Below are positions 1-64,000 of a stretch of 64,000 nt of DNA, piece after piece (the stretch's first letter is position 1; each line of letters starts with the position of its first letter). Both the position numbers and the translations under genes were made by a program. This DNA is from Nymphaea colorata. Its lineage: Eukaryota; Streptophyta; Magnoliopsida; Nymphaeales; Nymphaeaceae. The stretch lies in the NCBI RefSeq assembly GCF_008831285.2, contig NC_045138.2, positions 38,059,115 through 38,123,114 on the forward strand. The letters are read 5' to 3'. The notes beneath the pieces are model-generated. The model searched no databases. It saw nothing but the letters and a program-made list of their open reading frames with translations, and had not been told where the DNA came from.

Positions 1-950
1 TTCCTAGTTCTTCTCATCATTCCCATAGGACTTGAGAAATTGTAAATAACTACAAAAAGAAAAAAATATGTTCCACTACCAATAGCTAGCTGAAAAAGCA
101 TATTCCCTTTCTATGCTACAAAATCTTTAAGAAAAAATAGAAAAAAAGATCGTTTTCTTATAAATTCCCCATGAATCATCTAAACTCCACTGGATTGCCA
201 TCCGTCTTGATGCTTGCCCGCTCATCGCTCGACCCAATTGTGAGATTGGGTTCAGGCAAGGTGGGTCTGTTAGGTTTGTGTCGAAAAGACATACTTTTCA
301 GCTGGGCTTGGACCCACTTAAAGTAGGTCCAGTGCCTTATCCACTTGAGCAGGCAACCCAAGATCCAGATCCATGAAAATCTGAAATCCAGACTAAGATT
401 GGATTAGACAACAAAGATTCGCAACTTTATGACAGTCCAGGAAGATCAATCAGCACCAATTGTAGAGGCTGGGCTCTTCTCGTATTCGATCTTCATTAGG
501 ATCATCTAATGGGAATATGGAGCTACCGAGTCCTCATGGTCCAAAGCTGGTTTAAAATTTGATTCCCTTCTGCTAAGGGGATTCGTAATTGTGTATCCAG
601 ATTGTTTATTTAGATTTTTTCTTTCATGCTTCATTAAATCCAATCACATTTAGAAAAACCCATGTTCATTAAAAAAAAAATGAAAATTTTAGTTTAGTTT
701 ATATAAAAATTTTGAAAAATAATATTTGGGTTCTAGTTAAAATTTGAAACTATAATTCTATCTCTGTAATAAAAAATTGTTACATATTTAAGTTAAAAGA
801 ATGCCGTAGCAGCCTGAGCCGTTCAGCTTTCAAGTGATATTCTGAGTCAGCATTGTCTCACTACACTTGCAAATGGATCCAAATCCAATACAGCAAAACG
901 CATTAAAGATCAAATCCAAATCAGGCGCACCAGCCTGTAAATAACTGAAA
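1..950. other. AT-rich intergenic DNA
   Basis: I see no gene here. The stretch has A/T runs and short open frames without recognisable protein content. A GNATATNC word, the PHR1-binding (P1BS) consensus, lies at 98-105. It is too far from any leader and too short to count as more than chance. Confidence 0.5.
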
Positions 951-1560
951 AGCACAGGGCCAGTGTCGTCATTATAAAGGCTTTTATTCCTCGGAAGAGG
1001 GAGACGGGGATCGCCTGGTGGCACCGCAGGAATCTACTGTGAGTTGCAGTGTTTATATTAACGCGCCCACAGTCAGCCGATACTTTTGTGGAGGGAGGGG
1101 CGCTTTCTTCCTCTTCATCATCGCCGTCTGTCCCAGCTCTCTGCATCTTTCTTTCTTTTCTGAAAAGGGAAAAAGTCGAGAAGACGAAGGACGAAGGAAG
1201 GCGGTCGCAAGAATTCATCTCGGGTTGGTGGCTGAGTCGTGCGATGTTGTGGCGGGTAAGGGAATGGCTTGATCTGTGGGGTTTGGGGAAGGCCGGACTT
1301 TTCTGAGTATCGTCCTCTACCTTCCCTAAATTTTCGTTCCTTCTTCTTCTCTGCCCCTTCCCTTCCCCTTCTGCCTTTCTCTGGAGATCCTACCTAGTAG
1401 CTACACGATCGTCGAGCGCGGAACGTGGGAAAGGAAAAACAAGAAAGCTAGACACGAAGAACGAAAGAATCCAAGCCAGAGCTTCCTTCAAGGCCGGTCG
1501 GAGCACCGCCGGAGATCAATTTCTCCCGATTCCGTTCTCACGCTCGCAATACCGGAAAAG
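950..1560 (+). promoter_or_regulatory. Candidate promoter and first leader exon of the PHO2-like gene
   Basis: This block is visibly richer in G+C and CT tracts than its surroundings, as plant core promoters and leaders often are. A TATA-like word (tttatatt) lies near 1051. A good 5' splice site (aaaag then gtgaat) ends the block at 1560/1561, and another possible one (gcggg then gtaagg) lies near 1255. Known PHO2 genes have a long leader split by an intron, with the miR399 sites in a later leader exon. I infer the same here. The transcription start cannot be fixed from sequence alone. Confidence 0.35.
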
Positions 1561-3661
1561 GTGAATTCATCTGCTCTTTTTTCTGTGTTCGCGTGCCCTT
1601 CCTCCCCTGAGGGGTTTCCCGTCCACTTTTCTTTTTCGAGCCGTGGTTTACTTAGTAAGATTACCAAACCGCCCTTGGTTAATTTCAGAATTCCTCACTT
1701 TTTCTTCTTGCGATGAGGTTAGTGGAGATTTTGATGCGTGTTTATCTCGTTTCCTTTCCAAGTCAAATCCTTGACTAGAGATTGGTGCCACTGATTCCCG
1801 ATCGCATTGTCTATTTGTGTGGCCACGCTCAACGTTCCACCTTTATCCCATTTTTTCCGGATAAAGTGGTTCTAGGTCCGGCATTTCTAGAAATAAGTTA
1901 CCGAAAAATCTCACCCCCTGTCTGGTCTGGACGGGCCGAACGAACGCGTGGTGCTAGGTCAAAAGTCGGCTCGAGTTCGACACGTGGCTCGCGTAGACGA
2001 CCATAAGATGAAAGTAGAAACGTGATTTTGGTATCTGAGTTAGCTTTTTAACACTCGTTTTGATGCCAAAATCAGGTTCTCCACTCGGTTTTGGTGTCAT
2101 CCAAACGGAATCTAGGCGTGGTCGATGATAGAACCGAGTCCGGAGTGAAGCTGAAGTCATTTTTGGTCATGGTTCACTCGTTTCAGTAAACTAACTCGAC
2201 GACGAACTTGTTATGAGCTAAGTTAAACTTGAGCGACCTGGTTGCTCAGTTCAAATAGCCCTACGCCCGCAGCACCTACAAGTTTTTATTAATAATGAAA
2301 CACATGCTTGGATTTGTTTATGTTGATCAAAAAGCATAATCGCCATCATTTCTTGAACAAATCTGAGTATAGGTACGTTCTCTCTTTGCAAGAACACCCA
2401 ATTATAGCAAGCCCCGAGATTCGGAGTAGGAAAAAGATAGAAAAATTAATTGAATGAACAATGAAATATTTTGAGGGACTTCGAAAATTAGTACCCCGAA
2501 CCGTCCTTATTTCTTTCATTAGTTTTTCTTTCGTTCAATAGAATAGCACCCTCCACACAAGTTGTCTTTTTGTTGGAACTCGCTGGTTCAACTCGGCTGC
2601 CCACCGGTGAAACTTGTATGCTATTTAGAATACATAATCAAACATGCAGCGTGCAGGCTTCTTAATTTGACGCATGACCACAAAGGAATAAAAAACATTA
2701 AGCAACAAAAAGGGCTTATATAATTTCTTTTAAATGGTTTTTTATATAAAGATCATGAAACAAATTTTAAAATGATACCAAGTAATTGAAATCCATAAAG
2801 TTGCTTTTAGTGTGATAATCATGCCGAACAAATGACTCTCTTCGGTTTTTCCTGCTCTCTAATCTCATGAGCTCTAAATCTTCACCAATTCTTTTGACTC
2901 CTCATGTATGAAGGAGAAGGGGATACCCAAGTTAGCTCTAGGCTGCAGGTCTGAAGAATGGTTGAGCTTTGACTCCTTTAGGAATGAGGGGCAATTTGGA
3001 GTGTGTCTAGACGTTTTGACGTTATTACTGGCAGAGGACTGCGGCCCTCTCTATTTTGTGTCACATGAGAAGCTTTTGTCCTATTTCGGGAGACCACCCT
3101 TTCATCGCTAACCCCTAGTAGCGAATGTCAAGCGAAGGTCCAGCGAACTAGAAAGCAGCTGCCTTTCACTTTCACGTGTCTCAGTGACAAGGCTTCCTTT
3201 TCACCTCCCCAGAATCAGATCACGGCCATGGATGAAACTTGTCATGGTATGGATCCGATTTCAACAATCCAGCAGGTCCTTCAACCCTACGTTTTGTCTT
3301 GATCCTTATCGAGCGGGCCAAGAGGCATAAACTCGAAAAAGTTTTGGACCAAAAAGACAGGTTTTGTTAGGTCACGACTTCGCGATGGTGTACAATGTTC
3401 ATGTATGAACTGATAGTTAGGACGTGTAGAACATGTACAGTAGAACATGTACACCATTGCGAAGTCGTGATCTAACAAAACTTGTCTTTTTTGTCCAAAA
3501 CTTTTTCGAGTTTATGCCTCTTGGCCCGCTCGATAAGGATAGACAAAACGTAGGGTTGAAGGACCTGCTGGATGTGACTTCTTCTGAACGTTTTATTAGC
3601 CTCTGTTTCACTTGGCATAAATGCTTATTGTTCAAAGGGATTGAATTGGTTGGTCTTGCAG
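1561..3661 (+). other. Candidate leader intron of the PHO2-like gene
   Basis: The block runs from the possible donor at 1561 to a good acceptor (ggtcttgcag) ending at 3661. I see no coding content. It holds the long inverted repeat at 3268-3572, and its part from about 2745 onward is the section also found in the decayed copy near 10283. The intron assignment is inferred from splice signals and from the usual PHO2 gene layout. Confidence 0.3.
3268..3572. repeat. Long near-perfect inverted repeat in the PHO2 leader region
   Basis: Arms of roughly 135 bp (about 3268-3404 and 3440-3572) are near-exact reverse complements. The outer ends read tccagcaggtcc and ggacctgctgga, and the gap is a few tens of bases. 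A single-stranded copy would fold into a long hairpin. A weak relative of the left arm (ggccaagagg followed by ttggacca) is seen in the decayed copy near 11130-11165 without its inverted partner. This suggests the left arm is older and the right arm arose by inverted duplication at this locus. I see no clear target-site duplication, so a transposon origin is not shown. Confidence 0.85.
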
Positions 3662-3913
3662 GTGTTGTGGAGGTGGTGATGAGGTCAAGGCATGATACTT
3701 ATCAGCCGCAGGATGGTTCGGAAGGGACCGTGATAGTTTTCCATACAACTCCGATTTACTCAGATCATCTTCTTGGAGGAAACTCTTTCAGCTCGCTGTG
3801 TGCAGTGTGTTTGTTCTCCTCCCCAAGCTTTGAGGTTGATTGATTCAAGGGAAACCCACGTTGTCCAACCTGGGTTTTTCTGTCTGAAAAACCATTTCAG
3901 GAATATTTGCTTA

Positions 3914-3934
3914 CAGGGCAAATCTCCTTTGGCA
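3914..3934 (+). promoter_or_regulatory. miR399 target site 1
   Basis: A 21-nt stretch is complementary to the plant microRNA miR399 along its whole length as I know that sequence. It begins CAGGGCAAAT and ends CTCCTTTGGCA. In known plants miR399 is made under phosphate starvation and lowers PHO2 mRNA through several such sites in the 5' leader. Finding this immediately upstream of a PHO2-like reading frame supports both the site and the identity of the gene. Confidence 0.92.
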
Positions 3935-3994
3935 TCTTTGTTTTCTATTTTTCAACAGTTTCTCTGTTCCAGATAGAACCCTTCGAGGTTTTAA

Positions 3995-4015
3995 CTGGGC
4001 AATTCTCCTTTGGCA
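3995..4015 (+). promoter_or_regulatory. miR399 target site 2
   Basis: This second site is 81 bp downstream of the first. It begins CTGGGCAATT and ends CTCCTTTGGCA, differing from the ideal complement only near the 5' end of the target and in one central A/T choice found among miR399 family members. The half that pairs with the microRNA seed is perfect. Arabidopsis PHO2 has five such sites; I see only these two intact ones here. Confidence 0.9.
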
Positions 4016-4495
4016 TTGTTACATCCCACTGGGCGTCATCAACAATCAAAAAATTATAGTGGAGATTTCAACTTGGTCGCTGTATCACACAGCTTGACCG
4101 GTTCGAACAACCTGAAGACAGTCCCTTGTTTGAGGAATTTAGTACTTCTGCTTTCGTTAAGATTTTCGAGGTTCTCTCTCCCTCCCTCTCTCTCTTTCGC
4201 TTGCTTGTTGCTTAAATGTTACTACGCCTCTTGGGCACCTATCTCCATCAAATGAACACCGTTTGTCAAAAATTATGAAAATTTCTCGAACTGTCTGTAT
4301 CATCTGCATAAATCTCCACGTATGAAACAATCTTTTAGTTGAGTAACTGAGATGGAGCCTGATTGTAGGTTCTCGTGTGTGCGTGTATGCATGCTTACGT
4401 GTTGCATATTTATATTTGATTAATGATATTTCCCCGGTACAGGTAGTAGGAGTATTTTGTTGGAAGTATAACAAAAAGAAAAGGGGGGAAAAAGC

Positions 4496-7400
4496 ATGTT
4501 TACCATGTTCAGCGATCTGGGAAAGGGTAACGTCACAGATAGCAGTGACAGTGAGGATTTTGATGATATCGAGTCCATGTACGAAGGACAAGCACGGAGC
4601 ATATTCTCAAGTTTAGATGAAAGCATTGGAAAGATTGACGACTTCCTGGCCTTTGAGAGGAGCTTTCTGCATGGTGACATTGTTTGCTCTGTGGCGGATC
4701 CGTCAGGACAGCTGGGCAGGGTCATTGATATAGATGTTAGTGTGGACATAGAAAATGCTTATGGAAAAACAATAAAGGACATAAATAGCAAGGACCTTCT
4801 CAGGATCAGATCTTTCTGTGTTGGTGATTATGTAGTTCATGGCAGCTGGTTAGGTGTTGTGGATCGAGTAATAGATCTCGTGACAGTTCTTTTTGAGGAT
4901 GGAGCTATGTGCGTTATAGAAAAGCCTGATCCAGCAATCCTTGTGCCAGTTCCTCCAAATTTATTAGAAGATTCTGAACACGTTTACTACCCTGGGCAAC
5001 GTGTGAAAGGTAGACTTCCAAGTGTTTTTAAGAATGCAGGATGGTTGCGTGGTGAATGGAAGTCAAGCCGACGTGAATGTATGGTGAAGCACGTGGAGGT
5101 GCAATCCGTATATGTTAATTGGACTTCTGCCCTGACAGTTGGCTGTGCTGCCAGTGTGCCTCCACCTAGATGCTTGCAGCATCCAAAGGGACTTACCCTT
5201 TTGCTCCCTTTCCCACATTCAAATTGGCAGCTTGGTGATTACTGCATATTGCAATTTAGGAATAGGGAGCAGAACCATGGCACGGGGGTTCATGGTGCTC
5301 ATGAGTGGCTGCTGAAGTGTGGCAATATGCTGCAGAAAGAAGGCATTGATCTTGAGCAGGCTTTCGTGATAGTGAAAAGAAAAGTTAAAGTTGATGTCTT
5401 GTGGCAGGATGGTAGAGTTTCCGCTGCTTTAGATTCACATGCACTATGTCCGGTTGATAATATAGGTGATCATGACTTATGGCCGGAAGATGTTGTGTTG
5501 GAGAAAGGATCTGATGAGGATGGACAAGATTCAGGTAGAAAGCTTGTGGGAATTGTTCAAAGTGTTGATGCAAAAGAACGGACTGCTAGGGTGAGATGGA
5601 TGAATAGTGAACTAGATGCGACTGCTGCATCAATAGGGAAATTCGGTGAGGAGATTGTAAGTGTTTATGAGTTGGTTGAACACCCTGATTACTGCTACTG
5701 TCTTGGTGACATTGTTTGCAAATCTCAGAACCAGAGCCTAGAAGATCTAAAACTACTTTCCAGTGCACCTGATACTCTTTTGTGTGATACCTTTGGTAAA
5801 GATGTATTTTGTAAAAGGCAGATTGGCGAGAACTGTAAAGACTTGTCTAAATCCTTCACATCTTGTATTGGGCATGTCAGCGGATTGAAAGATGGAGCCA
5901 TTGAGGTGACCTGGGCAAATGGTGCTGTTGCAAAGGTATGAACATATTCTATCTTCTGTTTCTAGTGTAGTATGTGTGATGTTCGTCAAGTATTTAGATT
6001 TTCAGTGAACAAGTTTGATTTATCCACTCTCTAATGGATGTTCATGTTGAATCTTATCTGTATCTTCTCTGTCTTCATTTAATTGCAATTTTCCTGATTA
6101 CTACTTTTTAGTATGGTTGTTCAATCTTCCTCTATAGAAGGAAAATTTTGTAATACTGAACTACCATTTGATGCAAGCTTTCAGGTTGCCCCCCATCAGA
6201 TCATGGCCGTTGACAGAGATGAGGAGCAGGCATCGACGGACTTCCTTCAAAATCAGAATGTTGAAGTTAACAGTGAGGAATGCGGCCTTGAAGTTGACAA
6301 TTGCAGACAAAATAAGAATGCAAAAAAGGTGAGACATAATCCTGTTCTGCTTCTCCTTTCATGTTCGTTTGTATTGAAACTGTATCAACAGGACATTCCG
6401 GTTGACTTCTAAGAACATGAATTGATTATTCAGGACAATTTGGATAAGACAATGCTGTGTTCCGGAAATAATAACTGCAGCAACTATTCATGGGAAACTG
6501 ATGCTCTTTCAATTCCTCGAGCAGCTATTGGGTTTCTGACAAATATTGCTTCTAGCATTTTTGGTTCACGAGGTTCCACTTCATTCTCAAGCAAAATAAA
6601 ATCCACTTGTTCTAGTCATCTTGACAATGATTACCATCTTGAGATGAAGGATGCGGTTATGGAAGATGAGAATGGCAGTGAGGACCTGTACAAACGAAAG
6701 ATTGAGGAGCATCAAATTGCAGCAGTCAAGGCTCACCAGCTGATGTCTGGTGAATCATCTTTATTGAGAGGGATGGGTGGGGAAGAGCATACGGAAGTTA
6801 AACATGAGCAACTTCCACAGTTAAGAAGCAGCGAGGAATGTAGAAAATTTATGAAATTTGACATCAGCCAAGATTATTCAGATCATCATTTTCGGGATGA
6901 AGAGTCAAATCCATCTCAGGTAAAACCCAAATAACAATGAGCTAGATTTTTTTTTTCTTTCTGTCTATGACATGTTACAGAAAGTAGTTTCTCATGTTGG
7001 CAGAGAAGGGGTTGGCTTAAGAAGATAAGTCAGGAGTGGAGCATCTTGGAGAAAGAATTACCTGGTAAATCATATAACCTTCTCGTCGTTATCGATATTA
7101 TCAGCTAAAAGTTTGTCTTCTTTTTTGGCCACTATTTCCATATTAGTGGTCCTTATTCTTCCATGAAATAGTAATTCTAGGTGCTTGTTAAGCAGTATAT
7201 ATGGTTGGAATGCATGGTACGGTCATATTTTACTGATCCAAAAGTTACTTCCAGGGTTTGAGTATGAGATGTACCGAGGTGAATTAGTAGTTTATCATCC
7301 ATTGGTGCAGTATTTGGCCTCATCAGCCTTCCTGTTAAACTTGGTCCTTGATGCTATTCATGGTTGCATTAAATGATCATTTATTTCATATGGATGACCT

Positions 7401-8922
7401 TGCTTTTAATTATTTCCTATTGCCTTGGACAGATTCTATCTACGTAAGAATTTACGAAGGGAGAGCTGATATCCTGAGGGCTGCCATTTCTGGAGCATCT
7501 GGGACACCTTACCATGATGGTCTTTTCTTTTTTGATATCTTCCTTCCTCCAGATTTTCCATCCCAACCTCCCGTAAGTGTTTTTTCCATGTTCTGGGATG
7601 CATAAGTCAAATCTTGATCACAATATCATAAAAACTGGTCATTATAGCATCTAGTGTGCTTTTTTTCCTTCTTGGAATCATGTGATGATGGTTCCATTTT
7701 TATGTTACTTTTAAGCATGCTCATCTTTGTTAGTTAGATGGACTGCAATGGCGGTCATAAGAAAGTCAAGCCTTGTTATCATTACCTTGTATAAGAGTGA
7801 AAATTGATTGCATATTTGTCATGAATAAGTTCGTGGCTAATTCTGTTCTTCACAAAGTAAGCTACTGGTACATTGGAAGGATTTTTTTTTCTTTTTGCCT
7901 ATTTGAGGTCAGCCTGATCTTATACTGCTCATCATGGAGAAGGAAGATTAATGTTGGTTCTTATTAATGCAGTTGGTCCACTACATCTCTGGAGGACTTA
8001 AGTTGAACCCAAACTTATATGAGACTGGGCATGTGTGCCTGAGCCTCCTGAATACATGGACAGGCGAAGGCAGTGAAGTTTGGAATCCAGCAAGCTCGAC
8101 CATTCTTCAAGTTTTGGTGTCACTTCAAGCACTCGTACTTAATGCTAAGCCATACTTTAATGAAGCTGGATATGACAAACAAATTGGCAAAGTGGAAGGA
8201 GAGAAGAATTCTATTGCTTACAACGAGAATGCATTTCTTCTTTCATGCAAATCAATGTTGTACTTGCTACGGAAACCACCAAAGGTATGTGCTTTCACTA
8301 TGAATTTGCAGTTAAAAATGACACTATTTGAAAGACTTCAAAATTTTTGAACTGTTTAATTTGGGTATTCCTTTGTAAAACACTGCCTTAGAAAAAAATC
8401 CTTGGTTCAGTCCAGCTCAAGAGAAGCGCAAATATGTTGTTTCTGAGTTTGCAGTTCAATATTGTGCAAGGTGAATGACCCGTAGCTAGTTTACTTGAGT
8501 TGCATTAAAAGCCAAGGCCAATAAGATTATGCACTTTAAGCTCAAAGAACCAAGTCGAGGAAGTTGACTCCATATTTTGTATTCTGAAAAGTTGAACATC
8601 GATGATGGTAGAGACATTGTTTAAATATATGGGGTGATGCTTAACTGTTGTAACCAAATAAATATTTTTTCTTGTGCAGAATTTCGAAGCCCTCGTGGAA
8701 GAACACTTTAATAGGCGTGCACGGTCAATGCTGTTAGCCTGTAGAGCATATATGGGTGGTGCTCAGGTTGGCTGTGTCTCTGGGGATGGAAAGATCCTAA
8801 GTGGTGGTGGTAGCAGTTCTGCTGGTTTTAAAATAATGCTGGCCAAGCTTTTCCCGAAGCTTGTGTCAGCATTCAGCGACAAAGGGATAGATTGCAGCTT
8901 GTCTATTAATACTGAAAGCTGA
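4496..8922 (+). CDS. PHO2: PHO2/UBC24-like ubiquitin-conjugating enzyme E2
   Basis: Seven coding exons: 4496-5935, 6185-6328, 6434-6919, 7004-7064, 7433-7572, 7973-8284, 8680-8922. All junctions are GT-AG and phases close to 941 aa; Arabidopsis PHO2 is about 907 aa. The N-terminal two thirds is the UBE2O-type region (IFSSLDESIGKIDDFLAFER, YYPGQRVKG). A charged helix follows (KRKIEEHQIAAVKAH). The UBC domain starts near residue 691, with TPYHDGLFFFDI and the catalytic cysteine Cys779 in NPNLYETGHVCLSLLNTW. By family knowledge it acts on endomembranes and sends PHO1 and PHT1-route proteins for degradation, limiting phosphate uptake and loading. The start is the first ATG of the long frame; a second ATG lies three codons on. 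The two miR399 sites lie about 0.5 kb upstream, and an intron acceptor (ggtacag) sits near 4442. The frame is intact. Confidence 0.95.
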
Positions 8923-9042
8923 GCACTTGAAGCAGGCATTGTTTTTTAACTAAAACTAAGGGAGTTTATTATGAGCGTGAATTGTATGGTTTCTCTAGCT
9001 AGATGGTTTGATTGGATTCACAAAATACGAGGAAAAGAAAGC

Positions 9043-9048
9043 AATAAA
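9043..9048 (+). terminator. Candidate polyadenylation signal of the PHO2-like gene
   Basis: AATAAA lies 121 bp past the stop codon in a U/A-rich 3' flank. Plant signals are loose, so this is only the best candidate. Confidence 0.35.
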
Positions 9049-10015
9049 AGTAAAAATAAAAAGAGGCAAGACTAATAGGTGGTGTGCTCTTCCCTCTTAA
9101 GTCTGTATATATGAAAACTTTGTTGCTTGTGCCTGTACAATGAAGGACATAAAAACTATTGTGTTGCTGGGTGTGAAGAGGCTGGATCATCATCTGTGGT
9201 ATTTAGCAGGTTGACTTTAGGCGAAGTTGTTTGTTCTGCACTGAGCCTTCGACTGCAATCTCCAGTAGTAAGTTGACTATAACTAAAGATTGAGTTGTTA
9301 GATGTTATCAACCACCCATCTGTTCGGATTCTTTTGTTATACCTTTCAATATTTTTTGGTTTATTTCAACCAAGGAAAGGAATAATTTGGAAAAGCTCCT
9401 GTGTTATTCATATTTCTTAAAACCTTTACCCGAGTTAGTGCAGTTCGCAAGTAACATCTTCTGGTATGTTCTTGCAGTAACCATCTCCTGGTATGTTCTT
9501 ACTTTTGCATAGTGTATGGTTGTTAATGATTGACAGTTAGATATACAAGTGACGGTCTGCAACAATCTGTGAGTGCGTTTTTGTGTGTTTGAGTTGCTCG
9601 CGTACCTTGTGTGTGGGGTGGGGGAGGGGGACGAGGTGGCACAGAAAATGTTAAAAAGATATTTGAAATTATGCGTTTACGTTTACCTTTTATCTTCACA
9701 TTATGTGCACTGCTTACTGCAAATAGTTTGGATTCGAGACGAATCTTTCCTTTCCAAACTTGTTTGATTAGATTTTAATATAATTAGATTGGGATATGGA
9801 CTCAAGTTCAATCATTATTATTTATAACCAAATTTGGATCCAACTAGCATGAGATTCGAGATGTATAACTAACCGAGTAGAAATTTGTCGGATCCTTACA
9901 GGGTATTTTGCTAATAAATTGCATGTCAAGATTGAATCATACCTGACTAGATTGATCCAATAATTGGATATATTGGATTCATTTACATCCCTATCTTACT
10001 GGGGTTGAACCTTTG

Positions 10016-10020
<5 letters not shown>

Positions 10021-10072
<52 letters not shown>
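10021..10072. repeat. (TC)26 microsatellite
   Basis: An uninterrupted TC run of 52 bases. It sits about 200 bp before the start of the decayed PHO2 copy. Confidence 0.98.
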
Positions 10073-10074
<2 letters not shown>

Positions 10075-11218
10075 GTTGTGATGGCATTGAGAGACTGTCT
10101 GGTTGAAGGGTTCCTCTAAATAGGATTGTTTTTAAGTAGATTGCTTTTATTTCTACTTCTCGTCAATAAGAAAGAGTACTGGTGGGACTGATCAAAAGGA
10201 GGAGTCTTTTTTATAGGGCTGGACAAGAATGAAATTTCAGATGAAGTGGAAGTGACATAGAGTGAAAACTTTATAAATTAGGAACTCATAAAGATCATGA
10301 AACAAATTTTAAAATGACGACAAATAATTGAAATTCTTAAAGTTGCTTTCAGTGTGTATTTGTACTTTGTCTGTTCATGCCAATTAAATGATTCAAATTT
10401 GTTTCTTTGGGCTCTCTAATTTCATGAGCTTTGACTTTCTGCTCTTTTTTCAACTCCTTATATATGAAAAAAGAGGAGGGGAAGCTCTTAGTTAGTTCTT
10501 GTTATATGTATGAAGAGTTGTTGAGCCAGTTCCTTGTAGAATGAGGAGGAAGGACAGTGTCTAGGTGCTTGATGAGGCTATTATGAGAAAAGCTCTTCGG
10601 CCCTCTATGTTGTGCCACCTAGAGAAGCCTTTTGTACATAATTTTGAGAGACCACCCCTTAATGTCATCACTAACCTTAGTAGCTACCTTTCAGTTTTAT
10701 GTGTCTCAATCTCAGAGCTTCTCTTTCAAGACATCCGATAAAGTTGGAACGATACCGCCATAGGGCTTCATTTTTGCCTTGCTAGATCACCGCCATGGAT
10801 GAAAACCTAAGCCTGGGCACTGCGTACCCAACGGGTACTTGGTACTCTGCCCGATAAGTTGTCATGCAGCCCGATGGGTTTGATCAATCAGACCATTTTA
10901 TTTAAATATTATTTATTATAATTAATTATATTTATATATTATTTTATATTAAAAATATATTTTTTAGTGTTAATCGGGTCCACTAGAATTCCAGTTCCAA
11001 GTCAGGCCGGGCCGGCCCCATGCATAGGCCTAATGAAACCTGTACTTGTATTGTATATCGGATTTCAACAATTTAGAGCCTAATCACTTCCAACTGGTCC
11101 CTGGGCCATAGCTATGGTCTGGATCCAAATGAATGAGGCCAAGAGGAATGAAATCTTGGACCAATGGAAACCCACGTTGTCTAACTTGGGTTTTTCTCAT
11201 TTCAAGAATATTTGCTTG

Positions 11219-11239
11219 CATCGCAAATCTCCTTTTGCA
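11219..11239 (+). promoter_or_regulatory. Degenerate miR399 site in the decayed copy
   Basis: The flanks align with site 1 of the real gene (aatatttgctt... and ...catcttt). Three positions differ: two near the target 5' end and one opposite microRNA position 4. The last should strongly weaken pairing. There is no central bulge of the kind seen in IPS1-type target mimics. Confidence 0.7.
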
Positions 11240-11289
11240 TCTTTTTCAATCGTCAACTCTGCGTTCCATAGAGAACCTGATGCAGCGAT

Positions 11290-12430
11290 TAAAATTCTTC
11301 TCCCTAATCGTCGCAGAGATGCAAAGTAAGAAAAGCAAACTAATGAAAATAAAGAGAAGAATAAGAAAGAGGAAAGGAATTAGGGCTCTACAATCAAATG
11401 ATATTTCATTTTCCTCAAACGAATCCCCTTAAAATGGGTTTTTCCAAATGGTTTTGGATCTTGCATCCAAATACAAATGCAACAAATGATAATCAAAAGG
11501 TTCAAACTTAACCAAACAAAGTGAAAGCTCAAAATAAAACTAAGCACCCTGTGCGTTAGGGCACAGGGCAATCGGACGATGGCCCGATTCCGGTGTTCCG
11601 GCGGACGTCCTGTTCATACCATTGATGGGGGGAAAGCTCATTCTTAACAAATTTTCAAATGTTATCACAGGAAATGCTAGATGGTGCAATTGCGACTAAA
11701 AGGAATTTTAATTTGAAAAGGTTATGAGCACCGAACTGTTGCCTGAGTTTTCTTCAGGAACTGACCACTACAGGTAAATCTATTCTAGTTAATCATCCAT
11801 CCCATCCTACTTCTTGCCCAACTACAAATCAACTATGCTAACTAAGTAAATTGCTTGGGAGAAATATGCGTTGGTATCAATGCTGAAAAATATATGCTCG
11901 ACATTAGAAGCTAAAACTCTTTGCACATAGAAAACCAGAGGACAGACAACAGGGAAAGGAAGAGATGTTACCTGGACCTCACCAGCTTTCAGGCTGCCAT
12001 GAACATGATGCTTCTTTACGGAAGCGCAAAGAAACTCCAAACCGTCCCTGCATAATGAGTAAATTGATTTCCAGTAGGAATATGCTGGGGAGAAAGGCCC
12101 CCTTCATCCTAAACAAGTTGCGCCGTGATGGTGGGGAGCCTGTTAAGGAACTTCAACCTGCACGCGTTTTCTTTCACTTCCTTCCATTGTGCAGGGGTAC
12201 CCCTTCTAGAGAGGGCTATTTGCAGGCACCTATGCCAACTATTGTTGTTGGTTATGACCTTCTTGATGCCTCCAATTTCTCCCATTCTAGCGACTTACTG
12301 AGAAAAACCAACTCTGCATCATCTTTTCTTCCTCCCCTCCCTGTACTGACGCCTCACAATTAATCGTTGTCCTCTGTTGGTTTTTTCCTAGCTGCAAAAA
12401 CTACCACTAAGTTCATTTCAGCTCTTGTTG
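11290..12430. other. Unrelated block inside the decayed PHO2 copy
   Basis: I see no counterpart of this stretch in the functional PHO2 leader. It has an open frame of 132 codons at 11965-12363 (+) with no recognisable family, and a short G+C-rich patch near 11555-11630. It may be an insertion or captured DNA. I did not find terminal repeats or a target-site duplication. Confidence 0.4.
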
Positions 12431-12542
12431 GGAGTCATCAATCTTCTTGTTCTTTCATCCAAATTTGAGAATGTGCTGTGTGCTTGTCCTTCGTACATTG
12501 ACTCGATATCATCAAAATCCTCACTGCGACTGCCGTCTGTTC
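12431..12542 (-). repeat. Inverted copy of the first PHO2 coding exon (antisense arm)
   Basis: These 112 bases are the reverse complement of PHO2 coding positions 4535-4646 with scattered differences. They include an exact run of 27 bases and, one mismatch away, an exact run of 19. The sense piece of the same exon follows about 155 bp later (12698-12814), giving an inverted repeat able to form an imperfect stem of about 110 bp. Confidence 0.88.
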
Positions 12543-12697
12543 TTCCTTCTATGTAGCCACGCATGCCACATTTTTTTGGGAGCTTCATCCATAATCTTCA
12601 GATTAATGATATTTCCCTGGTGCATGTAGTAGGAGTATTTGATCGCAAGTACAACAAAAAAAAGCGAAAAAACATGTTTACCATGTTCAGCGATCTG

Positions 12698-12814
12698 GAA
12701 GCAGGAAATGTTATCGCAGTGATACTGAGGACTTTGGTGATTTGGAGTCCATGTATGAAGGACAAGCACGCAGCATATTCTCAAGTTTGGATGAAAGCAT
12801 TGGGAAGATTGATG
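12698..12814 (+). repeat. Sense arm of the PHO2-exon inverted repeat
   Basis: This is the part of the decayed copy corresponding to PHO2 4530-4645. It pairs with 12431-12542 across a loop of about 155 bases that contains the copied intron end and start codon. By eye it differs from its partner arm more than that arm differs from the functional gene in the central segment. Confidence 0.85.
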
Positions 12815-12815
12815 C

Positions 12816-14640
12816 CTACTACCGTGAAATGAAGCAGCAAAAAATCAGTGTTCTGTTGTAAAGGCAGAAAGGAACGGGTTCTAAGAAAAAATTATCTTTA
12901 AAAGGTCTTTCTCTTATCCTTGAGAAATTCTTAGCAAAAATGAAGAAACTTTTCATTGCAAAATTTTTCTGTTGAATGAGAAAAGTCTTGTCTAGGCCTT
13001 ATGAGTTTCTTGAGTTTAAAGAGTCTTCGACTAATTAGGGTTCTAATGGCTTTTTGAAGATTCGGAAGTGCTTAGTCGCCCTTTGATTTGCTAAAAAAGA
13101 AGAACAGCAACATCACCTAACTCGATATGGCGAAGCTTTAGGTTGGATCGTAATAACGACAAGTGTCCTCTACTTTATACTCATCAAGCGTGTTATATTT
13201 CACTTCTCAAAACAAAGGAAGTTACTTGTTCTTTAAAAAAAAAAAAAAAACTCATTCCTAATGTTCAAATTAAAAATTTGAATATGGGATATTGAGTATA
13301 CGATATTTATTTAAAAATATTTTCGATCCAAATCAGGATCCGGATGATATTTACTTACTTTTAAATCCGATAAGATGTAAATCTGAATCATGTCTGATTT
13401 CTTAATCAGATATCATTTTTTTCATATCCATTTTTTAAATTTAAGTTATTCCTATTAGATTTATTGACATCCCTGGTGTCACATGCGTCAAATCAATGAT
13501 ATTTTTATCTGAAACTGAATCTACCATATACGGGTAATCTGGATCGGGTGAATTCGTTCAAAATTGTTATGCATAAATAATTTTATTTTATTTTATTTTT
13601 CTATCCACAGAAGATGTAGATCTTGAGGATCACTAAAGGGGTGTTTGATGAGGCTGAAATTATGGAATTGTAGAATTGAACTTTTTATTTTTTATGAAGT
13701 GGGAATTGTATTATCAAACAAAGAATTTTGATTTTGGAATTATAGGCTCATGTTTTAATTAAAATTTTTGTGATTAGAGATGGAATTATGATTTCAGAAT
13801 CATGGAATTTTTTTCATATCTCTATAAAGCATATGTGATGATAATTTTGATTCATCAATTCTAGAATGTTATTTTTTATCGCAGTCATTTTCAATTGTAG
13901 AATCAAAATTGTGAACTGCCAAACACAATGAAAAACTAGAAGCGAAATTTTCATTCCAATTTCAATTTTAAGTGAAATTTTGTTTCTAGAAATTTAATTC
14001 TAAAATCAAAATTTAAAGAGCAATATTATAATAACAATAATATAATAATAATGTAATAATAATAATAATATCATTAATAATAATAAGGAACGATAGCAAG
14101 CCCCAAAACTGAAAGAAATGAATGAGCTTTATCGATGTCTTCCAAAGCGACCATGGACGAATCTGAGGACTTTCCGCTTTTTACCCAAACCCTCCCATCT
14201 TAGTCCTCCCCTAATCCTTAATTTCATGTTCCCCTTTTATTTTGTATAGTTATTTAAGAGAGCAGCATACTTTTCAATAATTAAAAATCGTCACCCAAAA
14301 AAATAAATTCACACGCCCAAATTTAGTTTTGATTGGGCAAAATTATACCCTTTTGGCTCCTTTACTTAAGAAAGAAGTATTAAGTTGCACCATCGTTAAC
14401 GAGTTCATGTTTGGCCGTCTTACCTTCATTCTTTTTTTTTTTTTTCTCCTTGGAATGTTCATTTGGAAAAACTTTTACCGTGAACTTTGAAACAATGTTT
14501 GCATCGGATTGATTAAGCAAAAATTAGTGACACCATATGGAAATGTTAGCTTTTGTTGGTTGTATCTGAATAATAAAAAGCGTTCAGGTAACGTTTTGCG
14601 TAGCTTCCCCGTTACTTTGTGAGTCTCGCCAACTAAGTCT
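12816..14640. other. AT-rich intergenic DNA upstream of the second E2 gene
   Basis: There is no coding content. It contains a possible MITE (13637-13930), a TAA/AAT-rich stretch near 14025-14090, and presumably the promoter of the following gene. A TATA-like tatttaaga lies near 14250. Confidence 0.45.
13637..13930. mobile_element. Possible MITE with imperfect inverted ends
   Basis: The left side reads ggggtgtttgatgaggctga and continues with attatggaattgtagaattg. The right side, read on the other strand, has cattgtgtttggcagttcac and then a related attctacaattg. Many short plant non-autonomous elements begin with a GGTGTTTG-like word. The ends match only partly and I could not define a target-site duplication. 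Confidence 0.35.
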
Positions 14641-14657
14641 CTCTCTCTCTCTCTCTC
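14638..14657. repeat. CT microsatellite in the leader of the second E2 gene
   Basis: A CT run lies directly before the short upstream frame. CT/GA tracts are common in plant leaders. Confidence 0.8.
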
Positions 14658-14660
14658 CCC

Positions 14661-14708
14661 ATGGATCGGAAACGCCTCTGCTGTTCTCCCTCCTCCAAGT
14701 TAGCGTAA
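14661..14708 (+). promoter_or_regulatory. Upstream open reading frame of 15 codons
   Basis: ATG at 14661 opens a frame (MDRKRLCCSPSSKLA, then stop) that ends 157 bases before the presumed main start at 14866. If it lies in the mRNA leader it could lower translation of the E2. The leader limits are inferred, so its presence in the transcript is not proven. Confidence 0.4.
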
Positions 14709-14865
14709 AGTTGCTTTATCTCTTCCCTCTTTCGTTTTCTTAACTTTTCACCGAAATTCTGGTTTTTTATGAGTCACGCATGCCTCGTTCTGATCGCCTG
14801 ACTTTGTTCTTGTTCCATCCCCGTCTTTCCTTTGGTTTGCTCATCCCAGTGATTGCTTCGTGGGC

Positions 14866-17800
14866 ATGTCTGCTTCTTCCTCCTCCTTGCCTGGCGACGT
14901 GTTCACCGTCGACGAGGACCCCAATCACCAGAAGCGGAAGAAGAATATAGTAAGAAGCCCATAATCAAATTCTTCTCCTGCGATCCTTCACTCTGTTGAT
15001 CAGTATTTTTTTTTTTCGGTTGTTTCGGGGATGATTCCGTCCTCACTCTGTTGATCAGTATTTTCCTTTTTCTCGGTTGTTTGGGTGATGATTCCGTCCG
15101 ACGATCTTTTTGCGGACCATGCGGGTTATTCTTTCTCTGTTTTTTTTTTTTTTGGGTGAGAAGAGCGTCCTTCACATCCCTCCGTTTAGGTTTGCCTACT
15201 GGCGAAGGAATTCACATTTTTCTTGACTTTTGTGGTCTTCCCTTTTCGTTGCGTAGTGAATTATGGTGGGGCCGTTGGTCCATACTTTATTTTTTCTTTT
15301 TCTTTTTCTTTTTTTCTTAACCTTTTCCGTCAAGTGTTTTTTCCTTCTGTCTTTTTTCTTTTCTTTTTTTTTTTTAACTGCAGCGTGCTTAGGTTCGAAA
15401 GTTGGTTATCAGTACAGAATGGCGTGCTGAATTCACTGTTTGTCAGGTTCAGTCGAGTTGGTGGACTTGAAGTCTTATTGGGGTTTCTCTCCGTTGTATC
15501 GCTATGTTGATCTGGGTTTCTATTATGCACATACTTTAACTTTGATCTTTCACCGCTGTTGACCTCTTTTATTGTGTTGCTCTTAACTCTATTTTTGCGG
15601 TGTTCAGTTCCTTGTTCTTAATCTTTGTTTATTCTGTGTGTGTGGGGTTCGTCGTTTCCTTTACCTTAATCGTCCGAATGAGATTTCATCTGTTCTGGAT
15701 GTTTTTTGAGGGTGTTTTATGTCGGTGATTAAGCAGTACGTACGCGGTTACTAACTTTGCGAAGTGGTCTGTTCATATTCTGAATCCAAGCAACCCGTTG
15801 GAGGCAGTAGCCGAGCCGCTCTTTGCTAGTTTTGTTCATAATTACTAATATTGAACTCCGCATGCAAGGAACAATGCCGTGATGATCTAGGTTTCAGGAA
15901 AATTTAGGAGAAAAATATTGAAGATATAAAAAATTAAAGAAGGATAGAATAATAAAAATGGAATTAAAAATGTATAAAATATAGAAAACAATTGAAAATG
16001 TTATACCTCTCTTGTTAAGTAGTCATACTACAACAACAAGATCGTGACTATATTGTTTACAAATGTCCCCTGTTACCTGCGTCAGAGATTGATTAACCGA
16101 AAAGGGTTTTTTTTAAATACCAGGGATGTCTATGGTCATTGTTTTGTTTTTCTATCCCTATCTTAAGCCTTTCAGAAGGTACCGACTTGCCAATTTCTGA
16201 AAAGGACAACTTAGGAGTTGAGAGACCCATTTGGTTTAAATGTTGCTTATGCTATGCAATGATGCTTATACTTTATCATGGGATTAGAAAATTAATCATA
16301 AGACCGCATTTTGATTCTAAATTAATGGAAGTAACTAATAGACCATCTTTTGAATCATGAATCTTTGCTGTTACGTGATTGTGATCCACTAAAAGCTCAT
16401 ATTCGTCAATATAAATAGCTATGCATAAAGCTAACCAGAGGAGAAAGAAAATGAGCAGAAGCCTAAACATAAGGAAAATAAAAATGAATAAGGAAATGCA
16501 GTTCCGATAAAATTGACAAGAAAATTTCAAACCACCACAGACAACTAAAATCATAGTATCTGGGGTGATCCCCATCCACTTATCTTTGGTAGTTTAACAA
16601 TCACGTACTTGCTGATTTCATCTGCATGGGCTTGTAAACTGGAACTTGTAACTGTTATCAACCTGGTCGTTTTGCAATTGCCAAGACTGAAAGTCTGGAA
16701 TTATGTTGTACAGAAAGAGATCGTGCTCTTTTTGTGCATAACAGATTCAAATCATTAGGATTTATGGACTTGATTGTGCCAATAATCACTATAAAGATGC
16801 AAGCTTGTAACAATTTTTAAGCAACAAGGTCAGTGAAACTCTTCTGCTAACTTCCACGAAGTAACAAAATGACTGAATTCTTTAGTCTTAATATCTATCC
16901 CGTAAAGGGCAGTTAATATAAACAAAACTCTCCCATGTCAACTGAAGAAAAGTGATGAAGGCTTTCATAAATATCTCACTGTAACCATGCTAGCTAATGA
17001 TTAAAATTGTGTTACCCTATCATGAATTTTATAGTAAACTTAAGTTATCTTCCGCCTTCTAGGGATCCATGATTTCTATTTTCGTCATATTTTGCTCAAG
17101 GCATTAGAACTATGCTCAAGCAAGTCAATATATTCATATACCTATCATGACTAATATAACTTGTACCTTTCATGTCTTGTTTTAGCAATAAAATCACAAT
17201 AAGAAAAGTTCTTCAAACTTAATTTGATAACTCACTTTTGTAGTATGGTAATCCTTTCTGCACAATGGCACTTCTTCAGAACTGTTCACATTGGGATATT
17301 GATATTTTATACTTATGCAGGGCGAGTGTGGAGCTTTCACTATTCCTCCAGATGAGGTTATTCAGATTGACGATGATGACGTTCCTCAAAATGGAATCAT
17401 AATTGGTGGGAGCAGTGCTTTTTCAATGTTTCAGGGGAAGAATGAACCCATGGTGCTTCCTCATGGTGGAGAGAAGGTTACACCAGATTTTTTATCCTTT
17501 GGCATGGCCATATGTGTTTGGGCTGCTCCGTCTAATTGAGATATTTGCTGAAGAAACTAATGTTGTTCTACTTGCTTCCTTTCTTTCAGAGGGATGTTGC
17601 AAAACTAGCAGAGAGTTCCTGGGAAAAAAAAGTAGCTGTTCTTCTTAGTGATTACAACTTGTCATATCTGGATCTGGACCCTTGTGATGGCCAAAGACTT
17701 GTGGGCAGTCAACCAACAAGCACAATCTCAAATGATTCTGATGAATACATGGGTGTGGAAGAAGATTATGAGGTTGCATATGTTTCAGATGGCGATTCTT

Positions 17801-20043
17801 TATCTCCTTGGACAGCGGATATGTTTGCACATGAGCCTGATCCAAGCTCATCAGCAGGACCAAGCTGTCCAAGTCTGATAGAGCAGATTGAAGCAAACAT
17901 TGCGAGATTTAGAGAATTCAAGCAGTTCGACACTGTTGTTGATCATTCAGATAATCACTTCGATAAATTACAAAATCCAGGGAAGTTCTCTCTTTTCAAT
18001 ACAGATAACTTACATCCTCAGGTGGGCAAGGAACTTTCAAATGTTTCTTCCTCCTGGGTCTTCCATCAGTGACTGATTGTATATGCACCTTTCTCAGCCA
18101 CGGCAAATGACTTCAAAAGAATGGACAAGACACATACAGCAGGAGTGGAGCATCCTGGAGAAGGATTTGCCAGGTACGACATAGCCATATTTTATCTTAA
18201 AAATGTTACGTGTTAGTTATGTATTTGCTAGACTCTTAGTTTACATTTTCTATTTTCATTTGTTGCTTATTTAGTCATTTTTTAATGTCTTCTTATTAGT
18301 TCCTCTTTTATCTTATTTTTACCTAATTTTTAGGATTTCTTTTTTTAAAAAAAAATTGCTGAGATTATCCTGAGAAACATAACTTTTTTCATATTATACC
18401 AGAGAAAAACTTTGCCGTTTAATAACTGTAAATGATATATGTCTCCATAGCCTATAACCTGATTAAATGGTTAAGGAAATAACTCATCGAGCATAAAAGT
18501 AAAGTCAAACCGTTTGAAACATAATCCTGCAGCTTTTTTGGCAACTCTTAATCCATGACTCTGTCAACCATTTACAAATTTGCAAGAGCTTGATGTTCTT
18601 AGTTCTTACATGAAAATGCTACCACTATCTGTCATAAGCATCATGGAATTTCCTAAAATGCTTGATCCTTACGTATGGACAAGTGTTGAAAACTTGAAAT
18701 AGCATGGCTGATTATTTTTATATTCTTGGGACAACCATTTTTTTTACGGAACTTCTTATTTTCTAATTTGGCAGATACAATATATGTTAGAGTGTATGAA
18801 GAAAGAATGGATCTTTTGAGGGCTGTCATTCTAGGGGCTGCAGGAACTCCATACCATGATGGTCTTTTCTTCTTTGACATTTCTTTCCCACAAGACTATC
18901 CATACAGCCCACCGGTAAGTTTTTTCTTAATAGGGTGCTCTTCATGTGTGCTTTTGTTATCATTTGCAAGATTTTAACGGCTTGTTGACTGATTGTTTTG
19001 CAGTTGGTTCACTATCACTCTTTTGGCCACAGGATAAATCCAAACTTGTATGAATGTGGCAAGGTCTGTCTTAGCCTTTTGAATACTTGGCATGGCAGCC
19101 GTGCAAACAGTGAGACATGGATACCAATGAGATCCACTGTTCTTCAAGTTCTGGTTTCTATCCAAGGTCTAGTTTTGAATGAGAAACCTTACTTTAATGA
19201 GCCTGGATACGAAAGATCAGCAGGCAAGAAAGAAGGTGAGAGCAAGGCGAGGGACTATAACGAGCAGACTTTCCTTTTATCTGTGAAATCTATGTTACAC
19301 CTTCTGCGGAATCCCCCAAAGGTTGGTTCAGACTGCATAAATGTTTATTATGTCTTGCTGAATTTCTTTGGAATTTTATTGCATAATTTGTTGGAAGAGC
19401 TTCAGATGTTTGAAATCTGTTTATTGCCTGCCTCTGACTTGAATCGTTATGATATCTAAATAGCTATGTGGTTCTCGAGCATAATAGTGATGTGCAAATT
19501 GGCAGCTAGCCTGATTTTAATGGATGCCAACACTTGGAGGAACTTGATATGTGACTAACTGGAGGTGCCTCCATGTCCCGCATTCATCAGTCTTCCCCTT
19601 GCTGGCTGGATCTTTCAGTTGCTTGATTAACTTTCTAGAAGCAGCTTTGCTTATCTAGTTCTAATGATGTTCAGACTTCTGGAATCTTCTCTTTGAGGGT
19701 TGATGATGAGAGAGATTAAGTTCTTTTTTTTTTCCTTTCTATTTATTTTTTCCAGCATTTTGAATCATTTGTTGCCGGGCATTTCTATGTGCATGCACCG
19801 TACATTCTGGAGGCATGCCAAGCATACATGCAAGGAGCACAGGTGGGTTGTCTTGCAGCAGGCGGCATCCAGGATGTGGATCAGGGAGACAAAAGTTGCT
19901 CTGAAGTTTTCAAAGCATCACTTTCTGATCTCTTCCCAAAGTTGGTGACAGCATTTACTGATAATGGAAGTGATTGCCAGAAATTTGTCCCCAAGCCAAA
20001 AGAACCACGCGAGCGGAAACTGATAGTGAAAACCTGGGACTGA
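14866..20043 (+). CDS. UBC25/UBC26-like ubiquitin-conjugating enzyme E2
   Basis: Seven exons: 14866-14949, 17321-17476, 17590-18021, 18098-18173, 18775-18914, 19004-19321, 19756-20043. Phases close to 497 aa. An acidic, disordered N-terminal half leads into a UBC domain with QQEWSILEKDLPD, GTPYHDGLFFFDISFP, and the catalytic cysteine Cys318 in NPNLYECGKVCLSLLNTW, preceded by Cys314. The C-terminal block (HFYVHAPYILEACQAYMQG) is typical of the plant UBC23-26 group. The missing UBE2O-type N-terminus and the PHYHDG-type core place it with UBC25/26 rather than PHO2. Its substrates are not known to me. The boundaries of the last four exons match those of the PHO2-like gene (shared 140-nt exon). 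The first exon is the least certain part: it is joined over a 2.4 kb intron only by phase and by a good donor (ata then gtaaga). Confidence 0.88.
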
Positions 20044-22260
20044 TTTTAATAGCTATTTGAAATGGCATTATTGTATCACGTCACCTTATTTTTGTAAAAT
20101 CTCCATTTGGGTCATGAATGACCTAGAACTGTTGTCTAGATGCTTTTAGCTTTCAGATACTTCCACTGTAAATAGGTTGTTGATCTAGTGGACTATGCTT
20201 CTGGTCAATTAATATAGGAAATTTTGGCAGTAAAGTGGCGCACAAATGTTATAAATGAGACAGCTATGACTGATATAGTGATATTTGTTTTCTTTTATCA
20301 AATTTCGACCCACATGCCTTCTTGATTCTTTTTTTTCTAAGAACAAAATATAGTGTCACCTTCTTTGGTTTCTCACCATGGTCAATGCATGCTAGAAAAG
20401 TGTGCAAATCTGCTTTTCCAGTATTTTTTTTCACAGGGGTATGCTGAACAAAATTAACTTCTCACCGGAGCTTGGCCTTTCTTTTCCATCTCCTTGTAAA
20501 ATTTACAGTGCTTCCCTCTTTTGTTTGATCTAGTAATCAGTCAACATTGTTCCAATAAGGCACATCATAGTGTTAGACCAGACCACAAAGCCGATGTGAA
20601 GTTTAGAGCAGGGAAGAAGTCTTTAGTTCATTCTGCATTGTCAGCCAATTTTGCTGTCACATTTCGGAAGGCTTTGTTCCATGAGAGCCCGCAAGGTTCT
20701 ACGTTAAGTGCACCTAGTAATCGAGCGAGCGTCAATAACTTTATTCTCCACAATATATAAAAATTTTGTGCAGCTGATGGGTTCGAGATTTCTTGATGGG
20801 AGCTGCTACAATTACTGCTAGGTGTACAAGAAACCTGAGTATGCTAAGTTTGATTTGTGTAGCACTCTTATTCTAATATGGTAAAGCAGGAAAACCAAAC
20901 TCCAGTTCATACAAGGAAGGCCCTCTAAGAGCCACAGCTGGGGAAAGAATGGATCAAGGTAATCATGGTGTCATCTTGCTTGAGAACAAACCATGTTTCT
21001 ACGTATAGCTATATCATGGAGGTTAAGAGCATGCATCTAGACTTATTTAGCAACAAGAATCTTCATGCTTTCAAAGCTTTACGAAAATCTAATTTTCTTG
21101 AAAGGAAAAGGGGCAGCCTCTGTATGAGAATGAATCTTTTTTGTATTCTAAACGCAATTCTGATGGTAAGATTACTTTCTAAAGTGAGCGAATTGGGGTA
21201 CCAACAGGGATGTATGGGAACATGATTTGATAAATGTAACCCAAATTCATTGTTAAGCAAAGAAATGCGGGTTCTTAACATCGGTTCTGTCACCCCTTTT
21301 GAGTTTTATTTTGTTCTTTCTTCCACATTCAGCGACTATTTGCTACTTTGAATTCACATCCGATTCAAAGCGGGCAACTTAAGATAAATAGTGATTTCGA
21401 GAGGTAACACGTCCTGCTGAGCGGGCAAACTTCAAAGTCCAGGTACTTTTCCTTTTCAGATTTTTTAACTGTGTTAGATATAACAAAGCTTATCGATAAA
21501 AAGAGGAGTTAGATTTTCATATGCAAATTAACTGTACTTGAAGTACAAAGAACTATGAGCACCAACATCATCAAACAATCAAAATGACCAAAAGGTTTAC
21601 AAGATGGTAAAATAACTTTTAGAAAGGATAACAACAGTAAATTTAATTTTGAAATGTTGTTTATTGGGCGGAAGACCTCGTCTTGCTAGTTTAAACTGCA
21701 ATACCAAAGCATGATGGGGATGGTAACAGCAAAGCCATAGCAGGGTTTGAATTCACAAAACAGACTCAAACCGAGGTACCGCAAATTCAAGAAAAAAGCT
21801 AGTGCCAAAAGACAACAATTCACAATTGCCTTTAAACCGAAAGAAGTAAAAAGTAAAAAAGGAACCATTGTCCTGTTGTACACCGACAAATTTGAAAAAG
21901 TAAAAAAATAATAATAATAATTTTTAATAAAAAATCTCTAAATAAAACCAAAGAATACCCTTTAACAAAAGAAAGAAACGCTACTCAAAATTTAAAAGTT
22001 AAAATGAAGGGGCCTCGCATCAAGTATCAACAGTGCATTATTGAGTTCATGAAAAATTGCCGAATTTGGTTTTGAAGTTCTTACGAGAGCCGTCGTAAAA
22101 TTCTCCAGGTCTTTTTCTATCTAATGGGAAATGTTTTCGTAATTTTTTCCGTATCTGCGGAAGATGTGGGAGGTGGTGTACGTCAATTAACGCTCACAAC
22201 GAGACCGGATCCGAACCGTTTATGCACATTCAGGGACATTATCGTCTTTGAAAACAAGCC
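20044..22260. other. Intergenic DNA
   Basis: This is the 3' flank of the second E2 gene and then AT-rich sequence. Short open frames such as 20521-20760 have no recognisable content. I see no RNA gene or transposon ends. Confidence 0.5.
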
Positions 22261-22266
22261 TGTGCC

Positions 22267-22291
22267 TTTTATAAACCCTTCCAAAACCCTA
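22267..22291 (+). promoter_or_regulatory. TATA-like box and telo-box before the small acidic-tail gene
   Basis: ttttataaaccc at 22267-22278 looks like a TATA box. It is followed at 22284-22291 by AAACCCTA, the telo-box found upstream of many plant genes for translation and organelle proteins. The start codon is about 60 bp further on, after a GA tract that would lie in the leader. Confidence 0.5.
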
Positions 22292-22349
22292 GTGTGCTGG
22301 TCGTTTCTGAAACCCCGGAGAAAACTCGAGAGAGAGAGAGAGAGCAAGA

Positions 22350-22724
22350 ATGTGGCGGCGATCTGCAGCATCCGCGCTCTCACCGGTCATCCTACGGAGA
22401 GTGGCGTCTTCTGCTGCTGCGCCTTCGCTGTCCCTCCTTCCCGCCCTCTTCCTCCCACCCATCTCCTCCGCACCTTTGTATCTGCCACCCCCCGCCACCC
22501 TCGCTCGATCCGCCTCCTTCCAGTTCTTCGCCGGCGGCCCACGCACTTTCGCCACCCGTGGCCGGAGGGCGGCGCCCGACAGCAAGGATGAGGACAAAGA
22601 CGACTTCGATGGCGATAGCGACGACGACGTCGACGAGGGCATGGCGAAGTTCTCCGAGTTCGATGGCTCTGACGACGACGAGGACGATGATGGGATTGAT
22701 TCTGATGAAATGTCTGATGATTGA
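22350..22724 (+). CDS. Small protein with basic N-terminus and acidic tail, possibly mitochondrial
   Basis: A single exon of 124 codons. The first 76 residues contain no Asp or Glu and are rich in Ala, Ser, Arg, Leu and Pro (MWRRSAASALSPVILRRVAS at the start). This is the make-up of a mitochondrial targeting peptide, with a possible cleavage region near RTFATRGRR. The last 45 residues are mostly Asp and Glu with a few Ser, Gly and Lys. G+C content is clearly above that of the flanks, as expected for coding DNA in this window. A TATA-like box and a telo-box lie just upstream. I do not recognise the family and give no function. The acidic tail could bind cations or basic proteins, but that is only a guess. 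Confidence 0.72.
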   Translation: MWRRSAASALSPVILRRVASSAAAPSLSLLPALFLPPISSAPLYLPPPATLARSASFQFFAGGPRTFATRGRRAAPDSKDEDKDDFDGDSDDDVDEGMAKFSEFDGSDDDEDDDGIDSDEMSDD

Positions 22725-22727
22725 TAC

Positions 22728-23939
22728 GTCAACGGCCCCTTCTTAGTTGTTTGAGCCCTTTTTAAGTGATGAAATTCTGCTTAGGGTTTCAGAAGTTTAG
22801 GCTATGGTCCCTTGAGAGTGAGAGAGAGAGATACTTCTGTTGTAGGGTTTTTGTGTTAGAAATGTGGTTTCTGTCTTAGTGAATGCTTCCGTTACAATAA
22901 TTTCCCTTGTTTCTTTTGTGTGTAGTTTTTGCAGTTCGCCTCTCTCGTTTCATGTGCTGATCGGAGGGAGGAAGAAAGAAGATTTCCTCAGTTTTCATCC
23001 GAAATTCATGACAAGTGACTGAGTGAGGCTCTTACTGGAAAGGTCGCGAAATTGGTCCCTTTTTTGCCTACGAGCCAAAATTTCCTTGTTATGTTTCAAC
23101 CTGTCTGGTTTCATCAAAGAATCATTCTCCGATATTAGTTTTTAGAACCGGGTATTGGCAAGTAAAAGAGAATGGGTCTATAAATTTCAGATGCTATCCA
23201 GATCCAAATTTGAAACTGAAATCAATTAAAGATCGAGATGTACGCGCTGTAGTAGCATAGATTCCGTTTGACTGGGTTGTATTGGAATGTTACGACAAAA
23301 ATGGATCTGGGCACAACTTACTTATTGAATCTCGTTTTGACTAATCTGGTCACAACTTACTTATTCAATCTCGTTTTGACTACTGGATCCAACTTCCTAT
23401 CCAGATCCAAGACGGGCATTACGAATCGTTCGGGTCGAAGAGCGACGCCTAACAACCAGGAAATGCTTTGAAAGAAAGCTCAAGAATGAATTGGGTCTCT
23501 ATCCAAACAGTTTAAGCCACCGTGAGACTTGAGAGAAAATTAGAGCGACTCTAAATTCCAGTTTTTTTTGGACGAAAGCTAGCTGGATCTGATCTCTTCG
23601 TTCAAAAACTTTGAAATCACCAAATATTACCATGTTTTCCTCTAAAGAAATCAAATATTATAACACTCAACCGTCCAAACTATTTTTTAGCCTATACAAT
23701 CTGGTTTATAAATCGATAATGCATGCAATTTATGTTGATTACGTATGTTTTTTGGGGGTGGAGATCACTTTTCTAGAGTTTAAGAAAAACTTGTTAAAGT
23801 GATTTGAGACATTTTTCAAACGCTACATATATTATATTATTCTTTCAGTTTCATTCTCTAACTGCATACAGTAGAACTCATAGGTAGTCCCAACTGGTGG
23901 ATAAGCAGAGAGAAACAGAGCCTTTGAAAGCTATCATGT
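22728..23939. other. Intergenic DNA with a short tandem repeat
   Basis: No gene is seen. A 39-bp unit (cacaacttacttattSaatc...) occurs twice in tandem at 23312-23350 and 23351-23389. Confidence 0.5.
23312..23389. repeat. Two-copy 39-bp tandem repeat
   Basis: The two copies differ at only a few positions. They lie about 550 bp past the end of the Bet v 1-like gene. Confidence 0.85.
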
Positions 23940-25112
23940 CTACACAGAGCAGTGGAACTTCTCCAATGAGCGGAGGAAGTCAAGAGCTGCCTCCCTGGCC
24001 TTCTCCGGCGGCGGCACATCAGGGTTCAACGGCTCAAAATCTGCCTTCCATTCAGCCTTGCACTTTTTCTGCTCATAGCCGGGTTCTGGCATGAAAGTAA
24101 AGGTGATCTTGTATGGATCATACATGTTCCTGAGCTCACCATCAACCAGACTGTAACTCACCAACCGCCCGTTCTCAACCTTCTCTATCTTCTGTGTTGA
24201 TTCCTTAACGAAACCCCGCAAAGCTAATTCAACATCAAACAAGTGTTAAGATCTTCATTCTGCATATTGTGGTGCTAGTGTATGAACACAGCTACACATT
24301 AGGTATGTGTATGTGTGTGTAACAACATTGAATGGCGACTTACTGACTTATGAGGGTCATCCAGTCTATCATGATGAACAGTTGGAAAAAAAAAAGTGGA
24401 GAATATTTTTATTTACTAATATTAGCTTGCACTTTTTTTGTTTGTTTTTCTTTCAACTGTCCATCTTAAAGGATAAGACGATCCTTATAAGTGAGTTAGA
24501 TTACTTTCGATAGACATATATGTAGACACACACCCATTTTTGTGCTTGGTATGTTCGTATGTAGCATGTATTTATCACCATGCGTGCACGAATTCACAAA
24601 AGATGTGAGCATCCGTGCTACTCAGAGCACGGACCTGCTGCTGGCCCGAGCTGGCCATGTTAGATCCCGTGGGACGAAGATGAGTTCATGTTTATCTCTC
24701 TCTCTCTCTCTCTCTCTCTCACGCATTACATTTCATGTAAGTCGGAAACAGCCGAAGTGTGCGGGACTTGTGGACCTGGTCGACGTACATTTGCCGTAAA
24801 TTTTCAGGTTAGGATCATGTTGATTATGTTATCTAATTGATAACAGAGACGACAGGAAAATACGAAAAGGAAAGTATATTATAGCTCCAGAAGATTACCA
24901 GGTCCTAGCTTGAAATGGCGCAAGCTTCCGGGTGACCCATCTCCTTGGAGATACTCTGCTTCAGCAAGGAACTGAGGATTTATTTTGCTAACAACCTCGT
25001 TATTCATAAACATTCCCCACGCAGTAGGAGCAGGGACATTGATCATCACTTCTCCTTTGAGGGTTCTCATTGTCACTTCCTCTCTCCTTTCCTGTAAGGC
25101 TTTGTTCTGCAA
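23940..25112 (-). CDS. Bet v 1 / PR-10 family (START-like fold) protein
   Basis: Two exons, 24899-25112 and 23940-24223, joined over a 675-bp GT-AG intron. The phase closes (LGP-A-LRGF) and gives 165 aa, or 151 aa if the inner ATG (MRTLKGEV) is used. The inner start resembles family members more. Visible signatures are the glycine-rich loop GDGSPGSLRHFKLGP and the C-terminal helix VPPPEKAREAALDFLRSLEK. The family comprises small cytosolic proteins with a large hydrophobic cavity that bind steroids, cytokinins, flavonoids or alkaloid intermediates; some are enzymes of the norcoclaurine synthase type. The ligand cannot be told from sequence. The intron position within the first half is usual for plant PR-10 genes. 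Confidence 0.87.
24695..24720. repeat. (TC)13 microsatellite in the Bet v 1 gene intron
   Basis: A pure TC run inside the single intron. Confidence 0.95.
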
Positions 25113-25140
25113 GTTGCTGATTCTAGTGCACGTTGTGGTC

Positions 25141-25150
25141 TTAAATAGGC
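25141..25150 (-). promoter_or_regulatory. TATA-like box of the Bet v 1 gene
   Basis: On the minus strand ctatttaaga lies about 30-40 bp upstream of the outer ATG. This favours a short leader and makes the inner ATG a likely initiation site. Confidence 0.5.
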
Positions 25151-25159
25151 CGCTTGAAC

Positions 25160-28100
25160 CCTAGAAAGGGACACAAGAAAGCACCAAATAGATTAGAGAA
25201 TGATATGGTGAATATATCTTTTCTTGTCAGTTCTTGTTCCTGTCTACCTTTTATTGATTAAGAAGCACGACCAACTAATTGATCAAGACCACATACAGAT
25301 AATGATTCTATTATAAAGCAGATTCCCTATAAAGGGCATGGCTCATTGCACTTTATACCTTCAGCCTACTATAAAAGCTGCAAGCCTGCAATTTCAAAGA
25401 TTACCCAAACAACTTTTTACTATGAGAGCTACAGGAGAATGGTTTCCCGGTCTACTATAATGCATATACTAGCTATGTAGTAAATGGTCAACATGTATAT
25501 AATATTCCTACCGTACAGCATCAGCGTTATTATGTATATAACTAGGTGCAATCAGAGTTCATGAATGTGCTTCCAGCTATGTGCATTTTGGAGTAGAATC
25601 TTTAAACTATTGAGCAATTATTATAAAAAAAAAAAAGGTTGCCAAACGAATCTTTTATTTGGTAAATAATAGCCTTTATGTGACCTAAATGATATAGACC
25701 TTGTTAGGTTTCAAGGTCAAGTTCTCTTTTTGTTCCATATAGGAATACCACCAATGAAAAATTATGATAAAATAAAAATGGCGTGGAATTATAGGGCCTG
25801 CGTCATGTCCTGCTTTCTATGAAGAAATTCATTCCGTTGTTTTGGAATTATGGCAAAGGACACGGTCCGATATTGGACCATCGATTTCTTTAAATTTTAA
25901 GGCTGAACAAAGGTACATAGGTGTTGTTTGAGGAACAACTTATACAAGACGTATCCTGAATACACAAAAAGGAATTCCCGAGAGCATCTCGAAATTTTAT
26001 GGACAAGAAAAAACTTTCGATGTTTAATCTCCCCTTTCTCTATCTAGAATTTGTGAACAAACTATTTAGGGTAGAGTTCATTATAATTCTATCAATTTAT
26101 ATTGAAATTTTTTCTTTTCTCGGTGTCCGCCTTTAATTGCATGCATTGCATTTGCATAATTGCTAATCACCAAGTATTAGAGTTGTTAAAAAAGTTGTGA
26201 TGCTAACACAAATGTAGTCCAGTTCATGTTATTTTACTTCATTAAGAAATCAAATAATAAATTATAAACTCATTTCTGTAATTCTTCCCTTTTTGTTACG
26301 TTTATAAAAATCCAAAATGTTCACCTACCGTAATTTTATAATTTCTTCCACCGGAATTCGTCACCTTGCGCAGCCATCAATGTGGACAACCCGGTTCTAG
26401 TCACATCTGAGGGACCAAATAGCACCATGGACGGCAAAGATGCCCAAATCTTGTCAATCGAACAATGCAAAAGTGAGATCGGAACATGCCGGGGGTCGCG
26501 GAGAAGGCTGTCTGCTTTCGTGCCAAGTCTCCCATAAAGTTTTGCATGCTGCATCTTCCCATTTTGTCAACTAGCGATGAAGTGAATCAGGTTCTCTAAC
26601 AATGATATGAGACGTGATATTTCACTTGAATGCTTCGTCTCTTTCGAACTCTTAGAGTATGCTAAAAATATGGCATTTAGGCCACAAACTGGCTTCACAG
26701 GTGCGTAGATTGAATTTTATAGAAGCATTTTAATCAACAATCTTATATTAATGGACTCGAAAATTTAGTCTGCACTTCAAAATTTTGCAATCGCTTTGAA
26801 ACCCTCTCTCCGAAGTGTCGGTCGAATGCAGAAGATAGAGGTAAACATGAAAAGAAAAGAGGATTGCAACACAGAGAACCGGAGAACATACGAATGCCAT
26901 AATCGGCGCATATGTAATGATCGGCCATGTAAAAATATCGTCGGAATGACCTGTGCGGGATAAATTTCATAAAAGGGTGCAACAGCGTGATCCGTTTGGC
27001 ATAGACCCAATTTTTCCTCTTTGATCCCTTATCCATTTCTTTTCTTGCTCCCGGTGGTATCAAGATGCCAATGTGTTGGATATCTTATATTTCTTTTCTT
27101 GCTCCTGGTGGTATCAAGATGCCAATGTGTTGAGATATCTTATCTGTTTCTTAAAAAAATGAACATAGATACCTCCAGAAAAGATTTTCAGTTCAATTTT
27201 TTTTTTTTTTTATTTGGACCAATCCACCTATTTGGCTTCTTGTATTAAACATAATTTGTGTATCAAATCCAATGATACTATTGTTCCGTACCATCATGGA
27301 TGAAGACCCGGGCAAGATATGGACTTCTTCGGGTGCAAGAGACGGAGAAGGCCTCTTACCTTAGAACAGCCATGGGGTCCTCGTTTTCTCATTAAGGTTT
27401 TCTGGGTTTCATTCACAATTTTCCAACCCAAATTCAACATCATCCGTGCCAAGCACCATTTTTTTAACAAGAAAAAAGGATTCGAATATAAAATGAGAAA
27501 CATGGAGTACTCTGAAAAAGATAGTCAATTGACTTTCTCGAAACTTTAATCTCCACAGAAACCAGAAATTTGCCTCCAAGAAGAATTTGCTAAAGAGAGG
27601 AAAACTAAAAGCCATACTTAAAAAGGACCGTCATTCAAGGGATACGCTCCAAAGGAAGAAGGATCTTTCAAAAACTTTGGAGAAAACCTAACTTACCCCG
27701 ATCAAGTCCTATTGGCCTAGCTAAGAGCTTGTTCAAAAAAGTCTCCAAGCGGAAGAGGTTATTACTATAACGCGGTGTAATTGGTACAACTGTGAGGACT
27801 GGGCCTATTTTCCTGTTCATCCGTTTTCAGCTGTATTTTTGCAATAAAGGTGACAGGCCTAACCTCCAGCAGGGCTGCTGCTTCTTCTGTGCCCAGCAAA
27901 TCCAAGCTCCAGGCTGACCCATTTAGATTCCCTAACTCTGCAGTTCAACAGTCCAAGCCCTAACTAGAACCCTAACCCAACCCAGAGAGAGGGGCAGAAA
28001 GATTCAGTCTAGCCATCCATATACGTGAAAATCAGACAAAGATTCAATAAGAAACCCAATAGTATCTGCATCCAATTACTAATTGGATGTGAAATACTGA

Positions 28101-28580
28101 AATTTCTTATTGAATACTACCTGACTTGGGATCAAGACGACAATCGGATTATATAAAAAAACATGGCCGCCCTTTGTGATAATGAAGGCAAATCTTTTCC
28201 AGTGGTTAATACAGGTCGTTGTCAAAAGGTAAGATTCGCTCAACATACCAAAAGCCAATGAAGCTTTGGAGAGAGACGTGGTCTTAGGGACAGACGACTA
28301 TAAATAACAGATGCAATCTCCATGAAGAATGTCCAACTAACATGCATAATAGGTGCTCAAATTGATGCATTACACGAGACTTGTAAGAAAAGCAAAGGGA
28401 ACGAAGGTATAATCACATCTATCATTCTAATGACTTTGCAGGTACACTGTACAAGAACACATATAATTGATAGAAACAGCAATCAAGCAAGAAGAGAAAA
28501 AAAGAAAACTAATATAGGTCACACAGATCAGGATACTCGCACTTGCATCAACAAGTATATATAGAAGGGAAACCAGGAGA
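25160..28580. other. Intergenic DNA between the Bet v 1 and TPC1 genes
   Basis: AT-rich. Short minus-strand frames at 26336-26554 and 26743-27063 and plus-strand frames near 27319 and 28322 carry no recognisable domains. A 54-bp unit is repeated at 27035-27143. Near 27780-28060 there is a more G+C-balanced stretch of unknown origin. Confidence 0.5.
27035..27143. repeat. Two-copy 54-bp tandem repeat
   Basis: The units start atttcttttcttgctcc at 27035 and 27089 and both continue with ggtggtatcaagatgccaat. Confidence 0.9.
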
Positions 28581-28588
28581 AACTATGA

Positions 28589-31133
28589 CTAACATCCATT
28601 ATTTTTTTCTAACTCAGCACTTAGCATATGATGGAGCAAAATATGTACTCTGCCGCTCCTTTTTGAACTGCAGCAAAGGATTAGAGGAGATGATGAATGC
28701 AAAAATTATTCTAAATAAAGACAAGATGTCTTCTTAAAGAAAATGTATACTAGAATAGTGAAGATGGTGGGCTGACATACCTAACACGCAATTGTGGCAC
28801 AAAGGAACTCCTTCGATCCTGACAAAATAAATTTGAAGAGTCAAGTGCCATAAAAATGCAACAAGTTAATCTTTAGAAAATTGAAATAATCAAGCACAAT
28901 GAGGTTGCACCAATGAACGATGTTGATTTTCTTATCAGTGAATAAAAAATTAGCAGAGACAATAATGAATTAAACGAGATGTTTAAGTAACCCTTTTCTA
29001 GCAGAAGTATACCCAAGATTACTAATGAACTTGAGCAAAGAACACGGCAAGTATGAGACATTGTGACAAAAGTATTCATATGTGCAGTCAAAAAATGAGA
29101 TTTGTTGGCAGATCACGTATGTGCCCATCAACGTAGACAATTTTTATTTTGAGAAGATACCAAGAGGCCCCGCTTTATTGGTAGAAAAGGTTTGCATTAG
29201 GCAAAATTTGTCTCTGCAAAAAATTATGGAAGTTGGAACCTTGGCAAAAGTTCTGCCTCTTTTTGGAGGAAAGGCACTTTGCATCTTCTCCGGTTACCAT
29301 GTTAAAGCTTTAACCATTGCATAAGGAAAAGCTGTCTCCAATCAAACAGCCAATAATTCCTGACATGAATGTGACAGAACCAACTACAGGTACTTCCTCA
29401 TACTAATTATGACATGCAAATTAAAGACAATTCTTTCTATTCAAAAGAACAATGAAAGAACCTCACTTTTCCACAGATCACTATTCATGAGGACCATTAA
29501 TGGCGGCTAAGCCACCTCTTTCCAAATTATAGTCCAGTTTATCAATCAGAACCATGATAACAGCACAAAATCGGTGATGTCTGAGCAAGAGAAAAAGTAA
29601 ATTTTGTTTACAAATTTGAATACATTCATAGTTCAACCAAGGTGAGCATATATGACACTTTAATAGCAGAAAACGATATTACTCCTGATAGCACCCTGAC
29701 CTTTCTATTTTCATCTTGTGTACTCTCCAGCTCCATTTCAGCAAAAAAGGCCTCCAACACGAATGCCACAATCTACAATGTATCAACCCAAAAAGTAAAT
29801 CAGAGCAGTAAAGACCCAGTGTTTGGAACATGAAAGTTTGACACTTGAAAGACTTAACACCCTATGTTTAGTAAGAGCCTGGGTGATTCTATTCAAGCTC
29901 TGCATGAGTTTTTCAGCATAGTTAGAGCTGGTCTTTCCACATACATCATAATGAAAAGTAATAATAATAGTGTGTATCGGCAACCATTAATGCTAGGTGG
30001 TGTAAAATATTTAAGTTGTCCATCTAAACAAATAACCATCCTAAACTAGATAAGAATAGTCAATAGATAAAGGATTGAAATGTGAAACTTTCATTTCTAA
30101 AAACCTAGTCAAACGCAAGTAAAAGGAACATCAGTTTCAGGGACACCAGCATATTCTACTGTTTAATATTGCAAATTGCAAAAATTTGTGAAAATGCACA
30201 TTGGATATTATCTATTAGATGCCCACCATTGCTGACAAAGATAATAATTAGAGATAACAAGAGAACTGAAAGAAGTAGGGTAGCCAATGAAGAAAAAGAA
30301 GGCCCATATATATATATATTCAATAAAATAAGTTACATTACCAGATTTAACAGCATCAGGACTGTAATGACGTAAAAACTTGCAAAGAAGACTATTGCCC
30401 ATGATGTTCCAGTCAATTCCACGTAGCTCTAAAATATAAAATCAGGCATAAGCAATTTCAGGCACGTGAGAGAAAAAAGAGGCACTTTTCCAGAAAAAAT
30501 AAACTCATGAATTTGCAAAAAATAGAAAAATTGAGCTATCCGATAAACAATTGTTTTACTTCTTTTGCAATGTGACATGTGACCTCCAAAAATTTTAAAA
30601 AATGAAAAATTTGAAGCATATGTTCCATTATCAGCTAACAAACAATTCAAAGCACATCTATAATAATGAATTGGCTGGTAAGAGCTTGGCCCCTACTCCA
30701 AGATTAATCTTGATGCAGTCTCAAAATTTCTTACTGAAGACAACATATCCTCATAATATGTAAGAGCCTGCTAGTCAAAAGTTGATCCAAGCCTTGGATA
30801 TAGCATTTCAAAAGTTTTAGTCAGCTAATCAGTAATTCTATCCAGATACACTTGGGTAACAATCGGGTGGAAATTTTCACTGTCTCAGGCAAAAATCAAA
30901 CTGGTTCGGGTGATAAACACCATTATTGCTACTTTCAGGGGCAGAGACAAGGTGGGCTGGCAAAGGCCACCCCCATTCCCCTTAGATTTTGAAAAACAAA
31001 ACTTTATCTTTTCACGTTTTCAAAAATTTTACCTTGGTCCATGTAAAAATTTTGAAAAATGTAATGGGCCCTGCCGAAAATTTTCAGAGATTACATTTAG
31101 GACATCAACTTGATTTCTAGTTTTTGGGGCCAT

Positions 31134-31179
<46 letters not shown>

Positions 31180-34100
31180 TACACACATGTCAGCCCCTCC
31201 AAGAAAAAATTGTATCTGTGCCCCTGACTACTTTCCGCCATTTAGTACTACATTCTATTGTTGTTTGGAGACAGACAATCTGAATCTGTTCATTCATAGA
31301 AGCTACGAGGCAAGAACAGAAACACTGCCAATGAAAGACTGATTCAGGTGTCAAGACCACCCATCAACCATGGTTGGTTTTTGCATATTACAGCAATGTG
31401 GATGGACTACATCCACATCAGCCTTTAGATATTGTTCACGAAGTGTTCAGATGTCCTAAAGAGTTTTGCTTCATCCAGTGATAAATTTAGCAATATCCTC
31501 AGACATAAAAGTATAAAATAAACTTTTATTCATATTAAAAGGTTGGCACTAGTACATAAGTAACTCCAAGTTTAAGAGGATGAATCTTCAGTATTGGTCA
31601 AAGTACCTGCATCCATACTTGCCAATTGCCCATAACAAGCAGATTGAATAGTGTCACCATTCCATTTGGATAATCATTGAAATTGAAAAGTAGATAGCTA
31701 CTTGTATTAAGGAAATATGATGACCAACAATGCTGCTTTTTAAAATAATATTGTAACACCTTCATCACATAAGAAAAGAACTAAAATCGAACATTAATCA
31801 TCATACAGCCCTCACTGACAAGATCAATGAACAAAGTAAAATGCAGTTCTAAAAATGGATCAGCCAGCCTATAGCAACTTGAGAAGGATACTCATCATCC
31901 CAAAGGTCTGTGCTCTCCAGTTTAGGGTTCCCTGAATAGACAAGGCCGCCAAAGAGCTGAACAGTGAAAAAAAAAAGTCTGTATAAGCAATATTAATTGA
32001 TCGAATTACTTCAGAGATGAGAAAAAATTTATCCCTGGAGTTTGCAAAACTTTCAAGAGTCGCATCATATTCCTGTCAAGCTAACAACAACTCATACACA
32101 GAAAGCGCTAATATAAGCAGAGTTGTCTCACTGCATCTAGCACCAATTTTGGCTAAAAGAATATTGTGAAGCATGTACGATCCATGAAGTACTATTAACA
32201 GGAGCACAACATAATTCAGTTGCTAACCTGACAACAATTTTCATGTAAGCATATGAAGCAAAAAGACCCTGCCAATACATTCACTGAATATTTGCCTATT
32301 TAAAATCATGCAAAGCCATACTAATGACACAAAACATACATTACTTACAAAGTGACCACTTGGAACGGAAAAAATGGCAAGATCATTTCAGATAAGAAAA
32401 AGCATATCGATGAAAATACACTGTGAGGGTTTACTATAGCAATATTTCCAAATTGTTGTTTTATGAAACAAAACCATGTTCACAAGAAGAAGTCAGATGC
32501 CTTAAGTAATCATAAAGAAGATTCTCAATTTTCATAATGCAAACATATCAATCTTGACGCTCCTCTCCACAGGATTTCTGACATCAGATTCTTTCTTTCC
32601 TGATTGTAGTTGTTTCCTTAAGATAACAGTTCGGGATGATGCTGATACACATTTGTAAAATTTCTTTCTCACAACAACCTCTTTTCTCTTAGGAACTATA
32701 TATCTACATCTATATTTCTCAAATTTACTTCAGTGTTGTCTTTATTTTTCACATCTCTCACTCCTACGACAAACTTCGCACCGATTTGTATGGCCATTTA
32801 TGCCCAAAACAAAAAAATTCAGTTCCATATATTTTTTTTGGGAACCTTTTTGCAAGATGAGATTTTCTTGGGAAAGTATTGGGAAAGCTGTGGCATTTTA
32901 GAACTTAAAAGCAATGTTGTAAAAAGTGCAGTGTTGTACGTATCGTACGATACGAGCCCGTATCGTACGATACGTATCCTATTGATCACATTTTACGATA
33001 CGATACACCCCCCGTATCGTAGATGAGGGGTGTATCGGCCCTATATCGCACGTATCGTGCGATACAAGGCCCGTATCATACAATACGGGGCGATACACCC
33101 TGTATCGCACGATACGTGCTAATTTTTTAGGAGACATTAAACAACCAAAAAGTAAAAACCCTTCGATGCCCGACCCTTCTCCTTCCTCTCTCTTGACTTT
33201 CAACAGTTCCGGTGGGTGTTTGGGCAGCTACAGACCGACGGCGACCGACAACCAGTGACGGATGGAGAATGGCAACGGACGGCGAATGAAGGGATATGGG
33301 TGAGAAACCCTCCCTCTGCTCCGTTTCAGAAGATAGCGAGACGAAGGGAGGACCGTCGAGCCGTCGATGGGAAAGAGAGAAGAAGAAAGCAGGGCTGCCC
33401 GGCGGTCTGCTCTTCTTTCTTCTCCGCCCCCTTCTTCTGCCTTTACCTCACTTCTGCTGCCGCTTGATGCGCCATTGGCCGTCGCCATTTTCGTTGTGCT
33501 GGGCATAGAGAATAAGCTGGCGGTGCGTGAAGGGTAACAGTGATAGGTTGCATCGGGCGGCTCCATGGCGGGAGAAGGCGATCGGTGCCTCACCCACCTT
33601 CACATAGAGGAATGAGCATTTGAAAGCCCTAATTTTTCATTTAGCTCGGCCTCCCGGTTTTGCATATTCAAAGTGGATCTTACATCCAAATCTGATAGGA
33701 TCCAATGAAAGTGATGTGCATAATTTAGACATAAGTCTCCATTCGGCTTTGAATTCCAATGGTTTGGATTTGAAAGTCTTCCACATTGAAATTTCATGGA
33801 TTGAAGAACTTATTATTTTTTATTTTTACTGATTTTTTAAGAATTTTTTGAATTATTTTTTGATTTTTTCTTGATTTATTATTATTATTTTTTTAAAAAA
33901 TGCGATACGGTTACGATACGGTTACGATACGTTACGATATTTTACGATACGGCGTATCTTAAAGCCCGATCGATACCGGTTACGATACGTTTTTTACAAC
34001 ATTGAAAAAGTGTATCATAAACCGTATCGGTCTGGCTTTAAGATACGTCATATCGTAAAATATCGTAACCATATCGTTTTTTTTTTAAAATAAATCAGAA

Positions 34101-37100
34101 AAAAATTAAATAAGAAAAAAATCGAAAAAATCATTAAAAAATCAGTAAAAATCAAGAATAATATGTTCTTCATAAAAAACATGTTTGACAGAATGACAGA
34201 CTTATTATTGCTATAAAGTTACGGTTTATCATTCGTAAACATCAAAATTCATAACAATATCAATCTAGAAAGCACAAGTCAACAATTACATAACGTATAT
34301 CATAATTTCATAACCATAGATTCATAAGTCATAAGGTCCATAAAGTCTATGAGATACCACATCAAAAAGCAAGTTTGAAATGTTATATATTACATCACAA
34401 GATGATAATGGAATTGTGAAAATGTTCAATGTCAACACATATAAAATGAAAGCACTCTCGACCCTCATTCATAATCTTCATCATACTCATTCCCATCCTC
34501 ATCTCCATCTTCATCTTCATGATTTAAAAAACCTCTTTCCTCCCAACAGGAATAAGCCACCCACGCACAAATCCATAGTTTAATCGATGATTTCATGGTG
34601 AAAATCGATGATTTCATGGTGGAAATCGATGATTTTCCTCCAAGGCGGCACAATCTCTAGGTTAGAAATGAAGAAGAGGCGGGTTTTTATGAAGAAAAAT
34701 CGAAAAAGGGGGGTTTGGGCCCCCCTTTTTTGAAATCAGCCCGTATCGCACGATACGGGGGCCTGTATCATATGTATCGTACGATACAAGTATGATACAC
34801 CACAATTTACGATACGGGAAGTGTATCATATCATGTTTCCTAAACGATACGATACGTATCATACGATACGTACAACACTCCTTAAAAGTATAAAAACAAA
34901 GAAAAAGTTACAAGATAATAGGTTTTCTAATTACTTTCTTGCAAAAATCATTAGAGAAAATCAAACGAAATTCATGTTTAAAAACGAAGCTTCCTGAATG
35001 CCTGATAAAAATATCAGAAATATAACAGGATAATATCACAGTAATTTTCTTTCAATGATCTTCTAAAAAATATTGGGATATTTCTAGCTGGCTGCAGATG
35101 ACCACAGCAATGGGGTATTTTCAAAACATTCTTGAAGCACATAGAAATTGTTACTTAAGCTACTCTATAAGAAATTTCCCAAACAAAAGGCCGGACAATA
35201 AAAGAAGAACCAGTATGGCACTAGTACCTGCAACCCAAGAGAGCAAGAAGCACATAGAAATTGCTACTTAAGCTACTCTATAAGAAATTTCCCAAACAAA
35301 AGGCCAGACAATAAAAGAAGAACCAGTATGGCACTAGTACCTTCAAATTTACGATACGGGAAGTGTATCATATCATGTTTCCTAAACGATACGATACGTA
35401 TCATACGATACGTACAACACTCCTTAAAAGTATAAAAACAAAGAAAAAGTTACAAGATAATAGGTTTTCTAATTACTTTCTTGCAAAAATCATTAGAGAA
35501 AATCAAACGAAATTCATGTTTAAAAACGAAGCTTCCTGAATGCCTGATAAAAATATCAGAAATATAACAGGATAATATCACAGTAATTTTCTTTCAATGA
35601 TCTTCTAAAAAATATTGGGATATTTCTAGCTGGCTGCAGATGACCACAGCAATGGGGTATTTTCAAAACATTCTTGAAGCACATAGAAATTGTTACTTAA
35701 GCTACTCTATAAGAAATTTCCCAAACAAAAGGCCGGACAATAAAAGAAGAACCAGTATGGCACTAGTACCTGCAACCCAAGAGAGCAAGAAGCACATAGA
35801 AATTGCTACTTAAGCTACTCTATAAGAAATTTCCCAAACAAAAGGCCAGACAATAAAAGAAGAACCAGTATGGCACTAGTACCTGCAACCCAAGAGAGCA
35901 ATAAATACACAGTACACAAAAGACGGTTCCAAGGTATGGCATCAGGCTCGGAATAAGAGTAAAAAATGTAGCCACAAATGCCCTGTAGCGGTGCACATGC
36001 ATCAATAGTCTAGTTAAGCGCAGCATCCTTGCAATAAGAAGGTAACGGATCCTGAAAGAAGAAAAAAAAAGATATATCAAGAATTGCAGAACATATTTTG
36101 AAAGGAGGAAAACAGATATTTCAGGACTTGCAGTCTCGTAGCTAGCAGTTAATGTAATTAGAACAATAAAAGTTTTACAGATTTTTCTTTCAGTGCTAGA
36201 GATAATGGACCATTTATTTCATGAAAACATCTGTAACACGAGTACGGCTCTAAAAGAGCAGTACCTGTATCGTACTGGTACGTACTTGGATACATCCTAG
36301 GTATGTGTCTGACCATATCGGATACGGTCAACGTACCCGTGTACGTATCCGGTATTTTTCAGACTTGGTCAAAGTTGACCAAGTCCAACTTTGGATTAGG
36401 TTTTGGTTTTTCCTTTTCTTACTTTTAAAGAAAATGCAAAGCCCTTGACTTTTGTCAAGGGCCGTGCGTATTACCCATTGTAGCAGCAGATGTTTGGTTC
36501 TTTGGTGACGTTGGTGCTCGGTCGACTGGTTTCTGGCAGTTTTCAGTGAGAGGTAATGCCTCTGGCGAAGGACGACACAGCTGCAGTTGTTCACCGACTT
36601 CACCGACTGATTTGGGCATTTTTTTGTTGAAGCTTCATATTTAAGTTTTTTTTTTCTTTTTTGGCGGACTCCCATCATCCAACAGTCTATCTGTTCACTT
36701 CCGGCAGCAGGTTTAGAATCGTCCTCCCTTCTTCTATGACCTACATAAACTACTCTCCTTTTTCTTCTTCGAAAATCATAGTGTTTGCCCTTTCCCTTTT
36801 GTATTTATATGCAACCATATTTTTTTCAGTTAACAGTGCACCGTGCCTTTTTTATTGTTCGATTTGAACCGGTTTCTTCCTCTTTTTTGTTGTTTCATGT
36901 GTGCTCCTATATTATTTTCTGTAACTGACCTGTAACCCATTCCATTTCAGCATTTAGCACTTAGATTCCAGTTCCACATTGCTGAGCTGTGGTTCATATT
37001 TGACTGTCTAAGGGACTGGTCAGTTGTTTGGTAGATGATTTTCCTCATTCCATTGCAACTTTGCAATATGTGCAGCAGATGACTTTGGCATTGATATGTA

Positions 37101-37253
37101 TTAGTATTATATCTATATGCTTAAAGTTTTTCATAGGTTTCTTAAACAAACTGCTGCAAGAGCCGTAGGTATATATTTTCTTTGTTGTTTACTTGTCATA
37201 GATATTTTTATGTTATTTACTTGTTTATCATTTCTTCCTACGTTTTTTTTGTG

Positions 37254-37332
<79 letters not shown>

Positions 37333-39635
37333 GGCCGTACCCCCTCACCCGAGTTTTTTGAAAATAGTTTGTACCCGTACTCGCACCGGTACCCATACCA
37401 GCACCCGTACCTATGTGACATAGCTGTAGCCACACTAGTGGCTTCAGTTTGTTAGTGTACACTACAGCAATTCAAGGCGGTCGCCTACAGTGTCTAAAAC
37501 TAAAAGATAGCATTGCTTGGAAATTTTTTGCAAGCTTTTTGATGAAGATTGGCATATTTTACACAATAAATTGAGTAGGGGATTTTGCATGTGTGTGTCC
37601 CTAAACAAGGAAAAAGTATAATGATAAAAAATGCATGCCTTTTACAAAATTTGCCTTCCCCTAAGCCAAAGCATTGGCCACTATGGTGACCGCACTTCAA
37701 GTGGAAAAGGGTCTTAGACAAGGTAAAGAAACAGTAGTGATGATTCAAAAACTTTGTTGAACACATTCTTCAGGTTAATTTGCTAAAGCTAGAGTAAAAA
37801 TTGAATCCAGAGATGATGGATCATGGATGTTAATATCCTATATGTTAACTTATTTTTCAGAAGACAATGTCATGAACACATGCAGCATATAGTGAATGTG
37901 TGAAGGCTGGCCTACCATGGAGACCTAGTGTTTGATGCAACTAAAACATCCTTATTTTACATGGAATGGAAGGAAATACAGAAGGAGAAAACAAAGTAAT
38001 ATGTGCATTCTTAGATATAGAAGTTGAATATAATCGTATAAAACTTTCTTCAGAACTTTGGATAGATCCAAACTCCATTAATCAATGAAACATACCATTC
38101 ACCATTTGAAAGAAAATCAAGCCCATGAGGTGCTGTAAATGAAATTGTTTCGCCAATAACTGCAAAAAAGAATAACCAAATGTAAAAAAGATAAGCAAAT
38201 GACATGTAAAAATTGCATGAAAAGAATCGCCAATAGCTCTCTCTCTCTCTCTCTCTCTCTCCCCTGCCTCTTATATCATCTTTTTTCCTCATTCATTCAA
38301 CTAATGCAGCCACTAGCACATAATCTGAGAAAAAGGAACAGTGCTCATATTTAAGAAGTATGTTGGAAATTAAGAATTCCAATTTGAAGTTCCAAATTGC
38401 CATTTTATTTTTTGTTTTGCAACATAGCTATATAACAAGTAACCTTGGCAGAGTGGGGTGATCAGTAAAGCAATCATATCAATAAGGCAAGATGGATACT
38501 GGAAATGTATAATTTTTCTCATGTTCGGGCACACTTTTACACCTGCGAGAAAGATGTAGCACGTTTATATTTACCTATTACCCATGTGATCACAAAATCA
38601 AAACGATTTGGGCCTTCCCTCCAATAATTATCAAAGCCATATGAAAACACCTTCAGAGCCATCTCCAGAACATATATCCAACCTGCATAACATTATATAA
38701 CTATCCAGGTTATGCCAACCATTTCTAAGTTTATCAAGAAGTGAAACCTCCACAAAGTAACCTTCATATTTATTTCTAAAAACATCAGGTGAGATATGCA
38801 AGAATGCTCAGATTTATTGGAAATATTTCTTTGTTGATCTTCCAAGAGTTATTGGAAACTCCACACAAGTCAAAGCCCGCTGAATAACCCAGTCACCAAA
38901 TTGATATAGAATTACCATGAAATGCAACAATCATAAGATGCATGTGCAGTTGTGCACAAACTTACAAACCTTCAACAAGCACGTTTCCTAAACCCACCCA
39001 CCCCCCCCCCCCTCTTCCCCTTCCCTTTTCTTCCCCACTTCTCTCCATAAAACTCCACATGCGCACACACAATAACACACTGCAGCAGCATGTCAGATGC
39101 ATTTGGAAACTTGTCAAAACCAGGTTGTTGGTCTCAATCAGCTCTCTGGTACCCCAAAAAAACCACCAGAATAGCTGACAAGTGGCAATACACAGCCAGA
39201 TCATCTGAAATTTTTAGCATGACTGCTGAGTCTTGTAAACAGATTTTTACTGTCTGAAATATATAAAACTGTGCACGAGTTTGTGTACAGAGAAACACAT
39301 ACACATTTACATATGTAATTGTGCATGTATGCAGTACGCACATAGATAAATTGTAACAAATAATTAGAATAAATATGTCACTAAGAGCTTTATCCCATAT
39401 GCATGTATACATTTAGTATGTGTTTCGTATAGTGTACTAGTTATCTATGCACTATAGACATCCTATGTACATATGTAAATTATATCTAATATAAAATATG
39501 CAGTTGTCATGACCCAAGCAAGCCACCAAGTTGATCCGGCAAGTCAAAAGGACAAACCATCTGCAAATCAAGTCACAAGTCTTTGAGCTTAGAACTTTTA
39601 TATGTCATGTGTGTGTGTGCGCATGCGCGCGCGCG

Positions 39636-39693
<58 letters not shown>

Positions 39694-42199
39694 AGGGAGT
39701 AACCCAAGGTACGAGAGTCATAACAATAAAATAGCAAAAGCCAGAGTACAACAGGAAACTGAAAAAAGGAATATATACCAGAAAACAAGAAATGGATGAA
39801 GCTAGACATTTACATATACTTACCAAAGAAAAATTCAACCTTTTGCCAAAATTTTTGAGAAGAATTGTTTTCAATATCCAACTACAGAAACAATAATGAA
39901 ATATGATATTAATACAACCAAGGTCGTGAATATGGTAAAGGCAACTCCAGACCATTAAGCTCAAAATGTTCTGAGTAGAACAAAACTAAAAGCAAACTAA
40001 AAGCAAAATCAGGCTACAGAAAATCAACAGAAGAATCCATGAAGAATGGGAACTTAATGATACAGAATCATCGAAAATTTTAGCCCTATGAGAAGTTAAG
40101 ATATCCTTTTTGCAGCTTCTTCCATGGACCAGACATCCCATCAAATGGAAGTTCTCTAGGCCTTTCAAAAGTTCTTTCGACCCTCTACATTTTGGTACCA
40201 TGCTATAGGGACTCCATTTCAGAGGAACAGATATATGGACAGAGCAAGAAGTATGAAACAAGAATAGAAGAGCAACAAGAGGCACAAATGGAAATTGGAA
40301 GGATCTCACGAACGCAATATTCATTTCTATTTTCTAGCCTGCAAAAAGTTTGCATTACATGGGATATGAAATCATATGGATGCATCTAAAATTCCTTACA
40401 GACACCTACAAGCATATTCCAGGGGCTACAAAGTAAAATAACATGAAAAAAAATCCCTTATATAATTTTCCATGCATTGATTATAGCTTGTAGTTTGTAA
40501 GCATCCTGAGCTCATATCTACATGCTTCATAGTTCATCTACAAGGGAACAATTTCAAGTTTCCTAAAGAGTTAAGTTGTCCTCTCCATCCAAGCCAGATC
40601 CGCTAACCCACAAAATTGGCTAATTGACGTGCACATGTGTTGGATAACATTCTGCCCAATCTTCTGGCGATTCTCCAGTCAATCAGAGCCAATACACAAA
40701 ACAGTGGATGTTCTAAACAAAAGGTTGTAATTAAAAATCTATTTAACAATCCAACAGAAACCAATTTCAAACTGATCATAGCACTGTGGTTTTAATTTTC
40801 CAAGGCTGCACAAGAGGGTTCTAAAGATCTCATCATACTTCAAATTGGATGGTGATGGTATAGAAAGGTGTATTTACGGCACTATTTCAGTGAGAAGTGG
40901 AAAAAAAAATTAAGTATTACACTTCAAACTGGTGCCACCAAATGATTGTCACTTACCGTTGTTTCAATGATAACAGTGACCAAATTAAGTGCTAATATGG
41001 AAAAGATTATGTATCCAAATATTGAGCTCCTCACAAATCCTTTCAAGTATTTGCACAAAGCAGAGTGATAAAATGAAGGATATTTCTCGAACCAGGAAGG
41101 CTGCAGAACAGATGAAATATCTAAGCGTCCAGATAAACAAAAGCTATATGATACAAATTGACCAATGTAACGCACCGAAGCCTCCTTCTGAAACTGTAGG
41201 GATATTGCAAGGCAGAGATCGTAAAATTCATCCAAATTAATCTGCATAAAAGCAAAAGATGATTGAAAATCACCATAACAGAAACGCAATTTGATTCTTA
41301 ACTGACCCAAGCAACAAAGTAATTTTTTAGCTTAAGTCACCTAATAATTTTTCCTGGATTTTTCTTTTTCAAAATTAAAAAGAAAAGGAACAACATCGAG
41401 AAGGGAAAATACTAAGATACGTTAACTGGCCAATTTTTGGCAAAAAAGTAGCTAATTAGACACTATGAAGAGGCCAGACGTAGGCAAAAAGATCATGATT
41501 AACATACGCGTCAAGGTCATAAGCTATTTGCAGGGTTGCAAACAAGCAGATGCCTCTTTAGCTTCATCAAGTTTGAGGGTGGCATGTACATTTATTTATG
41601 AATTGGGTAGCATACACATCAGGTACGGCATCAGCATTTGGATGCAGAAGCTAATCATATTTATGTTCCTCGAGCTACTTTCTTTATTTGTCAATGCACT
41701 AAGTTTGCCTTAAAAAATGTATCAACTGTCTTCAAGCATTAGCTAAGGAATTGTTAGAACCATTTTGAAGACATGACAACAAAGTGAATGACCAAATGGA
41801 TGCACTTAGATATGACTACATTGTATCCTAAAGGGTATGCCCCTTTTCATTTACGTCCACCATGGATTGATTAAACCCTTAGATATGACTACTTCGTAAG
41901 GGTATACCCCTCATTTTCATCTCCACTTTTTTAAGGTTCTAGTTTACTACTTGTCCTCTGGTGATTTTAAGCTGGTATTTCACAAGACTTGCTCTCTTGT
42001 GATTCTTTTAGGTTTTTCATGGATCTATGTTTAGCTTGTACAGGATGCTATTCTCTTGAGATATCATTTCATTACAGCCTTCCCCTGATGACAGCAGGCG
42101 CCCCCATTTCCAGTGAATAAAATATGCATGAGTAGCCAAACAATCCAGAGTTTGGCTCTTAAATGGAGAAAAGCGGTAGGTCATGCCCATCTCTCTCTC

Positions 42200-42233
<34 letters not shown>

Positions 42234-45200
42234 CATGTGAACATAGGGACAGGAATGGTAGACACAGAAATTGGAAGGCGCTATATATATATATATATCA
42301 GAATGATTCATACCCTGCATACTCTTTTATGCTCAGAAATAAAAGAGCGTGTGCATAGTTGAACATGCCATGCTCCGGGACAAAGGAGCACACACAAAGG
42401 AGTACACACACTACCATGTGCTATGAGACATTACCCAAGACAGAAGTGTCAAACATGGCATTTAGTAAAATCTGAGACATTTAGCCATTACAAACAGTCA
42501 TAAAATTTACAGACTATTCTAAAGAACAACAAAAGAAATTAGTACCTTGAAATCACCACTGTCGTCCAACTCATAAAAAATATATTCAAAATCCTCCCTT
42601 GAGATCCGTGGCAAGGTCCTAAGGAAAACATTTTAATCTTAACAAAAAAAATGTAGAATAATAAAAACATCCTAGGTAGAGAAAAATACACACCCGCCCA
42701 CACACACAAACAAAAAAAAAATGTTTAAGATTGAAAATCTCAATATGCCACCAAAACATTTTAAAATCAACAAAAAATTGGCAGCAATTTCCATCTACTT
42801 GGACAACAAGTTCTCATCAAAGATCTTTCTTTTTTTTTTTTTTTTCAAAATAGCACTATCACCTTAGCATCATGACATCCTGAAGTGAAAAGTTCTGTTA
42901 GTTTACATGAAAAAATCAATCCTACATTGACTGAAAAGGTTCCAGAACTGAAAGTAAATTCAGCAACAATTAAGAAGGTTCCATATAAGAACTAATTTTT
43001 CATACAAATATAACGAAAATAACCACTTGATGATGATAAATACATTCAAGATAAAAATTAAAAAGAGAGAGTGCATTGGCTTATAATCCTATCAAAAAAC
43101 ATGCAAGTAGTGATAGACTACATTAGCATATAATCCTACTGTCAGAAGAACACCATTTTGCTACTTCATGTCAAGTATATAAACAAAACAAAGAGATTTC
43201 TTACGTAAACATTGTGACAGAAAAAACTAGAACACATACTCGCTGATCACATTTATCCATGCAAATGCCACATAGTGACATATACGCATGAAGTGGATTC
43301 ACATGAATTGCGATAGCATAAAATCTGAAGGCACGCTTTAGATATTTCCACAAAACAACTCTTACAAGCAGAAAGTCCTTGTGCTAAAGGCCCCAATCGT
43401 TCAGGATGACTTATATGTCTGAATAACTCAAACAATAAGCTAATAATGTACACCAAAGTAAACTATGCTAGAGTATTCAAAAGTAGACTACCAGTTGCAC
43501 ATCATATTCCATAAGGACTTCGCTTCAATAAGCAAATCGGCGATGATATATTCTTATCCCATCCAAGCATCACTTGCTAAAGCAACATTCAGTTTCTCTG
43601 ACTCATAAGTTTTTTCAAAAACAGTTTATTTTAAACCTTTTTGGATTTATTTTAACATTTTAATGATAATTTATGAGTTTTAATGGCTTTGCAAGAAAAT
43701 CCGTTTAAAAACTATAATGCTTTCTTTCTTATTTCTTACAAATTTTTAATTTTTTGAATTACAAAGATTTTTCCCAAGAACAACAAACTTTCCAATTAAT
43801 ACAAGTAAAAAACCTTGACTACAAAATCCTAACAATGGTATATGTCAAATGGATTACACCCTCCAGAATTGTAGCCATCACCAGCTATTCATTGTTTAAA
43901 TTTCTGATGAACCGCAATGCGGCTCATTGGCAGTTCAACATTCACAATTTAGTCTCAAAGTCATGTGATCATGCACTCACAAATTACGATTCATGAATAA
44001 TTGGCAAGTTCTAGTGTGATCCTCCGTTTGAAAGAGAGTGAACTAATGATGGTACTGAGTGGATAAGGGATAGGTGGAATGAAAGAATAAAAAGAATGAA
44101 CTTGCAGTCACAGAGCGAGAGAGAGAGAGAGAGAGAGAGTTACAGATAAAAAGTAAAATATGATAGAAAAATAATAATTATCCAAAATATAAAAATATAT
44201 ACATATAAATAGTGGCATTTGATTTAAAGTCATATTGATTAACAAGTGTAAACTGATCATTCTTAAGATGAATAAATATTTATGCATTATGAATCATTAA
44301 TTTCTGCATCCATTTTCTCATAGTGACTTGAATTTATATATTTTGTTAACTACTATGTGTCTCCCGGTAGCACAAGCTTCTTTCTACCCTTTTTATTAGT
44401 TTCAATATTTGTTTCATCATATCACCTTGAAATTCTATTTCATTTCTTTGAATTGATATGTCTCCAAGAGGCACATCATATCGATCAGGTATTTTTTATT
44501 TTTCTTAGTTAAGGACTAAGGAGTTGTTATTTCATTTTTAAGAGCATGTCCAACTTTTCTAAGTTTGTAATCAATTCATAGCAATTTTTAACAACAATTC
44601 GAAATTGCTGATTAATTACAATTTCTAATTTTTCAAATACTCTGAGAAGGAGAGTACATTTGCCAAGACTGGCTTTTCCACCGATTAGTCACAATTCAAT
44701 GAGAATAAAAGCTTATTAGTAACTGACTAACTGTACTAGATGAATTCACTTACTACGACCACCACATTATTCAGGAAAAAGTATCATATGTTGTACCACT
44801 ACCTGCAACCAATACGGCATCACACAAAACCTTAGTTTCATTGTTTTCTAAAGTTTGGCAAAGAAAATGTGTTCGTTTGGAAACACAAACACATGCCTGA
44901 CCTATCTTTGCAGTCTGCAGATCATTGTAATGTTTCAGTGTTGACTTCATCAATAACATTTAGTTAACAATATTCCAAAAGGTATAACTTCAAGTCCACA
45001 TTCATCTATGTACCCCGTTAAGCCATGTGAAGAGCAGGTTGAACCTCCACTGGTGAAGGTGTCATCTAACAAAGATTAGAAAAAGAAAAGGGAAAAAAAA
45101 TGTTTCCACTTTCATCATACACGTTTTTATGTATGAAAAGAATGATAACTTCTCCTGAGCAAAAATAATTAAAACTTGTAGCGAGAGGAAAAGATCCAAA

Positions 45201-48200
45201 AAGCCCAATGGCAGTGCAATAAACACAAATTCTCATAACCTCATGCAATACTCACCAGTAAAAATCTGTAAGGATTAATTCAAAACTATAAAAAAGATCA
45301 ATGATCAGAAATGTTCCAACATGCTGTCTTGTCAAGACAATGCAGACAACATTTCTCTGGTAAGGCAATAAGTAACTTGAAGATGATAGCAAGAGCACAA
45401 CACCTGTACTTCGTTAACTCCTCTAATAGATGAATGCACTGATCTTTATCAATGAAACCACGCTTCTGCTCTCCATACAAAAAGCCCAACATATTGCATA
45501 TAGTTGAAAAAAAAGCTGGTCAAAGAGGAGCTTAGTAATAAATGATGAACGCAGCAAGAATTCTTCAATGATTGAAAAGTCTCTTTTTAAATTGTCATTC
45601 TCAAATAATTAATATTAGAATAGTTAGCTTACAAAATAAAAGTCAACAAATCATGTAAATCCGTCCTCAGACAAGTTTTGATGTATTGAATCACTTGCCA
45701 CAACAAAAAATTATCAAAAATCTTCAATGATGCTATTCAACTTACTTGATCATCAATTAGCTTAAAGGCTAAACTTAAATTGTGTTTCTGCATGGTATCC
45801 GTCTGAGCTACTTGTTTGGCAAGCTGCACAAGGTCAACCGTCAATAGGTAACAGTCAAGCTTTTTTATTTTAACGAGTCACAAACTAATTACGTCTTTTT
45901 TTTTGCACAAGTTGTGCCACTGTTAATCATACTAGTCAAGGAAAGCAATTTTCAGGATGTATAAAGTCATAGACTACATCTCTCTGATATGATACAATCA
46001 TACAAATTAGAACCATAAGAAGCACCTGATCTTTGAAGCTGTCGTAGACTACGGCAAGAATAAGGTTTGTCACAAAATATACTCCCAGCAACACATAAAG
46101 GACAAAGAAAAGAGAATACCAACGTGATGTCCTGTGCAAAAGAAAGAAATGCTAAGGGATCTCTCAGAAGGCAAAAGCTTGTAACTTGTAAGATGAATTA
46201 AGTTAAAACTATTTATTATATTGTCATTTTTAGATGTGTCCTTAAATAGGGTTCCTGAGTAAAACAGCAACAGCCTCCTAATCTGCTTGGTTCAGAAGAT
46301 GGTTCAACTATTTGAATCACACACTGAACCAAGAGACACCCAAAAAAGTTGATGGAATAGCCACCAGTATGAGTCTTCCGGGCAATCACACACAAAATAT
46401 CAGCTGGTTTACTTTACTTTGACCGGGTTTTGTTGCTGTTCAGTCCAGCCAGTTTAATTATCCAAATCAGTTTCATTCAGAACATCAACCAGTAATTTTG
46501 CTAAAATTAGAAGTGCATATAAAGGGGAATTGATAGAAAAAGTCCACATCAATCAAGACACCAAGCGACACAAATTGTCTTACTTGTATGCAGGAATCCA
46601 CACATCGGGATTGTTGGATGTTGTAAACAGAACAAACATTTGATATAAAGTGGCACCATAAGATTTGAATATCTTCCCTTGACTAGTATCTTCAAATATG
46701 ACATATGCTAACCAGCTACAAATTAGCAGAAACAAAATCCAGAGTGCCTGCATTAATAAAAAGAAAGTATTGAACAGAAATAGAAGAAAGATTAAAAAAA
46801 AAAGTATGACAAATTATATCTTAACTTATATCTTAACGGAAACACTAAGATGATGAATTTGGACAAGTTTCAGCCATGACTGACTAGTATAATTTCCAGT
46901 CAGATCCTACAGAATCCAAGGGGATTGAGAGAGTGGGGTAGGCCATAGCTGTCAAATGGTAGTCAAGTTTTGAATACTTGGAGTGCTATTCCCTTGCAGA
47001 AGCCAAGTCCCAGGCTCCAAGAATAGTCCCCGGGATGGGTTTCTATTCATGGTTTTATGCTGCCAGAATGGCAACTAAGTATCAATGACCATGTGTGGTT
47101 TTGTCCCGCCCCTTACACATACCAACCACCCCCCCCCCCCCAACCCAAAAAAAAAAAAAAGAAAAGAGGGTTAGAAATCTACACGAATCAAAACGTAAAT
47201 CATTACCACAATATCAAGGAAGACACTGATCATTCCGGCCAACGTAAGCATACATGCTCGTAGTTCCCTAGTTAACAAAGCAAAACTGAAGGATCAGCCC
47301 AAGGACTCATACTGATACAGAAAGCAAAAGACTGATTTGTTGCAAGAACATGAAACTGAACATGAATATAAAGTGCATGATGACTATAATATGATTATTC
47401 CTTTTTTTCTTATAAACACATTTAGCTCCTTTTGGGACACTGAAGACCAGATATCATTGATACACAAAAAGGTCACCAATCCAAATATATGTCTTAAGAA
47501 GCTCAAACATCAAAAGAAACCTTAGACAAGAATATTTCAATGCCTGAGGAACACGTCATGATGATATCACAGGTTTCCAAAAATCTCAAGGGACAAATTC
47601 TGAAACCGACTGCTCCTCTTTTGAATGCTTTGGGGTTAAAGTTGGATCTGAGTCTCTGACAAGGTACTGGATTTGACAAAGTTCACTCTGAAAATAAATT
47701 AAGAATTTTCTTTCCAGAATGACCTTCATGGATGCTGTTTCAGAAAATTATTTCTTTTTTTATTAAAAAAAATGCATTTCTCTCAGAGATGACTGAGACA
47801 TAGCCAACGTTTGCAAGTTAGACCAGCATTACGTAAATGAACTGCTAAAAGCCTAAAATGCATGTCACTCACACTCACATGCATTACTGATAGACACAGG
47901 TAAAGAGCATCAGGTTAGAAGAAGAGCATACCTAACATTCAGTATAACAATGATAACACGAGCGTATGGAGCAATTCTTAATGGCAATGACATAACAGGT
48001 CCAGGGGTCACATAGAGTACATCAACCACTAAATCAGCAATCAAAATGAAAAGAAAAACGACCTGTACATGTCAAGCAAGAATCAGGAAGAACTTCCTAT
48101 TAAAACCAATATGATAATAAAGTTCAGACGATTTCAGAGTAATAATTATTCTGAAAATAGACAAATAAACGTGCACTATAACAAATATAAAGGACACAAA

Positions 48201-51019
48201 GACTTGTTTGGTCGAATTTTTCAGGGAGTTGACAGTACTGTTCTTGAACATTTTTTTTTAGCTAAAATATCCTTAGAATACAGCTGCTAGTGGAAAAGTT
48301 GTTATATATGCACAAAGAGTACTTTTTTGTTCATACAAAACAAAAAGGGAGTGTGCAAACTGCAAACACCTCTCTAGGACTAGGAGCCGATTGCAGAGGA
48401 TTGGTTCTTTTGTTTTACCAATTTTCTGACTCCCTCTTATGCACTTCTCTCAGAAACAAATTGGAAATAAGGATCTAATGGAGTCATAAGATGCCAACCT
48501 TGCTTTTCCATTTCGATTTTACCTTTTCCTGAAGCCATTAGACCAACCCAAGCTCAAGCTCAAGCCCAAGCATTCACTATCAAGTTACTTTGTGCACCAA
48601 AGAAGACTATAAAAACGTTTTTATTACTTGAGGTAAAGTAAGATAAAAGGACAAACTGGCTTAAGCACTAAAGATTGGCTGGTCATTTGGTCTCAAGTAG
48701 GAGCCCCAAGTATTTTATAAATTGCGATCAATTTATTTTGTCCTCAAATGGACACAGGATTCATATATTGAAAGATTCACTTCAATTAATACTTCTTTTA
48801 ATATAAATCCCAGCAGCTTGAGGACTCCCTACACTCGGTTTCTATGATTGTTATTTGTTACAGGCCGTATGCTTACCACATCATAAGCCCAAATTAATGA
48901 ATATAATGCATGTCTTCAATACTTAAGCTAAACAATCTGGATGAATTCATATTGAAGAGGCAACAAAAATCACCATGAACAGGAAATTGTTCTTTGATTT
49001 CAAGTGCCTCGAGGGTCCATAGTCCATACACATAGATTGCTCATAAGAAGGTGGTGCATGCATATGTCAGCTGAGTCCCACACATGTAAGATATGTCCAG
49101 TCCAGTAACTGCAAGGTAGCTTAATTCCAAACCAAGTACTCAAGATAGCCTTGTGCAATAGCCTTGTGCAATAACCAACCATATGAAAAGTGACTATAAC
49201 GCAGAAGGTCATGCATGCAAGCCTAACCATATTGCAACACATCTTAAAAGTAGAAGTCTAGCCAGGGAAAACAACATCAAGAGAAAAAAAGAATGACGCG
49301 ACAGAGTCAAGCAGAATTACAACTTAATCTATCCTTCCTTGGCATACCTAGTGATAACTAAATAATCAAATACATTTGAATAAAACAGCCATATTCTTCA
49401 AGCATAGGTAACCACCTTTAATTTGTTCACGTCATTCTTCCAGAAAAGATGTGTTCCCATATAGACAAGCGGGAGGAACACCTGCAGAATGAGTATGAAC
49501 AGAGTCGAACCCTGCATTAAAGAAACAATTGACAAAAGAAAATGTAAGGAGAGGGGAAAAGGAATTCCCAATTATATTGGTAGCCACACTTTAGAAGTCC
49601 ATGACCCATGAGATCCATTTCAGTAGCCAAGCATAACACATAAAAACAACGTTTATAATGACTATAGGCATTTGTTTAATCAATTCCCAAAAAAAAAAAA
49701 TATCTCTCTCAACAGATATTAACAATCGTAGGCAGGTTCCGAGTTACTTAAACCTCGAAAAAAAGGGATTGGGCGGGGGTCAGGTAAGGGAGCTCCCCAA
49801 GGTAATATTTTGTTCTGTCATTGCAGACGTTTGATGTGCCTCTGGAGCACCACAATGGCATCTATAGACAGCATAGAACCAAAAATTCAATTCTATAACT
49901 TATTTCAAGGTACACATTTATAACAGAGATGATGACACTGACTTTCCGCAGGAAATATTAATATGGAGAGGTCGCGAAATACCTCTAGGAAATTAAGCAC
50001 AATCAGTGCAAAAAGATTAAGGGACCAGAGAAAATTGATCTTATTAATCATCAAGTACAATCTTGCCGTCCTGTCAAAATTATGCTCGTCTAACACTTCA
50101 ACAGGCAAACCAATACCATCTTCAGCCTGGAAAGGAAGAGAAAGAGGGAGTTCAGTAAGGCATCAAGAGCATATAAACACATGGATGCACGGATTCGCAC
50201 ACAGACGCACAAGTAATCTCAGGGTTTTCGGAATCAAAAAGCAGAAAAGTTAAGTTTCAACTTAAAAGTAATGTTACTAGATGACCCAAAAACAAAAGAC
50301 TATTTAAAAAAAACCTTGGGCATTTTTTGCAGAAATCACCGTTCTAATTACTATCATCTCGCCACTTCCCGAGTTCTCAAGTCTCAATATCTTCAAAAAA
50401 CTTTTCCTTGACTAGCAATAAACCACTCGGGATCTTCATCCGCGGAATCAAGAATTCTTGAGCTCGGAATGTTCCGAACTTAGGATCAAATGCCCCAGCC
50501 ACGGCCTCAAGTATGGCCATGAAGTAAATTACGAAAACTATTTCGCAAAAGAACAAAGTATCCATCCGTGCTCTTTTTTCTGCCTCAGCAACATAGAGCT
50601 GAGCTCCAATTTTCGACAGGTCTTGGTCCGAGAAAAGAGAATCCCAACTACAGTTTACACAATAGGAGAAGCTTATCGAGAGCACCATTTACCATATTTG
50701 TTCTACCGAAAACTCTCGGCGATTCACGAGAGTAAAACATATCCAATCAAAACCTAGACTCGACAAAAAAATAATGCAGAAGACTTCAATCAGCGGTTCA
50801 TTTTCCTAAGAACTGTCAAAATCGAGCGAGTAAACAGATGTCCTAGCCTGGGAATAGGAGAGCCGGGGGTCGAAATGAACATACGAGATCGACGAGCGCA
50901 GCAGCCTTCTCGTAAGTCGTTCCGTGGGCGATGGCATCTGACCGTCGCGGCGGAAACATCCGCCGGAATCCACTTCTTTCGCTGCTGCTGCTTGGTTTGT
51001 CGATGAATGGATCTTCCAT
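28589..51019 (-). CDS. TPC1: TPC1 vacuolar two-pore cation channel
   Basis: Twenty-three exons, 5' to 3': 50885-51019, 49983-50126, 49754-49861, 49416-49511, 47932-48062, 47207-47267, 46584-46747, 46026-46131, 45746-45823, 45404-45465, 42546-42618, 41176-41241, 40957-41100, 39824-39881, 38575-38682, 38096-38159, 35883-36051, 31892-31956, 31607-31697, 30342-30428, 29701-29772, 28781-28818, 28589-28667. Phases close to 732 aa (Arabidopsis 733). It starts MEDPFID and ends [17 protein letters not shown]. Two six-helix domains flank two EF-hands (residues about 333-400, including [15 protein letters not shown]). Pore I has TTSNNPDVW and pore II has VMGNWQVW. The second voltage sensor keeps Arg541, Arg544 and Arg547. 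Asp458 and Glu532 match Arabidopsis Asp454 and Glu528, which bind luminal calcium. This is the slow vacuolar channel, opened by voltage and cytosolic calcium. The exon 21 donor (GTCAGG) is weak. Confidence 0.95.
29773..31606 (-). other. TPC1 introns around exon 20
   Basis: Two introns flank exon 20 (30342-30428). They are AT-rich, with an AT/AC microsatellite at 31134-31188. I see no further coding content. Confidence 0.6.
31134..31188. repeat. Compound (AT)n(AC)n microsatellite
   Basis: An AT run to about 31154 is followed by an AC run in the TPC1 intron downstream of exon 19. Confidence 0.95.
31957..35882 (-). other. TPC1 intron 17, filled with repeats
   Basis: This 3.9 kb intron lies between exons 17 and 18. 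It contains the palindrome-rich repeat block at 32912-34880 and a 542-bp-period tandem duplication (34804-35884). The part from 31957 to 32900 is AT-rich with no recognised element. Confidence 0.75.
32912..34880. mobile_element. Palindrome-rich non-autonomous element or nested pair in TPC1 intron 17
   Basis: The block is dense in CGTATCGTACGATACG-like words at three places: 32938-33120, 33900-34080 and 34738-34875. The left side carries agtgttgtacgtatcgtacg and the right end, read on the other strand, agtgttgtacgtatcgtatg, so the two sides are inverted repeats. An inner boundary near 34005 (ttacaacattg) mirrors 32912 (caatgttgtaa). The 8-mer cttaaaag occurs just before 32912 and just after 34880, as an 8-bp target-site duplication would. 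That size fits hAT-type elements. The interior has no transposase. It has a G+C-rich stretch at 33180-33600 with a 121-codon minus frame of unknown nature. Confidence 0.55.
34804..35884. repeat. Tandem duplication (period 542 bp) in TPC1 intron 17
   Basis: The sequence from 34804 to about 35342 recurs at 35346-35884, near-identical as far as I can read. Each unit itself holds two copies of a segment of about 110 bp (beginning aagcacatagaaattg at about 35138, 35248, 35679 and 35790). The unit starts with the tail of the palindrome element. The second unit runs into exon 17. Copies of the last 18 bases of that exon with its donor site lie in the intron at about 35228-35245 and 35769-35786. Confidence 0.92.
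36052..38095 (-). other. TPC1 intron 16 with a GTAC-rich repeat
   Basis: This 2.0 kb intron separates exons 16 and 17. At 36245-36350 and again at 37330-37425 it has clusters of GTACC/GTACG words (for example tggtacgtac and cgcaccggtaccc) bracketing about 1 kb that includes the AT microsatellite. This looks like a repeat family distinct from the TACGAT palindromes next door. I could not define its ends. Confidence 0.5.
37256..37331. repeat. Long (AT)n microsatellite
   Basis: AT repeats with a single C interruption near 37306, within the GTAC-rich repeat of the TPC1 intron. Confidence 0.97.
38237..38261. repeat. (CT)n microsatellite
   Basis: A CT run in the TPC1 intron between exons 15 and 16. 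Confidence 0.95.
38683..39823 (-). other. TPC1 intron 14
   Basis: A 1.1 kb intron with a C-run near 38998-39012 and the compound GT/GC/GA microsatellite. No further coding content is seen. Confidence 0.6.
39608..39699. repeat. Compound (GT)n(GC)n(GA)n microsatellite
   Basis: GT, then GC, then a GA run of over 45 bases ending in GGGA repeats, in TPC1 intron 14. Alternating GT/GC tracts of this kind can adopt Z-DNA. Confidence 0.95.
42191..42233. repeat. (CT)n microsatellite
   Basis: A CT run with one interruption, in the TPC1 intron between exons 11 and 12. Confidence 0.95.
42619..45403 (-). other. TPC1 intron 10
   Basis: A 2.8 kb AT-rich intron splitting the EF-hand region between exons 10 and 11. 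It holds a GA run at 44116-44139. I see no transposon ends and no coding content. Confidence 0.6.
44116..44139. repeat. (GA)n microsatellite
   Basis: A GA run inside TPC1 intron 10. Confidence 0.93.
48063..49415 (-). other. TPC1 intron 4
   Basis: A 1.35 kb intron between exons 4 and 5. Open frames such as 49000-49242 lack recognisable content. Confidence 0.6.
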
Positions 51020-53789
51020 CTCTCTCCCTCGCTCTCTCCGTCTCCTTCAGCAAGAGACCGCCCTTGTCTTTCCCCACTCCCCCGACTCTCCGGCACTCCG
51101 GAGCCAGGCGAATGGCGGGAGAGGCCATCAAGACTAGAGGGAGCAGTAGGCGGGCCCCGCTTTCTTGGCGTTTTCTATCCACGTCGGCCATAAGCAAATG
51201 AGACAGCTTTTTTGCATCGTTTACGTTCATGCCACCATCGATCACATTCGTGCCACTGTTTTTCTTTTTTCTTTCTTTTTCTTTTTTGGGACCGACGGGC
51301 GACGGCCGACTTCATGTTTTTTTAAAAAAAAAAAAAATGTCTGCTAAACACCCAATTCAAGTTTCAAGGGCTACAAATTTTTTTTAGCGCACTGTTCATC
51401 CAAATGCTGATTAAGTGTTAGGCACAAGAAGTTACCTGATTTTAACTTATTGTTTCTTTAGTAATCATCAAATGTATGTACTGCTCAAACATAACGCATG
51501 GTTTACATGACAAAGCTATTACCAAATGTTTTTTGGTTTTGAGCTCCGTTGACGAAGCATGCCATATGATTTATATACATATGTGATTTGTAACAATTAT
51601 AATCCAATGGCACCTAGTAGACCAATGTTGACATTGTAAAATCTCACTTTTACGAAAGAAAAACCACAAGTCTGATTGATATAATTATGTGAAACCGGTT
51701 GAATGGAGTGTACATGTGATCTATTAAATTATGTATTTAGTTGACTTCAATTGGTTATGATTCATGAGACCCATTTTTGATGTAAAAATTGAATTATGAT
51801 GCAAAAAAACTTAAAATTTTCAGCAATTATTTTTTTGAGAATCATCATATAGATCAAAACAAAAAAAAAAAGATTGTACTTTAAGTGTTTCTCATTGTTT
51901 TAAGGGTATAACATAGCTGGTTGGACACGTGAGCATGTAAAAGGTATATCGTCTAATGTAAATACTTTTTTTATGTATTGTAAAAGGTAAGATTGCAACG
52001 TTTAAGTTAAAGATATATCATACCCTACTCAACTCAGGTATCCACATGCAAAAACAAGAGAGAACACGCTCTAACCAATGAAGTAACCTCCGGCTCACTT
52101 AAAGAATGCTTTTTACCATAATTATGTATTTATATTTGACCAAACTGTGAGTAATCTATCCATCAAACGCACGCAAAGCCGGTGTGGACATTACTATGCA
52201 TGTGAATCTACTGGCCAAATAGACAAAGTGCATGTTTACGTGTATTCGTAAACATCTCCAAGTTTTTGTAGCAAGAATTACCCATCAAAAAGATCAAATG
52301 AAGAAAAAAATTTCAAATGTCCAAAATGTTTTTACGTTGATGTTGTTGAATTTTCATTATTTTTATATTTACTAAAGTAACTGTTACAAACAGCGACTGG
52401 AGGGCAAGTAAAAGGGGAACATGAAACTGCTCAAACCTGTCGTTACGAGGACGTAATGGTGAGAAAAAACCAGTTCCGCGTGTTCCAGGAAGCGGCCATT
52501 CCACATTGGGCCGCGTTTGTCCTGCAGGTTCTCCCGACGGCAAGATGAATGGTCTGACAGGGACAGCTCTGTAATTAAAGCGTACTTTGAAGGCTAATTT
52601 TCCTGGCCTTATCCATACGGCGTGGACATGTGAACATCAAAGCCGTTGTGCCGCATCGAGGGATGTCGGTGGTGTAAAAAATGTAGAGTAACAAAAATAC
52701 CCTCGCCTCTGTACCAAGTGGACATTAATGCCGTTTGACTTACGGAACAGCGCTCGGAGGGGAGTGGCCATAACGGTAACTGTCGAGCGCGGGAGCACGC
52801 CGACCCCACGATCGTGTTTTCTGACGCTTAATTTCAGACGTGTTGGCATCTCAAAAACTCATCCGTTCTGTGTTTCTGTTGGCAAATCGGACTCCTCATA
52901 AATTCAATGTCTTTTTTTTTCTGATCAACTGTCCTTACCTTTCTTTCAAATATCTGAAATATTCTTGGAAATTTTTTTCTCAGACTATACAGGCACATTT
53001 TGCTTGGTATCTTAGTAGGATGAAATATTAATTATGTGCACGTAAAGAAACAATTTGTCAATCGCCGCAAGTAAATGAATGTGTGAAATATTCTCCTTTC
53101 ATGCGTTTTAGTTTAGTCAATTCAATCATGTACACATATTTTCTAGTTAAATAAACTTATTTTTCCAAGTACACCATTTATAGCAAGTTGTTTACCATAG
53201 CAAAGTAACAAAATTGTATTAAGCATAGATCAGAAATTGATCTGCCAGTTAACAAAGGCAATGCTAGTTATCAAAAGTAGAATTGGAAAGAGGAAACCCA
53301 TTATTTTCATGCACGATCTCTAACAATGTCTTTGTAAGAGGGAGATGATTTGAGGGTTAGGGAAATGCTCATGTTGTGGGATGAACTCTAGGTGTCGAGC
53401 TTTAACCTAATTTTGACTTGAAATCTTACATCGGATAGCATAAAGTTTTTGAAAGCTGTGTGCACAATGCATTGGTGCCAAAATTTGCCAGCGCCATAAT
53501 ATGTGCAAAAAGTCCGGTGCAAGTTCCTCACCTTATATCAGACATGACTCTAAGTTGCATTTAGCATAGTTTTTTTTTATGGTATGTGTCACATTAAGCT
53601 TAATTTTATAGATGTAAAACAAGTCTTAGCATGCTATTGAATCTTGCTACCTTGGGAGCAATAAATAATTCAATATTAGCCATACCATGCGAGGCGACGA
53701 TTTCCTGGAGACAATCATGGTGCGCGAGAACCAGTTGTACATATACCACCTCCTGCAATGTCATGAGCACTGTACAGCTAGTGCTTTGT

Positions 53790-53970
53790 GCTTTGGCCTC
53801 AATGAGCAAAGCCCTAACACTTCACTTTGATTCGCTTTGCATAAAGCATGCACCCGCAAAGCAGCAAAGCACTCGCAAAGCAAAGAGGGTGGTCATGTGA
53901 CATAATGAGCAAAGCCCTATGCTTTGCGGGTTCTTTGCAGCAATTTGAAGTTGCAAGTGCTTTAACAAAG
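53790..53970. repeat. Cluster of GCAAAGC / GCTTTGC words
   Basis: The heptamer and its complement recur many times in about 180 bp, and atgagcaaagccctaac-like phrases occur at both 53801 and 53905. The cluster resembles the palindrome cluster in the TPC1 intron in style but not in sequence. Confidence 0.6.
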
Positions 53971-54881
53971 AACCAAGGCAGGGAAACAAACGAAGGATTT
54001 CTCAACCAACTGGCATAGATATGACACCTTGTTCCATCTGTCCTGAGTGAGGATTTGAAGGCGGGTATGGTCGAACTAACAACATGGTATAATACAAATA
54101 TCAGATCTGAAGGGACATCCTTCCTCTCTTTTAACTGATCCAGCTCCTTTTCGAGATCTTTGTGTGCTGGCTAGGTTCAAAGGAGACTCTTGGCTCTTCT
54201 AAAGAGTCCCATACCGGCTGTCATCTGGACGGCGAAGCCCTAGGAACCTCCCTATGATGCACTAAAGTTTTGAGCTCATCGTAAAGGATGTCCTTCATGT
54301 ATTTAGAACTCGCATCTCATCAATGGAAGCAAACTGCACGCAAATGGAATCAAGGAAAAAGTTTTGACTAAAACAAGGCTTAATTAACTTGCATTTCAAA
54401 TAGACACATGGTTCCCACGTATCAAAGAAGGACGATTTTGCAAGCTTCATGTCTTTGAAAGCTCATCCTGTTTTCAGTTTACCTCGGCTTTGCAGGAGAA
54501 AGCAGTTTCGATGGCTAGCTGGTTAGAAAGTACCGGTTTTCAGATTACTTCGACTTTGCAGGAAAAAAGAGATTTTGAATGTTATAATGCTAGAAACTAA
54601 TAAAAACCTCTATGAAGACATTGAATTGTCAATGGCTGCATATTTCAAGATGGCATCGTAATATGGGTTTGAAGATGAACTGGCATTCCCAACTTAATCT
54701 ATACTCGATGCAATGCTCAGCGAACCCAGACCCTCCCGAAAATTGAAGGCTGTTGAGGAAACTAAAATGCACATGTTACAACCTATAGCACCTCCTAGTC
54801 CTCCAGCAGTGCACAAAAGACTCCAGTGATTCTAATGCATGTTTTCTCCTTTACGGCCGAATCCACCCATTCGCTGGCCTC

Positions 54882-54985
54882 CAAGAAACAGGAATCAACT
54901 ATCCTTAAAAGGTCCATTGTGTAAAATTTCGTTCAAGAAACAGGAATCAACTATCCTTAAAAGGTCCATTGTGTAAAATTTCCTT
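54882..54985. repeat. Two-copy 52-bp tandem repeat
   Basis: The units start caagaaacaggaatcaac at 54882 and 54934 and differ at one or two bases. Confidence 0.93.
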
Positions 54986-55284
54986 CAATTACCATGTTTT
55001 CATTTTTGTAAGCTGATTGCATATTACCATCATTTTTTGGTTAATAATTGATGGGGGCAATCCCGCCGCAGGTTTGCACCGGAAGTAATAATTACGTGAG
55101 AATCGTGGGTTGCTGCTCAAGTTATCATCAAATAAAATTTTGGATCAGGATACATGACATTCTATGTCTTTTCTCATACCAAGCATAAGATACAGCAAAC
55201 CGTTCAATAACATGGATCAATACGTCACAATCAGCAAGTCAAAAATAGTAATATTGATGATAATGTAACTCCCATTTAATTGTG

Positions 55285-58200
55285 TCAAAGCCTCTTTTTT
55301 TCTTTGCTCTCATACATAAGCACATCGGATAACATCCATTGCTTGACATTGGAATAAGCTGCAAGAGCTAAATACTGAGAGAAGCAAAGAATCATTATAA
55401 GGGCATCAAATAGAAACGGATACTTCTGAGGAGGCCTAACAGATAAATAAGCGCCATAAAGAATAACAGAGAAAAGAAAGGAAATGGCCATCGGAGCTTT
55501 CAAACGGGAGGAAATCATTGGACCTTTACCATGCTGTCCACATCGTGCATAAGAAACAAGAAAGAAGAGGGAAAGAAGAGCAACGTGTGGCACTATCAAC
55601 CCATCACGGCAAAGCAAAGGGTACATTGATAGAAGAGCATAGTAACTGAACCAGTTGAAAAAGGTCGTTTCTTCTAATGCCAGAAGACTTGCAGGTAACA
55701 GAGGCAACAATATTGACTTCTCGTGAACTGCAAAGAAGACATCCAATCACCAATGAGGATGGGGAATGTAACAAAAGCATGGAACTGCACAAAGAAGCAC
55801 AAGAAAGAACAATTTTTCTATTTTGCAGAGCAATAGGGTAGGCTCCTTTATATAAATAAAAATGTACAAAATATTTTGAAATCATGAATGCATCTTATGA
55901 AATCAATAAACTAAAGCGCACCTACAAGACTATGTTAGACTACTTTAAAAAATGCATCTCATGAAGTGACTAAAGCAGAAGAGAGAATCTCTTTTTGAAG
56001 TCCAAGAAAAAAGGTTTTGAATTGAGGACTAAGACAACCTATGCATCCACAACTAAAAGCACAATCCTGTCAACGAAGTGTGTGAATTCGTACCAGGCCC
56101 TTTCAAGTATGTTAAATAAAATAAGAAATTTTTTTTGCAGGTTACCCACAGAAAGTATGTCCCATATGCAGATTGTGGATTTGTGATACCTTGGAATGAG
56201 AACAGATAGAAAGCAAAGGAACTGTTGACTAAAGCATAAAGGAACCCTCGACTGCTTGGAGCTTTTATCTGCTGTATCATTGATGGAGAAGCAGCAGCAA
56301 GGGTTGCAAGCAGGCTAAGCCATCGCAACTCCCTTATGCCGAACAACCGTTTCCACTTCACAAAAAAGGATGTACTACACCAAAAGTTAGCCACGTAATC
56401 CTCATAAATTCCCCTTTCAAATGGTGCTAAACGGGACAAAACCTGTTAGGATAAGAGACGAACATAAGGAGATAGCAGAAAAGAGTCATATGACAAGTCA
56501 GTGGAATGTTATATCATGCAGCCTTACCTCCAAGACTGCTTCCATGGAGTGAAGATAGGGCCACCAGATAACAATGAATGTTGCCGTGACTGTTATTCCC
56601 AATTTCAAGACCTCAAAAATTGGACTCCGATGCTTTAGGCATTTTCCCAAGAGATGGCCAAAAAACGCAGGAGCAAAATATGCAGTCATCTGTAAAAATA
56701 CAAGAATGTGGTGATTGGCTTAGACAATGCGGCCTTGTAAATTTTCCTGGCATCAACAATAAGCAAAAACATGGGGAAATAAGAAAATTCAACATAATGA
56801 ATCACATGACCTCAAAACTGACATACCCTGCGAGAATAAATTATCAGAGACCCTTTCTATGTATTATTCGTCACATACATGGAAGTCTTTCGAAAGTAAC
56901 ACAATAAGAGAACAAACCTGCTTATGATTGAGTGCCAGACTGAAGAGAGCACAAGCAACTAGATCATTCTTGGACAAGATTGCAGCAATTGCTCCAAGTG
57001 TCAGCCCCAAGCTTATGCAGTTGTACTATTGGCAAATAGATGCAAGCCAAGGCAATACAGCAATAAAAAAAAATAAATATAGTAAGAAGCTATCTCTTAA
57101 ATGGTTCATATGAATTGACAAGCATCATTAAATACCTGAAAGTGTCCATGATCTATTAAAATCAAACTTGGATTAAGTAAGATCATAGCAAGAAGCCAAG
57201 CCATTTCTTCATCCTTGCGATTGATATAATAATATATCACAAAACAGACAGCAGCTGGAAAAAGTACAAGTGCATCAGATGATAAGACGGTCCACCTCAT
57301 CAGCAGCTTACTGCAAAATTACAACTCAAGCAATAAGCCAAAGGCACCAAAACGTTATTAAGAACAGATTGTTTAAGAAAACACAACTCTCTGCTGCTTT
57401 GTGGCATAGCCCCCTTTTCTTTTGTGAGTTTTTTCGAGTTTTTTGTTGAACTATGTTGCATTGATGATGTATTTGACAAAATAAAGGGTATGATTATGTG
57501 CTTGATTACAACGAGAAATAGGTTTTCCTGTTCACATGCAGAGAAGTAGATGGTTGAAAAACACGCAGATGCAAGAAACGAGTTAATCGAGTTAAAAGGA
57601 GGGAGCAAGAAGAGTTTTGTGGCGTAGATGCAGTAAACGAGTTAATCGAGTTAAGCGAGTCGAGCTGGACTCGGCTCATGTGCAGCCTACAGCAAACGTA
57701 GTTAGATGCAGAGGTAAAGAACTTGTAATTATCCATATTTGGTGCCTGAGCTGTTAGGTAATGATTTGTAAAGAAGCACAATGAGTAAGGACTAATGGAA
57801 ATGATGGGAACTCTTTTATGTCATTTTTCTCTTTTAACTTTATATGGGCCAATCAACCACTTCTTCACATGAAAAATTGTTTTTCACTTTTCAAGTGATT
57901 CCCCGCCCCCAACCCACCACTATTTTTTCCTCTTTAATTCTTTATTTCTACAAAGGAAATGATCGACAAAATCAAATAAATTTGACACCACAAAATTGAA
58001 ACCTAAGAAAATATGTTGTTCACCTATTGAAGAAGGTAACAGCAAGTGTATGAGTCCGAGTTGCTAAAGTCATCTCAAGATAAGAGAGGGTTGCTAATCC
58101 CATCTTAAAAACATTGCTTATGAGTGATGACCCAGGAAAGATCTCCAAAAATATTTTTCCTTTGACATCAGATGACAAAAAGTATCTATCAAAAGGGTAA

Positions 58201-59599
58201 AACTATCCAGCTTCTCTCAAGAAGAGGTTTCTACTTTCACACATCCATTTGAACACATAGCAAAAACATGATATCAATTCTAATAATATCACCATAATCT
58301 TTTCTCATTTCTTACAGAAGGAAACCACATCCAGTCTAGACTCCAGGTAGCAATTTGAAAATTTTAATTTCTATAGGATTCTTCCAAGCTAATGGTTACA
58401 TGAATAAGAACACCCTTTAGAAAAATTTGGCTTTCTGAGATATGACAGACTACCTACGTGATTATGATTTCTAACAATAGTAATGTCTATCAGTTCACAA
58501 GAGTTGAACAGTTCTTTGCACTCAACTATGTTTACAGCTTTTTCCAAAAGGAAAACATCTTCCAAAAATATAGAACAGCAATAGAATCTCCTTCCTAGCA
58601 CCACAACAATTGGGTGTTGCTTTTGTTGTTATACTTGCTACCAACAAGCCATTCTATAATTGCTGGAATACAAGCATCAAGAACTCAAAAGTGGACATTC
58701 ACCAAGTCTTTCCTTCCTGAGGTTGCTTAAAAATCATCTACCAACCTTAACAGGCAAGATAAAAAAAACCCTAAGAATGATCATACTTTTGAAAATTATT
58801 TACACGCATCAGCCTGCTTACGTGCACTCAAATTAGACCATAAGAAGTAGTTAGACTCAAAGGCTCAAAGTACTCAGCTTACCAAAAAAAATGTGTGTAA
58901 TGTTTGCTAACTAAATAGACATTTGTGGCCAATTGCAGCCACTCTATCTTCTAGTGCCACCAGGCCCCACATTTGAGTTTCGAATTCTACCACAACAAAT
59001 CAGAATCATAAGAATTGGCAACAAAAGGATAGGATAAACACCTGAAGGGGGTTTCGTAACCCTTAGAAGAACCCAAAGCGACTGAATCAGGGTCGAACTT
59101 ATGAAGGAACAAGGAGTGCACGTAACTCTGGTATGCTGTAAGAGGAGGATAGTCAAGGCCCCAGTAAGCAAGATCATTGTATGTCGTGTTCCTATACCAC
59201 TCTTTCATGGGAGTGTTGAGAGTGATCTCCATCCAATGCCTCTGTGCTTCATAATCTCCATACTTGGGTGGAATTCCTTCTCCTATCATCATTTGCCAGC
59301 ATGAAAGACAAAGAAAAAGGAATTAAAAATATGAACAGAAAATGGAAAGAAACACCAGCAAACCTAAATAGTGAAGAAAAGATTGAGGAGGAGGCAAACA
59401 AACCAGAGTGGGAACTCAAAGAAGTGAGAAGACGAACTAAGAAGGCAAACAGAAGGACCACACAAAGAGCTATAGCTCTTCCATGGAGAAACCAAGCAGA
59501 TTGCAAATTCTGAGCAAGAGTTTCTCCTCCACTTCCTCCATTTTTGTTTTTGGCTCTTGCAAGAGATGATGATGAAGGTGGTGAAGGATAATCAGCCAT
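55285..59599 (-). CDS. ALG6: ALG6-type dolichyl-phosphate-glucose alpha-1,3-glucosyltransferase
   Basis: Seven exons in 5' to 3' order: 59404-59599, 59042-59282, 57136-57310, 56918-57025, 56528-56689, 56190-56442, 55285-55727. Phases close to 525 aa; known ALG6 proteins are slightly over 500. The first lumenal loop has the hallmark GDYEAQRHWMEIT with the presumed catalytic Asp75, followed by WGLDYPPLTAYQSYVHS. Later blocks are LLNPSLILIDHGHFQYNC, LALNHKQMTAYFAPAFFGHL and VHEKSILLPLLPA. The rest is hydrophobic and fits a multi-pass ER membrane protein of the GT-C fold. The enzyme adds the first glucose to the Man9GlcNAc2 lipid-linked oligosaccharide before transfer to proteins. A short Ser/Pro-rich cytosolic N-terminus (MADYPSPPSSSSLARAKN) precedes the first membrane helix. 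The C-terminus is basic (SKEKKRL), as in some ER proteins. Confidence 0.95.
57311..59041 (-). other. ALG6 intron 2
   Basis: A 1.7 kb AT-rich intron. Near 57580-57660 the phrase gagttaatcgagtta recurs, a small local duplication. No other element is seen. Confidence 0.6.
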
Positions 59600-61530
59600 T
59601 GCAATTACAGATGATGCATCAGAAAGCAGCTAAAATATGTGATGGAACAATTCTGTAATGGGTATGGACTATGCAAGAGGATCAAGCATTTGTTTGGACA
59701 CACATATCACTGCTACTCTGAGGAGCATTAGATAAGGGGGTTCCCAACTGAGCAGGTAAGATTGAAGAAGCTGCCACCGCTACGGGCAAATGTACAAAAA
59801 GTCATTGTTTGCTGGTGGTAACTGGCCCGACATCTGCATGAGTTTTATCCAAAGAAAATGTTAAGGCTTGAACAAGTCAAAACCTAAGTGACATGTCAAA
59901 GTCCAAAAGATGCTAAGCATTATATTTCAAATGCACATCAGTTTGTATGCATATTTTTGTCTTCTGGCATTCCCTTTAGCCATCATATAGTTGTAAAATA
60001 AGATTTTCATGTACTAACCAGTTAGCAAAAAGCAGGAAAAAAAATTCTAATAACATACTATATCTGGTAGAATCAAATCAAAGAGCAAACAGGTGGTCTC
60101 AGAAACAGAGACAATGAATGGAAGGAACGATGTGCTTGGTTCAAATGGATTATATGATTATATCATTAGAAGTCACGAAATAAGCAACATTTCAAGAGGC
60201 AGTACAATATATTGAAACCTCGAAGTCCAATTCTGTATCCTCATCAACCAATCAAGAATTGCCGATTCACTAAGCAGGGGAAAAAAAATTCTAATAACAT
60301 ACTATATCTGGTAGAATCAAATCAAAGAGCAAACAGATGGTCTCAGAAACAGAGACAATGAACGGAAGGAACGATGTGCTTGGTTCAAATGGATTATACG
60401 ATTATATCATTAGAAGTAACGAAATAAGCAACCTTTCAAGAGGCAGTACAATATATTGAAACCTCGAAGTGCAATTCTGTATCATCATCAGCCAATAAAG
60501 ACTTGCCGATTCACGATTCCAGTACATGCAGTATAAGGTAGACCTTTCCGGCATTGATTTGTTAAACAAGGAGGAGTTATGACTCATGAATCAGATTTAA
60601 ACATGCTGATCCATTCAACATTTACAAGATAAAAAGCTACACTCAGATATAATGGCAGGAAAATTTTAAGCACATTTGCAGGCTAACATTAGGCATCACA
60701 TTTTCATCAACCAAGGAAATTAGAACGAATAGTTAGCTAGTTCACGCGACTAACATGAAACAAACAGGTTCTCAAGTTAGTGGCAGAAAAATGATGCGAA
60801 GAATCGCATGCTCGGAGCAAAAAGATTTTTTAGGAGGGGCCAACATGCAGCCTTAAATTTCCAGAAGAGCAGCAAATGCATAATTTTCCTAGACTTTGCA
60901 TTAAATATAATAATTTAACTCACAAATAAAACATAACCGCAACAACGGTCGCTCTTCAAGAAGATGAATGACAATATGAATGGCAATAACAGGTGCACGT
61001 TCAAATCTTGTCCGAGTGTACCAAGGTGATACGTAGAGAGCCAAAAAAAGAATCACAAAGAGAACACAAGAGTCAACACTGTGTCGTCGATCTGGACATC
61101 ACTAGAACTCTCTAAAGAATCTACTAAAGCTAAAATAAATCCGAATTATTGAACCCTAAGTGTTCACCTGAAATGCCAAAAGCTTCTATACAAATGCATA
61201 CAAGAAAATGCTCTGAGAGAACCACGAACTTTGTGAAGAAGAGGAAGAAGAACAAATGAGGGAAAGGGAAAGAGAAAGAGAAAGAGCGAGAGTTACTGGA
61301 GAAAATCCAAAATGACGCAAAAGGAAGTGAGAGGAAGACCTCGTTGGAGGAAACGCCGTCGCCGGAGACGCCTAGGGCACGGAGAGGCGGGCAGCAATGC
61401 GAGAGAGAAAGACGGGACAGAGACGGGATTTGCCGCGAAACCCGATACTCTCAAACTGGCCAAGATACCGACTCGATTGTCTGAAAACTGAGATCGAGTA
61501 ATGCCGAAAAGGCGGCTAAAATTTTCAAGC
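59600..61530. other. ALG6 upstream region, possibly with a leader exon
   Basis: AT-rich DNA with a direct duplication (60031-60513). At 61260-61500 the sequence becomes G+C-rich. On the minus strand it holds a possible donor (caacgag then gtcttc, at about 61340), so this may be a non-coding first exon and promoter of ALG6. The 81-codon frame there (61293-61538) has no recognisable content. Confidence 0.35.
60031..60513. repeat. Direct tandem duplication of about 240 bp
   Basis: The sequence 60031-60270 recurs at 60275-60513 with an offset of 244 and few differences (for example cctcatcaacc versus catcatcagcc). It lies upstream of ALG6. Confidence 0.92.
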
Positions 61531-64000
61531 ATTTTCAATATCCGGGTTCTTTGTTTAAGATGTTTTCGAAGTTCCTTGAATCGAAATACATGAGAGGGCG
61601 CGAAAGGGGCGGACGTGATTCAATAGAATAGAATGTAGCATATCTACCATTTAATAAGTAGTATTTCAAAAATCTAATGACATTTAATAAGTAGTATTTC
61701 AAAAATCTAATGATCATATTTGCAAAATCAGTCAGTCTGCTCAACCAACTATGTTATATTCTTGAGATAGTTGTAAATTTAGTTTTTTTTTTAAAAAAAA
61801 AATCGCCTTGATTACTTTTTAGTGGTTATTAACGGTTCTTTACTTTTTTTTTTAATTCATTGAATTACATAATTTAGTTATGGTTGTCTAACAGAAATTC
61901 TGGTTTCTCTTAGGGCATGTTTGGATGACAATTAAAATTGGATTCATGAAAAAAAAGGACCAGTTTTGTTAAAATGACGTTTTCGAAAGGGAGTTAACAA
62001 TTTGACCCCCTTCGATTTTTCACCAAAAAATGCTGTTTGGTTGCCATGGAAACGCATAATTAAACTAACTTTCAAAAATTGATTAAAGGACCAATGTTTT
62101 AAAGTCCACACTCTTTTCGCTATCCTTACAAACGACGCTTTCATTATGCATCAACTTACATATTGATATCCTTCTTTTTTACAATACAAAGAGTTGTCAC
62201 TACGAAAGGTCAAAACTGAAACTGGCCACTCACCGGCCCAGCTCGGCCATTGCGCCAACTCCTTTATACATGCCATTTGGTAGTGGGTCGTATGTCCCTA
62301 AATTAGTTTTCATTTATATATTTTAGAAGATCGTGTTATGACGAGAGGTATGCTCGATCACATGTGGAAGCGTTTCTCAGTATTGGAAGCACAGCTTTTG
62401 CGTTATGGTGCCTTTAAGAAGCTGGCCAACGTGAGGCCGAAAGAATCGGATCATGTCGGCCGATAAAAGCTGATATATTGATAGAAAGGAGCTTACATTA
62501 ATAAAAAGTGGACAAAAAAACAAAGTCATTTTAAAGGCCGATATGCTCCGATTTGAAATTTTGTGTGTTGCTGATGCGCATCATTTTCAATTTTCTTAAT
62601 ACGTCTGAAACTGATATTTACAACATTCCACTTCACATCAAATAAGTCCATTGGACAACTTGAGTTTATTTTATTATTTTTACGTTGCAGTCCCCGGCCT
62701 TTATTTTTCAACTAGCAAAAGAAAGTACAAAAATAACTAATTTGATAAATCTTTATCAATTAAGCACAACATGCTAGTCATGACCATGAAACTAAATTGA
62801 ATAAACAACACTTGCTGATAAAATGTCGGGAGCCTTTCATTTTCAGACTTATCTTTTGCTTATAATTTTTAAAAAGTCCTTTTTCTTTTGCACATTTTCA
62901 AGAAAACTGTCCTTACATTGCTAAATTATACTCTTACCCTCTTAGCTAAGGTTTACAGTTTCCCAATTAACAAAAGATTCAGTGATCCAAATCTTTATTT
63001 GATAGTTTTCATGAAAAATGCAAAAGGCGACTTTGGATCGTAAATCATGCGGAGAAGGATGGCCTGAAAATGAAAAAAATTTCCCAAAATTTAAATTATA
63101 AACTATATTCATGAGAGAGAGAAGAGTTGAAAAAAAACTTGCATGACGTTCATAAGTTAAATTCGACGTGTTGGTGAGCTGATGTTCGTGTAGGCGTTGC
63201 GTCGTGTCCAACTCAGGCGTCCCGTCCGAGTTCGGGGAAAAATGCGATGGGTGACGTCCCACGACGCATATTCCATGTCAAATCTCCAATTAATAATCCC
63301 ACTAACATTAGTGTGACATGCATATTCTTCGTCAACTACTCATTAGAAAAAGAAAACCCTTCTTTCAATATGTGTAAATCGATTCTCAGACTGAAAATAA
63401 CGCCATAAAGTCGCTTTCCCGTTTTAATTTTTAAGAAGATGAATCCATTTTCAGCGAAGATCGAACCAATGGTGGAGCCAGAAACATTTGAATGAGAGCA
63501 CGTTAACTTGCAACTTTTATAAAGGGCAGCTAGTGTGTAAACAAGTAAAAATATAAGATATTAATATGAAAATAAATAGTTTATGTGGCACTGGTGTGGG
63601 CAATTGCCCACTTGTGCCTCACGCTGGCGTGGACCCTTGCTGTTTCGGGCAATGGTTGAATCGAGGGGCAAAAAAGTCATTTTACTTTTTAAAAAAAAGA
63701 TATAATAATATTTATTTGATTGAGTTGTTTGTGAATTTGTAAAAAAAGACAAGGGCCTCTGGTTATATTGCAAAAAGTGAGGATCAATTCATTATTCGCC
63801 CAAAGGTTCGGCTTCCTTTCCTAAAGGTTTCTATGATAAGCACTAATTGGTTTTTAATGAGGATCCAAGTTATGAAATCTGTTATTGAGATTTTTTTTTT
63901 TTTTTTTCCTTTGACCAAGTATACTCGGTTCGATTAGCGTAACCGTTCTCATTTGCTCGAGGTGCAAGCTACAATAATGTGATTGCAACCAAAGCAAATG
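61531..64000. other. AT-rich intergenic DNA at the right edge
   Basis: A 40-bp phrase (accatttaataagtagtatttcaaaaatctaatga-like) is repeated at about 61647 and 61680. I see no supported genes and no transposon ends up to the window edge. Confidence 0.45.

Follow-up and report, generated by a model that had tools for sequence, protein, structure and literature searches.

Movement of phosphate to the shoot is set by PHO2. In the parts of the literature drawn on here, the gene is described as controlled by miR399 through its leader (PMC4919326, PMC10319397), with five reported miR399 sites in Medicago and six in barley (PMC10319397, PMC4919326). Exon 2 of barley PHO2 carries its miR399 sites according to a figure legend, and one barley miR399 sequence in miRBase is reported to be, in truth, a piece of the PHO2 5′ UTR in reverse complement (both PMC4919326). 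Secondary siRNAs on PHO2, mapping to the 5′ miR399 cleavage fragment, are described for Arabidopsis exosome/SKI mutants (PMC8860578), and in barley a viral vector used to silence PHO2 changed shoot and root phosphate, with the shoot level raised (PMC3006357).

The birth of MIRNA genes by inverted duplication of their target is attributed to Allen et al. 2004, as cited in an excerpt of PMC3237417. At the SULF locus of Antirrhinum, small RNAs target Am4′CGT transcripts and the locus is under selection (excerpt of PMC9750854, citing Bradley et al. 2017). In the case of the Drosophila hpRNA loci, hp-ODox carries some 200 bp from exon 2 of tapas, and siRNAs were measured (excerpt of PMC10317233). 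Among the matches listed in the literature naming PHO2, no title was on a natural PHO2-derived inverted repeat; most subscription papers lie outside this scope, and absence in print is not implied.

The window, that is, the whole stretch of 64,000 nucleotides analysed here, contains a gene assigned to PHO2 and, downstream of it, a decayed copy harbouring an inverted repeat of the first coding exon. We read this hairpin, with a probability of roughly 0.6, as a relic in decay that is built like a proto-MIRNA or hairpin-siRNA gene. The features of the gene are as follows.

4496-8922, + strand: PHO2 coding region (UBC24-type, UBE2O-like E2), intact-looking, the presumed target; ORF, Pfam and open frames
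3914-3934 and 3995-4015, + strand: miR399-like target sites in the PHO2 leader, with 1 and 2 mismatches, respectively; scan with a 21-nt consensus

The first coding exon of PHO2 (4496-5935) holds an ORF of 481 aa with the Pfam domains UBE2O tSH3-B, SH3-B and SH3-C. It is followed by six further exons with one open frame each, up to the stop codon TGA at 8920-8922; the GT/AG borders of these later exons were read by eye, and their phases were not joined. The leader was scanned with a single 21-nt sequence, which we take to be the miR399 site consensus, and the two sites listed are the only ones upstream of PHO2 with at most 4 mismatches to it, fewer than the five and six reported for Medicago and barley. 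The putative gene name is based on the UBE2O domain make-up together with these miR399-like sites. When the first coding exon was compared with collections of plasmids and of genome contigs, both without plants, there was no match in the former and there were 13 pattern matches, none confirmed, in the latter, as expected. Further downstream and in the same orientation lies a second UBC-type gene (17536-19459) with a UQ_con domain, two stretches of which share 66% and 72% DNA identity with the UBC exons of PHO2.

The decayed copy starts at about 10288, approximately 1.4 kb beyond the PHO2 stop codon, in the same orientation as PHO2, and comprises the following features.

10288-12820, + strand: decayed and truncated PHO2 copy with upstream/leader sequence, the 3′ end of the intron and the start of coding exon 1; blastn and alignments
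11219-11239, + strand: eroded miR399-like site, 4 mismatches to the assumed consensus
11278-12429 (left border approximate), no strand assigned: about 1.15 kb without a PHO2 counterpart, between the leader part and the antisense arm; blastn
11965-12363: ORF of 132 codons inside this counterpart-less sequence, beside the antisense arm
12430-12537, − strand: antisense arm, corresponding to PHO2 4646-4538, with the block 4549-4595 matched with 1 mismatch; blastn and alignment
12538-12711, + strand: hairpin loop, consisting of about 50 nt of unplaced sequence followed by the intron end and exon start of the copy; alignments
12712-12820, + strand: sense arm, corresponding to PHO2 4538-4646, with clear homology up to 4638; blastn and alignment

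Two blastn matches cover the upstream/leader part (10288-10684 with PHO2 2746-3122, and 11162-11244 with PHO2 3846-3939), where the alignment extends to about 11277. A third (12601-12812 with PHO2 4418-4638, 183/221 identical) joins the end of the leader intron to the start of the coding exon. The reading frame of the copy is broken by indels, and homology to PHO2 ends at about 4638, within the first coding exon. The counterpart-less part, 11278-12429, gave no blastn match elsewhere in the window; the ORF inside it, without a Pfam match or a PDB sequence match, may be a chance frame or a captured gene piece.

The first-pass annotation had proposed that a piece of the first coding exon is present in both orientations within the copy, and blastn, the pairing of the arms and the fold together confirm that this arrangement is real and not due to chance. 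The antisense arm aligns with the minus strand of PHO2 (12430-12540 with 4646-4535, 95/112 identical, E 6e-30). The exact runs of 27 and 19 bases with one mismatch between them, reported earlier, were recovered at PHO2 4549-4575 and 4577-4595; they form a block of 47 nt with one mismatch, and 27 nt is the longest exact run of the arm. The repeat search paired the arms over 82 nt, ungapped and 84% complementary, with 182 nt between them, and in the three-way register of 109 columns they stand 174 nt apart, rather than the approximately 155 bp given before. Folding of 12400-12830, a step suggested with the original observation, yielded −182 kcal/mol on the + strand; 100 shuffles averaged −106.4, and none of them folded as well (z −12.6). 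On the − strand, 12400-12850 gave −171 kcal/mol (z −10.7).

Standard pairs join the arms at 96 of the 109 columns. In the comparison of PHO2, sense arm and antisense arm, 81 columns are constant, 10 differ in the sense arm only, 12 in the antisense arm only (one a gap), 4 in PHO2 only and 2 in all three; the arms differ from one another at 24/109, one of these being a gap. The sense arm, described earlier as having drifted further, has not done so overall (16/109 differences from PHO2, against 18/109 for the antisense arm), and the statement holds only within the 47-nt block, with 7 mismatches in the sense arm and 1 in the antisense arm by hand count. Seven of the 140 21-mers of 12401-12560 match the PHO2 first coding exon perfectly, and 21 match it with one mismatch. 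No significant pairing was found beyond the 109 columns in tests of extended arms with 500 shuffles each (p: A5-S5 0.31, A5-F5 0.96, A3-S3 0.19, A3-F3 0.37, S3-F3 0.88, A3b-S3b 0.074). Longer arms by way of TGAAATGAA, which both arms share past the end of homology, were set aside as an after-the-fact choice. Rfam gave 0 matches at gathering score across the whole window, and the best sub-threshold match in 12350-12900 was MIR5048, with 30.2 bits against the 160 needed.

A local inverted-repeat scan of the window in 4-kb pieces with a step of 2 kb returned four places of at least 100 bits: the hairpin in the copy, a second PHO2-derived repeat at 3267-3573, a TA microsatellite at 37257-37331 and a palindromic element at 33802-34172. 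The last is a large imperfect palindrome with repeated CGATACG motifs, resembling a foldback element. Direct repeats are also present. Two head-to-tail copies of 543 bp at 34804-35888 are 99.8% identical, pointing either to tandem duplication in the very recent past or to a duplicate made in assembly, and a tandem pair of about 243 bp each at 60030-60514 is 95% identical.

The order of events at the copy, as inferred from the alignments, would be duplication, truncation and inversion. The 5′ part of PHO2 would have been duplicated downstream with its orientation kept and truncated within the first coding exon; as part of this event or shortly afterwards, a stretch of about 110 bp from the truncated exon would have been copied in inverted orientation directly upstream of itself. 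The end points of PHO2 homology nearly coincide in the two arms (4638 and 4646), which is best explained if the inverted copying took place within an already truncated copy or as part of a single rearrangement. In four columns the arms share a base that PHO2 lacks. Each of these falls at a third codon position and is silent under the genetic code, which is what changes in the functional gene would look like. This leaves little sign of change common to the two arms alone, which suggests that inversion and duplication are of about the same age. The first-pass annotation had likened the locus to young MIRNA and siRNA hairpin genes arising by inverted duplication; the strong fold and the extended complementarity to PHO2 fit that anatomy, and "young" fits poorly with arms that differ at 24 columns.

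Transcription of the + strand, whether started in the retained leader or reading through from PHO2, would give an RNA that folds as an imperfect hairpin, and the antisense arm of this hairpin could be a source of small RNAs directed at codons 18-34 of PHO2 (4549-4595). The hairpin appears to have decayed since at about the rate expected without selection. For arms plus loop, the energy went from −244.8 kcal/mol in the reconstructed ancestor to the observed −176.5 kcal/mol, a loss of about 68 kcal/mol. In 600 runs of simulated neutral decay the + strand had a mean of −164.6 (sd 9.7), and 11% of the runs were equally stable or better (p 0.11); the energy difference between the + and − strands had p 0.07. 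The ratio of transitions to transversions is 13:10 in the arms and 62:48 outside them (Fisher p 1.0), meaning that pair-breaking transversions were not depleted. Decay at about the neutral rate makes it most likely that the hairpin survives today as a relic; at most it would be a weak source of siRNA, and not an established regulator.

The transitions between the arms are skewed on the + strand, where 11 keep a G-U pair and 2 break it (two-sided binomial 0.022; the comparison was chosen after seeing the data and is uncorrected). Three of these 11 lie near the alignment gap at 4627-4629, and without them the hand count is 8:2; an unsupervised local alignment of the arms gives 8:1 (0.039). The same classes of transition stand at 33:29 (0.70) in unpaired parts of the copy, where the only polarisation of differences came from treating PHO2 as ancestral, and the arms compare with these parts at a Fisher p of 0.061. 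The control set consisted of ten of the eleven other self-pairing places in the inverted-repeat scan, the one omitted being a perfect 22-base palindrome; it gives 8:10 in sum, with 6:3 at 33802-34172 and four places without any transition. When mismatch positions were shuffled, the 47-nt block with one mismatch was longer than expected (p 0.009, likewise post hoc and uncorrected), and the exact run of 27 nt was not (p 0.106). The G-U skew, the 47-nt block and the strand difference in energy are hints, short of proof, of transcription of the hairpin or of selection on it. As a hint, the skew points to + strand transcription no less than to selection, because transcription-linked deamination on the + strand would give the same pattern.

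These results bear on whether the hairpin may still be active, as a hairpin-siRNA or proto-MIRNA locus whose + strand would be diced into antisense-arm small RNAs that cleave the coding region of PHO2 mRNA. The strength of the fold (z −12.6), the 7 perfect and 21 one-mismatch 21-mers among 140, the G-U skew confined to the arms, the 47-nt block (p 0.009) and the partly retained leader and upstream sequence of the copy all agree with such activity. We nevertheless consider it unlikely, given an energy within neutral expectation (p 0.11) and a strand difference of p 0.07, arms in which transversions are not depleted, the lack of an Rfam match at gathering score and the post hoc, uncorrected nature of the skew and block tests. 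Somewhat less probable is transcription of the copy on the + strand with no selected function, in which case the G-U pattern would come from strand bias. Transcription-associated bias produces C to T and A to G changes on the non-template strand. By reasoning, these two are the very transitions on the + strand that leave a G-U pair in place, whichever arm they fall in, and the 11:2 skew thus needs no selection; however, the unpaired parts of the copy, polarised with PHO2 as ancestor, are unbiased at 33:29.

A different origin of the antisense arm was also weighed, namely its separate capture from the intact gene, for instance in a transposon or filler DNA, instead of from the neighbouring truncated exon. 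The arm does stand at the end of about 1.15 kb without a PHO2 counterpart, and in the 47-nt block it is nearer to PHO2 than to the sense arm. We give this origin the least credence of all the readings, since the two arms share the end point of homology and no pair of repeats brackets the insert (repeats of at least 18 nt, 9000-14500). The preferred reading is still that of a relic formed by local inverted duplication and decaying since.

The intact gene has an inverted repeat of its own.

3267-3573, no strand assigned: inverted repeat in the PHO2 upstream/leader region, left arm 3267-3400, right arm 3443-3573

The alignment of its arms has 127 identities over 131 positions and 3 gap columns; the fold of the region reaches −244.6 kcal/mol (z −29), which none of 100 shuffles equalled. 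The left arm aligns, weakly, with about 11083-11165 of the decayed copy and looks like native sequence by this alignment, and nothing in the copy corresponds to PHO2 from about 3355 to 3845, so that the repeat probably arose after the duplication. By analogy with the barley miR399 sites in exon 2, it may lie in the first leader intron; by eye, candidate borders of such an intron stand near 3247 and 3661. Its arms differ by three transitions, each of which leaves a G-U pair on the + strand, and pooling of both PHO2-derived repeats gives 14:2 (p 0.004), or 11:1 in local alignments (p 0.006), both post hoc. The repeat at 3267-3573 is a better lead than the hairpin in the decayed copy. A broader proposal, which we regard as very unlikely, would have the PHO2 locus carry two self-derived hairpins, the older in the pseudogene and directed at the coding exon, the younger and near-perfect one in the upstream/leader region of PHO2 itself, as a self-silencing layer beside miR399 that is sourced by recurrent local inverted duplication.

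If the hairpin of the copy acts on PHO2, a gene controlled by miR399 would have a second small-RNA input from its own coding exon, and the hairpin would be an intermediate between duplication of a target gene and a MIRNA gene. Engineered silencing of PHO2 in barley raises shoot phosphate, according to an excerpt of PMC3006357, and on that ground a hairpin that is active should make a difference. Even as a relic, it would present such an intermediate caught in decay, and it directs attention to the younger inverted repeat at the intact gene.

With MIRNA genes born by inverted duplication, the hairpin shares two target-derived arms in opposite orientation and similarity that extends beyond a small RNA; both arms of the foldback derive from the target, and PHO2 holds a near-complementary site of 21-24 nt. 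It is unlike them in arms that differ at 24/109 and in an energy as under neutral decay. Membership of the MIRNA or hairpin-siRNA class would need small RNAs and is not claimed. The SULF locus, as far as it is described in the source, is likewise an inverted duplication from genomic sequence, in principle able to silence a gene, and differs in its small RNAs and selection. The Drosophila hpRNA loci also have hairpin arms homologous to a piece of their target; in the source they belong to the animal Dcr-2 pathway, with siRNAs measured. The Arabidopsis secondary siRNAs provide an instance of PHO2 sequence as an siRNA source, a role for which the hairpin is a candidate here, although no hairpin is involved there, as far as the source describes. 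Viral-vector silencing in barley shares PHO2 sequence as its aim, but uses an artificial fragment, and the inverted-repeat construct named in the source was for HvCel1 (PMC3006357). The miR399-PHO2 system has PHO2 itself as its object, with small-RNA control of PHO2 in the sources and two miR399-like leader sites in the present gene; miR399 acts on the leader, whereas the target of the hairpin would lie in the coding region.
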